NCBI RefSeq assembly: GCF_006770265.1
Contig: NZ_CP017194.1
Span: forward strand, 248,001-312,000
Reading direction: 5' to 3'
DNA: 64,000 nt
Source of the DNA: Lactococcus carnosus
GTDB taxonomy: Bacteria > Bacillota > Bacilli > Lactobacillales > Streptococcaceae
The position numbers were made by a program, and so were the translations under genes. Positions 1 through 64,000 of the stretch are shown piece by piece; the stretch's first letter is position 1; every line of letters begins with the position of its first letter. The notes beneath the pieces were generated by a model. That model saw only the letters and a program-made list of their open reading frames with translations. It had not been told where the DNA came from and did no database searches.

Positions 1-1
1 T

Positions 2-85
2 GTAGAGCATGGTCTTTTTAATGGCATGGTTAAAACAGTAATTGTTGGTAGTGCTAGCGAAGGTGTGAAAATAATCACAAAATAA
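2..85 (+). CDS. rpiA: Ribose-5-phosphate isomerase A, C-terminal end (partial)
   Basis: Only the last 27 codons are inside the window; the gene enters from the left edge and stops at TAA 83-85. The visible tail reads VEHGLFNGMVKTVIVG and then ends SEGVKIITK. The pattern (V/I)(E/D)HGLF-x(3-4)-(T/V)VIV is the usual C-terminus of RpiA, which interconverts ribose-5-phosphate and ribulose-5-phosphate in the pentose phosphate pathway. The identification rests on this short tail, so it is good but not certain. A promoter for the next gene starts immediately after the stop codon. Confidence 0.68.
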   Translation, partial: VEHGLFNGMVKTVIVGSASEGVKIITK

Positions 86-86
86 C

Positions 87-115
87 TTGTAATCGTTTCC
101 AAAATAAGGTAAAAT
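87..115 (+). promoter_or_regulatory. Promoter and long leader of the FNT channel gene
   Basis: TTGTAA (87-92), a 17 bp spacer and TAAAAT (110-115) make a good sigma-A promoter directly after the rpiA stop. It would leave an untranslated leader of about 140 nt before the ATG at 264. The leader contains GGTTAA near 150, TTAACC near 190 and AGGTTAACC near 223, which allow alternative pairings. I do not recognise a known riboswitch in it. Confidence 0.5.
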
Positions 116-263
116 TGGGTTTGAGACAAAAGGTCTAACAGATAGATTGGGTTAAAATGCTGAGGATGGGAGTCTGTTTCTTTGCTAACTTAACCTGATA
201 TGCGCATTAAAAGTAGCTGTTTAGGTTAACCGATTTTATGAAAGAAAAGAGTATATTTGCCTT

Positions 264-995
264 ATGTACACACCGGAAGAAATTTTAGAACAAACAGCGG
301 CAACTGCTGTCGTTAAAGTCAACAAACCGCTACTTACCAAACTGATTTTGGGATTTATCGGTGGTGCGATGATTTCACTCGGCTATTTGGCTTATCTACG
401 GGTAGGTGGAGGTCTTGCAGGTGCTGCGGTTTTCCCAGTTGGCTTAATCGTGATTCTACTTGCAGGGGGTGAGTTGATCACGGGTAATATGATGGCAGTC
501 GCTGTCGGTTATTTTAAAAAACGGGTTACCCTATCTGAGCTGTTGCAAAACTGGCTAGTGATCACCCTAGCTAATATAGTCGGTGCGATTTTTGTTGCTT
601 ACGCATTCGGTGTTCTAGCGGGGACCTTGATGTCTGGTGCTGCCCTAAAAGAGGCGCTTCATGTTGGTCAAGGTAAACTAACTGCTAATTTTTTGACCTC
701 TTTCTTTTCAGGAATTGGCTGTAATTGGTTTGTTGGCTTGGCTGTTTGGTTAAGTTATGGTGCTAAAGATTTTTCAGGTAAGATACTTGCGATCTGGTTT
801 CCAGTCATGACCTTTGTGGCGATTGGCTTCCAGCATAGTGTGGCAAATAGTTTTCTAATTCCTTTTATGATTTTTATCGGGCATGCCACTTGGGTAGACT
901 TTATTAGTAATTTCATCCCTGTCTATCTAGGGAATATTGTAGGGGGGGCTATTTTGATTTCGTTGTTCTATACGTTAGCTTATAAGAAGCACTAA
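264..995 (+). CDS. Formate/nitrite transporter (FNT) family channel
   Basis: This 243-residue membrane protein has six hydrophobic segments and the FNT family hallmarks, including GELITGNM near residue 70 and GFQHSVANSF near residue 190. FNT proteins are pentameric channels that move small monovalent anions such as formate, nitrite or lactate across the cytoplasmic membrane. In a fermentative organism formate export is the likely role, but substrate cannot be read from the sequence. The length is normal for the family. It has its own promoter and a strong terminator, so it appears monocistronic. Confidence 0.88.
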   Translation: MYTPEEILEQTAATAVVKVNKPLLTKLILGFIGGAMISLGYLAYLRVGGGLAGAAVFPVGLIVILLAGGELITGNMMAVAVGYFKKRVTLSELLQNWLVITLANIVGAIFVAYAFGVLAGTLMSGAALKEALHVGQGKLTANFLTSFFSGIGCNWFVGLAVWLSYGAKDFSGKILAIWFPVMTFVAIGFQHSVANSFLIPFMIFIGHATWVDFISNFIPVYLGNIVGGAILISLFYTLAYKKH

Positions 996-1002
996 GATAA
1001 AT

Positions 1003-1033
1003 AAAAAAACTGTCGACCGACAGTTTTTTTATT
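1003..1033. terminator. Bidirectional intrinsic terminator
   Basis: ACTGTCG and CGACAGT form a stem with an A-run before and a T-run after it, so it can terminate both the FNT gene and the convergent Nudix gene. Confidence 0.85.
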
Positions 1034-1481
1034 ATAGCGAATTGAGGTAGTCTTGCCAAGTTGTTACGCCCCACTTATGGCTGCCTCTTTTAAGTTTTAA
1101 GATAGCTTGGTCGACAGGAAACCAGTCGATATGATTAAAATCTTCTAATGGTGCACCTAATATTTCATAACCAATTGTTTCATAGATATAGGCAGGATTA
1201 TGATAGTAGGTATCCCGATGAGATGAGTAGAAAAACTCATCTGCTTGCCCTAAAAATTTACCCAGTTTAGCCTTAGCGCCTAACTCCTCATGTAATTCTC
1301 GATGTAGCGCTTTTTTGTGATCTTCGCCGAGTTCAATTTCACCACCAGGTAGAAAGTAAGCACCATTCGGCGCTTGCACGAGACAAATCTCGGTATTATT
1401 GTGTCGTGCGACGATACCATAGACACCATAACGTGCTTGATAATCTACATTGTCAAGTTTGTTGCCAAAAGTTGGAATCAT
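1032..1481 (-). CDS. Nudix hydrolase
   Basis: This 149-residue protein has a complete Nudix box: G-EIELG-E-DHKKALH-REL-HEELG, matching GX5EX7REUXEEXGU. Such enzymes cleave nucleoside diphosphates linked to another moiety, using Mg2+ bound by the glutamates of the box. A preceding PNGAYFLPGG segment and a C-terminal WFP motif resemble MutT-like members that act on oxidised nucleotides, but the actual substrate cannot be inferred. The start at 1481 has a GGAGAAA ribosome binding site just upstream. The gene converges on the FNT gene and shares its terminator. Confidence 0.85.
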   Translation of the reverse strand: MIPTFGNKLDNVDYQARYGVYGIVARHNNTEICLVQAPNGAYFLPGGEIELGEDHKKALHRELHEELGAKAKLGKFLGQADEFFYSSHRDTYYHNPAYIYETIGYEILGAPLEDFNHIDWFPVDQAILKLKRGSHKWGVTTWQDYLNSL

Positions 1482-1698
1482 ATTTTTTCTCCGTTAATTT
1501 TCTTATCTCTATTCTATCAAATTTTGCCAAATTTTGATAAAATAAAATAAGTTAAGTGAATATGACGATTTGGCGATAGTAAATAGAGTTGACGTACTTG
1601 CTATGTATCGTGGGTAAGCTTAAATAACCAGCATGCATCAGTGTTTAGCGTTTAATAGATAGATTAGTTTTATCAATCAATGTGGAGATAGTAACATA

Positions 1699-2568
1699 GT
1701 GAAAAAAATAAACTTTAGTAAAATCATCATCATAGCACTTATTATGATCATTAGTGCCTGTGTGGCAATCATGGTATCAGCACAGCGTTACAAGGCAAAG
1801 CAAACACCATCAGCCATGAGCTTGGCTATTAATGGCACAGTAGGTGGACTCGATAAAATCATTGGGGTTCCTTTTGATTTTTTTCAAGACAAGATGAGTG
1901 ACGTCAGTAATTTGCTAACAACATACGAAAAAAATGCTAGCCTAAGTAAACAAGTTTCAAAATTAACGGATGAATCAGTTGAACTTAGCAGCTTAAAGGC
2001 GGAGAACAAGGCATTAAAGTCGGCGCTTGCATTAGAAAATACACTGACAAACTACGAAAAAATCTCATCAAATGTCGTTGTCAGAACGCCCAATGCTTGG
2101 CATGATGTTATGACAATCGATAAAGGCAAGTCAGATGGTTTGAAGGAAGATATGATTGTCATGAGCAATGGTGGCGTTGTTGGTCGTATCGTTCAGGTCA
2201 ATAAAACAACAGCCAAAGTAGCGCTCTTAACATCTGATAAGGCCTTGGAAAACAAAATTCCAGTTAGGCTCGGTTCAGCAAGTAATCCAGCTTATGGGTT
2301 GATTACAGGCTATGATGCACAGCAAAACGCATTTATCGTCAGTCAAATGTCATCAGATATGACCTTCAGTAAGGGGGATGCCGTGATGACGTCAGGACTT
2401 GGTGGCAATTCACCAGCAGACCTAACGGTCGGTGAAATCATTGGTGAAAATAAAGACACTAAAGGGATAAATCGTCAAGTCTATGTCAAGCCAACGGGAC
2501 GTTTTGATAATATTCAGTTTGTTTTTGTTATCAAACGTGGTTTAAATGAAACTAACGCAGGTGAGTGA
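1699..2568 (+). CDS. mreC: Rod shape-determining protein MreC
   Basis: The 289-residue protein has an N-terminal membrane anchor (about residues 8-28), a short coiled coil (about 75-110) and the beta-rich periplasmic-type MreC domain, with GVVGRIVQV and VKPTGRFDNIQFVFVI recognisable. MreC scaffolds the cell-wall elongation machinery outside the membrane together with MreD. The start is GTG 1699, preceded by GGAG at 1684. Normally mreD follows at once; here a terminator and about 1.6 kb of other sequence intervene, which is unusual. MreC supporting peripheral wall synthesis in ovoid cocci is established for the family. Confidence 0.93.
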   Translation: MKKINFSKIIIIALIMIISACVAIMVSAQRYKAKQTPSAMSLAINGTVGGLDKIIGVPFDFFQDKMSDVSNLLTTYEKNASLSKQVSKLTDESVELSSLKAENKALKSALALENTLTNYEKISSNVVVRTPNAWHDVMTIDKGKSDGLKEDMIVMSNGGVVGRIVQVNKTTAKVALLTSDKALENKIPVRLGSASNPAYGLITGYDAQQNAFIVSQMSSDMTFSKGDAVMTSGLGGNSPADLTVGEIIGENKDTKGINRQVYVKPTGRFDNIQFVFVIKRGLNETNAGE

Positions 2569-2589
2569 TCAGGCATTTTATATCAAGGG

Positions 2590-2619
2590 ACTAGCTAATT
2601 TGAAAGTGCTAGTTTTTTT
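2590..2619 (+). terminator. Terminator after mreC
   Basis: ACTAGC pairs with GCTAGT across a 12 nt loop and a T-run follows. It suggests mreC is transcribed independently of mreD. Confidence 0.6.
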
Positions 2620-2647
2620 AGATTTTATATCGTGTCTTAGTTTGGCT

Positions 2648-2666
2648 GGAGAGCTTTTTTAAAAAG
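2648..2666 (+). repeat. Left copy of a 19 bp direct repeat flanking the mreC-mreD insert
   Basis: GGAGAGCTTTTTTAAAAAG here matches 18 of 19 bases of GGAGCGCTTTTTTAAAAAG at 3954-3972. The two copies bracket the 1.3 kb between mreC and mreD that holds the small membrane ORFs. The core is A/T-rich and nearly palindromic, so chance similarity is possible. Confidence 0.4.
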
Positions 2667-2765
2667 AGATCAATTCGCTTTAACATTCTATTTGAGTGGA
2701 TTTAATGCGTATTTCCTGATGTTTCCAGATAGCTGTTTACAATGTGAACAGAGAAAGAGGTTTTA

Positions 2766-3134
2766 GTGAACCGTATTAAACCATTATTTATTGTTACGTT
2801 ACTATTTAATATTTTAATCCTATATTTTTCATATATGAAGATGGATATAAAAGATTTTTTGAATACGCTACTTTCTTCGATATTGTTATTTGGATTTGTA
2901 ACTACCAGTACAAGTGTAAGAAAAACATTGAATCTTAAAGAGGAGGATGAGTTTTCTATTGCCAATTTAGTAAGTCCTTTCTGTATTTTTGGACTTTCTT
3001 TTATGTTATTTAAGTTATCTGAAAATTCGGGACATCCCATCAAATGGATAGTCTGTTTAGTTACGTTATTTCTCTCTTTAGAAATATTATTCATGTATAA
3101 AAAACATTATATTGTAAAAAATAATCTTAAGTAG
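2766..3134 (+). CDS. Small multi-pass membrane protein of unknown function
   Basis: The predicted 122-residue protein starts at GTG 2766 with AGAGG eight bases upstream. Hydrophobic segments at roughly residues 7-24, 33-50, 66-83 and 90-110 suggest four membrane passes, and the C-terminus is lysine-rich (KKHYIVKNNLK). I do not recognise a family. It lies between mreC and mreD inside the segment that splits the usual pair, is AT-richer than its neighbours, and the opposite-strand ORF over the same bases looks like a shadow. It could be an immunity-like or toxin-like small membrane protein, but nothing in the sequence decides this. Confidence 0.55.
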   Translation: MNRIKPLFIVTLLFNILILYFSYMKMDIKDFLNTLLSSILLFGFVTTSTSVRKTLNLKEEDEFSIANLVSPFCIFGLSFMLFKLSENSGHPIKWIVCLVTLFLSLEILFMYKKHYIVKNNLK

Positions 3135-3400
3135 GGCATGAAATCAAGTGTTTTTTACTGCCGACAATAACAGTATATTAGTGAGTGGAATAGAATAAAA
3201 ATGGATAAGAAACTATGATATCTGGAAATCCTTATAGTCTCATAACTTTTATCCGATATTTTTTTCTTCTCTTAGTGCAGAATTTCTAGGCGTATTTTGA
3301 CTTCAGTAGATACTGAAAAAACATTGTAACAGAGTAAAAGCTGCCAAAAAATAACTATTACTAATATGATATAATGGTGAATGACATGAAGTATTTAGAT
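3135..3400. other. AT-rich non-coding stretch
   Basis: No convincing ORF is visible. TATGATATAATGG near 3366-3378 could be a -10 element for the following small reading frame. Confidence 0.4.
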
Positions 3401-3800
3401 ATGATACTATTAAAGGATAGCGACTAATACAAAAGAAAAAAATTACCCCAAAGTTATCATTTTTCTGCTCTTATCTCTTTTATGCATATGCATATACATA
3501 TATTGGTTTCCAACCCTATTTTTTCAAAAAAGAGACTACCAGTCTTTTACCGATTTACTAGAGGATTCACACAAACGAACTCTAATATCAAACTGTATCT
3601 CTTTAGGAGCTATAGTAATAGCAAAAACAGTGCTGCGCTATATTGATTTTTATGGTAAAAAAGTCTTTAAGAAAGAGACACATATAAGCTATAGGGTCAA
3701 GTTATCTAGATGTATACTGCTGAGTCAATGGATATGGAATGGTGCTTTGATCGTAAGTATATTATCACTTTTCACTTCGATAACGTATGTCATAAGATAG
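3401..3800 (+). pseudogene. Probable broken small membrane protein gene
   Basis: From about 3413 to TAG 3798 one frame is open and reads like a real protein: a hydrophobic stretch (VIIFLLLSLLCICIYIYWF), a polar middle with KKVFKKETH, and a second hydrophobic end (GALIVSILSLFTSITYVI). This frame has no ATG, GTG or TTG at its head. An ATG at 3401 opens a different frame (MILLKDSD, then stop), so a single-base shift near 3415-3425 would join it to the open frame. The likeliest reading is a frameshifted two-pass membrane protein of about 130 residues; an undetected sequencing error is an alternative. No family is recognised. Confidence 0.4.
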
Positions 3801-3901
3801 AAGTATGATGCATGTCCTATATATTTAAAAACTTAGAAATGACATTGTAAAAACATCAAAGTGTTGACTGATATGAATGCACCCTAAAACATGACTTTTG
3901 A

Positions 3902-3928
3902 AAACAAGTATTTAATACTTGTTTTTTT
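3902..3928 (+). terminator. Intrinsic terminator
   Basis: AAACAAGTATT pairs with AATACTTGTTT and continues into a run of T. It closes the small-ORF segment between mreC and mreD. Confidence 0.65.
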
Positions 3929-3953
3929 GTTAATTTTCAATAGGTACTCTGAC

Positions 3954-3972
3954 GGAGCGCTTTTTTAAAAAG
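3954..3972 (+). repeat. Right copy of the 19 bp direct repeat
   Basis: It matches the copy at 2648-2666 in 18 of 19 bases and marks the right side of the segment that splits mreC from mreD. Confidence 0.4.
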
Positions 3973-4160
3973 TACGATTAGTAAGAAGAGGTAACAAAAA
4001 GTAGCAATAGAAAAAAACAATAAGAAATGCTATACTTGAGTAAGTGATACTTTTCTAGATATGATTTATTATGTAATAACTTAACTTTTTAGGATGCTTG
4101 TAGGTAGTGATAAGAATTAAGTGTAGTTGTGAATGGAACAGTAGTTTAAGGAGATAATAG

Positions 4161-4241
4161 ATGCTAAAAAGAGTTAATGCTAGCCTCTCTGATACAGACA
4201 GGCTTGTTCAAAGTCTAAGAGTGGGGGACGTGTGTGAGTAG
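4161..4241 (+). CDS. Candidate 26-residue leader ORF overlapping mreD
   Basis: ATG 4161 has an excellent ribosome binding site (AAGGAG, about 7 bases upstream) and the 26-codon frame ends at TAG 4239-4241, overlapping the GTG start of mreD by 8 bases. The peptide (MLKRVNASLSDTD and so on) resembles nothing I know. Its position suggests translational coupling, in which ribosomes finishing this ORF reinitiate on mreD, whose own start is a GTG. It could instead be a relic of the original upstream gene end. No direct evidence of expression exists. Confidence 0.35.
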   Translation: MLKRVNASLSDTDRLVQSLRVGDVCE

Positions 4242-4767
4242 ATTCTCGTTTCAATTTTTCACGCCCCTGATATTGTTAGGCCTTATGCTGGTTGATGGTC
4301 ATATCACACAGGCGCTTAGTAGCACAGATATGACAGTAACATCTAGTTTATTCTTAATATTTCTGACCTATAGTATTTTACAGCATAGCTATCGGTATAT
4401 GGTCTTGATTGCTTTCATAATTGGCCTGATATATGACAGCTACTATATAGGTGTTTATGGAATCGCGAGTCTGTTGTTCCCGCTGATTGTCCTATTTGTT
4501 TATAACATCAGACAAACAGTGTTTGAAAATCGGTTAACGCGTATTTTTACAGTTATTATTATCGTGACCGCTTTTGAGTTTTTCTCAGCAGCTATCATGT
4601 TGCTGTTTCAACTGGCAACGTTTAATTTTGGAAATTATATCATCTATGAAATGGCACCGAGTCTTATTTTAAATGTCAGTTTTGCTGTTATACTGCAGTT
4701 TCCACTAGAAAAATTTTATGGTGTGACAAAAGGGAAAAGAACATTACAGCCATATAAAAAAATGTAA
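4234..4767 (+). CDS. mreD: Rod shape-determining protein MreD
   Basis: The 177-residue, highly hydrophobic protein has about five membrane spans and the MreD-type DGHITQ segment near residue 20 and GLIYDSYYIGVYGI near residue 70. MreD partners MreC in the elongation complex. The start is GTG 4234 with GGGGGA upstream, overlapping the small ORF at 4161. The stop overlaps the WalR-type box of the next gene. The distance from mreC (1.66 kb) is atypical, because the two are usually adjacent and co-transcribed. Confidence 0.88.
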   Translation: MSRFSFQFFTPLILLGLMLVDGHITQALSSTDMTVTSSLFLIFLTYSILQHSYRYMVLIAFIIGLIYDSYYIGVYGIASLLFPLIVLFVYNIRQTVFENRLTRIFTVIIIVTAFEFFSAAIMLLFQLATFNFGNYIIYEMAPSLILNVSFAVILQFPLEKFYGVTKGKRTLQPYKKM

Positions 4768-4806
4768 TAGTATTGTAACATCATACGACTAATGAAAGCG
4801 TATAAT
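4763..4806 (+). promoter_or_regulatory. WalR/VicR-type box and -10 element upstream of usp45/pcsB
   Basis: TGTAAT-AGTAT-TGTAAC (4763-4779) matches the WalR consensus of two TGTWAH hexamers separated by five bases. A perfect TATAAT lies at 4801-4806, with no clear -35 at the right distance, as expected for an activated promoter. The essential WalRK (VicRK) system is known to activate pcsB-type genes in streptococci. The kinase pair itself is not in this window. Confidence 0.6.
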
Positions 4807-4855
4807 TAATTTTGAAGCTAATTGTACCGTATATTTGGAGGAGAATAACTTTAAT

Positions 4856-6091
4856 ATGAAGAAAAGCCTAATCTCGACGATCTTATTGTCGACAGTTATA
4901 TTATCAGCTGTGTCAACTACGATCGTCGTTGCTGCAGATGATACTGATACAAAAATTGCTGCACAAGATGCAAAAATTGCCTCGACGAAGAGTGCTGAAA
5001 CAGCAGCTCAGTCAGAAGTGACGAGTATTCAAGCACAAGTTGATACGTTGACAGCAAAACAAGCAAAACTTAAATCAGATACAGAAAATTTACTAAATGA
5101 GTCTAAAAAACTAGATGCTAAAGCGCAAGAGTTGACGAAAGAAATTTCACAACGTGATGCGTCACTTAAAGCACAAGCACGCTCAGCTCAAACGGATGGT
5201 GCAGCGACTTCATATGTGGATGCTGTCGTTAGTTCTAAATCATTATCAGATGCAGTGACACGTATTTCAGCGATGAGAACGATTGTTAAAGCAAATGATG
5301 ACATGTTGAAACAGCAAGAAGCGGCAAAAGCTGATTTAGTTAAAACAGTTAAATCAAATCAAGCAAAAGTTGATGAAGGCTATAAGTTAAAAGACCAAAT
5401 GGATACTCAAGCTAAAACACTTGATACACGTCAAGCGGAGCTTAAAGTATCTCAGTTGAACTTATCTGTAGAGCGAGCAACTGCTGAAGGTGAAAAATCA
5501 TCACTTTTAGATCAAAAGGCTGCTGCACAAGCGGCAGTAGTTGAAGCAGCGGCAGCTGAAAAAGCATATAATGATCAAGCAACAGCTTCAGCAAGTCAAG
5601 CAGCAAGTCAAGCCTCTGGTGGCAGCAATACGCCGGCACCAGTTAATCCAGTTAATCCAGTTAATCCAGTTAATCCAGTTAATCCAGTTAATCCAGTTAA
5701 TCCAGTGACTCCTGATAAACCAGTAAATCCACCTAAACCACCAACACCGCCAACACCATCTGGGAATAATACATATCCTGTAGGTCAGTGTACTTGGGGA
5801 GCTAAAGTATTAGCACCATGGGCTGGTAACAACTGGGGTAACGGGGCGCAGTGGGGATCTTCAGCAGCAGCACAAGGCTACCGTACAGGTAGTCAACCAC
5901 AAGTAGGTGCGATTGCATCTTGGAACGATGGTGGCTATGGTCACGTTGCAGTCGTTACAGCTGTTCAAAGTGCAACAAGTATTCAAGTCAGCGAAGCGAA
6001 CTATGCAGGAAACCAAAGTATTGGTAATTATCGTGGTTGGTTCAATCCAGTAAATGCACAAGGTAGCTTGACATATATTTACCCAAGTTAA
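4856..6091 (+). CDS. usp45: Usp45/PcsB-like secreted CHAP-domain protein
   Basis: I take ATG 4856 as the start (411 residues), because the upstream in-frame TTG lies inside the GGAGGAG ribosome binding site. A signal peptide covers about residues 1-27 (MKKSLIST..., ending VVAA before DD). A long Ala/Lys/Gln-rich coiled coil follows to about 250, then a proline-rich linker with seven Val-Asn-Pro repeats, then a C-terminal CHAP domain (about 300-411) with QCTWG (catalytic Cys), GHVAVV (catalytic His) and SEAN. PcsB proteins split septal peptidoglycan under FtsEX control, and Usp45 is the major secreted lactococcal homologue. Position next to mreD fits that family. Confidence 0.88.
   Translation: MKKSLISTILLSTVILSAVSTTIVVAADDTDTKIAAQDAKIASTKSAETAAQSEVTSIQAQVDTLTAKQAKLKSDTENLLNESKKLDAKAQELTKEISQRDASLKAQARSAQTDGAATSYVDAVVSSKSLSDAVTRISAMRTIVKANDDMLKQQEAAKADLVKTVKSNQAKVDEGYKLKDQMDTQAKTLDTRQAELKVSQLNLSVERATAEGEKSSLLDQKAAAQAAVVEAAAAEKAYNDQATASASQAASQASGGSNTPAPVNPVNPVNPVNPVNPVNPVNPVTPDKPVNPPKPPTPPTPSGNNTYPVGQCTWGAKVLAPWAGNNWGNGAQWGSSAAAQGYRTGSQPQVGAIASWNDGGYGHVAVVTAVQSATSIQVSEANYAGNQSIGNYRGWFNPVNAQGSLTYIYPS
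5642..5704 (+). repeat. Seven perfect tandem copies of a 9 bp unit
   Basis: GTTAATCCA is repeated seven times without change inside usp45, encoding (Val-Asn-Pro)7 in the linker between coiled coil and CHAP domain. Perfect short repeats of this kind change copy number by slippage without breaking the frame. Confidence 0.95.
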
Positions 6092-6098
6092 GTTATTT

Positions 6099-6125
6099 GA
6101 AAACCGCTCAGGCGGTTTTTTTATA
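6099..6125 (+). terminator. Terminator after usp45
   Basis: AAACCGC-TCA-GGCGGTTT followed by a T-run just after the stop codon. Confidence 0.85.
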
Positions 6126-6307
6126 TCCCATTAAATTAGGGACTATTCTGACATATACTCCTTCTGTATATTTTCTGTCTTTTTTATAAAAAGACAGCTT
6201 GTACGCGATGATTGCCCACTTAGTGTTTGAACTTAATCTAATAAAATGGTAGAATTAAAGGAAGTATCCTGTTTTAGAACAAGGGTTACAACTATCTAGG
6301 AGAAAAA

Positions 6308-8887
6308 ATGGCAAACATTATTCAAAACATAATTGAAAATGATAAAAAACAGTTAAAAAAACTACATAAAATGGCTGAAAAAGTTGAGGCTTATGAAGCA
6401 GATTATGCAAACTTACCGGATGATGTCCTCCAAGCGAAAACATCAGAATTTAAAACACGTTATGAAGCTGGGGAAACCTTAGACGAGTTACTTTCTGAAG
6501 CGTTTGCAGTAGCACGTGAGGGTGCGAAACGTGTGCTAGGTCTTTTTCCTTATCATGTTCAAATCATGGGTGGTATTGTCTTGCATAATGGTGATGTGCC
6601 TGAGATGCGTACTGGTGAAGGTAAAACCTTGACTGCAACCATGCCTGTTTATCTGAACGCGATAGCTGGTAAAGGTGTCCATGTTGTAACAGTAAATGAG
6701 TACCTGTCTGCACGTGATGCGACTGAGATGGGCGAACTTTATAACTGGCTAGGACTTACAGTCGGCATTAATTCGTCAACTAAATCTCCTGCTGAAAAAC
6801 AGGAAGCCTATGCATGTGATATTACCTACTCGACTAACTCAGAGTTAGGGTTTGATTATCTACGTGATAACATGGTAACGACATTTGAAGAAATGTCACA
6901 ACGTCCGCTTAATTTTGCCTTAGTTGATGAAGTTGACTCGATTTTGATTGATGAAGCTAGAACACCTTTGATTATTTCAGGTCAGGCAGAAAGTTCTAGT
7001 GCACTTTATTATCGTGCAGATCAGTTTGTTAAACAACTAAATGGTCGCGAAGACTATGAAGAAGGCGATGATTATAAGGTTGATGTGCAATCTAAAACGA
7101 TTGGCTTGACAGAAGAAGGCATCGATAAAGCTGAGAAATTCTTTGCGATCGATAACCTTTATGATCTTGAAAATGCAGCCTTGACACACTATGTGGATAA
7201 TTCTTTACGTGCCAATTATATTATGTCACTTGACTATGATTATATGGTTGATGAAAATCAAGAAGTGTTGATTGTTGACCAATTTACAGGTCGTGCCATG
7301 GAAGGTAGACGTTTTTCTGATGGCCTTCACCAAGCGATTGAAGCCAAAGAAGCTGTTCCGATTCAAGATGAATCTAAGACGATGGCGTCTATTACCTATC
7401 AAAACTATTTCCGTATGTATAAAAAATTGGCAGGGATGTCAGGGACTGGTAAAACAGAGGCTGAAGAATTCCGCGAAATTTATAATATGCAAATTATTCC
7501 AATTCCGACAAATATGCCGGTTATTCGGATTGACCATTCCGATTTGTTGTATCCAACAATCGAGTCTAAATTCACAGCAGTTGTAGCAGATGTAAAAGAT
7601 CGTCATGAAAAAGGGCAACCTATCCTGATCGGTACAGTCGGTGTGGAGACATCAGAATTAATTTCTAAACGACTAGTTAAAGCAGGAATTCCACATGAAG
7701 TCTTGAATGCTAAGAATCATTTTAGAGAAGCACAAATCATCATGAATGCTGGTCAAAACGGTGCGGTAACAATCGCGACCAATATGGCTGGTCGTGGTAC
7801 GGATATCAAGCTCGGTGCTGGTGTTGTTGATCACCCAGAAGCTGATTATCGTGGTCTTGCTGTTATCGGGACTGAACGTCATGAATCCCGTCGTATTGAT
7901 AACCAGTTACGTGGTCGTTCAGGTCGTCAAGGTGACCCAGGTGTGTCACAATTTTATCTATCACTGGAAGATGACCTCATGCGTCGTTTTGGTAGTGAAC
8001 GGGTTGCGGCTGTTTTAGATCGTTTCAAAATCGAAGGTGAAGATGCGGTCATCAAGTCTCGTATGATCACGAATCAAATTGAAGCATCACAAAAACGCGT
8101 TGAGGGGAATAACTATGACTCTCGTAAGCAAGTTCTACAGTACGATGATGTCATTCGTGAGCAACGTGAGGTTGTTTATAAACAACGTTATGAAGTCATT
8201 ACAGCTAAGACTGATCTGACACCACACCTATTTGGCATGTTTGATAGAACAATCGACAGATTAGTTGCTGGACAGGCGCCACTAGGTAAACTAGATGAAG
8301 TTGGTATGCAAGATCTCATCGTTCAAGTTGAGAGTAACTTACTATCAGATGGTGCCATTACAGCAACTGAACTTGAAAACTTGAGCCTAGATGAGATTAA
8401 GGCCTTGATTTTTGATAAAGTCAAAGTCGTCTATTGCCAACAAATGGATAAACTAATTGATCTAGAACGTCAACTGAGTTTCCAACAAGCCGTTATTCTT
8501 AGGACAGTTGATACCAACTGGTCAGACCATATTGACCAATTGGATCAAATGCGTCAAAGTGTCGGCTTACGTGGTTATGCCCAAAATAATCCGTTGGTAG
8601 AATATCAGCAAGAAGCATTTTCGATGTTTAATAACATGATTGGTGCAATTGAATTTGAAGTGACACGATTAATGATGAAAGCGCAAATTCATCCACAATC
8701 AGCAGTCCAACAAGATAATGCGCCTAAAGTTGTAACGACAGCTTCCCTAGAAAACTTGACGACAGTCGGATCAGAGCAAGATACTGAGTCTGAATTTGAT
8801 TTTTCAAATGTTGGACGTAATGATATTTGTCCATGTGGTTCTGGTAAAAAATTCAAGAATTGTCATGGTCGAATGAGAACAGTTTAA
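6308..8887 (+). CDS. secA: Preprotein translocase ATPase SecA
   Basis: The 859-residue protein is full length. It shows the first nucleotide-binding motif MRTGEGKT (about residue 99-106), the [15 protein letters not shown] segment, the helicase-like [16 protein letters not shown], the [13 protein letters not shown] motif and the [19 protein letters not shown] region, followed by the C-terminal zinc-binding tail [14 protein letters not shown]. SecA drives export of signal-peptide proteins through SecYEG. AGGAG lies just before the ATG. It precedes the DAHP synthase genes, an arrangement seen in related genera. Confidence 0.98.
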
Positions 8888-8923
8888 TCCTTTTCACATT
8901 ATTTTAAAATTGAAAGTAAAAAT

Positions 8924-9949
8924 ATGACATTTAAAGCGCTCTCTAAGAAACTAGAAATTGCAGATATCAAAGAGTTGGGTAAACTCTCTGAAGCCACTAA
9001 GGCGATAAAAGCAGGTCGTGACCGCGAACTCGAAGCCATTATCAAGGGAGAAGATAATCGTATCTTACTCGTGATTGGGCCATGTTCTTCTGATAATGAA
9101 GCTGCAGCGCTTGACTATGCACATCGTTTAGCTAAACTTCAAGAAGAAGTGAAAGATAAAATTTTTATGGTGATGCGCGTTTATACGGCAAAACCACGTA
9201 CAAATGGAGACGGCTATAAGGGCTTGATTCATCAGCCAGATGCAACGGCACAACCGAATTTACTGAATGGGATTAAGGCTGTTCGTGAATTACACTATAA
9301 AGTGATTACTGAAACAGGACTAACAACTGCAGACGAAATGTTGTATCCTGAAAATCTGCGTATTGTAGACGATTTAGTGAGTTATATCGCTGTTGGTGCA
9401 CGGTCAGTTGAAAATCAACAACACCGTTTTGTTGCCTCAGGGATTGATGTGCCAGTAGGGCTGAAAAATCCAACATCTGGTAATCTTAATGTGATGTTCA
9501 ACGGTATCTATGCTGCCCAATCACCACAAAATTTTCTGTTTAACCGAACAGAAGTGGAAACACAAGGTAATCCATTAGCCCATGCTATTTTGCGTGGTGC
9601 TCTAAACGAATATGGTAAAAATATTCCGAACTACTACACTGATAACTTATTAGATGCGATTGCTAGCTATGATAAGATGGGACTTCAAAATCCATTTATC
9701 ATGATCGATACGAATCATGATAATTCAGGGAAACGATATTTGGAACAAATCAGAATTATTCGTCAAACGTTAATTAATCGTAAGTGGAATCCGCTTATTC
9801 ATAAATATGTTCGAGGGTTTATGATCGAATCGTATTTAGAGGATGGGCGACAAGATGAACCAGTTGTATTTGGTAAATCAATCACAGATCCGTGTTTAGG
9901 ATGGGATAAAACAGTCGCATTGATTAATGAAATATATGAGACACTTTGA
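8924..9949 (+). CDS. aroF: 3-deoxy-7-phosphoheptulonate (DAHP) synthase, first copy
   Basis: This 341-residue class I DAHP synthase condenses phosphoenolpyruvate and erythrose-4-phosphate, the entry step of the shikimate pathway. Family motifs are present: IGPCSSDN near residue 50, RVYTAKPRTNGDGYKG near residue 85, GARSVENQQHR and DTNHDNSGK. The start lies 36 bases after secA. A weak hairpin (about 9996-10017) follows. A close paralogue comes next. Such pairs often differ in feedback control by phenylalanine or tyrosine, but I cannot assign which is which. Confidence 0.93.
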   Translation: MTFKALSKKLEIADIKELGKLSEATKAIKAGRDRELEAIIKGEDNRILLVIGPCSSDNEAAALDYAHRLAKLQEEVKDKIFMVMRVYTAKPRTNGDGYKGLIHQPDATAQPNLLNGIKAVRELHYKVITETGLTTADEMLYPENLRIVDDLVSYIAVGARSVENQQHRFVASGIDVPVGLKNPTSGNLNVMFNGIYAAQSPQNFLFNRTEVETQGNPLAHAILRGALNEYGKNIPNYYTDNLLDAIASYDKMGLQNPFIMIDTNHDNSGKRYLEQIRIIRQTLINRKWNPLIHKYVRGFMIESYLEDGRQDEPVVFGKSITDPCLGWDKTVALINEIYETL

Positions 9950-10067
9950 GGCTGATATTAGCATCAGTGTCCGGAATCAGTACCATTATAGAAAACTGGA
10001 GTCTACTTCAGCTTTTTATTTAGGTTTACTTGTCAGAATTTTGTAAATATAAGAAGGAAATAGATAA

Positions 10068-11099
10068 ATGGGAATTCATCAAAAAGGTAATGCAATCGAT
10101 ATCGCTAAAATTAAAACACATGCTAAATTAACAGATGACGCATTAGCTAAAAAAAAGGCACGAGACCTTGAATTGATGCAAATCATCAAGGGTGAAGATG
10201 ATCGTGTCTTACTCGTTATTGGGCCATGTTCCTCAGATAATGAGACGGCTGTATTAGATTATGCCCACCGCTTGGCTGCCTTACAAGAAGCAGTAAAAGA
10301 CAAGATTTTTATGGTCATGCGTGTCTACACTGCTAAGCCAAGAACAAATGGAGACGGCTATAAAGGGCTGATGCATCAACCAGATACGTCGAAATTACCT
10401 GATTTAATTAATGGTATCCATGCAGTTCGTGATTTACATTATAAAGTGATTACACAAACTGGTTTGACTACTGCAGATGAGATGCTCTACCCCTCTAACT
10501 TACATATGGTAGATGACCTAGTGAGTTACCATGCAATTGGTGCACGTTCTGTTGAAGATCAAGAACACCGCTTTGTTGCTTCAGGAATTGATGTGCCAAC
10601 GGGGATGAAAAATCCAACTTCAGGAAATCTTAGTGTCATGTTCAATGCCGTACATGCAGCACAAAATAAACAAAATTTCTTATATGGTAATGCAGAAGTT
10701 GATACAGATGGTAATCCGCTTGCACATGTTATCTTACGTGGTGCAACAAATGAGTACGGAGAAAACGTCCCAAATTACTACTACGATAATCTCTTAAAAG
10801 CGATTGCCCAATATGAAAAATTAGGCCTTCAAAATCCATTTATCATGGTTGATACCAACCATGATAATTCAGGTAAACAGTTCATGGAGCAAATCAGAAT
10901 TGTTCGACAAACCTTAATCAACCGCGACTGGAATGACAAAATCAAACAAACAGTCCGTGGCTTCATGATTGAATCTTATATTGAGGACGGTCGCCAGGAC
11001 ACGCCTGAGGTTTATGGGAAGTCGATTACGGATCCATGCTTAGGTTGGGACAAGACAGCAGCGTTGGTAAATGAGATTTATACGACGTTGAACAAATAA
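10068..11099 (+). CDS. aroF: 3-deoxy-7-phosphoheptulonate (DAHP) synthase, second copy
   Basis: The 343-residue paralogue of the preceding gene has the same catalytic motifs (IGPCSSDN, RTNGDGYKG, DTNHDNSGK) and the same length. The N-terminal 25 residues, which in this family carry part of the regulatory surface, diverge most from copy one (MGIHQKGNAIDIAK versus MTFKALSKKLEIAD). It has its own ribosome binding site (AAGGAA) 9-14 bases before the ATG and a terminator just after the stop. Tandem duplication with regulatory divergence is the natural interpretation. Confidence 0.93.
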   Translation: MGIHQKGNAIDIAKIKTHAKLTDDALAKKKARDLELMQIIKGEDDRVLLVIGPCSSDNETAVLDYAHRLAALQEAVKDKIFMVMRVYTAKPRTNGDGYKGLMHQPDTSKLPDLINGIHAVRDLHYKVITQTGLTTADEMLYPSNLHMVDDLVSYHAIGARSVEDQEHRFVASGIDVPTGMKNPTSGNLSVMFNAVHAAQNKQNFLYGNAEVDTDGNPLAHVILRGATNEYGENVPNYYYDNLLKAIAQYEKLGLQNPFIMVDTNHDNSGKQFMEQIRIVRQTLINRDWNDKIKQTVRGFMIESYIEDGRQDTPEVYGKSITDPCLGWDKTAALVNEIYTTLNK

Positions 11100-11121
11100 A
11101 AAAGGGCTTGCCCTTTTTTTG
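11099..11121 (+). terminator. Terminator after the DAHP synthase pair
   Basis: AAAAGGGC-TT-GCCCTTTT followed by more T, directly after the stop codon. Confidence 0.85.
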
Positions 11122-11237
11122 TTACTTGTCACTGACTTCAAATGTTGCGATCAGTTATGTATGAATAAAAGTAAAAATGATATCGAAGAGATTTTTAAGG
11201 TGCAGATATCATAAGACAAAAAAATCTTACGTTATGA

Positions 11238-11266
11238 TTGCAAACCTTTTCATTTTGTGATAAACT
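11238..11266 (+). promoter_or_regulatory. Promoter of ptsHI with a cre-like site over the -35
   Basis: TTGCAA (11238-11243), 17 bp, TAAACT (11261-11266) forms a plausible promoter. TTGCAAACCTTTTCA (11238-11252) matches the catabolite-response consensus WTGNAANCGNWNNCW at all defined positions but one (C for the central G). CcpA control of ptsHI is known in lactococci; whether this site is the operator is inference. Confidence 0.4.
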
Positions 11267-11335
11267 TATGTTGTTATGGCTTTGCTTTTTAGCAAGCCAG
11301 AAAATAATTCGAAAAAAACTAAGGAGAATGCAATC

Positions 11336-11605
11336 ATGGCATCTAAAGATTTTCACATCGTAGCTGAAACAGGTATCCACGCACGTCCAGCAACATTGCT
11401 TGTTCAAGCAGCTTCAAAATTCACTTCTGACATCAACCTTGAATATAAAGGTAAATCAGTTAACCTTAAATCAATCATGGGTGTTATGTCACTTGGTGTT
11501 GGTCAAGGCGCTGACGTTACAATTTCAGCAGAAGGCGCTGACGCTGATGACGCGATTGCAGCAATCAGCGAAACAATGACTAAAGAAGGATTGGCTGGAG
11601 AATAA
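11336..11605 (+). CDS. ptsH: Phosphocarrier protein HPr
   Basis: The 89-residue protein has the catalytic histidine at position 15 in GIHARPA and the regulatory serine at position 46 in LKSIMGV. HPr passes phosphate from Enzyme I to sugar-specific EIIA domains; HPr phosphorylated on Ser46 by HPr kinase is the co-repressor for CcpA. I use ATG 11336, which has AAGGAG ten bases upstream, instead of the longer in-frame option at 11276. It is followed by ptsI after two bases, the standard operon. Confidence 0.97.
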
Positions 11606-11607
11606 TC

Positions 11608-13335
11608 ATGGCAGAGAAGCTTACAGGTATTGCCGCATCTAGCGGTGTCGCAGTTGCCAAAGCTTATCTACTGGTTCAACCGGATTTGTCATTTGAGACA
11701 GTTACTGTCGAAAATACTGACAACGAAGAAGCTCGCTTGGATACTGCCTTAGAGGCAAGCACAGGCGAGCTTAACGTTATCCGCGAAAAGGCCGTAGATA
11801 GTCTTGGAAACGAAGCAGCATCAGTTTTTGATGCACATTTGATGGTATTGGCTGATCCAGAAATGATCGGTCAAATGAAAGAAACTATCCGTGCTAAGAA
11901 AACAAATGCGGAGACAGCGCTTAAAGAAGTAACGGACATGTTTATCGGCATTTTTGAAGGTATGGAAGATAATCCATACATGCAAGAACGCGCAGCAGAC
12001 ATTAAAGACGTTACAAAACGTGTGCTTGCAAACCTTCTTGGTAAAAAACTGCCTAGTCCAGCAACAATTGACCAGGAAGTGATCGTTGTTGCACATGACT
12101 TGACACCATCTGATACAGCGCAACTTGATAAGAAATTTGTTAAAGCCTTTATCACAAATATTGGTGGTCGTACAAGTCACTCAGCAATCATGGCACGTAC
12201 GCTTGAAATTCCAGCTGTTCTTGGTACAAATAATATTACAACACTCGTGACAGATGGTCAACTTTTGGCTGTTAATGGTATCACAGGTGAAGTAATTATT
12301 GACCCTACTGAAACTGAACAAGCAGACTTTATTGCTGCTGGTAAAACGTTTGCAGATCAAAAAGCTGAGTGGGCATTGCTTAAAGATGCTGAAACACGCA
12401 CTGCTGATGGCAAACACTTTGAACTTGCTGCGAATATCGGTACACCTAAAGATGTTGTTGGTGTAAACGAAAATGGTGGCGAAGCAATTGGCCTTTACCG
12501 TACTGAATTCCTTTATATGGATTCACAAGACTTCCCGACTGAAGATGAGCAGTTTGATGCTTATAAAGCAGTTCTCGAAGGCATGAATGGTAAACCAGTT
12601 GTTGTACGTACGATGGATATCGGTGGAGATAAAGAGCTTCCTTATTTCGATCTACCAAAAGAAATGAATCCTTTCCTTGGTTACCGTGCACTTCGTATCA
12701 GCCTATCTGCAGGTGGGGACGCGATGTTCCGTACGCAAATGCGTGCTTTACTTCGTGCTTCTGTTCATGGTCAATTACGTATCATGTTCCCGATGGTTGC
12801 CTTGCTAACTGAGTTCCGTGCAGCTAAACAGATTTTTGATGAAGAAAAAGCTAACTTGATCAAGGAAGGTGTTGTTGTTGCTGATGATATTCAAGTTGGT
12901 ATCATGATCGAAATCCCAGCTGCAGCAATGCTAGCTGACCAATTCGCTAAAGAAGTTGACTTCTTCTCTATCGGTACAAATGACCTCATCCAATACACGA
13001 TGGCCGCTGACCGTATGAACGAACAAGTTGCTTACCTCTACCAACCTTATAACCCATCAATCTTGCGCTTGATTAACAATGTGATCAAAGCAGCGCATGC
13101 TGAAGGTAAATGGGCAGGTATGTGTGGCGAAATGGCTGGAGATCAAACTGCTGTACCACTTCTAGTGGGTATGGGACTTGATGAATTTTCAATGTCAGCT
13201 ACATCAATTCTACAAACACGTAGCTTGATGAAACGTCTTGACACTGTTAAGATGCAAGAATTAGCTAACAAAGCCTTGACTGAATGTGGTACTTTGGAAG
13301 AAGTAGCTGCTTTAGTTGAAGCCTATACAAAATAA
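11608..13335 (+). CDS. ptsI: Phosphoenolpyruvate-protein phosphotransferase (PTS Enzyme I)
   Basis: This 575-residue protein is full-length Enzyme I. The phosphorylated histidine lies in [12 protein letters not shown] (about residue 191), and the PEP-binding C-terminal domain shows [41 protein letters not shown] and GMCGEMAGD. It transfers phosphate from PEP to HPr and so feeds every PTS permease, including FruA downstream. Translation is coupled to ptsH. Confidence 0.97.
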
Positions 13336-13345
13336 AAATAATTGA

Positions 13346-13387
13346 AATGCCTTATTGAGATACTAACTCAATAAGGCATTTTTTTAT
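13346..13387 (+). terminator. Terminator after ptsI
   Basis: AATGCCTTATTGAG pairs with CTCAATAAGGCATT and a T-run follows. Confidence 0.9.
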
Positions 13388-13433
13388 AAAAAAATCAGGC
13401 ATATACATGAAAGCCATGTATATGCCTGATTTA
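13388..13433 (-). terminator. Hairpin downstream of tRNA-Leu
   Basis: AAATCAGGCATATACATG and CATGTATATGCCTGATTT form an 18 bp perfect stem. Read on the minus strand it is followed by T-rich sequence, fitting a terminator for the tRNA gene, and it stands back-to-back with the ptsI terminator. Confidence 0.75.
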
Positions 13434-13442
13434 TATTTATGA

Positions 13443-13525
13443 TGCGGAGAAAGGGATTTGAACCCTCACACTCTTTCGAGTACATGCACCTGAAGCATGC
13501 GCGTCTGCCATTCCGCCACCTCCGC
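13443..13525 (-). tRNA. tRNA-Leu (anticodon CAG)
   Basis: Read on the minus strand, the 83 nt sequence begins GCGGAGGTGGCGGAATGG and ends in TTCTCCGC plus discriminator A, giving a paired acceptor stem. The anticodon arm is CATGC-TTCAGGT-GCATG with CAG at loop positions 3-5, which decodes CUG leucine. A long variable arm, typical of tRNA-Leu, and a T arm (AGGGTTCAAATCCCT) are present. CCA is not encoded. A TATAAT box at 13537-13542 (minus strand) lies just upstream. Confidence 0.93.
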
Positions 13526-13754
13526 TCAACAGTTATATTATATCAGAAAAAGGTAAAAAAAGTAAAATACAAGTCAGGTCTATTATAGATATACTTTGAT
13601 ATAAACTTTGAAACACAAGGGTATCTATAGGTGTTATAGATATCCGTAGTCATTTTGATTACCAGATGAGTTAATGTTTTTTTTAGATAGTATACGTCAA
13701 ATTTTAATAAATGAAAGATAATTCTTTTTTTTGAAAGTTTTTGATAGAAAATGC
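13526..13754. other. Intergenic region between tRNA-Leu and the fructose operon
   Basis: Apart from the tRNA promoter at its left edge, I see only AT-rich sequence without a credible ORF. The small minus-strand frame here has no ribosome binding site and a composition like random AT-rich DNA. Confidence 0.5.
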
Positions 13755-13803
13755 TTGACAATGATAGTTAATGCTTGTATAATTAAAAATGCAAACGGTT
13801 ACA
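13755..13803 (+). promoter_or_regulatory. Consensus promoter and full-match cre of the fruR-fruK-fruA operon
   Basis: TTGACA (13755-13760), a 17 bp spacer and TATAAT (13778-13783) form a consensus sigma-A promoter. ATGCAAACGGTTACA (13789-13803) fits the CcpA cre consensus WTGNAANCGNWNNCW at every position and lies on the expected transcription start, so CcpA bound there should block initiation when preferred sugars are present. Confidence 0.82.
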
Positions 13804-13839
13804 GTAGCAAGTTGTAAAAAGCAATAACGCTAATCAGAA

Positions 13840-13857
13840 ATCTCTGAATTTAGAGAT
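13840..13857 (+). promoter_or_regulatory. Inverted repeat upstream of fruR, candidate FruR operator
   Basis: ATCTCT-GAATTT-AGAGAT is a perfect inverted repeat in the leader, 22 bases before the fruR start. As fruR is the first gene of the operon, an autoregulatory operator for this DeoR-type repressor is a reasonable inference; an RNA hairpin is the alternative. Confidence 0.4.
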
Positions 13858-13879
13858 GCCTTAATCGTAAGGGAGTACC

Positions 13880-14602
13880 ATGCTAAAAAATGCTAGAAAA
13901 CAAAAAATTTTAGACCTCGTAGATCGGACAGGTTACGTCACGTTGGAGATGCTGTCACAGGTCTTAGCGACTAGTGAGTCAACGATTAGACGTGATTTGA
14001 CTGAACTAGATCAGTCTCAAAAGCTTAGACGGCTACATGGTGGTGCAGAAAGTCTATCACATTTGCGTTATGAAGAAGATGTTGCTGAAAAATCGGTAAA
14101 AAATGTGCAACATAAGCTTAGAATTGCGCAAAAAGCGGTCAGTAAACTCAAGCACGATGATGTTATTTTTATGGATGCTGGGACAACCGTGGCGATGATG
14201 ACCGAGTTTTTGCTTGATTTTGATAACCTTACAGTTGTCACTAATTCAGTACATACTGCTTCTGCTTTAATGGATAAGAAAATTAAAACAATTATCATTG
14301 GTGGTGCAGTAAAGCCGACCACTGATGCAGTTACTGGAAATTTTGCAGTCCAGCAGCTCATGTCTTTTAATTTTAGTAAGGCATTTATTGGGGCAAATGG
14401 TATCTCACGAGATGGTGGGATTACGACACCAGATGAAGAAGAAGCGACAGTCAAGCGAGTTGTGCTAGGCCAGTCAAAAGAAAAATTTATTCTAGCGGAC
14501 AGTTCAAAATTAGGAAAAATCTATTTTGCAAAATTTGCAGAATTTGATAAGAGTATTGACATTATAACGGAGGAAATCAATGATTTACACAGTAACACTT
14601 AA
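13880..14602 (+). CDS. fruR: DeoR-family fructose operon repressor FruR
   Basis: The 240-residue regulator has an N-terminal helix-turn-helix (ATSESTIRRDLTELD, about residues 30-45) and a DeoR C-terminal sensor domain with FMDAGTT and FIGANGISRDGGITTPD. FruR typically represses the fructose PTS and is relieved by fructose-1-phosphate. The start ATG 13880 has AAGGGAG upstream. The 3' end overlaps fruK by 23 bases, so the genes are translationally coupled. Confidence 0.92.
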   Translation: MLKNARKQKILDLVDRTGYVTLEMLSQVLATSESTIRRDLTELDQSQKLRRLHGGAESLSHLRYEEDVAEKSVKNVQHKLRIAQKAVSKLKHDDVIFMDAGTTVAMMTEFLLDFDNLTVVTNSVHTASALMDKKIKTIIIGGAVKPTTDAVTGNFAVQQLMSFNFSKAFIGANGISRDGGITTPDEEEATVKRVVLGQSKEKFILADSSKLGKIYFAKFAEFDKSIDIITEEINDLHSNT

Positions 14603-15491
14603 TCCATCTATCGACTTTCTAGTCAGACTACCAGAGTTTAAGGTTGGGGAAGTCAACCGAATGACAAGTGATGATAAATTCCCAGGTGGTAAAGGGATTA
14701 ATGTTTCACGTATCTTAGCACGTATTGACTCTAATTCGACAGCATTTGGCTTTCTTGGTGGGTTTACAGGGGATTTCATTAAGGAAAAGTTAGAAGCTGA
14801 GGCAATCGTTACAGACTTTGTAAAAATTGCATCTGATACACGTATCAACGTGAAAATTAAATCAGATATTGAGAGTGAAATTAATGGCGCAGGACCACAA
14901 ATTTCAGAAGCGGAACGCGCTCAGTTCTTTGAAAAATTGGCTGTTTTAACGGCTTCAGATATCGTTGTCTTAGCTGGATCAGCTCCCGCCAGTTTAGGTC
15001 AAGATTTTTATCTAGATGTCATTAATAAAATCAAAGCACAAGGTGCAGAATTTGTCATTGATATTGAAGGTGATGTATTGGTTAAATCACTGGCCAATCA
15101 ACCATTGGTTGTCAAGCCAAACAATCACGAACTTGGTGCCATATATGGTGTTGAATTCGAGACTGTTGAGGAGCTCATTCCTTATGGTCATAAATTGTTA
15201 AGTGATGGTGCTAAATATGCCATGATTTCTATGGCCGGAGATGGTGCATTACTATTCGCAGATGGCAAGACTTACTTTGCCCGGGCAGTTAAAGGAGTGG
15301 TTAAAAATTCTGTTGGTGCTGGTGATTCGATGATCGCAGGTTTCGTAGGTGAGTTTGCAAAATCACATGATGCAGTTAAAGCATTTAGACAAGGTGTTGC
15401 ATGTGGTACCGCAACAGCTTTCTCTGATGATTTAGCATCTGCTGAGTTTATTCAAGAAATCTCCGAGCAAGTCGTTGTTGAAGAACGTTAA
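14580..15491 (+). CDS. fruK: 1-phosphofructokinase
   Basis: The 303-residue PfkB-family kinase has the N-terminal TLNPSIDFLV, the GGKGINVSRIL motif near residue 38 and the C-terminal ATP/anion-hole signature NSVGAGDSMIAGF with the catalytic Asp near residue 249. It converts fructose-1-phosphate, delivered by FruA, to fructose-1,6-bisphosphate. The start is chosen at 14580, inside the fruR 3' end, with GGAGGA eight bases upstream. In L. lactis the gene has been called fruC. Confidence 0.94.
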   Translation: MIYTVTLNPSIDFLVRLPEFKVGEVNRMTSDDKFPGGKGINVSRILARIDSNSTAFGFLGGFTGDFIKEKLEAEAIVTDFVKIASDTRINVKIKSDIESEINGAGPQISEAERAQFFEKLAVLTASDIVVLAGSAPASLGQDFYLDVINKIKAQGAEFVIDIEGDVLVKSLANQPLVVKPNNHELGAIYGVEFETVEELIPYGHKLLSDGAKYAMISMAGDGALLFADGKTYFARAVKGVVKNSVGAGDSMIAGFVGEFAKSHDAVKAFRQGVACGTATAFSDDLASAEFIQEISEQVVVEER

Positions 15492-15533
15492 GGTTTGTAA
15501 TTATATTACAGGTATATTTAGAAAGGTTTTCTT

Positions 15534-17483
15534 ATGAAAATTCAGGATTTGTTACAAAGTAACGCGATGATTCTATCGCTCTCTGCAACTGATAAAGCAG
15601 GTGCAATTTCAGAAATGGTTCAAAAATTAGTCGATACAGGCTATGTGACTGATTTTGAGCAATTTAAAGCTGGTATTTTGGCTCGTGAAGCGCTCACGTC
15701 GACTGGACTTGGTGAAGGTATTGCTATGCCCCACAGCAAAAACACAGCTGTAAAAGAAGCTGTTGTCTTATTTGCTAAAAAAGAGGGTGGTCTTGATTAT
15801 GAATCACTTGATGGTCAGCCAACAGATTTATTCTTTATGATTGCTGCTCCAGAAGGGGCAAACGATACGCATTTAGCGGCGCTTGCTGAACTATCTAAGT
15901 ATCTGATGAAAGATGGCTTTGCTGATGCACTTCGTACGAAGACAACATCAGCAGACGTGCTTGCGACATTTAATGCTGCCGAAGCAGATGCAGTGCAAGA
16001 AGTTAGCACACCAGTAAATGCTGATCAAGACTTTATCGTTGCCGTAACAGCATGTACAACAGGTATTGCCCATACTTATATGGCTGAAGAAGCACTTAAG
16101 AAACAAGCTAAAGAAATGGGTGTTGGTATCAAAGTTGAAACCAATGGGGCATCTGGCGTTGGGAACAGATTGACAGCTGATGACATCAAAAAAGCAAAAG
16201 GGGTTATCATCGCAGCTGATAAAGCGGTTGAGATGGAACGTTTTGACGGTAAACCATTACTTTCTAAACCAGTTGCAGCAGGTATTCGTGAACCAGAAAA
16301 CTTGATCAATCAAGCAGTGTCTGGTAACTTACCGCTTTATAAAGCAACAGGAGTAAGTACAGAAGACAGCTCAGAAACTAAACTTAGTCTTGGTAAAGCT
16401 TTCTACAAACACTTGATGAGTGGTGTATCTAGTATGCTACCATTCGTTATCGGTGGTGGGATTGCAATTGCAATCGCATTCTTGATTGATAACGCCATGG
16501 GTGTACCAAAAGATCAATTAAGCCACTTAGGTAGCTACCATGAACTTGCTTCAACCTTCAAACAAATGGGTGGTGCAGCATTTGGCTTCATGCTACCAGT
16601 TCTTGCAGGTTACATCGCCTACTCTATCGCTGAAAAACCAGGTCTTGTAGCCGGTTTTGTAGCTGGTGCGATTGCATCAAATGGCCTAGCTTTTGGTAAA
16701 ATACCATTTGCTAGTGGTGGGGACAAAACATTAGCACTTGCTGGTGTCCCATCAGGTTTCCTAGGCGCGCTCGTAGGTGGTTTCCTTGCGGGTGGTGTGA
16801 TTCTTGTCCTAAGAAAAATCTTTTCAAATGTGCCACGTTCACTTAACGGTATTATTTCCATCTTAGTCTACCCAGTACTAGGTGTGTTGATAACTGGTTT
16901 CCTGATGTTGTTTGTCAATATTCCAATGGCAGCAATCAACAGTGGTCTTACTAGCTTCCTGAATAGTCTTTCAGGTGCTAATGCAGTTGTACTTGGTGCC
17001 ATTCTTGGTGGTATGATGGCGATTGATATGGGTGGACCGTTCAACAAAACAGCCTACGTTTTTGGTACTGGTACACTTGCTGCAACTGTAGCAACTGGTG
17101 GGTCTATCGTGATGGCATCTGTTATGGCAGGTGGTATGGTACCGCCTCTTGCAGTATTCGTTGCGACAATGCTTTTCAAAAACAAATTCACTAAAGAAGA
17201 ACAAAACTCTGGTTTAACAAATATTGTTATGGGACTTTCATTTATTACTGAGGGTGCGATTCCATTTGGTGCAGCTGACCCCGCTCGTGCAATTCCATCA
17301 TTTGTTATCGGTTCTGCTGTAACAGGTGGTCTAGTTGGTGCCCTTGGTATCAAATTAATGGCACCACACGGTGGTATCTTCGTAGTTGCTTTGACAAGTA
17401 ACCCAGTTATGTATTTAATTGCGATCGCAATTGGTGCAGTACTCTCAGGTGTTATCTTTGGTAGCTTACGTAAAGCTAAATAA
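15534..17483 (+). CDS. fruA: Fructose-specific PTS permease EIIABC
   Basis: The 649-residue protein carries three PTS modules: EIIA (about 1-150) with phosphorylated His67 in AMPHSKN, EIIB (about 165-265) with phosphorylated Cys174 in TACTTGIAHT, and a membrane EIIC domain (about 285-649) with repeated glycine-rich helices. It imports fructose with phosphorylation to fructose-1-phosphate. Being last in fruR-fruK-fruA, it completes the import and catabolic route. The EIIA-EIIB-EIIC order and length match lactic acid bacterial FruA. Confidence 0.95.
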   Translation: MKIQDLLQSNAMILSLSATDKAGAISEMVQKLVDTGYVTDFEQFKAGILAREALTSTGLGEGIAMPHSKNTAVKEAVVLFAKKEGGLDYESLDGQPTDLFFMIAAPEGANDTHLAALAELSKYLMKDGFADALRTKTTSADVLATFNAAEADAVQEVSTPVNADQDFIVAVTACTTGIAHTYMAEEALKKQAKEMGVGIKVETNGASGVGNRLTADDIKKAKGVIIAADKAVEMERFDGKPLLSKPVAAGIREPENLINQAVSGNLPLYKATGVSTEDSSETKLSLGKAFYKHLMSGVSSMLPFVIGGGIAIAIAFLIDNAMGVPKDQLSHLGSYHELASTFKQMGGAAFGFMLPVLAGYIAYSIAEKPGLVAGFVAGAIASNGLAFGKIPFASGGDKTLALAGVPSGFLGALVGGFLAGGVILVLRKIFSNVPRSLNGIISILVYPVLGVLITGFLMLFVNIPMAAINSGLTSFLNSLSGANAVVLGAILGGMMAIDMGGPFNKTAYVFGTGTLAATVATGGSIVMASVMAGGMVPPLAVFVATMLFKNKFTKEEQNSGLTNIVMGLSFITEGAIPFGAADPARAIPSFVIGSAVTGGLVGALGIKLMAPHGGIFVVALTSNPVMYLIAIAIGAVLSGVIFGSLRKAK

Positions 17484-17515
17484 GCTGATACCTTTCCAAC
17501 AGTTTTTTATAACAG

Positions 17516-17545
17516 AAAGAACGTCTAGATTAGGCGTTCTTTTTG
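17516..17545 (+). terminator. Terminator after fruA
   Basis: AGAACG and CGTTCT form a stem with a T-run after it, in the short gap before convergent aspA. Confidence 0.7.
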
Positions 17546-17550
17546 TCTAC

Positions 17551-18948
17551 TCATATTGCTAGTTTTTCAGGTCTCTTAATTAAGTAATCGATGCTCAGTA
17601 AGCTTTCCAATTGTGCAACAGGTAGAATCTGCTTTTTAAATGCTAATTCTCGCACAGAGCAATTTGTTAGCCGTGCTTCTTTGATTAAGCTTGCAGCAGT
17701 GGCATAGGAAAGAAATGGTGCAAGTGCTGTGATCATGAGATCACTTGACATCACGGCCTCATAACACTGACTTTTATTAGCCTGTAAGCCTTGTATGGCA
17801 TGCGTTGTCAAAGTACGAATCGCATTGGTTAATAAATCAATGGATGATAATATGTTTTGAAATAATATCGGCTCAAAAGCATTTAACTCAAGTTGTCCAG
17901 CTTCAATGGCAAAAGTTGCGGTAAGGTCATTGCCAATCACTTGAAAGGCGACTTGTGATACCATCTCCGGAATCACCGGGTTAATTTTACCAGGCATAAT
18001 CGATGAACCAACTTGTTTGGCAGGCAACTGGATTTCAGATAAACCAGCTTGTGGACCACTTGACATCAAGCGTAGATCATTTGCTAATTTAGAGATAGTC
18101 GTAGCGATACCTTTTAGTCGCCCAGATACTTGCATGAAACCATCTAAATTTTGTGTTGCATCTATTAAGTTATCTGCTTGCTTCAGTGGTATGAAAAAAT
18201 CTTGGTTGAGGATGGGAACGACATGAGCCAGATAGTAATGAGATGCGTTCATGCTTGTTCCGATAGCAGTCCCACCTAAGTTGACTGCTGTAAGCTCAGA
18301 CCTAATTGAGATGATTCTGTGATATTCACGCGCAATCACCTGCTGATAAGCACCAAAGGTATCACCCAAAGACAGTGGTAATGCATCTTGTAATTGGGTT
18401 CGCCCAACCTTGATCACATCTTGAAATGCTACTGATTTTTGCTCAAGCGCTTTAGCTAGTTTATGAAGTTCACTTTCTAGTGGGACTAGTGACTCTAGAA
18501 TTGCCATTTTTCCTGCAGTCGGGAAGACATCATTTGTTGATTGAGATTGATTGACATGATCATTAGGGTTGATGATTGCATAATTTCCGAGAGCCTCACC
18601 AAGAATTTCGAGTGAACGATTGGCAATCACTTCATTGACATTCATATTTGCTGAAGTACCTGCACCACCTTGTATCGCATCTATGATAAATTGATCGGAA
18701 AACTTTCCAGAAATGATATCTTGACAAGCTTGAATAATAGCAGTTGCTTTATGGTCATCAAGTTCTTTACTTTGTTGATGGCTAATCGCCGCTGCTTTTT
18801 TTATTTTAACCATATTTTTGATGAGTAAGGGATGCATTTTTTGATGACTGATTTTAAAATTTTCACTAGCTCTTTGCGTATGAATACCGTAGTAAGCATC
18901 TACAGGAATGGCTCTTGTACCTAGGCTATCTTTTTCAATTCTCGTCAT
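17551..18948 (-). CDS. aspA: Aspartate ammonia-lyase
   Basis: This member of the fumarase/aspartase superfamily shows the catalytic-loop signature GSSIMPGKINPV and VGRTQLQDALPL. The Gln in GRTQLQDA is the aspartase pattern; fumarases have His there. It deaminates aspartate to fumarate and ammonia. I prefer ATG 18948, six bases after GGGAG, over the adjacent ATG 18951. The C-terminus is slightly shorter than in some aspartases. It is transcribed away from the Lrp-type regulator next door, which may control it. Confidence 0.85.
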   Translation of the reverse strand: MTRIEKDSLGTRAIPVDAYYGIHTQRASENFKISHQKMHPLLIKNMVKIKKAAAISHQQSKELDDHKATAIIQACQDIISGKFSDQFIIDAIQGGAGTSANMNVNEVIANRSLEILGEALGNYAIINPNDHVNQSQSTNDVFPTAGKMAILESLVPLESELHKLAKALEQKSVAFQDVIKVGRTQLQDALPLSLGDTFGAYQQVIAREYHRIISIRSELTAVNLGGTAIGTSMNASHYYLAHVVPILNQDFFIPLKQADNLIDATQNLDGFMQVSGRLKGIATTISKLANDLRLMSSGPQAGLSEIQLPAKQVGSSIMPGKINPVIPEMVSQVAFQVIGNDLTATFAIEAGQLELNAFEPILFQNILSSIDLLTNAIRTLTTHAIQGLQANKSQCYEAVMSSDLMITALAPFLSYATAASLIKEARLTNCSVRELAFKKQILPVAQLESLLSIDYLIKRPEKLAI

Positions 18949-19149
18949 CATTGTCTCCCTATCAGGTGGATTATTTAGTTAATAGAGTAAAGCTTATCAT
19001 ACCAGCTAGTTTGTCGCAATAGGTTAAGTAAAATGCTGACCTAAATGCGGTATATCGTATTTTTTGATTAAGAAAATAAAGTAATAGCTTGGATTATGAT
19101 AGAATAGCTTTAGGTAATCAAGAAAAAAATAAGCGAAAAATAGAAAGTG

Positions 19150-19602
19150 ATGGGTGATATGGACGATATCGATATGACACTATTAAACACATTGCAAAAA
19201 GAGGGACGGGCGTCTTTAAAAAAACTAGCGGCTACTTGTTTTATTTCTTCTCCAGCAGTATCAGCTAGACTCCAGCGTTTAGAGAGAAAAGGGCTTATAC
19301 AGGGCTATCAAGGTATTTTAGACTATAAAAAAATGGGCTATCATATTAAGGCTTATGTGAGCTTAGAAGTCAAACCAACAGATAAACCAGCCTTTTATCC
19401 ATTTATTGAGTCTTGTCCTAATGTATTGGAGTGTGACTGTGTTACAGGGCCGTATTCGATGTTACTAAAAGTTGTCTTTCCGAGCACAGATGAACTAGAT
19501 AGCTTCATAGGGTTACTACAAAAGTTTGGTCAGACACAAACACAGATTGTCTTTTCAACTCCTGTTGCATCGCGTGGCTTGATTCAGGAGTTAGGCGAAT
19601 AG
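19150..19602 (+). CDS. Lrp/AsnC-family transcriptional regulator
   Basis: About 150 residues, with an N-terminal winged helix (LLNTLQKEGRASLKKLA, then SSPAVSARLQRLERKGLI, about residues 8-45) and a C-terminal RAM effector domain (about 60-145, including DCVTGPYSMLLKV). Lrp-type proteins sense amino acids and form octamers. The start is uncertain among GTG 19147, ATG 19150 and ATG 19159, since no strong ribosome binding site is visible. Divergence from aspA suggests control of aspartate catabolism, which is inference. Confidence 0.85.
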   Translation: MGDMDDIDMTLLNTLQKEGRASLKKLAATCFISSPAVSARLQRLERKGLIQGYQGILDYKKMGYHIKAYVSLEVKPTDKPAFYPFIESCPNVLECDCVTGPYSMLLKVVFPSTDELDSFIGLLQKFGQTQTQIVFSTPVASRGLIQELGE

Positions 19603-19680
19603 CTCAAGCGTCATTTGCGTACTTGATGCTGTAATCAGGTTCATTATACCATCGGATATATGACAAATAGGGTATCACCC

Positions 19681-19748
19681 TGACAAGCATAAGCAGTCAG
19701 AATATGGTAAACTATTGACAAGCTCATGCTAAAGTATAGGTGACAAGC
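19681..19748 (+). repeat. Three TGACAAGC direct repeats upstream of the dehydrogenase gene
   Basis: TGACAAGC occurs at 19681, 19716 and 19741. The second is part of a possible -35 (TTGACA, 19715-19720). The repeats lie in the promoter region of the next gene and may be a regulator binding array. Confidence 0.35.
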
Positions 19749-19804
19749 GTGAGTCGTTAAACGTATTAGTTACATAAGCAGGCATAACTTGGAGGTAATA
19801 AAAG

Positions 19805-20740
19805 ATGATTGCAATCATGCAGGACTTATCAGAAAAAGAAAAAGCACATTATGAAGCCTTATTTTCAGCATCGATCGTCACAGTTGATAGGCAATTAAGA
19901 GACACTTACCCTGACATTGCCATATTAGTATCGAAGCCGGTTGTATCTGCGGAATTTTTAGGCCACTTTCCAAATTTAAAGCTGATTTTCACAGTTTCAG
20001 CCGGTGTAAATAAGATGCCGTTTGCTTATCTTGAGGCACACAACATTATTTTGGCAAACAGTCGTGGCTTACATGCCGAACATATGTCAGAGCATGCATT
20101 GGCTATGATGCTGGTGCATACACGTCAACTGACGCTTGCCATAAAAAATCAGGAACAGCACCACTGGTCTCATGCTTCGGGTGTGTTTTCGAGCATTCAG
20201 GGGAAAAGTCTTTGTATTGTTGGCGCGGGTTCCATTGGTGATGCACTAGCTAGTAAGGCAACAGCTCTGGGCATGCGTGTCACAGGCGTGTCAAGAAGCG
20301 GTAAGGCAAATGCAGGTTATGACAAGATATATCAAACAAGTGAGCTGAACACCGCTGTCGCAACTGCAGATATTGTCGTCTTATTAGTCCCATTAACGCC
20401 TGAGACACACCATCTCTTTAATGCGTCAGTTTTTTCAGCCATGAAAAAGCATAGTATGTTTATTAATATCTCACGTGGTGGGACAGTTGATGAGGAAGCA
20501 CTAGTCACAGCATTGACGGATGGAACACTCGCATTTTGCGGATTAGATGTATTTAGTCAAGAGCCTTTAGGGGAGGAGTCTGTATTTTGGGATATGCCAA
20601 ATGTCTTGATCACACCCCATACCGCTGGGGAGATCGATGACTACTTTGACCGTGCCATGCAGATTTTTAAAGACGTCTTGACAGATTTTAGAGCAGGGAC
20701 TGCTGTTAAAAATCAAGTTGATTTAGCACAAGGTTATTAA
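19805..20740 (+). CDS. D-isomer-specific 2-hydroxyacid dehydrogenase family protein
   Basis: The 311-residue protein has an NAD-binding Rossmann fold (GAGSIGDALASKATALGMRV, about residues 140-160) and the family catalytic pattern: NISRGGTVDEEAL with the conserved Arg, CGLDVFSQEPL with the conserved Glu, and TPHTAG with the catalytic His. Members reduce 2-keto acids with NAD(P)H. The specific substrate is not predictable. The start has GGAGGT upstream. It converges on lysS and shares a bidirectional terminator with it. Confidence 0.88.
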   Translation: MIAIMQDLSEKEKAHYEALFSASIVTVDRQLRDTYPDIAILVSKPVVSAEFLGHFPNLKLIFTVSAGVNKMPFAYLEAHNIILANSRGLHAEHMSEHALAMMLVHTRQLTLAIKNQEQHHWSHASGVFSSIQGKSLCIVGAGSIGDALASKATALGMRVTGVSRSGKANAGYDKIYQTSELNTAVATADIVVLLVPLTPETHHLFNASVFSAMKKHSMFINISRGGTVDEEALVTALTDGTLAFCGLDVFSQEPLGEESVFWDMPNVLITPHTAGEIDDYFDRAMQIFKDVLTDFRAGTAVKNQVDLAQGY

Positions 20741-20784
20741 CAGATACAAATCAAAATAGACGACGTAAACCTTGAGTTTGTCGC

Positions 20785-20847
20785 AAAAAAAAAGATCCTG
20801 TTCCAAGTGTGAAATGAACATCACATTGGGACAGGATCTTTTTTTAT
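20785..20847. terminator. Strong bidirectional terminator between the dehydrogenase and lysS
   Basis: AAAGATCCTGTTCC pairs with GGGACAGGATCTTT, flanked by an A-run and a T-run, with a long loop containing a second small stem. Confidence 0.9.
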
Positions 20848-20872
20848 TAAGGTAGTGCGAGTAGCACAAAGT

Positions 20873-22372
<1,500 letters not shown>

Positions 22373-22592
22373 TCAAAAGTTCATTGCTCTTATTTTACCA
22401 TATTATAGTAGCTTTGTGTAGATAGTGCCGTCAAAATCATGCCTGGGACTTTGCACGTATTGCTTTGTATAAACCTGGTTACCTATCTTCAAAAGTAGGC
22501 ATTTAAAGTAGGCATTTATAATGAGGGGGTTAATGAGCATACGTGGAGGATGGGGTGATCACAAAAACTGGTATGGGATTAAGTTGAGCCGT

Positions 22593-22626
22593 ATAAAAAA
22601 ACTTACCGCTTTACAAGTGGCAAGTC
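22593..22626 (-). terminator. Terminator after the alpha/beta hydrolase gene
   Basis: On the minus strand ACTTGCCACT and AGCGGTAAGT form an imperfect stem followed by a T-run, just after the stop codon. Confidence 0.65.
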
Positions 22627-22640
22627 TTTTCGTGTTATGC

Positions 22641-23573
22641 TTATTTAACTGGTTCATACTTTGCTAAAAACTCAGCAACCTTGGCATAGTAGCCAGCTTT
22701 ATCAACTTTGAGTGCTTGGGCATGCTTGGCACCTTTTACAATCCAGCGCATCTTAGGGCCTTTAGTTGCTGCGTAATTCTCGTCTACCATGGCTGTTGGC
22801 ACGAAATCATCCGCATCCCCATGAATAAATAGTGCAGGGAGTTTATTATGAGACAGTGCGATAACAGAACTTGCTTCTGGACTGCCATAAGTAAAGCCAG
22901 CTCTTAGTTTTGATATGGCAGATACTTCATATAAAATTGGGAAGGCGGGTAGATTGTACATATCTTTTGCCTGATAGCTTAATTCATCCCAGACAGAAGT
23001 ATAGCCACAATCTTCAATAATCGCCTTGACATTTTTTGGCAAATCTTTTCCAGATGCCATCATGACAGTCGCTGCGCCCATAGAAACACCAAAATAAGTA
23101 ATGTCAGATTTGGGATTACTTTTGACAAGTTTATCGGTCCATTTGATCAAATCACGACTATCCGTTACACCATAGCCGATTATTTTACCCTCAGACTCAC
23201 CATGTGCACGGTTATCCGGCATCAAAACATTATAGCCGAGTTTATGGAAGAGCATGCCGTAAGCAGACATTTCTTCTTTCTTGGCATTAAAGCCATGTAC
23301 AACGATGACGGTCTTATCCGTCTTGGTTTCAGCTGGGACATACCAAGATTTAAGCATCAAGTCATCGTTAGTCAAAGTTAAGGTCTTTTTATCAAGCTTT
23401 AGGAAGTCCTTTTCATCTTGATAAAGCGGGGAAGACTTTGGGGTTTCCTTAACAGTAATAAAGGATTTTTTGCCTCGAACTTGGGCAACGTTGAAGAAGT
23501 AAAAGCTTGCACCGACTGAGCCGATAACTAGCACGATTAGGAGACAGAGTATCACTTTAAATAATGTTTTCAT
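22641..23573 (-). CDS. Membrane-anchored alpha/beta hydrolase
   Basis: The 310-residue protein starts with an uncleaved hydrophobic anchor (about residues 5-27), placing the catalytic domain outside the membrane. The alpha/beta-hydrolase core shows VVHGFNAKKEEM, the nucleophile elbow YFGVSMGAAT (Ser in GVSMG), FIHGDADDFVP with the acid residue, and GAKHAQAL with the catalytic His. It resembles the peptidase/esterase-like DUF1100 or prolyl-oligopeptidase-type enzymes of Firmicutes. Substrate is unknown. The ribosome binding site is weak. Confidence 0.8.
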   Translation of the reverse strand: MKTLFKVILCLLIVLVIGSVGASFYFFNVAQVRGKKSFITVKETPKSSPLYQDEKDFLKLDKKTLTLTNDDLMLKSWYVPAETKTDKTVIVVHGFNAKKEEMSAYGMLFHKLGYNVLMPDNRAHGESEGKIIGYGVTDSRDLIKWTDKLVKSNPKSDITYFGVSMGAATVMMASGKDLPKNVKAIIEDCGYTSVWDELSYQAKDMYNLPAFPILYEVSAISKLRAGFTYGSPEASSVIALSHNKLPALFIHGDADDFVPTAMVDENYAATKGPKMRWIVKGAKHAQALKVDKAGYYAKVAEFLAKYEPVK

Positions 23574-23654
23574 TTTTTAATTATATCAAAATATGACCGT
23601 ATTACCAGCTAACTAGTACTTGAAATATAATTGGTGGTTTTGTATCTTAAATTT

Positions 23655-23713
23655 TTGACAAGTCAGCCAGTTCATCGTATAATTGTTATCATGCTAACAG
23701 TTATACAGCTAAC
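23655..23713 (+). promoter_or_regulatory. Promoter and duplicated palindromic operator of the MarR-ABC operon
   Basis: TTGACA (23655-23660), 17 bp, TATAAT (23678-23683) is a consensus promoter. GTTATCATGCTAAC (23685-23698) and GTTATACAGCTAAC (23700-23713) are two copies of a GTTA-N6-TAAC palindrome placed over the start of transcription, where a repressor dimer would block it. Binding by the adjacent MarR protein is inferred. Confidence 0.7.
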
Positions 23714-23734
23714 ATAATGAATGAAGGAGTTAAA

Positions 23735-24211
23735 ATGAACACAGGAAACATCGGTACCGAGTTGCGAGAATTGAATATCTCTTTATTACGATATGTCGCA
23801 AAAAATAAAGCGAAAGACAAGGCAGATTGCGATGCTAATGATAATAAGGACCATCCAGGTAAGTTGCATGGCTTACAAATTTGGGTGATAGATTATTTGA
23901 TTAAGCATCAAGGTGAAGATGTCTTTCAAAGAGATTTGGAAAAGGAATTCGTCATGAGACGCCCCACAGCAACAACATTCATTAAAAAATTGGAGCAAGG
24001 CGGCTTGATTCGACGTGAAACGGTTGCCTACGATGCCAGACTTAAAAAGTTGATTTTGACTGATAAAGCGCTTGGTATGCAAGACATGATGATGGAACGA
24101 AAAAAAACATTCGAAACAGTTTTACGTGCAGATTTGTCGGATGATGAAATTGGTCAGTTCGTTGCAACGATTCAAAAAATAAAAAGAAATTTAGGAGGCG
24201 AACATGTTTAA
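23735..24211 (+). CDS. MarR-family transcriptional regulator
   Basis: The 158-residue protein contains the MarR winged helix with recognition region MRRPTATTFIKKLEQGGLI (about residues 77-95) and wing TVAYDARLKKLILT. I use ATG 23735 with GAAGGAG just upstream, not the earlier in-frame ATG 23717. It overlaps the first ABC gene by 8 bases, and with the palindromic operators upstream it is probably an autorepressor of the exporter that is released by a drug-like ligand. Confidence 0.88.
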   Translation: MNTGNIGTELRELNISLLRYVAKNKAKDKADCDANDNKDHPGKLHGLQIWVIDYLIKHQGEDVFQRDLEKEFVMRRPTATTFIKKLEQGGLIRRETVAYDARLKKLILTDKALGMQDMMMERKKTFETVLRADLSDDEIGQFVATIQKIKRNLGGEHV

Positions 24212-25976
24212 AATACTGAAAAAGCTCACTGGAAAAGAGCTTCGCTATGTTGGCATTAGCCTTATTTTTATCATCACACAGGTCTATTTGGACTTGAAAT
24301 TACCTGATTATATGAGTAAGGTTACAAAATTAATCCAAGAAAAAGGAACGACTGTTTCTCAGATTTTTGATCAAGGGAAATGGATGGTGCTGTGTGCTTT
24401 AGGCTCGCTTGCAGCAGCAATTGTCGTCGGCTATTTTGCGGCTCGTGTTGCAGCTGGTCTGTCACGAACGCTTCGTCACGATGTCTACCATCAGGTATCT
24501 GAGTACTCGATGGCTGAAATCAATCAGTTTTCAACAGCTAGTTTGATAACACGCTCGACAAATGATATTACACAAGTGCAAATGTTTGTTGCCATGGGCT
24601 TACAGCTGATTATAAAAGCGCCAATTACAGCAGTCTGGGCTATTTTTAAGATTGCAGATAAGTCTTGGGAATGGACGACAGCGCTAGGTGTTGCGGTGCT
24701 ATTTATCTTGGTTGCCATTAGTATTATCGTCACCCTTGCCATGCCAAGATTTAAGATTATCCAAAAGTTAACGGATAAATTGAACTCGGTTACTCGAGAA
24801 AATTTGACAGGGATTCATGTTGTACGCGCCTATAATGCAGAAGGCTATCAAACAGAAAAATTTGAACGTGCGAATGCTGATATCACGTCAACGAATCTAT
24901 TTATTCAACGTGTCATGGCCTTCATGATGCCTATGATGTCGATGGTTTCATCTGGCCTTTCAGTTGCTGTTTATCTGATTGGTGCAACGATCATCAAAAA
25001 TGCAGCGATTGGTACACCAGGGAATTCACCACGGATTAATTTATTTTCTGATATGGTCGTCTTTACTTCTTATGGCATGCAAGTCGTGATGGCCTTCATG
25101 ATGCTGACGATGATTTTCATCATGATGCCACGTGCTAATGTATCTGCTGGCCGGATTAATGAGGTGATCGATACAGACTCATCTATCAAAAATGGTACGA
25201 AAGATGGAGATGCTGCAACAGAAGTTGGGACAGTTGAGTTTAAAAACGTCTACTTCCAATATGCGGATGCTTCTGAACATGTCATCGAAGGCATATCTTT
25301 TAAGGCAAATAAAGGGGAAACTGTTGCCTTCATCGGGTCTACTGGGTCTGGTAAATCCACTTTAATTAATCTTATTCCGCGTTACTATGATGTCACAGCA
25401 GGTCAAGTGTTGGTTGATGGTGTCAATGTTAAGGATTATACGGAAAATGCCCTACATAATAAAATGGGCTTTATCCCGCAAAAACCAGTCATGTTTAATG
25501 GGACGATTCGATCTAACTTGGCCTTTGGGACAAATGCAGGTGGTGACTTAACTGATGAGGCCCTTATGTCAGCAGTTCGTCTTGCACAAGCAGAAGAATT
25601 CGTCACAAAAAATGAAAAAGGCTTAGATGCTGAAATTTCACAAGGTGGGCTCAACCTTTCTGGTGGTCAAAAACAACGTCTTGCAATTGCGCGCGCGTTA
25701 GCACGTCGACCAGAGATTCTGGTATTTGATGATAGTTTCTCAGCGCTGGATTATAAGACTGACCGTGTTTTACGTGATACCTTGAACCGCGAAACCGCAG
25801 AGACGACAAAATTAATTGTCGCACAGCGTATTGGGACGATTATTGATGCAGATCAAATTATTGTGTTGGACAAAGGGAAAGTAGTTGGTCATGGGACACA
25901 CACTGAACTTTTAGCAAGCAATCCAGTCTATCAAGAAATTGCTTATTCACAACTATCTAAGGAGGAGTTAGCCTAA
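24204..25976 (+). CDS. Heterodimeric multidrug ABC exporter, subunit with degenerate ATPase site
   Basis: The 590-residue half-transporter has six membrane helices (about 1-320) and an ATPase domain (about 340-590) with Walker A GSTGSGKST and an intact signature LSGGQKQR. Walker B reads ILVFDDS, with Asp replacing the catalytic Glu, and the switch His is Gln (IVAQRIGTI). These are the hallmarks of the non-catalytic partner in heterodimers such as LmrC, BmrC or EfrA. It pairs with the next gene. Substrate range is unknown. Confidence 0.9.
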   Translation: MFKILKKLTGKELRYVGISLIFIITQVYLDLKLPDYMSKVTKLIQEKGTTVSQIFDQGKWMVLCALGSLAAAIVVGYFAARVAAGLSRTLRHDVYHQVSEYSMAEINQFSTASLITRSTNDITQVQMFVAMGLQLIIKAPITAVWAIFKIADKSWEWTTALGVAVLFILVAISIIVTLAMPRFKIIQKLTDKLNSVTRENLTGIHVVRAYNAEGYQTEKFERANADITSTNLFIQRVMAFMMPMMSMVSSGLSVAVYLIGATIIKNAAIGTPGNSPRINLFSDMVVFTSYGMQVVMAFMMLTMIFIMMPRANVSAGRINEVIDTDSSIKNGTKDGDAATEVGTVEFKNVYFQYADASEHVIEGISFKANKGETVAFIGSTGSGKSTLINLIPRYYDVTAGQVLVDGVNVKDYTENALHNKMGFIPQKPVMFNGTIRSNLAFGTNAGGDLTDEALMSAVRLAQAEEFVTKNEKGLDAEISQGGLNLSGGQKQRLAIARALARRPEILVFDDSFSALDYKTDRVLRDTLNRETAETTKLIVAQRIGTIIDADQIIVLDKGKVVGHGTHTELLASNPVYQEIAYSQLSKEELA

Positions 25977-27841
25977 TGAGTACTGAAACACAGACGTCTA
26001 GACGACCTGCGGGTCGTGGATTTGGTCCCGGAGGCGGTCTTGGTCGCGGTGGCGAAAAACCTAAGAATATCAAAAAAGCATTATCTGATTTATTGAAATA
26101 TGTTAAGCCATGGTATGGTGGTATTTTTGTTGCGGCGATTGCAGCATGTGGTGGTGCTTATCTGACCATCATAGGTCCAGATAGATTGTCAGAAATAACA
26201 AATAAAATCATCAGTGGCTTACAAGCCAGCTTTATTCCTAAAGGCTATCCAGGTCATGGTGATATCGACTTGGATAAAATCATGTCGATTGGGATGTTAC
26301 TGATTGCTTTTTATGCCGGATCTGCTATTTTGAGTTATAGTCAAGGCTTCATCATGGCGACAGTCACACAGCGTGCCTCTAAGAAATTACGGCAAGATAT
26401 TTCGACAAAAATCAACAAACTACCGCTACGTTATTTTGATGGTCATCCTTATGGGGATACCTTATCACGTGTGACTAACGATGTTGACGCCATTAGCCAA
26501 GCGCTTAACCAATCTGTTGGTAGTTTAGTCTCAGCCCTCACCCTATTCTTTGGCTCAATCATCATGATGTTTAAAACAAATATCCAAATGAGCTTGACTG
26601 CCATCGCAACAACGGCTATCGGATTTGGCCTCATGATATTAATCATGAGTAAATCTCAAAAATTTTTTAATGCCCAACAAAGTGGGCTGGGAGAAGTCAA
26701 TGGCTTTGTTGAGGAAATTTACTCAGGCCATAACATGGTTAAGGTATCAAATGCTGACAAAGAAAAACAAGATGAATTTGATGCCATTAATGAACGCTTA
26801 TACAACTCTGTTTGGAAATCACAGTTTCTATCAGGTTTGATGATGCCGATCATGCAATTTATCGGTAACTTTGGCTATGCTGCGGTCTGTTTAGTCGGTG
26901 CTGTATTAGCAATCGATGGTAAAATCGAATTTGGGGTTATCGTTGCCTTCATGATTTATATCCGTCTTTTCACACAACCTCTTACGCAAATTGCCCAAGC
27001 AGTGACGTCTTTGCAATCAGCAGGTGCAGCATCTGAGCGGATTTTTGCCTTTTTAGCAGAAGATGAACTAGCCGATGAAACAGGTAAAGCAACAACATTA
27101 CCTAATCCCAAGGGTGCTGTCGAATTTCAAAATGTACATTTTGGCTATAATGAAGACCGTGTCATCATTAACGACTTCTCAGCTAAGGCAGAACCAGGTC
27201 AAAAAATTGCTATCGTTGGCCCTACTGGTGCTGGTAAGTCTACCATGGTTAACCTTCTCATGAGATTCTATGACACGACTTCTGGGCAAATCATCATTGA
27301 CGGTACGCCAATTAAAGAGATTACGCGTGAAGCTGTTCATGATCAATTTTCGATGGTCTTACAAGATACTTGGTTATTTGAAGGCACTGTCAAAGAGAAT
27401 TTGATCTACAATCAAGCGAATATTAGTGATCAACAAGTCATTGATGCCGCCAAAGCAGTTGGTATTGATCATTTCATCAATACCCTACCAAACGGCTATG
27501 ATTCGATGCTGAAAGATGCTGATGAGTTATCTGTTGGGGAACGTCAACTCTTAACGATTGCGCGTGCCCTCTTAAAAGATGCACCAATGTTAATTTTGGA
27601 TGAAGCGACTTCTTCAGTGGATACGCGGACAGAAGAGCTCATTCAAAAAGCGATGGATAAGTTAATGGAAGGTCGAACAAGTTTTGTTATCGCCCATAGA
27701 CTGTCTACCATCAAGAATGCCGATTTAATTTTGGTGATGAAAGATGGGGATATCATCGAAAGTGGTGACCATAAAGCCTTGCTTGCCCAAGATGGGTTTT
27801 ATGCTGATCTATATAATTCACAATTTGAGCGTGTTGCTTAA
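25976..27841 (+). CDS. Heterodimeric multidrug ABC exporter, catalytic subunit
   Basis: The 621-residue half-transporter begins with a charged, glycine-rich tail (RRPAGRGFGPGGGLGRGG), then six membrane helices and an ATPase domain with Walker A GPTGAGKST, catalytic Walker B LILDEAT and switch IAHRLSTI. Its signature is altered (LSVGERQ), which complements the intact signature of the partner, so one composite site is fully competent, as in LmrCD/EfrAB. Its ATG overlaps the partner's stop (TAATG). The end lies just before the IS-bounded island. Confidence 0.9.
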   Translation: MSTETQTSRRPAGRGFGPGGGLGRGGEKPKNIKKALSDLLKYVKPWYGGIFVAAIAACGGAYLTIIGPDRLSEITNKIISGLQASFIPKGYPGHGDIDLDKIMSIGMLLIAFYAGSAILSYSQGFIMATVTQRASKKLRQDISTKINKLPLRYFDGHPYGDTLSRVTNDVDAISQALNQSVGSLVSALTLFFGSIIMMFKTNIQMSLTAIATTAIGFGLMILIMSKSQKFFNAQQSGLGEVNGFVEEIYSGHNMVKVSNADKEKQDEFDAINERLYNSVWKSQFLSGLMMPIMQFIGNFGYAAVCLVGAVLAIDGKIEFGVIVAFMIYIRLFTQPLTQIAQAVTSLQSAGAASERIFAFLAEDELADETGKATTLPNPKGAVEFQNVHFGYNEDRVIINDFSAKAEPGQKIAIVGPTGAGKSTMVNLLMRFYDTTSGQIIIDGTPIKEITREAVHDQFSMVLQDTWLFEGTVKENLIYNQANISDQQVIDAAKAVGIDHFINTLPNGYDSMLKDADELSVGERQLLTIARALLKDAPMLILDEATSSVDTRTEELIQKAMDKLMEGRTSFVIAHRLSTIKNADLILVMKDGDIIESGDHKALLAQDGFYADLYNSQFERVA

Positions 27842-27895
27842 AAATTTAAAAAATAATAGCCTTGTCTTTGATGTGTCCCCACAAAGTTAGTTTTT

Positions 27896-29091
27896 GTAGT
27901 GCTCCCCAAAACTGGACAAAAAATCCAACTTATAGGGAGTTTTATTATGGTAAAATATTCATATGAATTAAAACAACAAGTTATTGAAGATTACTTAGAT
28001 GGTATTGGGGGGATAAAATATTGGCCAAAAAGTATTATTTACCGACAAAGTCAATTATTCTACAGTAGCTAAATGTTTATGAAAATTATGGTTTTGAAGG
28101 CTTAAAAATTAAGCGAAAAAACGCACGTATTCTCGCTAATTTAAGTTGTATGCGATAGCATGTTATGTAACCAAAGCTCTTTCGTATCGTGAAATTGCTA
28201 ACTAGCTTGATATTGATGCCACAGCACTTCTGACTGCTTGGGTGCTTAAATACAAAAAAATGGTACAAATGATTTTAAAAATGAAGGAAAGCTCAGAAAT
28301 ATAGATCCTATGCCAAAAGTGCAACCTAATGAAGTGCAAAATCAACGCATTCGAGAACTGAAAATTCAACTTAGAAAAGCACAATTGAAGTAGATTGTTT
28401 AAAAAAATTGCGGAGACTTCGCGAAGCAAAACTTATCAAAAAAAGTTAAAATAGTGCGTAGTCTCCGTCATAAATATATGCTTACTGAGTTATTAGCGAT
28501 GGTCCAACTAGCTAAATCCAGCTATTTCTATACACTTCATGCCAAAGAAAATAAGGACGTTGCACTCGAAAATAAAATTAAGGAGATACGTCAAGTACAT
28601 CCTAATCATTGCTATCGAACCATCACAGCGCTTCTCAGACGTGATGGAATGATTATCAATGAGAAACGTGTGTTACGAATTTTGAGAAAATTACAGCTTC
28701 TCGTGACTAGTTTTCATCACAAATCAAGAAAATATAGTTCTTATCGAGGGTGTGTAGGGAAAGTAGCCAAACATTTGATTAGAAGACGATTTGAAACCAT
28801 GATTTTCCATCAAAAAATCACAACAGATACGACTGAATTCAAGTATTATGATAACGGTAATATCAATAAAGCTTATCTTGATCCCTTTCTTGACCTATTC
28901 AATCTTGAAGTTATTTCCCCCAGCATTACTAAACACCCCAATGCACAATCTATTATGTATGCGTTCAATCAGGTAATTTACATCACTTCAAACTGTCCTT
29001 TGCGTCGTACTTTTCATTCTGATCAAGGCTGGCTTTCTCCAACTGAATACCGTTTGAAAATGGTACAATAACAAAAAAATCGAATGTAATT
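27896..29091 (+). mobile_element. Degenerate IS3-family element, left boundary of the island
   Basis: The left end reads TAGTGCTCCCCAAAACTGG, and an inverted copy of the same end lies at 44500-44517. An orfA remnant starts at ATG 27946 (MVKYSYELKQQVIEDYLDG) but is interrupted after about 41 codons. A truncated orfB-like frame runs from about 28454 to 29071 with KIKEIRQVHPNHCYRTITALLRRDG (family HTH and IS150-type region) and a catalytic TDTTEFKYYDN and HSDQGW segment, with no C-terminal DDE glutamate. The element is inactive. It begins about 55 bases after the ABC exporter stop. Confidence 0.75.
28454..29071 (+). pseudogene. IS3-family transposase orfB remnant
   Basis: A 205-codon frame matches the IS150-type orfB: the domain ahead of the DDE core, then DTTEFKYYDNGNINKAYLDPF around the first catalytic Asp and FHSDQGW around the second. 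It stops before the region holding the third catalytic residue (Glu) and its lysine, so it cannot encode an active enzyme. The upstream orfA and the linking frame are broken by several stops. Confidence 0.75.
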
Positions 29092-29346
29092 ATTCGAGCC
29101 AGACTGAAAACAAAGTCCCCGTGGCTTTGTCTGTTTTATTGAAAAGAGGTATAATATAATCAATAAGTGATTTGGAGATTTTCTATGATTGGTAAACTAG
29201 CGTAAAATGCCAGAAATCAGATGCAATTTTTAATGCTTGATGAATTAATTCCAAAAGACCATATACTTCGTCAAATTGACGAAACAGTGGATTTCACCTT
29301 CATTTATAAGTTGGTTGTGGATAAGTATACGTTTGATAATGGTCGT
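29092..29346 (+). mobile_element. Left-end fragment of an IS1182-like element
   Basis: CAGACTGAAAACAAAGTCCC at about 29100 corresponds to the terminal repeat of the IS1182-like copy at 32514-33830. The coding part gives MLDELIPKDHILRQIDETVD and FTFIYKLVVDKYTFDNGRP, the N-terminus of an IS1182-type transposase, and then switches abruptly into IS3 sequence at 29347. Confidence 0.75.
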
Positions 29347-30231
29347 CCGTGTATTATTGAAGCGAAACAAGTAAAACGCTTCGAGTTTCTCTTGAAACAT
29401 CATGGGAAGATAAAAATTAAGCATGCAGTAAGATTTCTTAGGGTTTCTCGTTCCGGATTCTATGAGTATATGCATCGTCGTCCTTCAAAACGACAAGTGG
29501 AGCGAGAAGTTCTCTCTGAGAAAATTAAGGCTATATTTCATGAACATAAAAGACGCTATGGTACAGTTAGAATTACAAAAGTACTTCATAATTCTGATGT
29601 TTTGACCAACACGAAGCGTGTCGGAAAAGTGATGCACTTAATGGGACTCTACGCTAAGGGAAACCGTTATAAATATAAGCATTACAACAGAAAAAGGGCA
29701 TCACTTTCAAGGCCAAATTTAATTAATCAGGTCTTTAAAGCAACAGCTCCTAATATAGTATGGTTGGGAGATATGACCTATGTACCAACCAAAGAATGGA
29801 CGTTATACTTAGCCATAAATATTGACGTGTTTTCACGTAAAATTGTAGGTTGGTCAATGTTTTCACGGATGAAAGATAAACTGGTTATTGATTGCTTCTT
29901 GCAAGCTTATGGGAAAGAACACCCTCAGCCTGATTTGATTGTCCATACTGATCAAGGGAGTGAATATACAAGCTCCCTTGATCAATCTACCCTTCGTCAA
30001 GTCGGTGCTAAATCCAGTATGAGTCGTAAAGGCAATCCCTATGACAATGCCATGATGGAGTCTTTTTATAAGACGCTAAAGAGGGAACTGATTAGTGATG
30101 CTTATTTTGAGACAAGAGCTGAGGCTACCCAAGAAATCTTTAGATACATTGATACCTACTACAATACAAAGAGGATGCATTCAGCTCTTGATTACAAGTC
30201 TCCAAAAGACTTCGAAAAATATAATTATTAA
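29221..30231 (+). CDS. Chimeric transposase ORF: IS1182 N-terminus fused to IS3 orfB
   Basis: This 336-codon frame is a fusion. The first 42 residues are the start of an IS1182-like transposase. From CIIEAKQVKRFEF on it is IS3-family OrfB with the HTH_21 region (SGFYEYMHRRPSKRQ), then the rve integrase core WLGDMTYVPTKEW (first Asp), VHTDQGSEY (second Asp) and NAMMESFYKTLKRE (third Glu). The DDE triad is therefore complete. The OrfA half with the DNA-binding domain is missing, so activity in cis is doubtful. A second near-identical orfB lies at 43483-44268. Confidence 0.8.
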   Translation: MQFLMLDELIPKDHILRQIDETVDFTFIYKLVVDKYTFDNGRPCIIEAKQVKRFEFLLKHHGKIKIKHAVRFLRVSRSGFYEYMHRRPSKRQVEREVLSEKIKAIFHEHKRRYGTVRITKVLHNSDVLTNTKRVGKVMHLMGLYAKGNRYKYKHYNRKRASLSRPNLINQVFKATAPNIVWLGDMTYVPTKEWTLYLAINIDVFSRKIVGWSMFSRMKDKLVIDCFLQAYGKEHPQPDLIVHTDQGSEYTSSLDQSTLRQVGAKSSMSRKGNPYDNAMMESFYKTLKRELISDAYFETRAEATQEIFRYIDTYYNTKRMHSALDYKSPKDFEKYNY

Positions 30232-30298
30232 ATTCTCTTAACTCTGTGTCTAGTTTTCCGTTGACTTTCCACATTTGTCCAGTTTTATGGGTGCACAT
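29347..30298 (+). mobile_element. IS3-family element, copy A (left-truncated)
   Basis: The first 786 bp (29347-30132) are nearly identical to 43483-44268, and the element continues to a right end near 30298 with CCAGTTTTATGGGTGCACA. The left end and orfA are lost at the junction with IS1182 sequence. Its right end sits inside the TIR-domain gene on the opposite strand. Confidence 0.8.
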
Positions 30299-31138
30299 CA
30301 ATATAATGAGTTCTTTTAGATTTTTTAGCTTTATACCGTGTTGCGATGATAAGCTAGATAATTGTTTATTTGATAGTTTTTTTTTATTGTCAACTATATT
30401 TTGTTTTAAAAAAATTGCAAGCTTTTCTTTCTTCATTACGTTATTGAATTTATGGTCACTTATCAAATAATTTAATATATACTCTTGATCAACTAATTCA
30501 CTAGAATCTAATTCTAATGTAGGATCAGAGTACTCTTTATCACGAACAGACAGCAATATTTCTCTTAACATATCATCTTGAGATAATAGACTAGCATCTC
30601 TTATTTCAGGATGTACTTCATCTTCATTAATTTCATTAACTTTTTTTAAATCGAAATCGAAATCTTTCCATAAACGATTAAAATTATTTTTTATAGTTTG
30701 TTCAGGTATTTTATTCCAATTTTCCTGAAAATCATTAATATCTATAAAAACTTTTAGTAATGATTCTTTATCAATTTTGAACCCTTGATATGCGCTGAAA
30801 GGCTCTCCAATTTTTTCTATGTCTATATCATATAATAGAGGAATTATTCGATGCTTTTCGAGTGTTCTACTTATAGCACCAGCTTCAAAATATATCCATT
30901 TAGAAGATAAATTAGTCGATGTCAGAAAGACAATTCCAAAATTTGTATTATTTAAGCAAGACTCTATGTTTTGTCTCTACTTCTCTCCACCTTTAATTTC
31001 ATCACTTGAAAAATAAAAAGAGACATTTGTTAACAGGTCTTTTCCATATAATACAAATAATCTGGCTAACTCTTTACTTCTTTTTCCTGACCAACTTATA
31101 AAAACTGTATCCTTTTGATTAACAAAACCTGCTGACAT
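30299..31138 (-). pseudogene. TIR-domain protein gene, interrupted by a stop codon and an IS
   Basis: Read on the minus strand from ATG 31138 (GGAG ten bases upstream), the frame begins MSAGFVNQKDTVFISWSGK and fits a TIR domain: VFISWSG, FSSDEIKGGEK, FGIVFLTSTNLSSKWIYFEAGA. The Glu in FEAGA (codon 85) is at the position of the NAD+-hydrolase catalytic Glu in TIR enzymes. Codon 54 is TAG (30977-30979). The frame then stays open for about 225 codons until IS3 copy A cuts it near 30299, so the C-terminus is lost. Stand-alone bacterial TIR proteins of this type are often antiviral; that role is inference. Confidence 0.75.
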
Positions 31139-31517
31139 GTATACTCCTTAAAAACTTAATATTTATTTTTTTTATGTTCATCCTATCAGTTTTTCTGTAT
31201 TAAATCAATCGTAATTAGTTAAACTAATAATTTTCTTTAAATTTAAAGTCACTACAAATTGTCGTCATATTTTATACTTTCTTTTTTTATCCTTAATACT
31301 ATTTATGTTTTTTCGAAAGAAGGCCAATAGAGTATACGGAAATATTGCATAAACGTTTTGTATTTTTGAAACAGGACTCTACTACTTCAATAATAAATTT
31401 TTTTTTGAATTTTTTGATTTTAAAATGATCCATCTTCTATTTTATGATAGCTTTTTATCTTATTTTACATTAAGATTAAGGTATAGGAAAAGATTGTAAT
31501 AGAACTGGGGATACTTT
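31139..31517. other. AT-rich intergenic region between the TIR and rgg-like genes
   Basis: The two genes are divergent, so both promoters should lie here, but the composition is too AT-rich to single them out. A 44-codon minus-strand frame (31433 to 31299) and a 15-codon plus-strand frame exist without good ribosome binding sites. I see no pheromone-like (SHP) or Gly-Gly leader peptide. Confidence 0.45.
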
Positions 31518-32431
31518 ATGAGATTAGAACATTTTAATTACGAAGCAGTTAATATTCAAGAAATTTTTAGAGAATTGCGGAAAGCACGAGGTTATACACA
31601 AGCTGATATTAGCGATGATATATTATCTAGATCCTTAATTTCTAAATTTGAAAATGGGACAAGCATGTTATCCGCGGATAAACTTTTTCATGCTATCGCT
31701 AATTTGAATATGACACCAAATGAGTTTTATAATATCTTGAATACTTATAACCCAACTCGTATGGAAAAACTTTATAGTACATTAAATCAAATTCGCTTCT
31801 CTGGTCTTCAAGGTGTTAAAAAAGCAGAAGGATTTATCATAGAAGGAACAGAAGATAAATTTCAAATTTTATCGAATATTATGATTAAAAGTGTATTACA
31901 AGATATAACAGGAAATCAATATGTTTCAAAAGAAGAAGAATATATTGTAGAAAAATATTTAGGAGGCATAGAAGATTGGACAGAGTTTGAAGTTAAGTTA
32001 CTTTACTATGTTTCACCAATTTTAGATGATGATAACCGTCGTTGGTTTGGTGAAATTCTTTTGGAGAAAACAAAAAAGATTTATGATGGTTCCTATAAGC
32101 GCTTATGTATGATGGCTTTAATGAGTTTGTATGATAGTGTGCTTGATAATCAAAATTTAAGTGATGCTCAGTTTTTTAGGAATCAAATCTCGAAATTTAA
32201 TTTTTATGGAGATCTAGTTGCAATAATAAATTTTCAAGTATTAAATGATTTTCACGATTATATTAGTGAAAGAACAAAAAAAACCTTATAAAAGCAGAAA
32301 AGTACTTAGATAAGGTTGAAGAATTAGGAGTCGAAGAAATTGTTAAGTATTCCAGAAATCGACTTAGGGATTTAAAATCCCCACCACCAGATGTTAGCCA
32401 AATTAAACACGGACAATCTCCTTTATATTAG
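31518..32431 (+). pseudogene. Rgg/MutR-family regulator, frameshifted near its 3' end
   Basis: The first frame (257 codons, to 32291) has an N-terminal Xre helix-turn-helix (FRELRKARGYTQADISDD then SRSLISKFENGTSMLSADKL, about residues 12-50) and the helical-repeat C-domain of Rgg/MutR regulators. At a run of eight A (about 32273-32281) the frame breaks. Removing the shift continues it as KNLIKAEKYLDKVEELGVEE to TAG 32431, giving the usual length of about 300. MutR proteins control lantibiotic operons, so it is the natural regulator of the nearby lan genes. The loss is small, and a sequencing error in the A-run is possible. Confidence 0.72.
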
Positions 32432-32453
32432 TATAAATTAATTATATATCAGG

Positions 32454-32513
32454 TTCTGTATTCTTTATAAAAGTCGAAAATCTTCCCATAGTATTGTGGA
32501 AAGATTTTCGATT
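32454..32513 (+). repeat. Palindromic target sequence, left copy
   Basis: GTCGAAAATCTTCCCATAG and its imperfect complement form a hairpin of about 40 bp here, repeated at 33831-33872. The two copies flank the IS1182-like element. The outer parts TTCTGTAT and ATACAGAA are also inverted relative to each other, as if the original site was one palindrome of about 80 bp. A bidirectional terminator after the regulator is a likely original function. Confidence 0.75.
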
Positions 32514-33830
32514 CAGACTAAAGATAAACCCACCGAATTTTCTTGGTGGGTTTGTCTTTTTTTGTTCAGTTTGTCGAATTTGATGAATTTGAGCAAATAA
32601 TCAAGGTCTCTTTGATGTGACCCCGAAAATACAAACTTTTAAAATCAAGCAGTAAATGCTTGATTTTTTTTGTTAGTTTGATAATGCCATCCGATATTAA
32701 GGCATGCCAAAGTAATCCCGACTTTAACTTGCATATTTTATAACCCAATTTGATTCGTATAACGCATCTAGTAGAATTTTTTTGCCGTCCCAAACAATCG
32801 CTCAATCGTTTCCTTGCGCTTATCATAGATTGTTTTAATGCCAATTGTGTGGCAGATATCCTCAACTTGATCCATCGCGAACTTAAGAAACAAATTTCAC
32901 AGTCTTTAGGATTGCTTTTATAAAATTTGTAGCCCTTACGATTTGTCGTCGCATACCTTAAAAGTTTATCATGAGGACAGTTATAGCCATTATAAAATTC
33001 ATCATAGACATGCACACACTTCCTAAAAAAACCAGCCTTCATCATCGGATGTTTGTAAGGTAAAATTGGTATGCTATCTTGACTTAAGAGATTGTGTGCA
33101 ATAGTGAGTGTTTTATACCCGCGTCCAAGATGAACTTATCTAGCAATCACTGTTTTCTAGTTAACTTGTCAAATAACGCTTTTACCGTACTGCGGCTATC
33201 ATATTCATTTCCAAGATGACTGGTGTAGGCAAACGCCACTTGTTCAGAGTAGGAGAAGACCTCCTTATGTTTACCTTTATGATAACAACCACTTTCCAGG
33301 TCAGTTTTGGATATTTTCTTAGAATTTGAGTCACTTACGGTCAACCCCAATTTCTTTTTAGAGTGCATCTTTGTACCAAAGATCGGTTTCCTCAATTACA
33401 ACACTTGATGAATTTCAACGCTTTTAGTTTTTCCTGATATTGTGAAATGAGGGACCTCATCTAGCAAGCTCAGATCTAGAAACCAACGATAAACGGCATT
33501 AACCTTGATGTCTTTTATTGTTTGATGCATGCTTTTAATAGCACACAGGTACTGTAAAAGTGGGTGTTTAATTAGCATGACTGGATCAAGAGATGGACAA
33601 CCATCATCAAGTGGACACTTGTCCATAACCAACTTATAAATGAAGGTAAAATCACCGGTTTCGTCAATTTGAAGAAGCAGTTGATCTTCTGGTATTAACT
33701 CATCAAGCGTTAAAACTTACATCTGATTTCTAGCATTTTGCGTCAGTTTACCAATCAAAAAAAATCACTTATTGATTATGTTACACTTTTTTTTAATAAA
33801 AAAATCCACGGTGACTTTGTCTTCAGTCTG
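32514..33830 (-). mobile_element. IS1182-like element with a decayed transposase
   Basis: The terminal inverted repeats start CAGACTGAAGACAAAG on one side and CAGACTAAAGATAAAC on the other. On the minus strand transposase pieces can be read in several frames: DELIPEDQLLLQIDETGDF, then PSLDPVMLIKHPLLQYLCAI with RWFLDLSLLDEVPHF, then NSKKISKTDLESGCYHKGKHKEVF, then a C-terminal piece. Numerous frameshifts and stops make it inactive. A long palindromic target flanks it on both sides, which agrees with the long, palindromic target duplications reported for the IS1182 family. Confidence 0.78.
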
Positions 33831-33890
33831 AGTCGAAAATCTTCCCATAGTACTATGGGAAGATTTTCGACTTTTATAAAGTATACAGAA
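33831..33890 (+). repeat. Palindromic target sequence, right copy
   Basis: GTCGAAAATCTTCCCATAGT and its complement form a nearly perfect hairpin (33832-33872), followed by CTTTTATAAAGTATACAGAA, the inverted match of the bases left of the 32.45 kb copy. Confidence 0.75.
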
Positions 33891-33959
33891 TCTATGATAG
33901 AGTACTAATATAAGGATTTAAAATATATTCTTATAGCACTTGTTGCGTATACTGAAGAA

Positions 33960-34100
33960 ATGATACTAAGAGAATGTTATTTTGCTCTACAACTTTTAAA
34001 AAGTGGTGTAGAACCAACCATTTTAGCTTACTTGTTATTTTTATTACTGAAACAAAAGGGAAGTCCAAAACAAGATATAGCCAAAACTAAGAACGTTTGA
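33960..34100 (+). CDS. Possible 46-residue peptide or gene remnant upstream of lanM1
   Basis: The frame is open from 33909 and reads MILRECYFALQLLKSGVEP after ATG 33960, then a leucine-rich hydrophobic run and a lysine-rich tail. It has no clear ribosome binding site. It could be the 3' end of a gene cut by the IS1182 insertion, a small membrane peptide, or a shadow of the minus-strand frame at 34028-34180. There is no Gly-Gly leader site and little Ser/Thr/Cys at the end, so it is not a convincing lanthipeptide precursor. Confidence 0.25.
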   Translation: MILRECYFALQLLKSGVEPTILAYLLFLLLKQKGSPKQDIAKTKNV

Positions 34101-34180
34101 TTTTTAGTTTTAATATATAAAATTAAATAAATTGCTGATGCAAGCCACCACAAGTACTTTTTATAATTAGTATTAAACAT
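34028..34180 (-). CDS. Possible 50-residue two-helix membrane peptide
   Basis: On the minus strand ATG 34180 follows AAAAGGAGAA, but with a long spacing of 14 bases. The peptide (MFNTNYKKYLWWLASAIYL start) has two hydrophobic helices separated by KTKNQT and a polar tail NKNNK. Small two-helix peptides serve as bacteriocin immunity factors in some systems. It overlaps the plus-strand frame at 33960, and at most one of the two is likely to be real. Confidence 0.3.
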   Translation of the reverse strand: MFNTNYKKYLWWLASAIYLILYIKTKNQTFLVLAISCFGLPFCFSNKNNK

Positions 34181-34291
34181 TTTTTAAGATTGTTCTCCTT
34201 TTAATATTTTAATAAAGTATTGCAACTACATGTTACACCTTTATTTTACATTATACAAAAAAAAAAAAAAGTTATTATGAAAGGTCTTCAT

Positions 34292-37197
34292 ATGAAATCA
34301 AATATTAATGAAATTCAAGAAATTTCCAAAAAGATCAGTGGCAGGGAAGATATTATTACTTTGTATCAAGAATATGGGCATGATATTTTATCCAATTTGA
34401 AGAGTAATAAATTAGATAGCTATGGTATTTGGAAAAATTTTATCCACTGTGAACAGCATTCTATTTTGGAATGTCTGCTTCTTTTTGCACACAGCTCATA
34501 TCAGAAATCGATAGACTATTGTTGGAGAATGAAGAGTATTTTAACATAATAAAAATAAAAAATACTATAAAAAAAGATATGATTAGAAATATATTAGTTA
34601 TATCAAATAGTATATGGACAACAGAGATAAGGAATTTTGGTGGAACAGAGGAAGAATTTTTTAAAAAAATTTCTAGGGATTTTAATTTTTTTAATAAAAT
34701 ATTAGTTAAGTATCCTTATTGGTACATATCCTTAAGTAGCTTTTTATTTGATACTGTAGAATTTTTAATTAGTTTTTTTAAGCATTTAATTAGTGACTAT
34801 GAAATTGTAATGAAGAAGTTTATGGATAATATAGTCAAAATAGATGATTTAAATCTTGCAATGGGAGATAGGCATAGAGGGAAATTTGTCATTGAAGTTG
34901 TAACACTAGAAGGAAATTTCTTTTATAAACCAAGATCAGGAGAGATAGATAATGCTTTCAAAAACATTCTAAATGTCTTATCTTCTAAAAAAGAAATTCT
35001 AGACATGCATTATCCAGATTTTATTGATTGTAAAGAATACTCATGGTTCAATAAAATTAACTATAAAGTATTATCTAGCTCTGCTGAATTTCGAGACTAT
35101 TATATACGACTAGGTCAGACTATTGCAATAATCTATATCCTAAATGGAGGGGATCTTCATTATGAAAATATAATCTCACATGGTCCTTACCCAATAATTA
35201 TAGATAGTGAGCCATTATTAACTAATAGGTTAAGATTTAAAAAAAATGATACATCTACTCTTATACAAAATAATTCTATTAATTATTTAGATGATTCTGT
35301 AAGAAATTCACTGATGTTACCAAATGTTTTTAGTCTCAGAGGACAATATTTTGAGTTTAGTCCACTTAAAATTTATGATGAGTTAGGCCCAAATACACAA
35401 GAGGATAAAAAAAAATCATGTAATCATAAAGTACTGAAAAGTGAATTAAATATGGTATCAGAATTCGTATGCTTAGGATTTATGAATACATACGAAGAAG
35501 TTTTAAAAAATAGAGAGAATTATAAAAAATACATTACTAACCAGTTCAAGGATTTAAGGTTAAGATTTTTGAATAAACCCACAGATGATTACTCTAAGGT
35601 AAGAGATTTATTAAGAAATCCCGTATGTTTCTATGATTTTAGATATGCTTTTGCTATATCATCCAAAATTTTAAACAATTTTCAAGGGATACCAAGACCT
35701 GAAGAAATTTCTGAACAGGCTGAGATGTTAAGCTTTAATATACCGTACTTTGAAATTAGGGCTAATTCTAAAGATTTGATTATTTCATACAGTAAAGTAA
35801 TAGAAAATTTTTTTATTGAAAAACCGATTGATGGTTTAACTCATAAAATCGATATTTTAGGAAGAATTGATTTACATAGGCAACTCAAAATAATAAGACA
35901 AATGTTTTCTATTATTTCTCCAGATTTTAAGATTAGCGAATTGAATAGTGTAAAACATTACAATAAGCCGAAGTTTTACTATTCTGATCAGGAAGCAAGA
36001 ATCTATAGTGAAAAATTAATTGAACAAATATTTGATATGTCTACAACCAATCCAATAACAAATCAATATATTTGGACAGGACCAGAGCTAGAAGGAAATT
36101 TAAAAACAAGACAGTTCTATTATAGAAATTTGGATTATCCTAATAGCTATTATAGTGGCAGCGTTGGAATTTTAATCGGGTTACTCAAACTTGAAAATTA
36201 CTATAAATATAATTCATATATTAAAAAACTAATAGTAGATATTGAAATTGATATTGATAATATATTAAGTAGTAAAGATACGGGAATAAATATTGGTGCA
36301 TATAATGGAATTTCTCAATATATAAAGTACTATATTGATTTATATAGTGTAAAAAAAGTTAAATTTGACTACTTCTTAGATCGTATAGATAAACTAGTTA
36401 ATAAAATCCATGCCTCCCTTGAGAAGGATAAAAAATTAGATATATTAGATGGGACAGCAGGAGTCTCTATGACTTTAATTGCTCTGTTAGATATAAATAT
36501 TCCTGAAAAGCTTAGGGAAAAAGTGATTGCACTTATTAGTAAATGTCATGATCACCTTATTAATTCTATAATTATTAGGGATGGAGAATATTATTTTCCA
36601 ACTGAACAGGACAAGGAGAAATTTTTTACAGGATTTGCACACGGGACATCCGGGATAACTATGGCCTTATATAAGGCAGGAAAAATATTAAGTATAGATA
36701 ACTCAAAAATTATAGAAAAAATTATAGAAACTGAAAGAAAATATTATAACAAAGTTGATAAATGTTGGTATAGAGATAATAGTAAAAAGGATATTTCATG
36801 GGGATGGTGTCATGGGGTTCCAGGGATCTTACTTTCTAGAGTTGAACTATTTTCAGATGGTTATCGTGATAAATATTTACTTAATGAAATTGAGGAATTA
36901 TATAAGATTACTATTCACGAAAGTTTGGGAACTAATCTTACATTCTGTCATGGTGATCCTGGGAATTTAACTATCTGTAAATATGTTCAGCGAAAGCTTT
37001 CTTTTATTGACGAAGATTTGGATAACTATATCAAGTCACTGATATTTTGCATAATTAATTCTGAGGAATATTGTATACGTGGGAATGAAGCACCTGGTTT
37101 AGTTCAAGGGAAAATGGGTATAGTTAATTTTATAAATGCTGATTTAAAAAATGATTTTGACCCGCTATTCGACATTATAATGATGACTTCTAAATGA
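34292..37197 (+). pseudogene. lanM: Class II lanthipeptide synthetase LanM1 (single frameshift)
   Basis: The N-terminus (MKSNINEIQEISKK) starts at ATG 34292 in one frame and breaks near 34480; the other 880 or so residues continue in the next frame to 37197. One missing T in CTTCTTTTTGC (34478-34488) would restore a protein of about 968 residues, normal for LanM. The dehydratase domain shows GDRHRGKFVIEV, FYKPRSGEID and NGGDLHYENIISHG followed by PIIIDSEPLL. The cyclase domain keeps all zinc ligands: WCHGVPG (Cys) and FCHGDPG (Cys, His). It would dehydrate Ser/Thr and close thioether rings on a LanA substrate. A sequencing error in the T-run cannot be excluded. Confidence 0.82.
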
Positions 37198-37273
37198 GAA
37201 TAAAACTATTTGCTATTTTTTAATAAAAGTTTTTTTTCAGTGAGTAAGTTTCGCTGAAAATAGGAGAGAAAAA

Positions 37274-38101
37274 ATGAATATTTTAACTATCAGTAACTTG
37301 AATTTTTCGTATGGGAAAAAAAGAATTATTAACAATGGAAATTTATCTGTAGAATCGGGAGATATTGTGGGGCTGATAGGAAATAATGGGTCAGGGAAAA
37401 CCACTCTTATGAAATTAATATCAGGTATAATTCCTGGATACTCAGAAAATATTACTGTTAATTCTAAAAGTATAGGAATTCTTATTGAGGAACCGAGTCT
37501 ATATAAAGATATGACAGTGATAGAAAATCTACGATTTTATTGTAAACTGTACAGAAAAGAATATGATGTTATTTCTAAGTATAAAAAGATATTAGGTGTA
37601 GAAACTTTTTTAAATAAAAAAGTTTCTAAATTATCTCTTGGAATGAAGCAACGTATTGGATTATTTAGTGCTTTAATAGCTTCAAACGAATTTGTTTTAC
37701 TCGATGAACCGACAAATGGTTTAGATCCTACAGGAATAGATGATTTATTAAAATTAATAAAAAAATTATCTCTAGATTTTGATATTACATTCATTATCTC
37801 AAGCCATATCTTAGAAAATTTAGATAAGATATGTAATAAAAATGTTTTGATAAGAGATGAAAAGTTGATTTATCTAGATTCCTCTGAATATATGAAGTTT
37901 AAAATTTACAGTTTTGAAGTTAGCCAAAATATGATAATAAAAATTTTAGAAGCGAAAGCAATCTCTTATGAATCAAACAAGAGAGATATCATAGTTTCAG
38001 CTTCGGATATTGAGCAGGTTGAATCTCTTTTTAACGAAAAAAATATTAGAATTAGTAAAGAAAAATCTAGCTTAAGTGAGGTATATTTCAATGAAAAGTA
38101 A
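37274..38101 (+). CDS. lanF: ABC transporter ATPase, LanF-type immunity subunit
   Basis: The 275-residue protein has Walker A GNNGSGKTT (about residue 36-44), signature LSLGMKQRIG, Walker B FVLLDEPTNGLDP and switch ISSHILENL. This is the BcrA/LanF type of single ATPase domain. In lanthipeptide clusters it forms an exporter with LanE/LanG that removes the mature peptide from the producer's membrane. It follows lanM1 after 76 bases with AGGAGAG upstream, and overlaps the next gene by 11 bases. Confidence 0.88.
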   Translation: MNILTISNLNFSYGKKRIINNGNLSVESGDIVGLIGNNGSGKTTLMKLISGIIPGYSENITVNSKSIGILIEEPSLYKDMTVIENLRFYCKLYRKEYDVISKYKKILGVETFLNKKVSKLSLGMKQRIGLFSALIASNEFVLLDEPTNGLDPTGIDDLLKLIKKLSLDFDITFIISSHILENLDKICNKNVLIRDEKLIYLDSSEYMKFKIYSFEVSQNMIIKILEAKAISYESNKRDIIVSASDIEQVESLFNEKNIRISKEKSSLSEVYFNEK

Positions 38102-38804
38102 AGTAGAGATTTTATTTTTAAAAAAGGATATCTTTAGAGTAAGCTTACCGATTTTTTGGGGGCTGTCACTAATTTCAGGTTTCAGTATTATTTGGTCAAA
38201 AAATTATCTATCAGGACCTTTTAGAGTAGATAATATATACGCTATGTTTTCAACGATATCAAGTTTTATGTTAATGTATTTATCTGTAAGTCTGTTTGGA
38301 AAGGAATTTCAATATAAAACAATTAATATGATTCGAATTAGTAATAGAAGCCCATTAGAAATTATTATAAGGAAGTTGATTGTAATGGTTGTGGCTGGCT
38401 TAATTACTTCGTTACTATCATTTTTAGAAGTTCTTGTGGAGCAACTTTATTTTGGTCATACTGAGGTAAATTTGATAAATCTTTTGGGACGCTTAACTTT
38501 ATCTTATTTTGTTTATTGTTTATTCTTATTCTCTGTTGGTAGTATAATTGTTTTTCTTCTAAAAAATACACTATTTTCTTTCATTTGTATTCTTCTGTTC
38601 CTAAGAATAGGAGTGACTTTTATGAATATACTAAGCAATTTCTCAACAATGAGGTCTTTTGTACAATACATTCCTCTTTCTTTTGCTGAAACCTCTTTCT
38701 CATTTGCTAATTATACAGGAAAACAGATGTTAGTAATGGTATTATGGAGTTTTGTATTTTTATCTCTTACACCACTAATTTATAAAAAAAGGGGGTATGA
38801 GTAA
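38091..38804 (+). CDS. lanE: ABC transporter permease, LanE/LanG-type immunity subunit
   Basis: The protein of about 237 residues has six hydrophobic segments, as in LanE and LanG permeases. I use ATG 38091 with GAGG eight bases upstream, rather than GTG 38076. It overlaps lanF upstream and lanM2 downstream (TAATG), so lanF-lanE-lanM2 are coupled. Only one permease is present, where many clusters have two (E and G); a homodimer or a lost lanG are both possible. Confidence 0.78.
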   Translation: MKSKVEILFLKKDIFRVSLPIFWGLSLISGFSIIWSKNYLSGPFRVDNIYAMFSTISSFMLMYLSVSLFGKEFQYKTINMIRISNRSPLEIIIRKLIVMVVAGLITSLLSFLEVLVEQLYFGHTEVNLINLLGRLTLSYFVYCLFLFSVGSIIVFLLKNTLFSFICILLFLRIGVTFMNILSNFSTMRSFVQYIPLSFAETSFSFANYTGKQMLVMVLWSFVFLSLTPLIYKKRGYE

Positions 38805-41407
38805 TGATTAAATATGAAAGCAATAAGTTATCTAGTATTCATGGAATATTTGATTGTTATTACCAACAGTATGTTTCTAAAATATTAATTGAGTTAAACA
38901 AAGTTGAACCGAAAAAATTTTTCACTGAAAATATTAAAGAAACATGCCGTTATGAAATAGTTGATAAAATTATAGAACAAATATCTAATGTAACTACATA
39001 CTCTTTGATTGATTTCTACAATTATCACAAAAAAAAGAGTAATATTTCATATAAAGAGTTTAATAATTTACTAAAAAAGCAAGAGTTCGTTGATGAGTTT
39101 CATCTATTATACCCTCTAATCCCAACAAGATCAATAACTATAATTGAAAATTATACTCTTAAATTCGAAAATATTATGAAGATACTATTATATTATAAGA
39201 AAGATATTCTGCAATTTCTAAACGTTGAAGTTGACAATGAATTAGAAATATCATATCTTAATTCATTTGATGGGGATTTTCATAAGGAGACTTTTGTAGT
39301 AATTGTCGGTTTATATGATAGAAAAATAGTTATTAAAAAAAGAACTAATTTAGGAGAAAGAATATTAAATATAGTTCAAAAATACTTCAAAAAAGAATTC
39401 ATTGATATACCAGTTGCTAAAACATTACTTTTAAGTAATGACTTGTGTATACAAGAGTATATAAAAAATGATGATATTCTTGATAATAAGGAATTAAAGT
39501 CTTTCTATTTTAAATTTGGAGTTATGGCAGGTATCTTTACTGCATTAGGAAGTAAAGATTTACACAGTGAAAATATGATTGCTAATATTAATGGTCCATA
39601 TTTTATTGATTTAGAAGCAGCTATCACTTCAGAAGAACATATATTATCTTTTTCTTTTTTAAAAGAGAGCTATTTATTTGATTCAAATGAACAAAGAATG
39701 GTCTATGGCATGGTAGATCTAAGTGCCTTTAGTGGTGGAAATATTACTTCTTCAGAGTATTCTATAAAAAATAAAGGAAAAGACGATATTTCTTTAGGTA
39801 TCTCAGAATTTACGAATGAAGGTAAAAATATTCCCAAAAATTTGAGAGGAGTATTTGTTAACACATTTGATTATAGAAAAGAAGTTATTGACGGATTTAT
39901 TATTTCAATGAACATCTTGAAAAAATATAAGTCCTATTTAATTGAAGAACTTAAAGACATTGAAGATTATACTCATCGTCTTGTATTAAGAGATACTGGT
40001 TTCTATGCGAAATATCTTCATGATTTGAATTTCCCTTTATATACAAAAAATTTAAGTAAAACCCAAAATTATATAAAAATTTTAAAAAAAAGAAGTATCA
40101 GGGAAAAAAAAATACTTGATGAAGAAGTAGAATGTCTGGAAAAAAATATTATTCCTTACTTTACTAGTAGCGATTTTGAAAATAATGATGTGACTAGACT
40201 AAATTTTATTAATCATTTTTCAAAAGTAATTGATGGGATGGATAAAGAGTTACATTATCTAAATATGATACTGTCAAATGATGCTACAGAAGAATTTAAA
40301 ATAAACTTTTCAAGTAGTAAGAATAGGGTTTTCAGTGAAATAAAAGCCTTTGAAAACTACTGCTCAACAGAAGATTTATTTAAATACGGGGTAACTGATT
40401 ATTCTGTAACTGACAGGCTACTAGGTTACTATAATGATCTATTTACTTTTGGAGGATCCATACTAACTTTTAACAATATTATCAGTAACACAAAAAAATT
40501 AGATAAAGTATTAAATACAGTAAATTTTAATAGATGCAATTTTTATATTTCTGGTCTTACCGGTTATCAGTCAGGACTATTACTTAAATATATCCTTGGA
40601 CAAGAGACTAAAAATTATTTATCAGCCCGCGAAATGGCTTTAAAGAATGATGATATTGATTTTTCTACTTATGGTAGTGCAATAGTTATATTAGATTATT
40701 TGTATCGCCAAACGGATAAATTAGAATATTTAAAAGATATTAAGTTTTTAGGGGAGAAGTATCTTGAAAACATTGGGAAGCATAAACTAACAGGCATGTT
40801 GCATGGATACGCTGGAGATTTAATTGTTTTGAATGTACTTTTTCATTATTATAATAAAAATATTATAATAGAAAATATTGAAGAAGCTATTAAAAATGAA
40901 AATATTCATTTTGATAGCGGAAAAGCAAATTGGAGAGATTCCAGAGTTGAAGGAGTGAAAAACTTTCCTTGTGCAATATCTTATGGATCACCAGGTATAA
41001 TTATTAGTAGGTTAATTTTATTAAAAAACACTAGAATTTCAGTTAATTTACGGCAATCAATTTATAAAGATATTAAAAATGGTGTGTTAGGAATCATCAG
41101 CCAGCAGAGGTTTGAATTCTCAGATGATACGTTAATTAATGGCTATGCTGGTGCTGTTCTAACATTAAAAATAGTATTGGAAAGTAAAATTTTTAGTAAT
41201 AATCATGATTTAAATTGTAAAATCTTACAGTATGTTGACCAAGCAAAAAAAGAATTGACTTGTGAAGAGTGGCGATATGCAAAATTACAAAATATTTTTA
41301 ATCCATCATTTGCAAATGGGAGAATTGGAACGATTTTTGTATTATGGTACATTACAGCGGATGACCCAGAAAGATTTTCTATTTTTAAAAAGATATTAAG
41401 ATTATAG
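38804..41407 (+). CDS. Second LanM-like lanthipeptide synthetase with a degenerate cyclase
   Basis: This 867-residue protein is intact and shorter than a usual LanM. The dehydratase half shows VVIVGLYDRKIVIKKR, LCIQEYIKND and GSKDLHSENMIANINGPYFIDLEAA, so the DLHxEN motif is kept. The C-terminal half retains the LanC fold markers MLHGYAGDLIV, AISYGSPGIIISR and NGYAGAVLTLK, but every zinc ligand is changed: the WCxG Cys is Ser726 (SYGSPG) and the Cys-His of CHG is Ile778-Asn779 (INGYAG). It should therefore not cyclise by the zinc mechanism. It may act as a dedicated dehydratase or as a partner of LanM1. Confidence 0.8.
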   Translation: MIKYESNKLSSIHGIFDCYYQQYVSKILIELNKVEPKKFFTENIKETCRYEIVDKIIEQISNVTTYSLIDFYNYHKKKSNISYKEFNNLLKKQEFVDEFHLLYPLIPTRSITIIENYTLKFENIMKILLYYKKDILQFLNVEVDNELEISYLNSFDGDFHKETFVVIVGLYDRKIVIKKRTNLGERILNIVQKYFKKEFIDIPVAKTLLLSNDLCIQEYIKNDDILDNKELKSFYFKFGVMAGIFTALGSKDLHSENMIANINGPYFIDLEAAITSEEHILSFSFLKESYLFDSNEQRMVYGMVDLSAFSGGNITSSEYSIKNKGKDDISLGISEFTNEGKNIPKNLRGVFVNTFDYRKEVIDGFIISMNILKKYKSYLIEELKDIEDYTHRLVLRDTGFYAKYLHDLNFPLYTKNLSKTQNYIKILKKRSIREKKILDEEVECLEKNIIPYFTSSDFENNDVTRLNFINHFSKVIDGMDKELHYLNMILSNDATEEFKINFSSSKNRVFSEIKAFENYCSTEDLFKYGVTDYSVTDRLLGYYNDLFTFGGSILTFNNIISNTKKLDKVLNTVNFNRCNFYISGLTGYQSGLLLKYILGQETKNYLSAREMALKNDDIDFSTYGSAIVILDYLYRQTDKLEYLKDIKFLGEKYLENIGKHKLTGMLHGYAGDLIVLNVLFHYYNKNIIIENIEEAIKNENIHFDSGKANWRDSRVEGVKNFPCAISYGSPGIIISRLILLKNTRISVNLRQSIYKDIKNGVLGIISQQRFEFSDDTLINGYAGAVLTLKIVLESKIFSNNHDLNCKILQYVDQAKKELTCEEWRYAKLQNIFNPSFANGRIGTIFVLWYITADDPERFSIFKKILRL

Positions 41408-41416
41408 GTAAAGATA

Positions 41417-43363
41417 ATGAAAAAAATTAGCCCAGTTTTACAAATGAGTAGTACAGAGTGTGGACTATGTGTGACCATAATGATGATGGATTATTATGGA
41501 GTAGCTATAAATATTCATGATATTACTAAATTTTTCTCTATTGGTAGAGATGGTTCGAGTATCAAAGATTTAAAGACAATTTTTGCTCATTATAATTTTA
41601 AATCTTTTCTTTATAATGTGAAGAACAGTTTATCTCAGATACAGCCTCAAGCTCTTCCGTGTATTGCTTATAAATCGAGAGGTCACTTTGTTGTTATCGA
41701 AACTATAAGTACTAACAATGTGACAATATTAGATCCAGTTATAGGAAGAGTAAAGATTTCAAAAACAGAATTGGATAGAGAATATAAGAATATTATATTA
41801 AAAATAGAGCCTGATGATAATTTTAAAAAAATGAATACAAGGGGAAATGAATTTTATATCATAAAAGAAGCGCTTGTTTCAAATAAAAGTTTACTATATA
41901 AACTTGGTATAGTAACAGTTTTAGTATATGCAATTACTTTACTTATTCCTATTCTTTTAAAAAAAGTAGTAGATATTTTTTTAATGACAAATGTTTTGAA
42001 TAGTCAAATTAAGATTATCTCATTATCAATTTTGGTTAGTAGTATTGCATATTTAATGATAAATAAAATAAAGCTGCTTTTTAGTGTTAATTTATCAGTT
42101 TCAATTGATAAATTTTTAACTAATAAAGTTATAAGTAAACTTTTTAAAAATAAATTTGAATATTTTATTACTAGAACTAGTTCGGATATTCAGTACAGAT
42201 TAGCTCTACTGAAGGGCTTGAAAACGATAATAAGTACTGTTATTATCCAGACAATACTTGATATTGGGTCTATGATAGTAATATTTGTTTATATAGCTAG
42301 TATTCAAATAGCTTATTCATTGATCCTATTGTTATTTACGATAATTGTAATAACATTAAGCCTGTTAATACGTAATAAAATGCTTTTGTATAAAAATAAA
42401 GAACTTTCAGCAGATAATAAGCTTCAAGTTTTACAATACGATATTTTTAGATCAATATTTGATGTAAAGGTTCTTGGGTTAAGTCAAACAAAGCATAAAG
42501 TATGGAAGGAATATTATTCGGATTATATTTCTGCTCACAAGACTAGTCAATTGTTCTTGTCAAATTATCAGAATGTATTATCTTATGTCACTATTTATTT
42601 TCCAATATTTATTCCTCTAGTAGGAATTTGGATTAGTGGTACTGTAAATAATAATCAAATTGGAACAATAATATCATTGCAATCCCTTACGGGTATATAC
42701 GTTTCCGGTCTAATATCTATCTCTCAGTTAACTGACAATTTTACTAGTCTTAAGTCTTATATAACTAGAATTAATGATGTGTTAATGCAAGAAGATGAGA
42801 TTAATAGATCTAAAAAGATAAATTTTAGAGGGAATATTGAGGTTAAAAACCTATCTTTTAAATATCCTGGCGGTAAGGAAAGCATTTTAAGTAATATTTC
42901 ATTTTCTATTAGAGAGGGAGAGGAGGTAGCGATTGTAGGAGAGAGTGGTTCAGGTAAATCGACATTATTCTATATACTTTTGGGAGCATACGATAACTAT
43001 GAAGGACAAATAATGTATGATGGAGTAAATTTTCAAGAACTTAGCAAAGATAATTTTAGAGAACAAATAAGTGTAGTCCCGCAAAACCCCTTGCTATTTA
43101 GTGGGACCATACGAGAAAATCTTATACAAGATTCTTATTATGATGATAAATATATTTATGAAGTTCTAAGCAAAGTTTCAATGAGTGAATTTATAAAATC
43201 TCTTCCTATGGGACTCGACACCTTAATATCAGAGAATGGATTTAATATCTCGGGAGGACAAAAGCAACGAATTGCACTAGCTAGATCTATCATTAATAAG
43301 AGTTCTATATTTTTTCTAGATGAAGCAACTAGTCTCTATCGTTGGGTTCAAGAAGTTAAATAA
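41417..43363 (+). pseudogene. lanT: Lanthipeptide peptidase-exporter LanT, truncated by an IS
   Basis: The N-terminal C39 peptidase domain (1-135) has Gln9, Cys15 (STECG), His90 (RGHFVV) and Asp106 (LDPV), the catalytic set that cuts after double-Gly leaders. Membrane helices follow (about 155-440), then an ATPase domain with Walker A GESGSGKST, Q-loop VPQNPLLFSG, signature ISGGQKQR and Walker B FFLDEAT. Native sequence ends at 43333 after ATS, and nine residues of IS orfA plus a stop follow. The D-loop and switch His are lost, so export should fail. The start is ten bases after lanM2. Confidence 0.9.
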
Positions 43364-44268
43364 TATGGAGAAAATGCTTTTCCAGGAAACGGGACAGTCT
43401 TAGCTGATGCCCAACATAAGATTAAACTGTTGGAGAAAGAAAATCGTTATCTTCAGGAGGAACTTGAACTTTTAAAAAAGTTCCGTGTATTATTAAAGCG
43501 AAACAAGTAAAACGCTTCGAGTTTCTCTTGAAACATCATGGGAAGATAAAAATTAAGCATGCAGTAAGATTTCTTAGGGTTTCTCATTCCGGATTCTATG
43601 AGTATATGCATCGTCGTCCTTCAAAACGACAAGTGGAGCGAGAAGTTCTCTCTGAGAAAATTAAGGCTATATTTCATGAACATAAAAGACGCTATGGTGC
43701 AGTTAGAATTACAAAAGTACTTCATAATTCTGATGTTTTGACCAACACGAAGCGTGTCGGAAAAGTGATGCACTTAATGGGACTCTACGCTAAGGGAAAC
43801 CGTTATAAATATAAGCATTACAACAGAAAAAGGGCATCACTTTCAAGGCCAAATTTAATTAATCAGGTCTTTAAAGCAACAGCTCCTAATATAGTATGGT
43901 TGGGAGATATGACCTATGTACCAACCAAAGAATGGACGTTATACTTAGCCATAAATATTGACGTGTTTTCACGTAAAATTGTAGGTTGGTCAATGTCTTC
44001 ACGGATGAAAGATAAACTGGTTATTGATTGTTTCTTGCAAGCTTATGGGAAAGAATACCCTCAGCCTGATTTGATTGTCCATACTGATCAAGGGAGTGAA
44101 TATACAAGCTCCCTTGATCAATCTACCCTTCGTCAAGTCGGTGCTAAATCCAGTATGAGTCGTAAAGGCAATCCCTATGACAATGCCATGATGGAGTCTT
44201 TTTATAAGACGCTAAAGAGGGAACTGATTAGTGATGCTTATTTTGAGACAAGAGCTGAGGCTACCCAA
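43334..44268 (+). mobile_element. IS3-family element, copy B (truncated at both ends)
   Basis: The orfA end (LYRWVQEVK, stop, YGENAFPGNG and a KIKLLEKENRYLQEELELLKK leucine-zipper segment) is fused to lanT. A canonical A-AAA-AAG slippery heptamer at 43474-43480 would make the -1 shift into orfB (43483 on), which keeps the DDE residues in WLGDMTY, VHTDQGSEY and NAMMESF. At 44268 orfB breaks and runs into the inverted end of the other IS3-type element. The left end and N-terminal orfA are missing. It matches copy A over 786 bp with a handful of substitutions. Confidence 0.85.
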
Positions 44269-44517
44269 AATTCGCGAGAATACGTGCGCTTTTTCTGCTT
44301 AATTTTTAATCCTTCAAAAACCATAATTTTCATAAACATTTAGCTACTGTAGAAGAATTGACTTAGTGGGTAAATGATACTTTTTGGCCAATTTTTTATA
44401 ACCCCCAGGACCGTCTAAGTGATCTTGAATAACTTGTTGTTTTAATTCATATGAATATTTGACCATAATAAAACTCCCTATAAGTTGGATTTTTAGTCCA
44501 GTTTATGGGGAGCACTA
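44269..44517 (-). mobile_element. Inverted end fragment of the IS3-family boundary element
   Basis: Read on the minus strand this fragment repeats the left part of the element at 27896: TAGTGCTCCCCATAAACTGG, then ATG 44465 with MVKYSYELKQQVIQDHLDG and GGYKKLAKKYHLPTKSILL. It marks the right boundary of the island and is better preserved in orfA than the left copy. Confidence 0.8.
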
Positions 44518-44602
44518 TATGGAAAGGCTATATTTTGGGGGTCAGATTGCAAACTTAGGGGTTTATTGTTTGTGATCAGTTGAAACTAAGAGAGTAGTGA
44601 AA

Positions 44603-45340
44603 TTAAGTCAAACTAAAGCCTTGTTTCTTTAGAAAATCAGCAATTTCAGGACGTCTAATCGTTTGAAAAAATGCAACATTTTGTTGTGACCAAGAACTCG
44701 TCTTTTGATTTGTATCTCTGTCAGCATAATAGGCTTTGCTTAGGTCATCATACTCACTTAGATCAGCAAATTGGGCTGTTGGATAACTGTTCTCGCTAAC
44801 TTGGTTTTTAGCTAACAATCTAGGTTTAACCTTATTTTTGCTATTTGGTATGCCGATTGTTAACCCAAATAAAGGGAGTGTGTACTTAGGTAGGTTTAGG
44901 AGATCGGCAACTTTTTCGACATCATTGCGAATACCGCCGATATAGCAGATGCCCAAATCCATTGTTTCAGCTGCAACAACCATATTTTGGGCGGCGATTG
45001 TGGTATCGACGATGCTGACGAGCAAAGATTCCATATTTGATAGACCATCTAACGATTTTCCCTGTTTAGTGAGTAGGGTTGATTGGCGATATAAATCAGC
45101 TACAAATACGTAAAACGCCCCTGTTTGTTTGACGTAGGGTGCACTCTCAGTAATATCAGCTAACTGCGATCTAAGTGTCATATCTGTGATCTCTATGATT
45201 GAAAATGATTGCACAAAATGAGAAGATGAGGCGCTACGCGCTGCAAGACATAGTTGTGCTTTGATTTCAGGTGATAATGGGATGTCCTTGAAATCTCTGA
45301 CAGAAACGTGTTCTGTTAAATTGGGTACGGCATGTGTCAT
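44603..45340 (-). CDS. Nitroreductase family protein (NfsA-like)
   Basis: The 245-residue flavoprotein starts with the FMN-binding pattern HVSVRDFKDIPL and AARSASSSHFVQSFSII, and has GICYIGGIRND in the middle, typical of NADPH-dependent oxygen-insensitive nitroreductases of the NfsA/FRP group. It reduces nitro compounds or quinones using FMN. TAGGAGG lies eight bases upstream of the ATG. It is divergent from a HxlR regulator, a common pairing for redox- or electrophile-responsive reductases. Confidence 0.87.
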   Translation of the reverse strand: MTHAVPNLTEHVSVRDFKDIPLSPEIKAQLCLAARSASSSHFVQSFSIIEITDMTLRSQLADITESAPYVKQTGAFYVFVADLYRQSTLLTKQGKSLDGLSNMESLLVSIVDTTIAAQNMVVAAETMDLGICYIGGIRNDVEKVADLLNLPKYTLPLFGLTIGIPNSKNKVKPRLLAKNQVSENSYPTAQFADLSEYDDLSKAYYADRDTNQKTSSWSQQNVAFFQTIRRPEIADFLKKQGFSLT

Positions 45341-45382
45341 GATGTAATCCTCCTATATAATGGTGTAATCTTAGTATAAAGT

Positions 45383-45403
45383 TATTGTATAATAGATGCA
45401 ATA
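45383..45403 (+). promoter_or_regulatory. Candidate HxlR operator
   Basis: TATTG-N11-CAATA forms an inverted repeat in the 109 bp between the divergent nitroreductase and hxlR-like genes, and a TATAAT lies inside it. It is the best operator candidate for the local regulator. Confidence 0.35.
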
Positions 45404-45449
45404 CTGTTTAAAAAGATACTACCCCGTGTCTTAAAAAGTAAGGAGAACA

Positions 45450-45794
45450 ATGAGAAAAACATACCAACAAATGATTAAGTGTCACTGTGATGCAGCCAAT
45501 ACCCTCGCCATAATCGGCGGGAAATGGAAGTTGTTACTGCTCAATCATCTCTTGCAAGATGAAAGAGGATTTAATGAATTAAGTCGTTTATTAAAGGGGA
45601 TTACCCCGCATACCTTAAGCAAGGATTTAAAAGAGCTGATTGAAGATGGGCTGGTTGTCAAAACAATCCTACAAGAGATGCCACCAAAAACAAGTTATGC
45701 CTTAACCGATAAAGGAAGAGAATTAGACCTCATACTGACAGAAATTAAAAAGTTTGGTCATAAATATCCAATTATGCTGGCTAAGGAAGATTAG
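45450..45794 (+). CDS. HxlR-family transcriptional regulator
   Basis: The 114-residue single-domain winged-helix protein has the family N-terminal Cys (CHCDAANTLAIIGGKWK) and the GFNELSRLLKGITPHTLSKDLKELIEDGLV recognition region split over two helices. Family members such as HypR and QorR sense electrophiles or oxidants through that Cys. AAGGAG precedes the ATG. It is divergent from the nitroreductase, which it most likely controls. Confidence 0.88.
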   Translation: MRKTYQQMIKCHCDAANTLAIIGGKWKLLLLNHLLQDERGFNELSRLLKGITPHTLSKDLKELIEDGLVVKTILQEMPPKTSYALTDKGRELDLILTEIKKFGHKYPIMLAKED

Positions 45795-45856
45795 CTACAG
45801 TAAGTTTTGACATGTGACGCTTAAAGGTGTATCATCTAGTCAAAAAGGAGGCACAT

Positions 45857-46156
45857 ATGTCAAATAAATTATCCTGGTTTTCAGGTGGGGGAGAGCGGTC
45901 GCAGGAGGCTGTTGTGATAATTGACGCTCTAGTCAGTGACTTAGCCAGTCAGCCTACTACTGAGCCGTTAAAACAGGTATTAAGGCACTACAGGGATGAG
46001 TTAGTGCAACGTGCATCATCGGTTCCGATGATTTTAAGTCGGATGAATTTGGATATATCACGAACTCTAACACAAAATGGGATTGTCCTAACCACGTCGC
46101 AGTCCAGTCAGTTAAAAGCTATAACTGCCTTATCCAATATCAGATATGGCTATTAA
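45857..46156 (+). CDS. Bacteriocin immunity protein (enterocin A / pediocin immunity family)
   Basis: I use ATG 45857, ten bases after AAAAGGAGG. The 99-residue protein is cytosolic, helical and ends in NIRYGY, with VPMILSRMNLDISRTLTQNGI in the middle, the typical C-terminal half of the EntA_Immun family. Such proteins protect against class IIa (pediocin-like) bacteriocins by recognising the bacteriocin-bound mannose PTS. No bacteriocin structural gene is beside it, so it is an orphan immunity gene, as is common in lactic acid bacteria. Confidence 0.8.
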   Translation: MSNKLSWFSGGGERSQEAVVIIDALVSDLASQPTTEPLKQVLRHYRDELVQRASSVPMILSRMNLDISRTLTQNGIVLTTSQSSQLKAITALSNIRYGY

Positions 46157-46284
46157 TCAGATTTAAGTGAAGATATGGTGGGGGGTCATTGTTAGTCAAA
46201 TTTTTAGTATTTTATCACAGAATACTTTACAAATGCTAATTTTTAAGTTACAATTAGCCTGTAATACCTATAAAAATTAAATAA
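46157..46284 (+). promoter_or_regulatory. Promoter of the M-box leader
   Basis: TTTACA (46226-46231), 17 bp, TACAAT (46249-46254) sits just upstream of the riboswitch. The rest of this interval shows no ORF. Confidence 0.65.
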
Positions 46285-46512
46285 TCATTGTTAGATGAGG
46301 CTCCTATACTGGAAATATGCTACTGCCGCGAAATGTCGAGAGACGCCAAGCTGGTCAAACAAAATAAATCGTGAAGGTTTATTTCAATGTAGCTAGAAGA
46401 ATTTCTTACGCCGTATAGTGCTAAAGTTCAACGATAGGCTAATGTGCGCTGATAAACGATCAAGGAATCTGAGTGCACCAACTTATTGTTGGTGCACTCA
46501 GATTCCTTTTAT
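46285..46512 (+). promoter_or_regulatory. M-box (ykoK) Mg2+ riboswitch with intrinsic terminator
   Basis: GTTAGATGAGGCTCCTATAC (from about 46290) followed by GCTACTGCCGCGAAATGTCG, AGAGACGCCAAGCTGGTCAA is the conserved core of the M-box family. A 21 bp perfect hairpin with AAGGAATCTGAGTGCACC as its left arm (46462-46508), followed by TTTTATTTT, is the terminator. In this class high Mg2+ favours termination, so the downstream gene is expressed when Mg2+ is scarce. The target is the mgtA-type ATPase at 46750. Confidence 0.93.
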
Positions 46513-46749
46513 TTTGCATGATGATCTTGTGAGGTGACGATTGTATTATCCCGCTGAACACATCCTCATACAAAATAAAGTTGCCTGTTGCCCAAGCCGA
46601 TTTTTAAACTGCTAAGACAATGATTCAAGGAAAGAAAAAGGTGCTAACGGCCATCACTTTCTAAGGCATGAAAAGTGGTTTGTCTTGTTTTGAGAGAGAA
46701 CCACATATTATTGTCTAGAATAGGCTAGTTAGCAGCTAAGAGGTCTAAA
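46513..46749. other. Leader between M-box terminator and mgtA
   Basis: About 240 bases without a convincing ORF. AAGAGG precedes the mgtA start by about seven bases. I see no further conserved element. Confidence 0.4.
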
Positions 46750-49323
46750 ATGGAAAAAAAGACAAAAGCATTTGAATTGCAACAACTTGCCTTGCAATCG
46801 ACAAAGCAATTGTATGAAGCTTATACGACGTCCTCAGACGGGTTAACAGCGTCTGAAGCCAAAGCTCGCTTGGAAAGCTTTGGTATGAATATTGTCGCCG
46901 CTCAAAATCCGATACCTGCTTGGAAAATTTGGCTGAATGCACTCAAAGATCCCTTTGTTATCGTCTTATTGCTGTTGGCATTTGTATCTGTTATAACCAA
47001 TGATTACGAAGCTGCTCTTGTCATGAGCTTGATGGTCATTTGTTCCGTATCTATCAGTTTTTACCAAGAATACGCCAGTCAAAAGACCAGTATCAACTTG
47101 CGTGAGATGATTGAAAACACGGCAGCAGTAATCCGTGATGGTCAGCAACAAGAAATCCCTATGGATGAGGTTGTACCTGGAGACATCGTCAAGTTGCATA
47201 CAGGGGATATGATCCCAGCAGATGGCGTTTTATTAACATCAAATGACTTATTCATTAACCAAAGCTCGCTTACAGGTGAGTCTCTACCAGTCGAAAAAAT
47301 GCCACTCATAGAGAATAATCAAGATGCCTTCTCTAAGAAATCAGCTGTTGATTTACCCAATCTTTTATTTATGGGAACAGATGTCCTTAGTGGGCAAGGC
47401 TTGATTCTTATCTTGAAAACTGGACAAGCAACATTTTTCGGTGATATTGCGCAAAGTGCGACAGGTAGCAAGGCTGATACGGCATTTGAAGTTGGACTGA
47501 AAAAAGTCAGTGCGCTACTCTTAAAAATGATTGCGATTTTATTTCCAGTTGTTTTTGTTCTGAATGTGTTTACAAAACATGATGTTAGTAATGCCTTTTT
47601 CTTTGCTATTGCTGTAGCGGTAGGGCTAACACCTGAGATGCTACCGATGATTGTCAACTCAAACTTGGCAAAAGGTGCACAAAGACTTGCTAAAGAAAAA
47701 GTCATCGTCAAAAAATTGTCAGCGATTCAAAATCTAGGTGCGATGGATATTCTGTGTACGGATAAAACGGGTACGATTACAGAAGACCGTGTTGTCCTGA
47801 TGCACTATGTTGATCCTTTTGGTAACGAAAATGAAGCAGTACTGAATTATGCCTATCTTAATTCTAAATACCAAACAGGCTGGCGGAACCTGATGGATGT
47901 GGCTGTACTGGATTATTTTTCAAGAGAAAAGAAACAACTCCCTTTTGAGAATATCAGTAAAATCGATGAAATTCCTTTTGATTTTTCACGTCGTCGCTTA
48001 TCTGTAGCCTTGTCTATAGCGGATGAAAAAGTGATGATTACTAAAGGAGCTGTTGAAGAAATGGCTGAGGTTTGTGATTCAGTACTTATCAATGGTGAAA
48101 AAATAGCCTTAACACCGGAGCTTATCGAGCAGATGAAGGCTGTGAATGTTAAGATGAATCAAGATGGCATGCGCGTCATCACAGTCGCACAAAAATCAAT
48201 TCAAAGTGATACGATTAACATCTCAGATGAAAAGGAGTTAACAATTCTAGGCTTTATTGGATTTTTAGATCCAGCAAAAGCATCAGCTATCACAGCAATT
48301 TCATCATTACAGGCACATGGTGTCACCGTAAAAGTACTAACTGGAGATAATGCAATCGTTGCACAAAAAGTCTGTGTGGATGTTGGCATCAATGCGGAAC
48401 ACTATCTTTTAGGAACTGACATTGATCAAATGAGTGATGCAGCATTGACTGATCAAGCTGAGCGTGTTCACTTATTTGCTAAGTTAAATCCGATGCAAAA
48501 AGAGCGCGTGATCAAGTTACTTAAGCAAAATGGTCATACAGTCGGTTTCATGGGAGATGGTATCAATGATGCCCCTTCTTTAAGAACAGCAGATGTCGGA
48601 ATTTCAGTAGATACTGCTGCAGATATTACAAAAGATGCCAGTACAATCATCCTGCTAGAAAAAAGCCTGGAAGTCTTAGAAGTAGGTGTGCAAGAAGGAC
48701 GCCGTGTCTTTGTCAACATGATGAAGTATATCAAGATAACCCTTAGTTCAAATTTTGGGAACGTCTTCTCTATTCTGATTGCTAGCGCCTTCTTACCTTT
48801 CTTACCGATGCTATCCATGCAACTTTTAGTGCAAAATCTAATCTATGATGTTGCCCAGTTAGCCATTCCATGGGATAACGTTGACCCTGAAGAAATCGAA
48901 AAACCGGTGACTTGGAACATGAAAAATTTAGTTCATTTCACGGTCTTAATTGGTCCAGTCAGCTCAGTTTTTGATGTCTTGACCTTTATCATTCTTTATT
49001 TTGGCTTTCACTATAACACAGTCGCTAGTCAAGGTGCCTTCCAAAGTGGCTGGTTTGCGGTTGGCTTGATTACGCAAACACTTGCACTTCACATTTTACG
49101 TACTAAGAAATTGCCTTTTATCAAGAGCCGAGCAAGTCTACCAGTATTTATCACAACAGGTGGTGTATTTATCGCAGGTGGGTTATTAAGCATGACATCT
49201 CTTGGTCATTTCTTTGATTTAACACATCTCCCAGTAAATTATTGGCTAATCTTCCCGTTCATTATTATCGGGTATCTGATCGTGCTACAAGTTGCCAAAA
49301 GGATTTATCAAAAAAGTGCCTAA
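46750..49323 (+). CDS. mgtA: Mg2+-importing P-type ATPase
   Basis: The 857-residue P-type ATPase has the actuator motif LTGES (about residue 175), the phosphorylation motif DKTGTITED (Asp near 338), the nucleotide-binding ITKGAVEEM and the hinge MGDGINDAPSLRTADVGIS, with about ten membrane helices. The NFGNVFSILIASAFLPFLPML segment is typical of MgtA/MgtB. An M-box riboswitch upstream independently supports Mg2+ as the cargo. It probably responds to Mg2+ starvation. Confidence 0.94.
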   Translation: MEKKTKAFELQQLALQSTKQLYEAYTTSSDGLTASEAKARLESFGMNIVAAQNPIPAWKIWLNALKDPFVIVLLLLAFVSVITNDYEAALVMSLMVICSVSISFYQEYASQKTSINLREMIENTAAVIRDGQQQEIPMDEVVPGDIVKLHTGDMIPADGVLLTSNDLFINQSSLTGESLPVEKMPLIENNQDAFSKKSAVDLPNLLFMGTDVLSGQGLILILKTGQATFFGDIAQSATGSKADTAFEVGLKKVSALLLKMIAILFPVVFVLNVFTKHDVSNAFFFAIAVAVGLTPEMLPMIVNSNLAKGAQRLAKEKVIVKKLSAIQNLGAMDILCTDKTGTITEDRVVLMHYVDPFGNENEAVLNYAYLNSKYQTGWRNLMDVAVLDYFSREKKQLPFENISKIDEIPFDFSRRRLSVALSIADEKVMITKGAVEEMAEVCDSVLINGEKIALTPELIEQMKAVNVKMNQDGMRVITVAQKSIQSDTINISDEKELTILGFIGFLDPAKASAITAISSLQAHGVTVKVLTGDNAIVAQKVCVDVGINAEHYLLGTDIDQMSDAALTDQAERVHLFAKLNPMQKERVIKLLKQNGHTVGFMGDGINDAPSLRTADVGISVDTAADITKDASTIILLEKSLEVLEVGVQEGRRVFVNMMKYIKITLSSNFGNVFSILIASAFLPFLPMLSMQLLVQNLIYDVAQLAIPWDNVDPEEIEKPVTWNMKNLVHFTVLIGPVSSVFDVLTFIILYFGFHYNTVASQGAFQSGWFAVGLITQTLALHILRTKKLPFIKSRASLPVFITTGGVFIAGGLLSMTSLGHFFDLTHLPVNYWLIFPFIIIGYLIVLQVAKRIYQKSA

Positions 49324-49402
49324 ATCTTTATTATAGAGGGCAAATTTGATATAATGACTACTGAAAGTAAATTCTTAAAAAGAAATCAAGAGGAAGTAAT
49401 AC

Positions 49403-50338
49403 ATGTCTAAAATTTTAGTTTTTGGCCACCAAAATCCGGATACAGATGCGATTGGGTCATCTTATGCCTTTGCAGAACTATCACGCTTACGCGGCCTTGA
49501 TACGGCTGAAGTCGTTGCACTTGGTGATGTAAACGAAGAAACTGCCTTTGCATTGGGCTACTTCGGCGTACCAGCGCCACGTGTTGTCACGTCTGCTAAA
49601 GCAGAGGGTGCTGATCAGGTAATTTTGACAGACCACAATGAATTCCAACAGTCTATCTCAGATATTCGCGATGTGACGATTTTAGGTGTTGTAGACCATC
49701 ACCGTGTTGCGAACTTTGAAACGCAAGCACCATTATTTATGATTTTGGAACCAGTTGGTTCAGCATCATCTATCGTTTATCGTCAGTTCAAGGCTGATGG
49801 TCGTGAAATCCCTAAAGCAACAGCTGGTTTGCTCTTGTCTGGCTTGATTTCAGATACTTTGCTTCTAAAATCACCAACAACGCATGAAACAGATGTAAAA
49901 GTTGCTGAGGACTTAGCTAAAATCGCAGGTGTAGACCTTGAAACGTATGGCCTTGCCCTACTCAAAGCAGGGACTAATTTGGCGACAAAACCAGCCGACG
50001 TACTGATTGACATCGATGCCAAGACATTTGAATTAAATGGTCACAGTGTGCGTGTTGCACAAGTAAATACCGTTGATATTCCTGAAGTACTAGCGCGCCA
50101 ATCTGAAATTGAAGCAGCAATTAAGGCAGCAATGCAAGCTAATGACTACTCTGATTTTGTCTTTATGATTACAGACATCGTCAATTCAAACTCTGAAATT
50201 TTAGCCCTAGGTCAAAATAGTGACAAGGTTGAAGCTGCGTTTAACTTTGAGCTAAAAGATAATCATGCTTTCTTGGCTGGTGCAGTCTCACGTAAAAAAC
50301 AAGTAGTCCCACAATTAACTGAGTCATTTAGCAAATAA
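49403..50338 (+). CDS. ppaC: Manganese-dependent inorganic pyrophosphatase
   Basis: The 311-residue protein belongs to family II (DHH) pyrophosphatases: [12 protein letters not shown] near residue 9, DHHRVAN near residue 97, GSASSIVYR near residue 117 and the C-terminal [10 protein letters not shown] active-site segment. It hydrolyses PPi to drive biosynthesis and uses Mn2+. Length and motifs are typical of lactic acid bacteria. It has AGAGGAAG before the start. Confidence 0.96.
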
Positions 50339-50499
50339 TAGTTTTAGATAGCTGCCTTAAATTTACACAGCTATCGTCATGTAAATAGGTGAGTATAAAA
50401 GCTACAGTAAATGGCCTTATATTCATCTATTTTTTTTGAATTTAGCCCCTATCATTCTAATTTTAAATATTATACAATAGCATTAAGGAGAATAATAAG

Positions 50500-51036
50500 A
50501 TGAAATGGTCTTTACAAGAATTAAATAAAAAGAAGTCAGTTACGTTTGAAGATGATCTTGATTTGAAACAAAATTTGATGTCACGAGACTCAGAAATTTT
50601 GGACGTATCTAAGATAGCAGTTCAAGGCCGCCTGGATGCAGATGGTGGTGTATACGCTTTAAATTTCACAGCTAAATTTGAGTTGACGATGCCATCAAGC
50701 CGTAGCCTGACGCCAGTTATCTTGCCTATGGAGATGACCATATCGGAGCTATTTACAACTGCCGCATTTTTTGAGGAGAATCAAGAAAATCTCGATGCAG
50801 ATATGCTCTTTGTTTTAGAAAAAGACGTGATTGATTTAGAAGAGGCAGTCTCTGATAATATCTTATTAGATCTACCTTTGCGTGTGCTTACAGATGAAGA
50901 AAAAACGTCAGAGATATTACCGACAGGGTCATCTTGGCAGGTTTTGTCAGAAGCGGATTATGCCAGATTACAAGCAGAAGAAATCGTAACGGATAAAGAG
51001 ACACCTTTTTCTAAATTAGATGGCCTATTCGATTGA
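50500..51036 (+). CDS. YceD/DUF177-family protein
   Basis: The 178-residue acidic protein has the DUF177 pattern: GRLDADGGVYALNFTAKFEL near residue 45-65 and a DNILLDLPLRV segment near the middle. The family is linked to 23S rRNA processing or ribosome assembly and often lies upstream of rpmF, which is not seen here. AAGGAGAA precedes the ATG. The exact role is poorly known. Confidence 0.82.
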   Translation: MKWSLQELNKKKSVTFEDDLDLKQNLMSRDSEILDVSKIAVQGRLDADGGVYALNFTAKFELTMPSSRSLTPVILPMEMTISELFTTAAFFEENQENLDADMLFVLEKDVIDLEEAVSDNILLDLPLRVLTDEEKTSEILPTGSSWQVLSEADYARLQAEEIVTDKETPFSKLDGLFD

Positions 51037-51098
51037 ATATAGGCTATGAGGTTAAAATTGTCGTTGTTAGACAAGCAATTCAAAAAATAAAGTACAAT

Positions 51099-51144
51099 AA
51101 ACACCCAAAATATCTGATAATGAATGAAGGTAGAGGTGTTTTTT
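51099..51144 (+). terminator. Terminator after the YceD-family gene
   Basis: AACACC and GGTGTT form a stem with a large loop and a T-run. Confidence 0.5.
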
Positions 51145-51293
51145 GATATAAAAATATAGATTCCAAACGAGTTTTTATGATATTGACAAAAAAATTAACT
51201 TTTTGGCCTTTTGGGCTTGAAAAATGATTAAAAATATATTATAATTAATTCTTATAAAGTATAAAAATATAAGACTAAATAGGAGAATAGGCA

Positions 51294-52715
51294 ATGACGC
51301 AAGCAAATTTTGGTGTAGTTGGTATGGCAGTGATGGGTCGTAATCTGGCGCTTAACATTGAATCACGTGGTTACAAGGTCGCAATTTTTAATCGGTCTAG
51401 AGAAAAAACGGAAGATGTGATTGCTTCGCATCCAGATAAACAGTTTGTGCCAAGTTATGATATTGCTTCATTTGTGAAGTCGATTGAAAAACCGCGTCGT
51501 ATCATGTTGATGGTTCAAGCAGGTCCTGGGACAGATGCAACCATTCAAAATCTTTTACCACATTTGGATAAAGGCGATATTTTGATCGATGGTGGGAATA
51601 CATTCTATAAAGATACTGAGCGTCGTAATGCTGAACTAGCAGATTCAGGTATTAATTTTATTGGTACAGGTGTCTCTGGTGGTGAAAAAGGTGCGCTAGA
51701 AGGGCCGTCTATCATGCCTGGCGGTCAAAAAGAAGCCTACGAACTTGTTAAAGATGTTTTAGAAGAAATTTCGGCTAAAGCACCAGAAGATGGCAAGCCT
51801 TGTGTAACTTATATCGGGCCTGCTGGCGCCGGTCACTATGTCAAAATGGTGCATAATGGGATTGAGTATGGCGATATGCAATTAATTGCAGAGTCATATG
51901 ATCTGATGCAACGCTTACTTGGTCTTAATGCATCTGATATGCAAGCTGTTTTTGCGGAGTGGAATAAAGGCGAGCTTGATAGCTATCTGATCGAGATTAC
52001 AACAGATATTTTGACGCATCAAGATGATCAAGGTCAAGAAGGCCCGGTTGTTGATTATATCTTAGATGCTGCTGGTAATAAAGGGACTGGTAAATGGACA
52101 AGCCAATCAGCGCTTGATTCAGGTGTCCCATTACCTTTGATTACAGAATCCGTATTTGCCCGTTATATTTCGACATACAAAGAAGAGCGTGTCGCGGCAA
52201 GTAAAGTTTTGAAAGCACCTGACTTTAAGTTTGAAGGTGACAAAGCTGAGTTGATTGAAAAAATTCGTCAAGCGCTTTACTTCTCTAAAATCATGTCTTA
52301 TGCCCAAGGGTTTGCACAATTACGCGTTGCATCTAAGGATAACGATTGGGACTTACCTTTTGGTGAAATTGCTGCTATCTGGCGTGCTGGATGTATCATC
52401 CGTGCACGTTTCCTACAAAAAATTACAGATGCTTATGGTCGCGATGAAGATCTAGCAAATCTTTTGCTGGATGAATACTTCATCGATATCACAGCAAAAT
52501 ATCAGCATGCTGTTCGTGAGGTTGTTGCCATTGCTGTTCAAGCAGGAGTGCCGGTTCCGACATTCTCAAGTGCTATTGCCTACTTCGATAGTTATCGCTC
52601 AGAGAATTTGCCTGCAAATCTAATTCAGGCACAACGTGATTACTTTGGTGCGCATACCTATGAACGTAAAGATAAACCTGGTATCTTCCACTACTCTTGG
52701 TATGATGAGAAATAA
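51294..52715 (+). CDS. gnd: 6-phosphogluconate dehydrogenase (decarboxylating)
   Basis: The 473-residue enzyme has the NADP-binding [12 protein letters not shown] at its start, the substrate-binding [19 protein letters not shown] near residue 125-145, and [13 protein letters not shown] with the catalytic Lys near residue 184. It converts 6-phosphogluconate to ribulose-5-phosphate, CO2 and NADPH. TAGGAGAA lies ten bases before the ATG. The next genes are a CovRS-like pair. Confidence 0.97.
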
Positions 52716-52899
52716 AAAGAGTCATTGTAATCGTGTGTCCCTATGCTAAGGTAAGCGGCAGTATCCGATAGTGTCTGGTAGAGTGGTGTTTTTAAAAATA
52801 AATCGTAAAAATTCTGTCTACTGATTAACTCAGTGGCATACTTAAGAGTTGTGTTATACAGGATGTATAGCCCTAAGCTCAATAGAAAGAGATATTAAA

Positions 52900-53592
52900 A
52901 TGGTAAAGAAAATTCTTATTATTGAAGATGAAAAACAATTAGCACGATTTGTGTCACTTGAACTAGAACATGAGGGGTACAGTGTTGTTGTACGTCATGA
53001 TGGTCGTAGTGGTCTTGAAGCAGCGATGGCTCAAGATTGGGATATGATCCTCTTAGACTTGATGTTACCTGAGTTAGACGGATTTGAAGTTGCCCGTCGC
53101 TTACGTAATGAGAAACAAACACCGATTACGATGATGACTGCGCGTGATAGTACCATGGATAAAGTAGCTGGTCTTGACATTGGTGCAGATGACTACATTA
53201 CAAAACCGTTTGCCATTGAAGAATTACTGGCGCATTTACGTGCTAATTTCCGTCGTCAAGATCGTGAAATTCAAAAGCGTAAAAAAACTGATGGGACAAC
53301 CTTCCGTGATTTGACGATTAATAAAAAGAATCGTCAAGTAGAACGTGGTGGAGAAGTGATCGACTTGACAAAACGTGAGTATGATTTATTGACGACACTG
53401 ATGAAAAATGTCAATGATGTTGTGACGCGTGAACAACTTGTTCAAAACGTATGGGGATATGATGAAGGAACAGAGACAAACGTTGTTGATGTTTATATTC
53501 GTTACCTACGTAACAAATTAGATCAAGATGGTAAAGATTCATATATTCAAACAGTTCGTGGGTTAGGTTACATGTTACGTGAAAATAACTGA
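52900..53592 (+). CDS. covR: OmpR-family response regulator, CovR/CsrR-like
   Basis: I start at ATG 52900 (MVKKILIIEDEK); the upstream in-frame ATG at 52849 lacks a ribosome binding site. The 230-residue protein has a receiver domain with acidic pocket Glu9-Asp10, phosphoacceptor Asp53 (LLDLMLP), a Thr in TARD and Lys in TKPF, then a winged-helix domain (TKREYDLLTTLMKN, VRGLGYML). Its closest well-known relatives are CovR/CsrR and the lactococcal Llr regulators. The kinase gene follows. Confidence 0.88.
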   Translation: MVKKILIIEDEKQLARFVSLELEHEGYSVVVRHDGRSGLEAAMAQDWDMILLDLMLPELDGFEVARRLRNEKQTPITMMTARDSTMDKVAGLDIGADDYITKPFAIEELLAHLRANFRRQDREIQKRKKTDGTTFRDLTINKKNRQVERGGEVIDLTKREYDLLTTLMKNVNDVVTREQLVQNVWGYDEGTETNVVDVYIRYLRNKLDQDGKDSYIQTVRGLGYMLRENN

Positions 53593-53721
53593 TTGAATCG
53601 ATTAAAAGTCAAGTTACAACTAAAAAGTTGTAGGTTGCTAACAGGTATGTCAGTCATCTGATGTGATTAGCTCGTAGATTTACGGTGAGGTACGCTAGGA
53701 TGTAGTAAAACTGATGAATAA

Positions 53722-53770
53722 CGATCATTAATAGCGATCATCTATCTGGATGGTCGCTATTAATCATTAA
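53722..53770 (+). repeat. Long imperfect inverted repeat between response regulator and kinase
   Basis: The arm ATTAATAGCGATCATC pairs with GATGGTCGCTATTAAT over about 16-18 base pairs with one G-U pair, loop TATCTG. No clear T-run follows, so it is either an RNA-stabilising or attenuating hairpin or a weak terminator between the two genes. Confidence 0.6.
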
Positions 53771-53857
53771 CGTTGCATTTTGTTTAATAGATAGGCTTAG
53801 CTATCATCTTGCTGAAGTTATCGTATAACAGATGCTGTCACAATTTAGGAGAATTTG

Positions 53858-55351
53858 ATGGGAATCCGGCCATCTCAGGAAAAACAAGTTAAAAAACGTA
53901 GTATCAAAGTCAAATGGTCTTTTGCTAATATGCTTTTTTGTTTTTTGGTTTTTACAATTTTTGCAACCATTTCATACCAGACGTCGATTATGTATTTCTT
54001 GGAAGGTGAAAAAGAAGATTTAGTCAAAGTTGTTAACTCTGTTTCTGAACATTTGGAAAAAGCTAATGATAACTTGACACCTAAAAACATCTATAAGTAT
54101 TTAGGCTATCGAGAGGAAGGTGTACTTGAAACTTTCTACGATAAAGCTGGTCGTGAAATAAAATCTGCTAGAGAGATAGGTATACCTCGTGTAGATTGGC
54201 GATATTTTCAGGTTTACGATAAGGATGAGCAAATCATTTTCGCTGCCAAATCTGCTAATATCTCACTTTATAGCACAAAGTCTACTAAACCTGTCATCGT
54301 CAAGATGGGTAATAAAACAGGATTTATTATCACGCGTCGGATCAGATCTAAAAACACAGGTAAAGTAGTTGGTTACTTGCAATCATTTAATGAATTGAAC
54401 TTTTACTATGTGATACGAAATAAACTCTTATTTATACTCATTGCCCTCGAGGTTGTTGCCATGCTATGGGCGAATTTCATTGGCTATTTTGTATCAAGCC
54501 ATCTCTTAAAACCCTTATCCAAACTACATGTAGCTATGAAGCGCATCACCAAGTTACCTTCAGGAGAATTTGAAGAAATTAAAATTAATTCCGGGGATGA
54601 AATTGAAGAATTGGCAGATGTATTTAATGGCATGATGCAGAAAAAACAAGACTATTTAGAAGGACAAGAACGGTTTGTATCTGATGTGAGTCATGAATTA
54701 CGAACACCACTTGCAGTACTTGATGGACATATCAACCTTTTGCTCCGCTGGGGTAAGGATGACCCTCAACAGTTAGATGAGTCACTAGAGGCATCACGGC
54801 AAGAAATACAGAAAATGTCTAGTATGATACAAGATATGCTTGATATAGCACGTTTGAAGCAAGATAGTGGTAATGAGATGGAACAGACGCAAGTTGTGCC
54901 ATGTGTATCTGACCTCGTTAATAATTTCAGGATGGTTCATCAGAACTTCACAATCGAATTTGAAACGCGTATCTCTTCTGAAGTTTGGGCCCAAATTTAT
55001 AAAAACCATTATATACAAGCACTGACGATTTTGATGGATAATGCAGTTAAATATTCAGGTGAAAAAGAGACCTACATCAAAGTTTCTCTCTTTGCAGAGG
55101 AAGATATGATTATTTCGGAAGTGTCAGATCATGGTCTAGGCATAGGTGAAGCAGATCAAGCCTTTATATTTGAACGATTTTTCCGAGCAGATAAGGCTAG
55201 GAATCGAGAAATTGGGGGTACTGGGCTAGGGCTTTCGATTATTGAAAATATTGTAAAAATATACAAGGGCTCGATTGCTGTTGACTCTGAGATTGGTAAA
55301 GGCTCAATATTTACCATGAAAATTCCTAAAGCTAAACTAACGAAGTTGTAA
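53858..55351 (+). CDS. covS: Sensor histidine kinase, CovS/CsrS-like
   Basis: About 497 residues, starting at ATG 53858 with TAGGAG upstream. It has two membrane helices (about 22-45 and 185-210) enclosing an extracellular sensor of about 140 residues, a HAMP domain, the phosphorylated His near 279 in SDVSHELRTPLAVL, and an ATPase domain with DNAVKYS, DHGLGIG, FERFFR and GGTGLGLSI. It phosphorylates the response regulator upstream. In streptococci CovS responds to Mg2+ and host peptides; the signal here is not known. Confidence 0.88.
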   Translation: MGIRPSQEKQVKKRSIKVKWSFANMLFCFLVFTIFATISYQTSIMYFLEGEKEDLVKVVNSVSEHLEKANDNLTPKNIYKYLGYREEGVLETFYDKAGREIKSAREIGIPRVDWRYFQVYDKDEQIIFAAKSANISLYSTKSTKPVIVKMGNKTGFIITRRIRSKNTGKVVGYLQSFNELNFYYVIRNKLLFILIALEVVAMLWANFIGYFVSSHLLKPLSKLHVAMKRITKLPSGEFEEIKINSGDEIEELADVFNGMMQKKQDYLEGQERFVSDVSHELRTPLAVLDGHINLLLRWGKDDPQQLDESLEASRQEIQKMSSMIQDMLDIARLKQDSGNEMEQTQVVPCVSDLVNNFRMVHQNFTIEFETRISSEVWAQIYKNHYIQALTILMDNAVKYSGEKETYIKVSLFAEEDMIISEVSDHGLGIGEADQAFIFERFFRADKARNREIGGTGLGLSIIENIVKIYKGSIAVDSEIGKGSIFTMKIPKAKLTKL

Positions 55352-55504
55352 TCGCCTTAAACTAAGCAAAATAACAGGTTTTCGACTTGTTAAAGCTAGG
55401 GCTGAGCAATTTTCAAAATGTGATTAATAGCAGATAAAAAGTTGTTTTCGGATGGCTTTTTTTTATACAGTAAAAACTAGTTTGAATTTTTAGAATATTC
55501 ACTA

Positions 55505-55565
55505 TTTACAAGTGCTAATTTCTATGTTAGAATATGGAATATAACTTATGTTAGAACTTCTAACA
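55505..55565 (+). promoter_or_regulatory. Promoter and GlnR box of amtB-PII
   Basis: TTTACA (55505-55510), 17 bp, TAGAAT (55528-55533) is a good promoter. TGTTA-GAACTTC-TAACA (55549-55565) fits the GlnR consensus TGTNA-N7-TNACA fully. It lies just past the expected start site, which suits repression by GlnR when nitrogen is plentiful. Confidence 0.78.
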
Positions 55566-55612
55566 TCCGCATTTGAGCGTAAGCTCACTCTGACATTATT
55601 TTAGGAGATTTT

Positions 55613-56851
55613 ATGAACTCAGGAAGTATTGCTTTTATCATTATGTGTGCGGCTCTGGTCTTTCTCATGACGCCAGCGTTAGCATTTTTCTACGGTGGCT
55701 TGGAGCGACGCAAAAACGTCCTTAATACAATGCTTATGGCCGTTATCCCACTAGGTATTGCCTCTATTCTTTGGGTAGCGATTGGCTATACGCTATCATT
55801 TTCTGGAGATGGCAGTTGGATTGGTAACTTTGGACATGCCTTCTTTAATGGTGTGAGTATGTCTAAAAATAGTCTACATGGTCTAGAAATACCCGATGGG
55901 TTATTCGGTGGCTTCCAGATGATGTTCTCGATTATAACTGTTGCCTTATTAACGGGGTCAGTTGTTGGTCGTATGCGTTTTACGCCACTCGTTATCTTCA
56001 TGGTTTTCTGGTTAGTTTTAGTTTATTATCCATTAGCGCATATGGTTTGGGGCGGTGGTTTCCTTGCTAAAATTCACTCAATTGATTTTGCCGGTGGCAA
56101 TGTTGTCCATATTTCATCAGGCGTCAGTGCACTCGTGTTAGCAATTGTCTTAGGACGTCGTCGTGATTATGCACGTCTTGAATATCGACCACATAACATA
56201 CCGTTTGTACTCCTAGGTGCCGGATTACTCTGGTTTGGTTGGTTTGGGTTTAATGCGGGGTCAGCCCTTGCAGCAAATGGTCTTGCCGTACATGCGCTAA
56301 TGACGACAAATACCGCTGCCGCAGCTGCCATGCTGTCTTGGCTCCTTGTTGAGAAGATAATGATTGGCAAGCCAACAGTTGTCGGTGCTTCAACTGGTAT
56401 GGTCGTTGGACTTGTAGCGATAACACCAGGTGCTGGTTTTGTATCACTGTGGTCGTCTATCTTGATTGGTGCACTTGTTTCACCAATTTCATACTACTTT
56501 ATTTCAGTTGTTAAGCATAAATTTGGTTACGATGATGCTTTAGATGCGTTTGGTGCGCATGGCATTGGTGGTATATTTGGTGGGATTATGACAGGTCTCT
56601 TCACGATGCCGGCACTGGCTTTAGAAAAAGGCTATTCCGGTGCCGTTTACGGCTCTGTTAAGTTATTGATTGCGCAAATCGAGGCAATCGCGTTCACCAT
56701 CATTTTTAGTGCTGTTGTCACGTTTATCATCATCAAAGTGATTGCCTTATTCACAGAAATTCGTGTCAGTGACCGTGCAGAAGCAGTTGGCCTTGATGAT
56801 AGTGAACATGATGAAACTGCCTACCCAACATTTATGGGACTTGATAGCTAA
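55613..56851 (+). CDS. amtB: Ammonium transporter
   Basis: The 412-residue protein has eleven predicted helices and Amt/Mep signatures: DFAGGNVVHISSG with the recruitment Asp, and DAFGAHGIGGIFGGIMTGLF with a pore His. It admits ammonium or ammonia and is regulated by PII, whose gene follows after 37 bases. TAGGAG precedes the ATG. A GlnR-type operator lies upstream, so expression should rise on nitrogen limitation. Confidence 0.95.
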   Translation: MNSGSIAFIIMCAALVFLMTPALAFFYGGLERRKNVLNTMLMAVIPLGIASILWVAIGYTLSFSGDGSWIGNFGHAFFNGVSMSKNSLHGLEIPDGLFGGFQMMFSIITVALLTGSVVGRMRFTPLVIFMVFWLVLVYYPLAHMVWGGGFLAKIHSIDFAGGNVVHISSGVSALVLAIVLGRRRDYARLEYRPHNIPFVLLGAGLLWFGWFGFNAGSALAANGLAVHALMTTNTAAAAAMLSWLLVEKIMIGKPTVVGASTGMVVGLVAITPGAGFVSLWSSILIGALVSPISYYFISVVKHKFGYDDALDAFGAHGIGGIFGGIMTGLFTMPALALEKGYSGAVYGSVKLLIAQIEAIAFTIIFSAVVTFIIIKVIALFTEIRVSDRAEAVGLDDSEHDETAYPTFMGLDS

Positions 56852-56888
56852 TCGTGTTATAATCGGACAGGTAAAGGAGAGTTGATTG

Positions 56889-57230
56889 ATGAAAAAAGTA
56901 GAAGCGATTATTCGCACTGAAAAGTTAGAAGATTTGAAGGATGCATTGGTTAAACATGATTTAGCAAAAGGAATGACTGTAACGCAAGTGTTGGGATACG
57001 GTAATCAAAAAGGGTTTGTTGAATATGTTCGTGGTCAAAAGTTAAATACAACCTTACTTGCAAAGATAAAAATTGAAATTGTTACCGTTGAAGAACGGGT
57101 TGCGAAATTGATTGACGTCATTCAAGAAACAACCCAGACTGGAGAAGTCGGGGATGGTAAGATATTTGTACTGCCTGTTGAAAGTGTCATACGTATTCGA
57201 ACAGGCGAAAAAGATGGCGATGCTATCTGA
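56889..57230 (+). CDS. glnK: PII nitrogen regulatory protein
   Basis: The 113-residue PII protein starts at ATG 56889 with AAAGGAGA upstream. PII landmarks are the KGMTVTQV and GYGNQKG nucleotide loop, and the C-terminal GEVGDGKIFVLPVESVIRIRTGE. In the T-loop the residue equivalent to the uridylylated Tyr51 of E. coli GlnB is Leu52, in agreement with low-GC cocci lacking uridylylation. It probably gates AmtB and senses ATP/ADP and 2-oxoglutarate. Confidence 0.92.
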   Translation: MKKVEAIIRTEKLEDLKDALVKHDLAKGMTVTQVLGYGNQKGFVEYVRGQKLNTTLLAKIKIEIVTVEERVAKLIDVIQETTQTGEVGDGKIFVLPVESVIRIRTGEKDGDAI

Positions 57231-57251
57231 TTTTAAAAAAACAACTCATAT

Positions 57252-57312
57252 TTAGCAGGATGATTCTCTCTAGGTAAACTGGAGAATAGCCTGCTAGATA
57301 TTTTTTTTTGAT
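57252..57312 (+). terminator. Strong terminator after the amtB-PII operon
   Basis: TAGCAGGATGATTCTC pairs with GAGAATAGCCTGCTA, followed by a long run of T. Confidence 0.88.
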
Positions 57313-57424
57313 TTGTTAATCGGCTAATGCTTCCTGTTGAAAAAAAGCGCTAAAAACGGTAAAATTAGAGGATATAAATGCAAGCGTTACACACTGGTCT
57401 GTGTGGTTGACCTAAAGGAAAGTA

Positions 57425-58786
57425 ATGATGAAAAAAATTTCAAATTTTAAAAATAAAAAAGTGTTAGTCTTGGGTTTGGCCAAATCTGGTGAGTCTGCTG
57501 CGCGCGTGTTAAAAGCACTAGGTGCAATCGTCACAGTAAATGATGGTAAGCCTTTTGATGAAAATCCAGCAGCACAAAGCTTATTAGCTGAAGGTATCAA
57601 AGTAATTACGGGCGAACACCCATTAGGCCTCTTGGAAGAAGCGTTTGAAGTGATGGTTAAAAACCCTGGTATTCCTTATGATAATCCGATGGTCGTTCGA
57701 GCATTAGCATTAGGGATTCCGGTGATCACTGAGGTTGAGTTAGCCTATCTCATCTCTGAATCTCCAATCGTTGGCATCACTGGAACAAATGGTAAGACGA
57801 CGACGACCACGATTATTGCAGAAATTCTTAACACAGATGGGCAAGTTGCTAAATTATCTGGGAACATTGGCTTTCCGGCATCAGATGTTGCTGCAAGTTC
57901 AAGCTCAGATGAACGACTCATCATGGAATTATCTAGTTTTCAGTTGATGGGGATTGAGACGTTTAGGCCTCATATAGCGGTCATCACAAATGTCTTCTCA
58001 GCACATTTAGACTATCATGGATCGCAGGTCAATTATGAAGCTGCCAAGTGGCGCATTCAAGAAAATATGACAGCTGACGACTACCTGGTCTTAAACTTTA
58101 ATCAAGAAAAATTGCGACATAAAGCCGGGCAGTCACTAGCGAAAATTGTGCCCTTTTCAACAACAGATGAAAACAAGAATGGGGCATATGTTGCTGATGG
58201 GGGGATTTATTTTAAAGATGAGCGAATCATGGCAGTAGCGGATTTATCCTTGCCTGGCGAGCATAATCTAGAAAATGCACTAGCGGCAATTTGTGTGGCA
58301 AAATTATCAAATGTCTCTACTGAGGCTATCATTAGTATCTTGACGACGTTTTCTGGCGTCAAACACCGCTTACAATACCTAGGTCAAAAATCAACTATCA
58401 AATTTTATAATGATAGTAAAGCGACCAATATTTTAGCTACACAAAAAGCTTTGTCAGGTTTTGATAATCAGAAACTTTGGCTTTTGGCAGGGGGACTTGA
58501 TCGTGGTAACGGCTTTGAAGCATTAAGTTCAGATATTGCAGGTTTAAAGGGCATGGTTGTCTTTGGAGAAACTGCGCCAAAGCTTCGTGAATTAGCAGAG
58601 CAACTTAATATCCCGGTATTTGAAAGTGAGACTGTTGCGACTGCTGCTCAACTTGCATATGAACAGGCGACACCTGGTGACACGATCCTACTCAGTCCTG
58701 CAAATGCAAGCTGGGATCAATATAAGACCTTTGAGCAACGTGGGGATTTGTTTATCGATGCCTTTAGTGAATTGGAAGAAAAATGA
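57425..58786 (+). CDS. murD: UDP-N-acetylmuramoylalanine-D-glutamate ligase
   Basis: The 453-residue Mur ligase has the ATP-binding [12 protein letters not shown] (about residue 115-126), ELSSFQL, and HRLQYLGQ with FYNDSKATN in the central and C-terminal domains. It adds D-glutamate to UDP-MurNAc-L-Ala in peptidoglycan synthesis. It overlaps murG by 4 bases (ATGA), and murD-murG-divIB form a division/cell-wall operon of normal order. Confidence 0.97.
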
Positions 58787-59895
58787 CTATGAAAATTATT
58801 GTAAGTGGCGGTGGAACTGGTGGGCATATCTATCCAGCATTAAGTTTCATCAAGTTTTTAAAGACAGTTGAGCCAAATCTTTCTGTTCTTTATATCGGTA
58901 CAGAAAAGGGATTGGAATCAACGATTGTACCAGAAAATGGCATTCCGTTTAAAACGGTTGATGTCCAAGGATTCAAAAGATCTTTATCACCTGAAAACGT
59001 AAAAACGGTCTATAAGTTTATGAAGTCAGTTTCTGATGCTAAGAAAATGATTAAGGACTTTAAACCAGATATCGTTATTGGGACGGGTGGGTATGTGGCA
59101 GGACCTGTTGTTTATGCAGCTGCAAAATTAAAAATTCCAACGATTGTGCATGAGCAGAATTCTATTCCAGGCATTACCAATAAATTTTTGAGTCGATATG
59201 CGACACGTGTGGCATTAGCATTCCAGGAAGCAGGAGAATTTTTTCCGCCTAAAAAAACGAGTTTCACTGGTAATCCACGTGCGCAAGAAGTTGCTGATTT
59301 AACAGAGTCTGGTAATGTGCTCAGTGATTATGGGTTAGCAACAAATAAAAAGACTATCGTGATATTTGGTGGGAGTCGTGGTGCACTTAAAATCAATACT
59401 GCAGTGATAGAGGCGCTACCAGAATTGGCTAAAAAAACCTATCAAATTCTCTATGCATCAGGAGAAATCTACTTTAATGATCCTGAGTTTTCGGAGATGT
59501 TTAAGACGTATAACAAAGAGAAAAATATAAAGATAGTGCCTTATATTAAAAATATGGTGGAAGTATTAAATGACGCCGATCTTATTTTATCTCGTGCTGG
59601 GGCAACAACATTGGCCGAAATAACAGCACTTGGCTTACCCTCTATTTTAGTGCCAAGTCCTTATGTGACGGCAGATCACCAAACAAAGAATGCTGAAGCG
59701 CTTGAAAATGCAGGTGCAGCGATTCGGATTAAAAATGATACACTGACAGGTGAGCGTATTGTTAATGCAATTGATAGCCTGTTGCTAGATGATGTCACTT
59801 ATAGACAGATGGCAGAAAATGCGCTTCGTGAAGGTGTACCTGACGCAAGTCAGCGCTTGTACCAGTTAGTCAAGGATGTGTTGCATGGCAGATAA
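58783..59895 (+). CDS. murG: UDP-GlcNAc:lipid II GlcNAc transferase
   Basis: The 370-residue glycosyltransferase has the N-terminal [11 protein letters not shown] motif, [17 protein letters not shown], and the C-terminal UDP-GlcNAc site with FGGSRGA and [11 protein letters not shown]. It makes lipid II from lipid I on the inner membrane face. ATG 58783 overlaps the murD stop; a second in-frame ATG follows at 58789. Confidence 0.97.
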
Positions 59896-60937
59896 AGATA
59901 AGGACAAGCAAGCAGAGTTGACCCCTTGGCAAAAACAGCATGCAGCATTCGAGAAAAAGAAAGCTGCAGAAGCAGCTAAACAGGCACGTGAAGAGAGAAG
60001 ACAGAAGCAGCCGATTAAGGTGGTATCCGTCGTCGAAAAATATGATGCGATAGCTGTGACAACACCAGATAAGCAACCTAAGCAATCTCTACTAGCGAAA
60101 TTTAAAGCGGGATTCAAATCAAATGAATCAAAACCTATGCTAGATGTGTTAGGTAAAATGTGGCCCTTTCTTTTAGTATTTATCCTAATCTTATTGGGTA
60201 GTAGCTATGTTGTTTCGCCACTGAGTAAAATCGGTAGTTTTAAGACAACGGGTAACGTTCATGAATCAACCAAACAAATTGCTGCAGCCACAAGCATCAA
60301 GACGGGTGATCATGTCTGGAAAATTGTTAAAGCTAAACAAACGATTTCATCACAGATAACTAAAGCGTTCCCGAGGGTTAAGTCAGCTAGCATTAACTTG
60401 CAGTTACCCAATCATTTTACCGCTAAAATTACGGAATACGGTGAGAGTATCTATCTTAAAACAGGTGCGACCTATCAAATAGCATTGTCAGATGGCACGC
60501 TATTAACTAGCGAGGTGGTTGACCCGCAGAAATTGAAAGCGATACCGGTTCTTGAAGGGTTCAATGAAAAAGAAGTCAAGCAGTTTGTGAAAGCCTATGA
60601 AACACTGACATCAGATACTAAGGCTCAAATGACAACAGTTACTAAAGTACCTACTAAGGCCACAACTGATTTTATTGCGATTGAGATGAAAGATGGTAAT
60701 CAAGTACGTGTACCACTCAGTCAAATGGCAGATAAGCTGCCTTACTACAAAACGGTTGCTCAGAGCATAACGGAGGCAAGTGTCGTCGATATGGAGGCAG
60801 GTATTTATGCCAAGCCAAAAGCTGCCTACCAAAAAGAATTAGATGACCAAGCTGATAAAGATAAGAAGTCTGATAAATCATCGACTGATAGTGCAGATGC
60901 TAAGAATAGTACAAGTCAGACTGAAAAATCTGAATAA
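59885..60937 (+). CDS. divIB: Cell division protein DivIB/FtsQ
   Basis: I use ATG 59885, eight bases after AAGGA, inside the end of murG. The 350-residue protein has a charged Lys/Glu/Gln-rich cytoplasmic tail (about 1-85), one membrane helix (about 92-113), a POTRA domain beginning ISKIGSFKTTGN (written LSKIGSF in this sequence) and a beta domain, and ends in an Asp/Lys/Ser-rich acidic tail. It is a divisome component bridging FtsL/DivIC. The tail length is typical for streptococci. Confidence 0.9.
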   Translation: MADKDKDKQAELTPWQKQHAAFEKKKAAEAAKQAREERRQKQPIKVVSVVEKYDAIAVTTPDKQPKQSLLAKFKAGFKSNESKPMLDVLGKMWPFLLVFILILLGSSYVVSPLSKIGSFKTTGNVHESTKQIAAATSIKTGDHVWKIVKAKQTISSQITKAFPRVKSASINLQLPNHFTAKITEYGESIYLKTGATYQIALSDGTLLTSEVVDPQKLKAIPVLEGFNEKEVKQFVKAYETLTSDTKAQMTTVTKVPTKATTDFIAIEMKDGNQVRVPLSQMADKLPYYKTVAQSITEASVVDMEAGIYAKPKAAYQKELDDQADKDKKSDKSSTDSADAKNSTSQTEKSE

Positions 60938-60961
60938 CTATTAATACTATAGGAGTTCCTG

Positions 60962-61033
60962 GCTAAATAGTGGGTTGTCGCTTTTAAATTTCTGTGCTCG
61001 TAAACGCAATATATCAGCTATTTAGCGCTTTTA
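60962..61033 (+). terminator. Long-stem terminator after divIB
   Basis: GGCTAAATAG pairs with CTATTTAGCGC, followed by TTTTAT. The loop is about 45 bases. Confidence 0.55.
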
Positions 61034-61088
61034 TAACATCGTGTGTCATAAGTTGTGACATTGCTTTTAAAAAAAGTGTCTGAATTCC

Positions 61089-61117
61089 TTGACATTTAAG
61101 AAAAATTTAAGTAAACT
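61089..61117 (+). promoter_or_regulatory. Promoter of oppA
   Basis: TTGACA (61089-61094), a 17 bp spacer and TAAACT (61112-61117). AT-rich blocks nearby (AAGAAAAATTTAAG, AAAAAATTTAATATTT) could host CodY, which often controls opp genes, but no convincing CodY motif is visible. Confidence 0.6.
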
Positions 61118-61168
61118 AAGAAAGTAAATTCTTTTTAAAAAATTTAATATTTCATTAGGAGAAAGCAT

Positions 61169-63148
61169 ATGAACAAAAGAACAAAAATTATTGGTGCTGG
61201 CTTATTATCTGTTGCAGCTTTAGGTTTTTTAGGCGCATGTGGTAATAAATCAGAGTCTAGCAAATCAGACAACAAGGATTATTCGTACTACTATCAGTAT
61301 GATCCAGAGACGTTGGACTATACATTTTCTGGGCAACGTTATACAGCTGAAAATACAGCCAATTTTGTAGATGGGTTAGTTTCATATGACCAATACCGTC
61401 AAATCGTTCCTGCACTAGCCAAATCATGGGAAGTGTCTGAAGACGGTAAAACATATACCTACCATATCCGTAAAGATGTACCTTGGGTAGATGCTGATGG
61501 CAATGAATATGCAACTGTTAAACCATCTGACTGGGTAACTGGTCTCAAACACGCAGCAGATACAAATTCAGAGACGCTTTATCTAGTGGCTGATTCTGTG
61601 TCCGGTCTTGCTGACTATGCTAGTGGTAAAGATAAAGACTTTTCAAAAGTCGGCATTAAAGCTGATGACAAAAAAGGGACTTTGACTTATACCCTGAATC
61701 AACCTGAAACATATTGGAATTCTAAAGCAACTTACGGTATCCTATACCCAATTAATGCTGAATTCCTTAAAGAAAAAGGCAAAAACTTTGGTAAAGTATC
61801 GACAGATGGTATCCTCTACAATGGTGCATTTATCGCGACAAAATTTGATAATAAATCAGCTATCGAGTATAAAGCCAATAAAACTTACTGGGATAAGAAA
61901 AATGTCCATATTGATAATGTCAAATTATCATTCTATGATGGCAAAAAACCTGAAGACTTGTATAAAGGCTTTAGCGATGGTAAATATAATAAAGCACAAC
62001 TTTATCCAACAATGCCTTATTACAAGTCAGTTGATAAATCAAACGTTGTATGGACGAAACAAGAAGCATCCACTTACTTTGGTATGTTCAACTTGAACCG
62101 TCAAAACTATAACCATACAGCCCATGATACTGATCCTAAAAAAGCAGCGACAAAACAAGCTATTTTAAATAAAGATTTCCGTCAAGCGATTGGTTTTGCT
62201 TTTGATAAAGCAAAATACAATGCCCAACGTGTTGGTGAAGAAGGTGCAGCAAAAGCAGTTCGTAACACGCTTACACCTTATGACTTTGTAACGATTGCGG
62301 GTAAACCATATGGTGATACAGTCCAATCTGATTTACAAGCGATGAATAGCGATGCTTGGTCTAAAGTATCAGTTAAACAGGGTGAGAATTCAACTTATAA
62401 TGTAGACTTGGCTAAGGCAGCTTTTGCTAAAGCGAAGACAGAACTTGCAGCGCAAGGCGTTGAGATTTCTAAAGAAAATCCGATCGTACTTGACGCGCCT
62501 GTTTTGGATACAAGCACAGTTAATATCGCTGCATATGCGTCACTAGCTAACTCGATTGACAAAGCATTTGATGGTCAAGTTAAGTTAAATTCAATTAAAT
62601 TACCTCAGGATCCATATCTCCAAGCAGTCTTCTCGTTTAAAGTCGCTGCAGATGCGGATTATGACTTTAATATTAGTGGATGGGGACCAGACTATGCTGA
62701 CCCAGCGACATACCTGAATATTCTGTCTCCAAAACAAGGAGATATCACGACTAAGCTTGGTTTAGAACCAACTGTAAAAGTTGAGGGTGAAGATAAAGGC
62801 CTTGCTGCTAAAGCAACAGTTGGTATGGATGACTTCCAAAAACTGTTAGATACTGCTAATGCCATCGGTACTGACACGACGGCACGTTACCAAGCCTTTG
62901 CCAAGTCTGAAGCATGGTTGATTGATAATGGTATCATCATACCAGTTTATTCACTCGGTGCAGTACCAATGGTTCAAAATGAAGTGCCATTCTCAAGAAT
63001 AGATTCTAACAGTGTCGGTTCAACTGTCTATTCTTACAAATATGCTAAAACGACTGACAAACCTGTCTCTGCAAAAGCATACGAAAAAGCATTTAAAGAT
63101 TGGGAAGCTAAAGTTGAAGAAAAATCTAAATCAGCTGATAAAAAATAA
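61169..63148 (+). CDS. oppA: Oligopeptide-binding lipoprotein OppA/AmiA
   Basis: The 659-residue extracellular substrate-binding protein has a lipoprotein signal with lipobox LGAC (Cys24) and a family 5 solute-binding fold (DPETLDYTFSG, SWEVSEDGKTYTYHIR, FRQAIGFAFDK, GWGPDYADPATYLN). It captures peptides for the Opp/Ami importer that supplies amino acids and can carry quorum-sensing pheromones such as those read by Rgg-type regulators. AGGAG precedes the ATG. oppB follows after 323 bases. Confidence 0.93.
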   Translation: MNKRTKIIGAGLLSVAALGFLGACGNKSESSKSDNKDYSYYYQYDPETLDYTFSGQRYTAENTANFVDGLVSYDQYRQIVPALAKSWEVSEDGKTYTYHIRKDVPWVDADGNEYATVKPSDWVTGLKHAADTNSETLYLVADSVSGLADYASGKDKDFSKVGIKADDKKGTLTYTLNQPETYWNSKATYGILYPINAEFLKEKGKNFGKVSTDGILYNGAFIATKFDNKSAIEYKANKTYWDKKNVHIDNVKLSFYDGKKPEDLYKGFSDGKYNKAQLYPTMPYYKSVDKSNVVWTKQEASTYFGMFNLNRQNYNHTAHDTDPKKAATKQAILNKDFRQAIGFAFDKAKYNAQRVGEEGAAKAVRNTLTPYDFVTIAGKPYGDTVQSDLQAMNSDAWSKVSVKQGENSTYNVDLAKAAFAKAKTELAAQGVEISKENPIVLDAPVLDTSTVNIAAYASLANSIDKAFDGQVKLNSIKLPQDPYLQAVFSFKVAADADYDFNISGWGPDYADPATYLNILSPKQGDITTKLGLEPTVKVEGEDKGLAAKATVGMDDFQKLLDTANAIGTDTTARYQAFAKSEAWLIDNGIIIPVYSLGAVPMVQNEVPFSRIDSNSVGSTVYSYKYAKTTDKPVSAKAYEKAFKDWEAKVEEKSKSADKK

Positions 63149-63471
63149 ATACCGCGCATAACGCACCTGTCACACAAACATGTGACAAGGTAATTTTAAA
63201 GTCGTTTTCGTTAAAGTCGGGGTAATAGTGGGCCAAAGAGGCTATCTCTTTGGAATACCTATCTGTTAGCTTGATGGTAAATAGCCGAAAGTGGTTTGGT
63301 TTTATACTTATTAATAAGTAAGTATGAAATGAAGCAAAAATGAGACTAGAATTTCTGGTCTCAATTTTGCGTTATAGAGCCTATCGATTTGAAGTATTGG
63401 ATTAAAGCGATGCTAAAGCCCTATAGCTTGAATTTTAGTAAATAACTTAATTATAGAATGGTTTGAAATAT
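63149..63471 (+). promoter_or_regulatory. Hairpin-rich spacer between oppA and oppB
   Basis: Three hairpins are visible: CCTGTCACA with TGTGACAAGG (63166-63190), CCAAAGAG with CTCTTTGG (63233-63253), and GAGAC with GTCTC (63342-63363) followed by AATTTT. No ORF is present. They probably lower expression of oppB and later genes relative to oppA, as in other opp/ami operons. Confidence 0.55.
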
Positions 63472-64000
63472 ATGAAGAAATATATCTTATTTAGAGTGCT
63501 ACGGGCACTAGTATCGATAGTTGTTGTGACGACCATTATCTATGCGCTTGTCTTTAGCCTAATCCCACGTCGCCAAATTTTCACATCTGACGAACAGTAT
63601 GCTAGGGTGGCTGGGAAGGCTGATGAAAGAAGCCAGTATGAAAATGCTGTCTTTCAGCGCCAAGGTTACATCAACTACTTGAATCAAAAAGACTTGATTG
63701 CTAAAGTTAGCAAAAGCGATGCGAGTTTTGATGGCACTGATAGTAAGTCAAATGTAGCTGCTGCTAAAAAATGGGCTAAGTCTGCCTCTGGAAACTGGAA
63801 AATTGAACAATTACCAGTATCTAAGACAATTTATGCAACGCAAGAAATTTCGATTTGGCGCCGTGTAGGCAAGTTTTATGCTAATCTGATCCAGATAGAC
63901 CATCCTTGGAAAATTCAAGATAAGACTAACCCAGATTTGAAGCGTTTTGTTAAGTTGACATGGGAAAAAGGAAACGGCCCCGCTTTGATAGGCTCTGGTA
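63472..64000 (+). CDS. oppB: Oligopeptide ABC transporter permease OppB/AmiC (partial)
   Basis: The frame starts at ATG 63472 (MKKYILFRVLRALVSIVVVT) and runs open to the end of the window. The single N-terminal helix followed by a large extracellular part rich in Lys, Asn and Gln (for example YENAVFQRQGYIN) matches the long AmiC/OppB permeases of streptococci rather than the short E. coli OppB. It follows oppA, its partner. The ribosome binding site is weak. Confidence 0.88.
   Translation, partial: MKKYILFRVLRALVSIVVVTTIIYALVFSLIPRRQIFTSDEQYARVAGKADERSQYENAVFQRQGYINYLNQKDLIAKVSKSDASFDGTDSKSNVAAAKKWAKSASGNWKIEQLPVSKTIYATQEISIWRRVGKFYANLIQIDHPWKIQDKTNPDLKRFVKLTWEKGNGPALIGSG

What the first reader, a model, noticed from the sequence alone, without database searches (positions are those of the whole stretch)
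34292..43363. Dual-LanM class II lanthipeptide cluster in an unusual order
Two LanM-type synthetases, an ABC ATPase, one permease and a C39 exporter are arranged lanM1-lanF-lanE-lanM2-lanT, with lanF, lanE and lanM2 translationally overlapped. Two-LanM systems are known (lacticin 3147), but those I recall do not place the immunity ABC genes between the two synthetases. One LanM is zinc-competent and the other is not, suggesting division of labour.
Basis: partly seen in the sequence, partly recalled or inferred. Interest (0 to 1): 0.78.

Follow-up and report, generated by a model that had tools for sequence, protein, structure and literature searches.

The report
Broken Smb-type two-peptide lantibiotic cluster
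This is the decayed remnant of a known kind of bacterial antibiotic-making gene cluster: its gene order is the normal one for that kind, the antibiotic peptide genes were not found, the self-protection pump is the part most likely still working, and one maker enzyme lacks the usual zinc site, as do its two closest relatives.

Summary
The genes exist in the stated order (lanM1-lanF-lanE-lanM2-lanT), but that order is the published one of Smb/BHT-A two-peptide lantibiotics (smbM1FTM2GAB; passage of PMC6365430). Streptococcus ratti FA-1 and Lactococcus hircilactis show it with precursor-like genes. The window copy is decayed: the lanM1 frame is broken near its start, lanT runs into an IS3 remnant at 43330, and no precursor gene was found (control for the beta type; breaks). 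lanF-lanE is intact and evolved under purifying selection since its split from plasmid pIL3, which keeps only F-E and 60 codons of M2. Most likely remaining function: SmbFT-like immunity. The zinc split is real and more interesting than the order. The three M2 proteins have Ser-[Ile/Val]-Asn for the Cys-Cys-His triad, against CCH in all 35 other readable LanM rows of 45, yet keep dehydratase motifs and a conserved LanC domain. So it is a shared trait of the three clusters read, not local decay. Searches showed no print mention of it.

The parts
31518..32291 (+). Rgg/GadR/MutR-family regulator, probably the cluster's own
   Evidence: TIGR01716 and PF21259; S. ratti has an Rgg (27-28% identity) directly before M1
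32415..33929 (.). Decayed insertion-sequence material (IS1182-like, inferred) between Rgg and lanM1
   Evidence: inverted arms 32415-32535/33809-33929; 33595-33837 matches 29093-29348 reversed; the ORF at 29221-30231 has a short IS1182 match
34292..34549 (+). N-terminal piece of lanM1, in another frame, ends in a stop
34471..37197 (+). lanM1 main open frame (DUF4135 + LanC, zinc triad CCH); lacks the N-terminal ~50-60 residues of S. ratti M1
   Evidence: TIGR03897 419 bits; 44-45% to S. ratti M1, 39-40% to L. hircilactis M1
37274..38101 (+). lanF (SmbF-like ABC ATPase), intact
   Evidence: 88% to pIL3, 61% to S. ratti, 54% to L. hircilactis; dN/dS about 0.13 vs pIL3
38076..38804 (+). lanE (called T in the Smb cluster), permease, intact
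   Evidence: 85% to pIL3, 49% to S. ratti, 44% to L. hircilactis; dN/dS 0.13 (NG86) to 0.15 (YN00) vs pIL3
38804..41407 (+). lanM2 (DUF4135 + zinc-less LanC), full length
   Evidence: 43% to S. ratti M2, 37-38% to L. hircilactis M2; PF13575 1.1e-38, PF05147 3.6e-11
40979..40981 (+). codon of Ser726, in the place of the first zinc ligand (Cys)
   Evidence: alignments
41135..41140 (+). codons of Ile778-Asn779, in the place of the Cys-His zinc ligands
   Evidence: alignments
41417..43363 (+). lanT (called G in the Smb cluster), C39 peptidase-ABC exporter, truncated at about 43333
   Evidence: 58% to S. ratti T over residues 1-630 of 698; PF03412 and PF00005
43330..44268 (+). IS3-family remnant joined to lanT, at the place where S. 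ratti has its two precursor-like genes
   Evidence: 88% to the IS3 stretch of L. lactis pVF50, annotated IS3
29346..30300 (+). second IS3 remnant, upstream of the cluster, 99% to the first over 787 bases

Best explanation
A decayed Smb/BHT-A-type two-peptide class II lantibiotic cluster. In an intact copy, M1 and M2 would each modify one of two precursor peptides, T would cut the leader and export, and F-E would be the producer's immunity pump. Here no precursor is found, M1's frame is broken and T is cut by an IS3 remnant, so production is almost certainly lost. F-E are intact and most likely still work, or recently worked, as lantibiotic immunity, as may also hold for pIL3, which kept only this pair. 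Shown: order, homology, breaks, past selection on F-E. Inferred: immunity function, loss of production.
For: Published order smbM1FTM2GAB and the 'very similar' L. lactis KF146 llb cluster, with like clusters stated for S. mutans, S. gallolyticus, S. suis, S. rattus (passage of PMC6365430); a 7-gene Smb cluster is stated for S. ratti DSM 20564 (passage of PMC3751929), the strain that I read. Same order and overlaps in S. ratti FA-1 = DSM 20564 and L. hircilactis DSM 28960, with two small precursor-like ORFs each. Separate M1 and M2 clades with the same branching, both 100/100. lanT end and IS3 junction, lanM1 frame break. No precursor: the S. ratti A2 query finds L. hircilactis (E 2e-8) and S. 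ratti, not this genome. F and E dN/dS about 0.13 against pIL3. F next to E, and no LanM match at 1e-4, in 10 of 11 other neighbourhoods with an E-like match. SmbFT is listed as an Smb and haloduracin resistance transporter (passage of PMC4239024; also PMC9927145).
Against: M2 is full length and not visibly decayed, so 'only immunity is kept' is not forced. A strongly divergent precursor would be missed, and the A1 search has no control in another species. The lanM1 break could be a sequencing error. dN/dS describes the time since the split from pIL3, not the present. Four of the 11 other E matches are marked with stops inside (in G599 perhaps only the end stop), so the pair also decays elsewhere. 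Three of the 11 (L078, L079, L080) have exporter-like matches to lanT at 19-30% identity nearby and may belong to other bacteriocin loci.
Confidence: 0.87

Rival explanations
1. A working producer whose precursor genes lie elsewhere in the genome, with lanM1 and lanT used in their present form or helped by another exporter.
For: M2, F and E are intact; M1 keeps a 908-residue frame with all motifs looked at.
Against: No precursor found with S. ratti A1 or A2, with a positive control for A2; T lacks the residues after the Walker B region, including the IAHRLS segment seen in both relatives; only two LanC_like matches in the genome, both in this cluster.
Confidence: 0.05
2. A new cluster architecture, unrelated to described two-LanM systems.
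For: Lacticin 3147 (pMRC01) and the S. aureus plasmid cluster that I take from recall as staphylococcin C55 do have a different order, M1-T-M2 with F/E outside.
Against: Same order in Smb/llb (passage) and in S. ratti and L. hircilactis.
Confidence: 0.02
3. M2's missing zinc site is simply decay of this broken cluster; the protein is dead.
For: The cluster is decayed; the M2 clade sits on a long branch, 2.23 changes per column; M2's LanC is somewhat less conserved than M1's (38-41% vs 42-47%).
Against: The same replacements S-[IV]-N stand in two other clusters with open genes and precursor-like ORFs; M2's LanC is nearly as conserved as its own dehydratase (38-41% vs 40-46%), and the two former zinc motifs are among the 14-residue stretches richest in invariant residues (8 of 14), though at 18 residues about 17% of LanC windows do as well.
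Confidence: 0.07
4. In this cluster type M2 is a dehydratase only, and M1's zinc cyclase closes the rings of both peptides. (A split within the best explanation, not an alternative to it.)
For: M2 keeps GD.H, IKKR, DLH..N, D.E and R..T-type motifs and lacks all three zinc ligands; zinc-ligand mutants of lacticin 481 synthetase are said, in a title in the reference list of PMC10301443, to keep dehydration but to be impaired in cyclisation.
Against: A pure dehydratase would not need a conserved LanC domain with the TG..HG motif kept; zinc-free class III cyclases work (passages of PMC10604976).
Confidence: 0.4

Closest known systems
Smb (S. mutans) / BHT-A (S. ratti) two-peptide lantibiotic cluster
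   Same: Order M1-F-E-M2-T, overlapping F/E/M2, Rgg in front in S. ratti; 43-61% protein identity to S. ratti FA-1
   Different: In the window no precursor was found, the lanM1 frame is broken, lanT is truncated and insertion-sequence DNA lies on both sides
llb cluster of L. lactis KF146
   Same: Described as a 7-gene cluster very similar to smbM1FTM2GAB (passage)
L. lactis pIL3 F-E island
   Same: 86.8% DNA identity over window 37197-38982
   Different: Only lanF, lanE and 60 codons of lanM2 remain, next to an IS6 transposase gene
Lacticin 3147 / staphylococcin C55 (the second named from recall)
   Same: Two LanMs, one C39 exporter, two peptides, F/E genes
   Different: M1-T-M2 order, F/E outside; both LanMs keep CCH
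Class III LanKC (ThurKC), metal-independent cyclase
   Same: LanC-type domain without zinc ligands; first Cys also replaced by Ser (passage)
   Different: M2 has the class II DUF4135 dehydratase; the other replacements are Ile/Val and Asn, not Phe and Asp

Membership tests
Smb/BHT-A-type two-peptide lantibiotic cluster | gene order M1-F-E-M2-T | tested here: met
Smb/BHT-A-type two-peptide lantibiotic cluster | M1 and M2 each group with their S. ratti counterpart | tested here: met
   35 of 45 rows used
Smb/BHT-A-type two-peptide lantibiotic cluster | two precursor peptide genes | tested here: not met
   none found, so it is filed as a remnant, not as a working member
Smb/BHT-A-type two-peptide lantibiotic cluster | intact C39 exporter | tested here: not met
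Smb/BHT-A-type two-peptide lantibiotic cluster | production of a synergistic two-peptide lantibiotic | not testable with these tools
   needs culture and mass spectrometry
Class II lanthipeptide synthetase LanM (for M2) | DUF4135 dehydratase with catalytic motifs | tested here: met
   (which motifs are catalytic is recalled)
Class II lanthipeptide synthetase LanM (for M2) | LanC domain | tested here: met
   PF05147 42.7 bits, cut-off 23.2; best fold hits of a modest model are LicM2, then CylM
Class II lanthipeptide synthetase LanM (for M2) | zinc triad CCH/CCC in LanC | tested here: not met
   S-I-N; NCBIfam TIGR03897 195.5 bits, below its cut-off 304. M2 is filed as a LanM-like, zinc-less relative.
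SmbFT-type immunity ABC transporter (for F-E) | kinship to the F-E pair of an Smb cluster (S. ratti) and position between M1 and M2 | tested here: met
SmbFT-type immunity ABC transporter (for F-E) | protection against Smb-like lantibiotics | not testable with these tools
   reported for SmbFT only (passages)

The most novel reading that the evidence does not exclude
The M2 enzymes of Smb/BHT-A-type clusters form a fixed clade of class II synthetases that lost zinc but still work: they dehydrate the beta-peptide and close its rings by a metal-independent LanC site (Ser, Ile/Val, Asn in place of Cys, Cys, His), a second origin of metal-free lanthionine cyclisation outside class III; or they hand the dehydrated peptide to the zinc cyclase of M1, which would split one LanM's two reactions between two proteins.
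Probability: 0.5. Interest if true: 0.6.

Novelty: new member of a known kind. Interest (0 to 1): 0.35.

Why it matters
The order itself is ordinary. Two things carry some weight. First, an intact immunity pump in a cluster that can no longer make its lantibiotic fits the picture of former producers that keep resistance; published precedents are nis and mutacin-K8 remnants (passages). Second, and more testable, M2 lacks the zinc ligands in all three clusters of this type that I could read. If M2 forms rings, metal-free cyclisation exists in class II; if it does not, two LanMs may cooperate on one peptide. Either answer would change how such two-LanM clusters are read and engineered.

Tried and rejected
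Tried without yield: M2 as a single query in genome contigs (58 stretches matched a pattern, none a relative); M2 alignment in viral contigs (100 stretches, none); M2 alignment in 398 genomes of the class (1 of 398, the window itself, at E 1e-50); M2 and M1 in 395 genomes of the order (own genome only, at 1e-20 and 1e-40); S. ratti M2 in plasmids (none at 1e-20). The M2 alignment in genome contigs gave 2 relatives among 74 stretches. So the M2 type is rare in these sets of one genome per species: 3 of 335 family genomes, the window's included, reach more than 500 bits. I did not have the Smb clusters of S. mutans GS5, S. suis, S. gallolyticus or L. lactis KF146, so their zinc columns are unread.

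Rejected: composite transposon. The two IS3 remnants lie in the same orientation 14 kb apart, but they cover different parts of the compared 1.5-kb stretch (positions 356-1310 and 204-1142), so each lacks something that the other has. Programmed frameshift in lanM1: judged only by reading the sequence; I regard a mutation or sequencing error as more likely. Weak tblastn hits of precursor peptides in the window (best E 0.006 at 51939, next 0.092) look like chance and lie away from the cluster. The promoter and terminator scan found no more than shuffles. The AlphaFold model of M2 is modest (mean pLDDT 66, pTM 0.48) and is not used for claims about the active site.

Papers: I saw only search listings and passages found by term, no whole text and no named section in full. 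The Smb paper of 2005 and the SmbFT paper of 2013 are not held and are known only through other papers. Numbering of catalytic residues in known LanC/LanM enzymes is recalled, except the ThurKC and NisC residues.
Full report
What is there. The window lies in a 2.16-Mb single-contig genome (G000:C1:248001-312000), in the same family as S. ratti and L. hircilactis. Its IS3 copies match mainly Lactococcus plasmids (116 of 119 records). From 30 to 44 kb the G+C content is 26-33%, against 37-42% in 23 of the 25 other 2-kb bins. There stand an Rgg regulator, insertion-sequence debris, lanM1, lanF, lanE, lanM2, lanT and an IS3 remnant. The two LanMs are the only LanC_like matches in the genome.

The order is the known Smb order. 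A passage of PMC6365430 gives smbM1FTM2GAB for S. mutans, describes a very similar 7-gene cluster in L. lactis KF146 and names like clusters in S. gallolyticus, S. suis and S. rattus. There F, T and G are called ABC-transporter components and G carries the peptidase domain, so M1-F-T-M2-G equals M1-F-E-M2-T here. A passage of PMC3751929 states a 7-gene Smb cluster, smbA and smbB included, in S. ratti DSM 20564. I checked this on sequence. S. ratti has Rgg-M1-F-E-M2-T followed by two small Cys-containing ORFs; L. hircilactis has two such ORFs, then M1-F-E-M2-T. That these ORFs are precursors is my reading of their sequences; the two A2 peptides match each other at 40%. Identities to the window are 45/61/49/43/58% (S. 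ratti) and 40/54/44/37/24% (L. hircilactis) for M1/F/E/M2/T. F/E and E/M2 overlap in all three, with mechanically chosen starts.

The window copy is decayed. lanM1's N-terminal codons and the rest are in different frames; open copies exist in both relatives. lanT's match to S. ratti T ends at 43333, residue 630 of 698, where IS3 DNA starts. The lost part includes the IAHRLS segment seen in both relatives. The weak L. hircilactis T match (23.5%) runs to 43453, through the stop and into the IS3 stretch; I discount it. Precursors of the S. ratti or L. hircilactis type were not found in the window, nor those of S. ratti in the genome. The same A2 query finds L. hircilactis at 2e-8 and S. ratti, so the empty answer for A2 means something. 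For A1 there is no such control.

F-E is the part that looks kept. L. lactis plasmid pIL3 carries lanF (88%), lanE (85%) and 60 codons of lanM2 (70%) beside an IS6 transposase gene, and none of the other window cluster proteins. Between window and pIL3, dN/dS (NG86) is 0.059/0.465 for F and 0.074/0.568 for E, against 0.139/0.378 for the shared start of M2. In the family set, 14 of 335 genomes have an E-like match at 1e-5. Three of these are the M2 carriers. In the other 11 I searched 12-16 kb each: F lies next to E in 10 of 11, and no M1- or M2-like match at 1e-4 appears in any (my script hid F and window-T or S. ratti-T rows under 33% identity with E above 1e-25, but no LanM rows, so a weak F in the eleventh could be hidden). 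Three of the 11 (L078, L079, L080) have exporter-like matches to lanT at 19-30% nearby and may be parts of other bacteriocin loci. Six of the 11 E matches are near full length without a stop, one is partial without a stop and four are marked with stops inside, one of these (G599) perhaps only the end stop. The weak ones (31-35% identity) may have another role. SmbFT is listed as a resistance transporter for Smb and haloduracin (passages of PMC4239024 and PMC9927145). Immunity genes left after loss of production are described for nis and mutacin K8.

The zinc question. I aligned 23 LanMs from two-LanM and other clusters, then 45 rows with 22 loci; 6 further matches had no locus and were not read. 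Of 45 rows, 38 have all three zinc columns readable (7 are cut or broken). 35 of these have CCH (two of the 35, L039 and L040, are identical) and 3 do not: the M2 of the window, S. ratti and L. hircilactis (S-I-N, S-V-N, S-V-N). All three keep the dehydratase motifs and the TG..HG motif of LanC. M2's LanC is 38-41% identical between clusters, its dehydratase 40-46%, and M1's LanC 42-47%, so the zinc-less domain is not drifting freely, though it is somewhat less conserved than M1's. The former zinc motifs are among the best-conserved 14-residue stretches of M2's LanC, but the excess is modest (about 17% of 18-residue windows do as well). In a tree of 35 of the 45 rows (10 short or unreadable rows dropped), M1 and M2 form two clades with the same inner order, both 100/100. 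M1 groups with starred support with Bvel_Ma, hsin_Ma and C871_Mb, of which the first two lie next to plantaricin C-type (alpha) precursors. M2 falls only weakly (86/94, open) among synthetases of the LtnM2 and LchA2/BrtA2-associated sort, on a long branch. An AlphaFold model of M2 is modest and resembles LicM2 and CylM best.

How it would work. In intact clusters I think M1 processes the alpha- and M2 the beta-peptide (inferred from the tree and from the two-peptide logic of lacticin 3147, recalled). How M2's peptide gets its rings is open: metal-free cyclisation, as in class III, where ThurKC has Ser-Phe-Asp in place of Cys-Cys-His (passage), or help from M1. In this genome the question is probably idle, since no precursor is found; the working remainder, if any, is F-E.

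Print check for the zinc-less M2. Searches and the passages read name zinc-less LanKC and the zinc-less LanM-like CA_C0082 of Clostridium acetobutylicum, which also lacks dehydratase residues, and a phylogeny with a group of undefined triad, but nothing on SmbM2 or the BHT-A M2. The original Smb papers are not held and most listed papers were not opened, so this is weak evidence of absence.

Noticed in passing
8924-9949 and 10068-11099: Two tandem DAHP synthase genes (PF00793), 73.6% identical as DNA over 903 bases.
   Followed up: no
27897-28142 and 44268-44517: A 250-base inverted repeat (92%) brackets the low-G+C island, beside IS3-type pieces on both sides; perhaps the scar of its arrival.
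   Followed up: partly
L046 (L. hircilactis), cluster exporter: Its T is only 24% identical to the window's, while M1, F, E and M2 are 37-54%: the exporter seems to have been swapped.
   Followed up: no
L075, L076 (G407, G408): Two small genomes (1.4-1.5 Mb) carry F-E at 76-78% and 67-71% identity with no LanM match within the 16 kb searched.
   Followed up: partly
L051 5358-8141 (pMRC01): LtnM2 of lacticin 3147 is annotated only as a DUF4135 domain protein but has the full CCH triad.
   Followed up: yes
30140-30571, minus strand: 143-residue ORF without Pfam or NCBIfam match, overlapping the end of the IS3 remnant upstream of Rgg.
   Followed up: no
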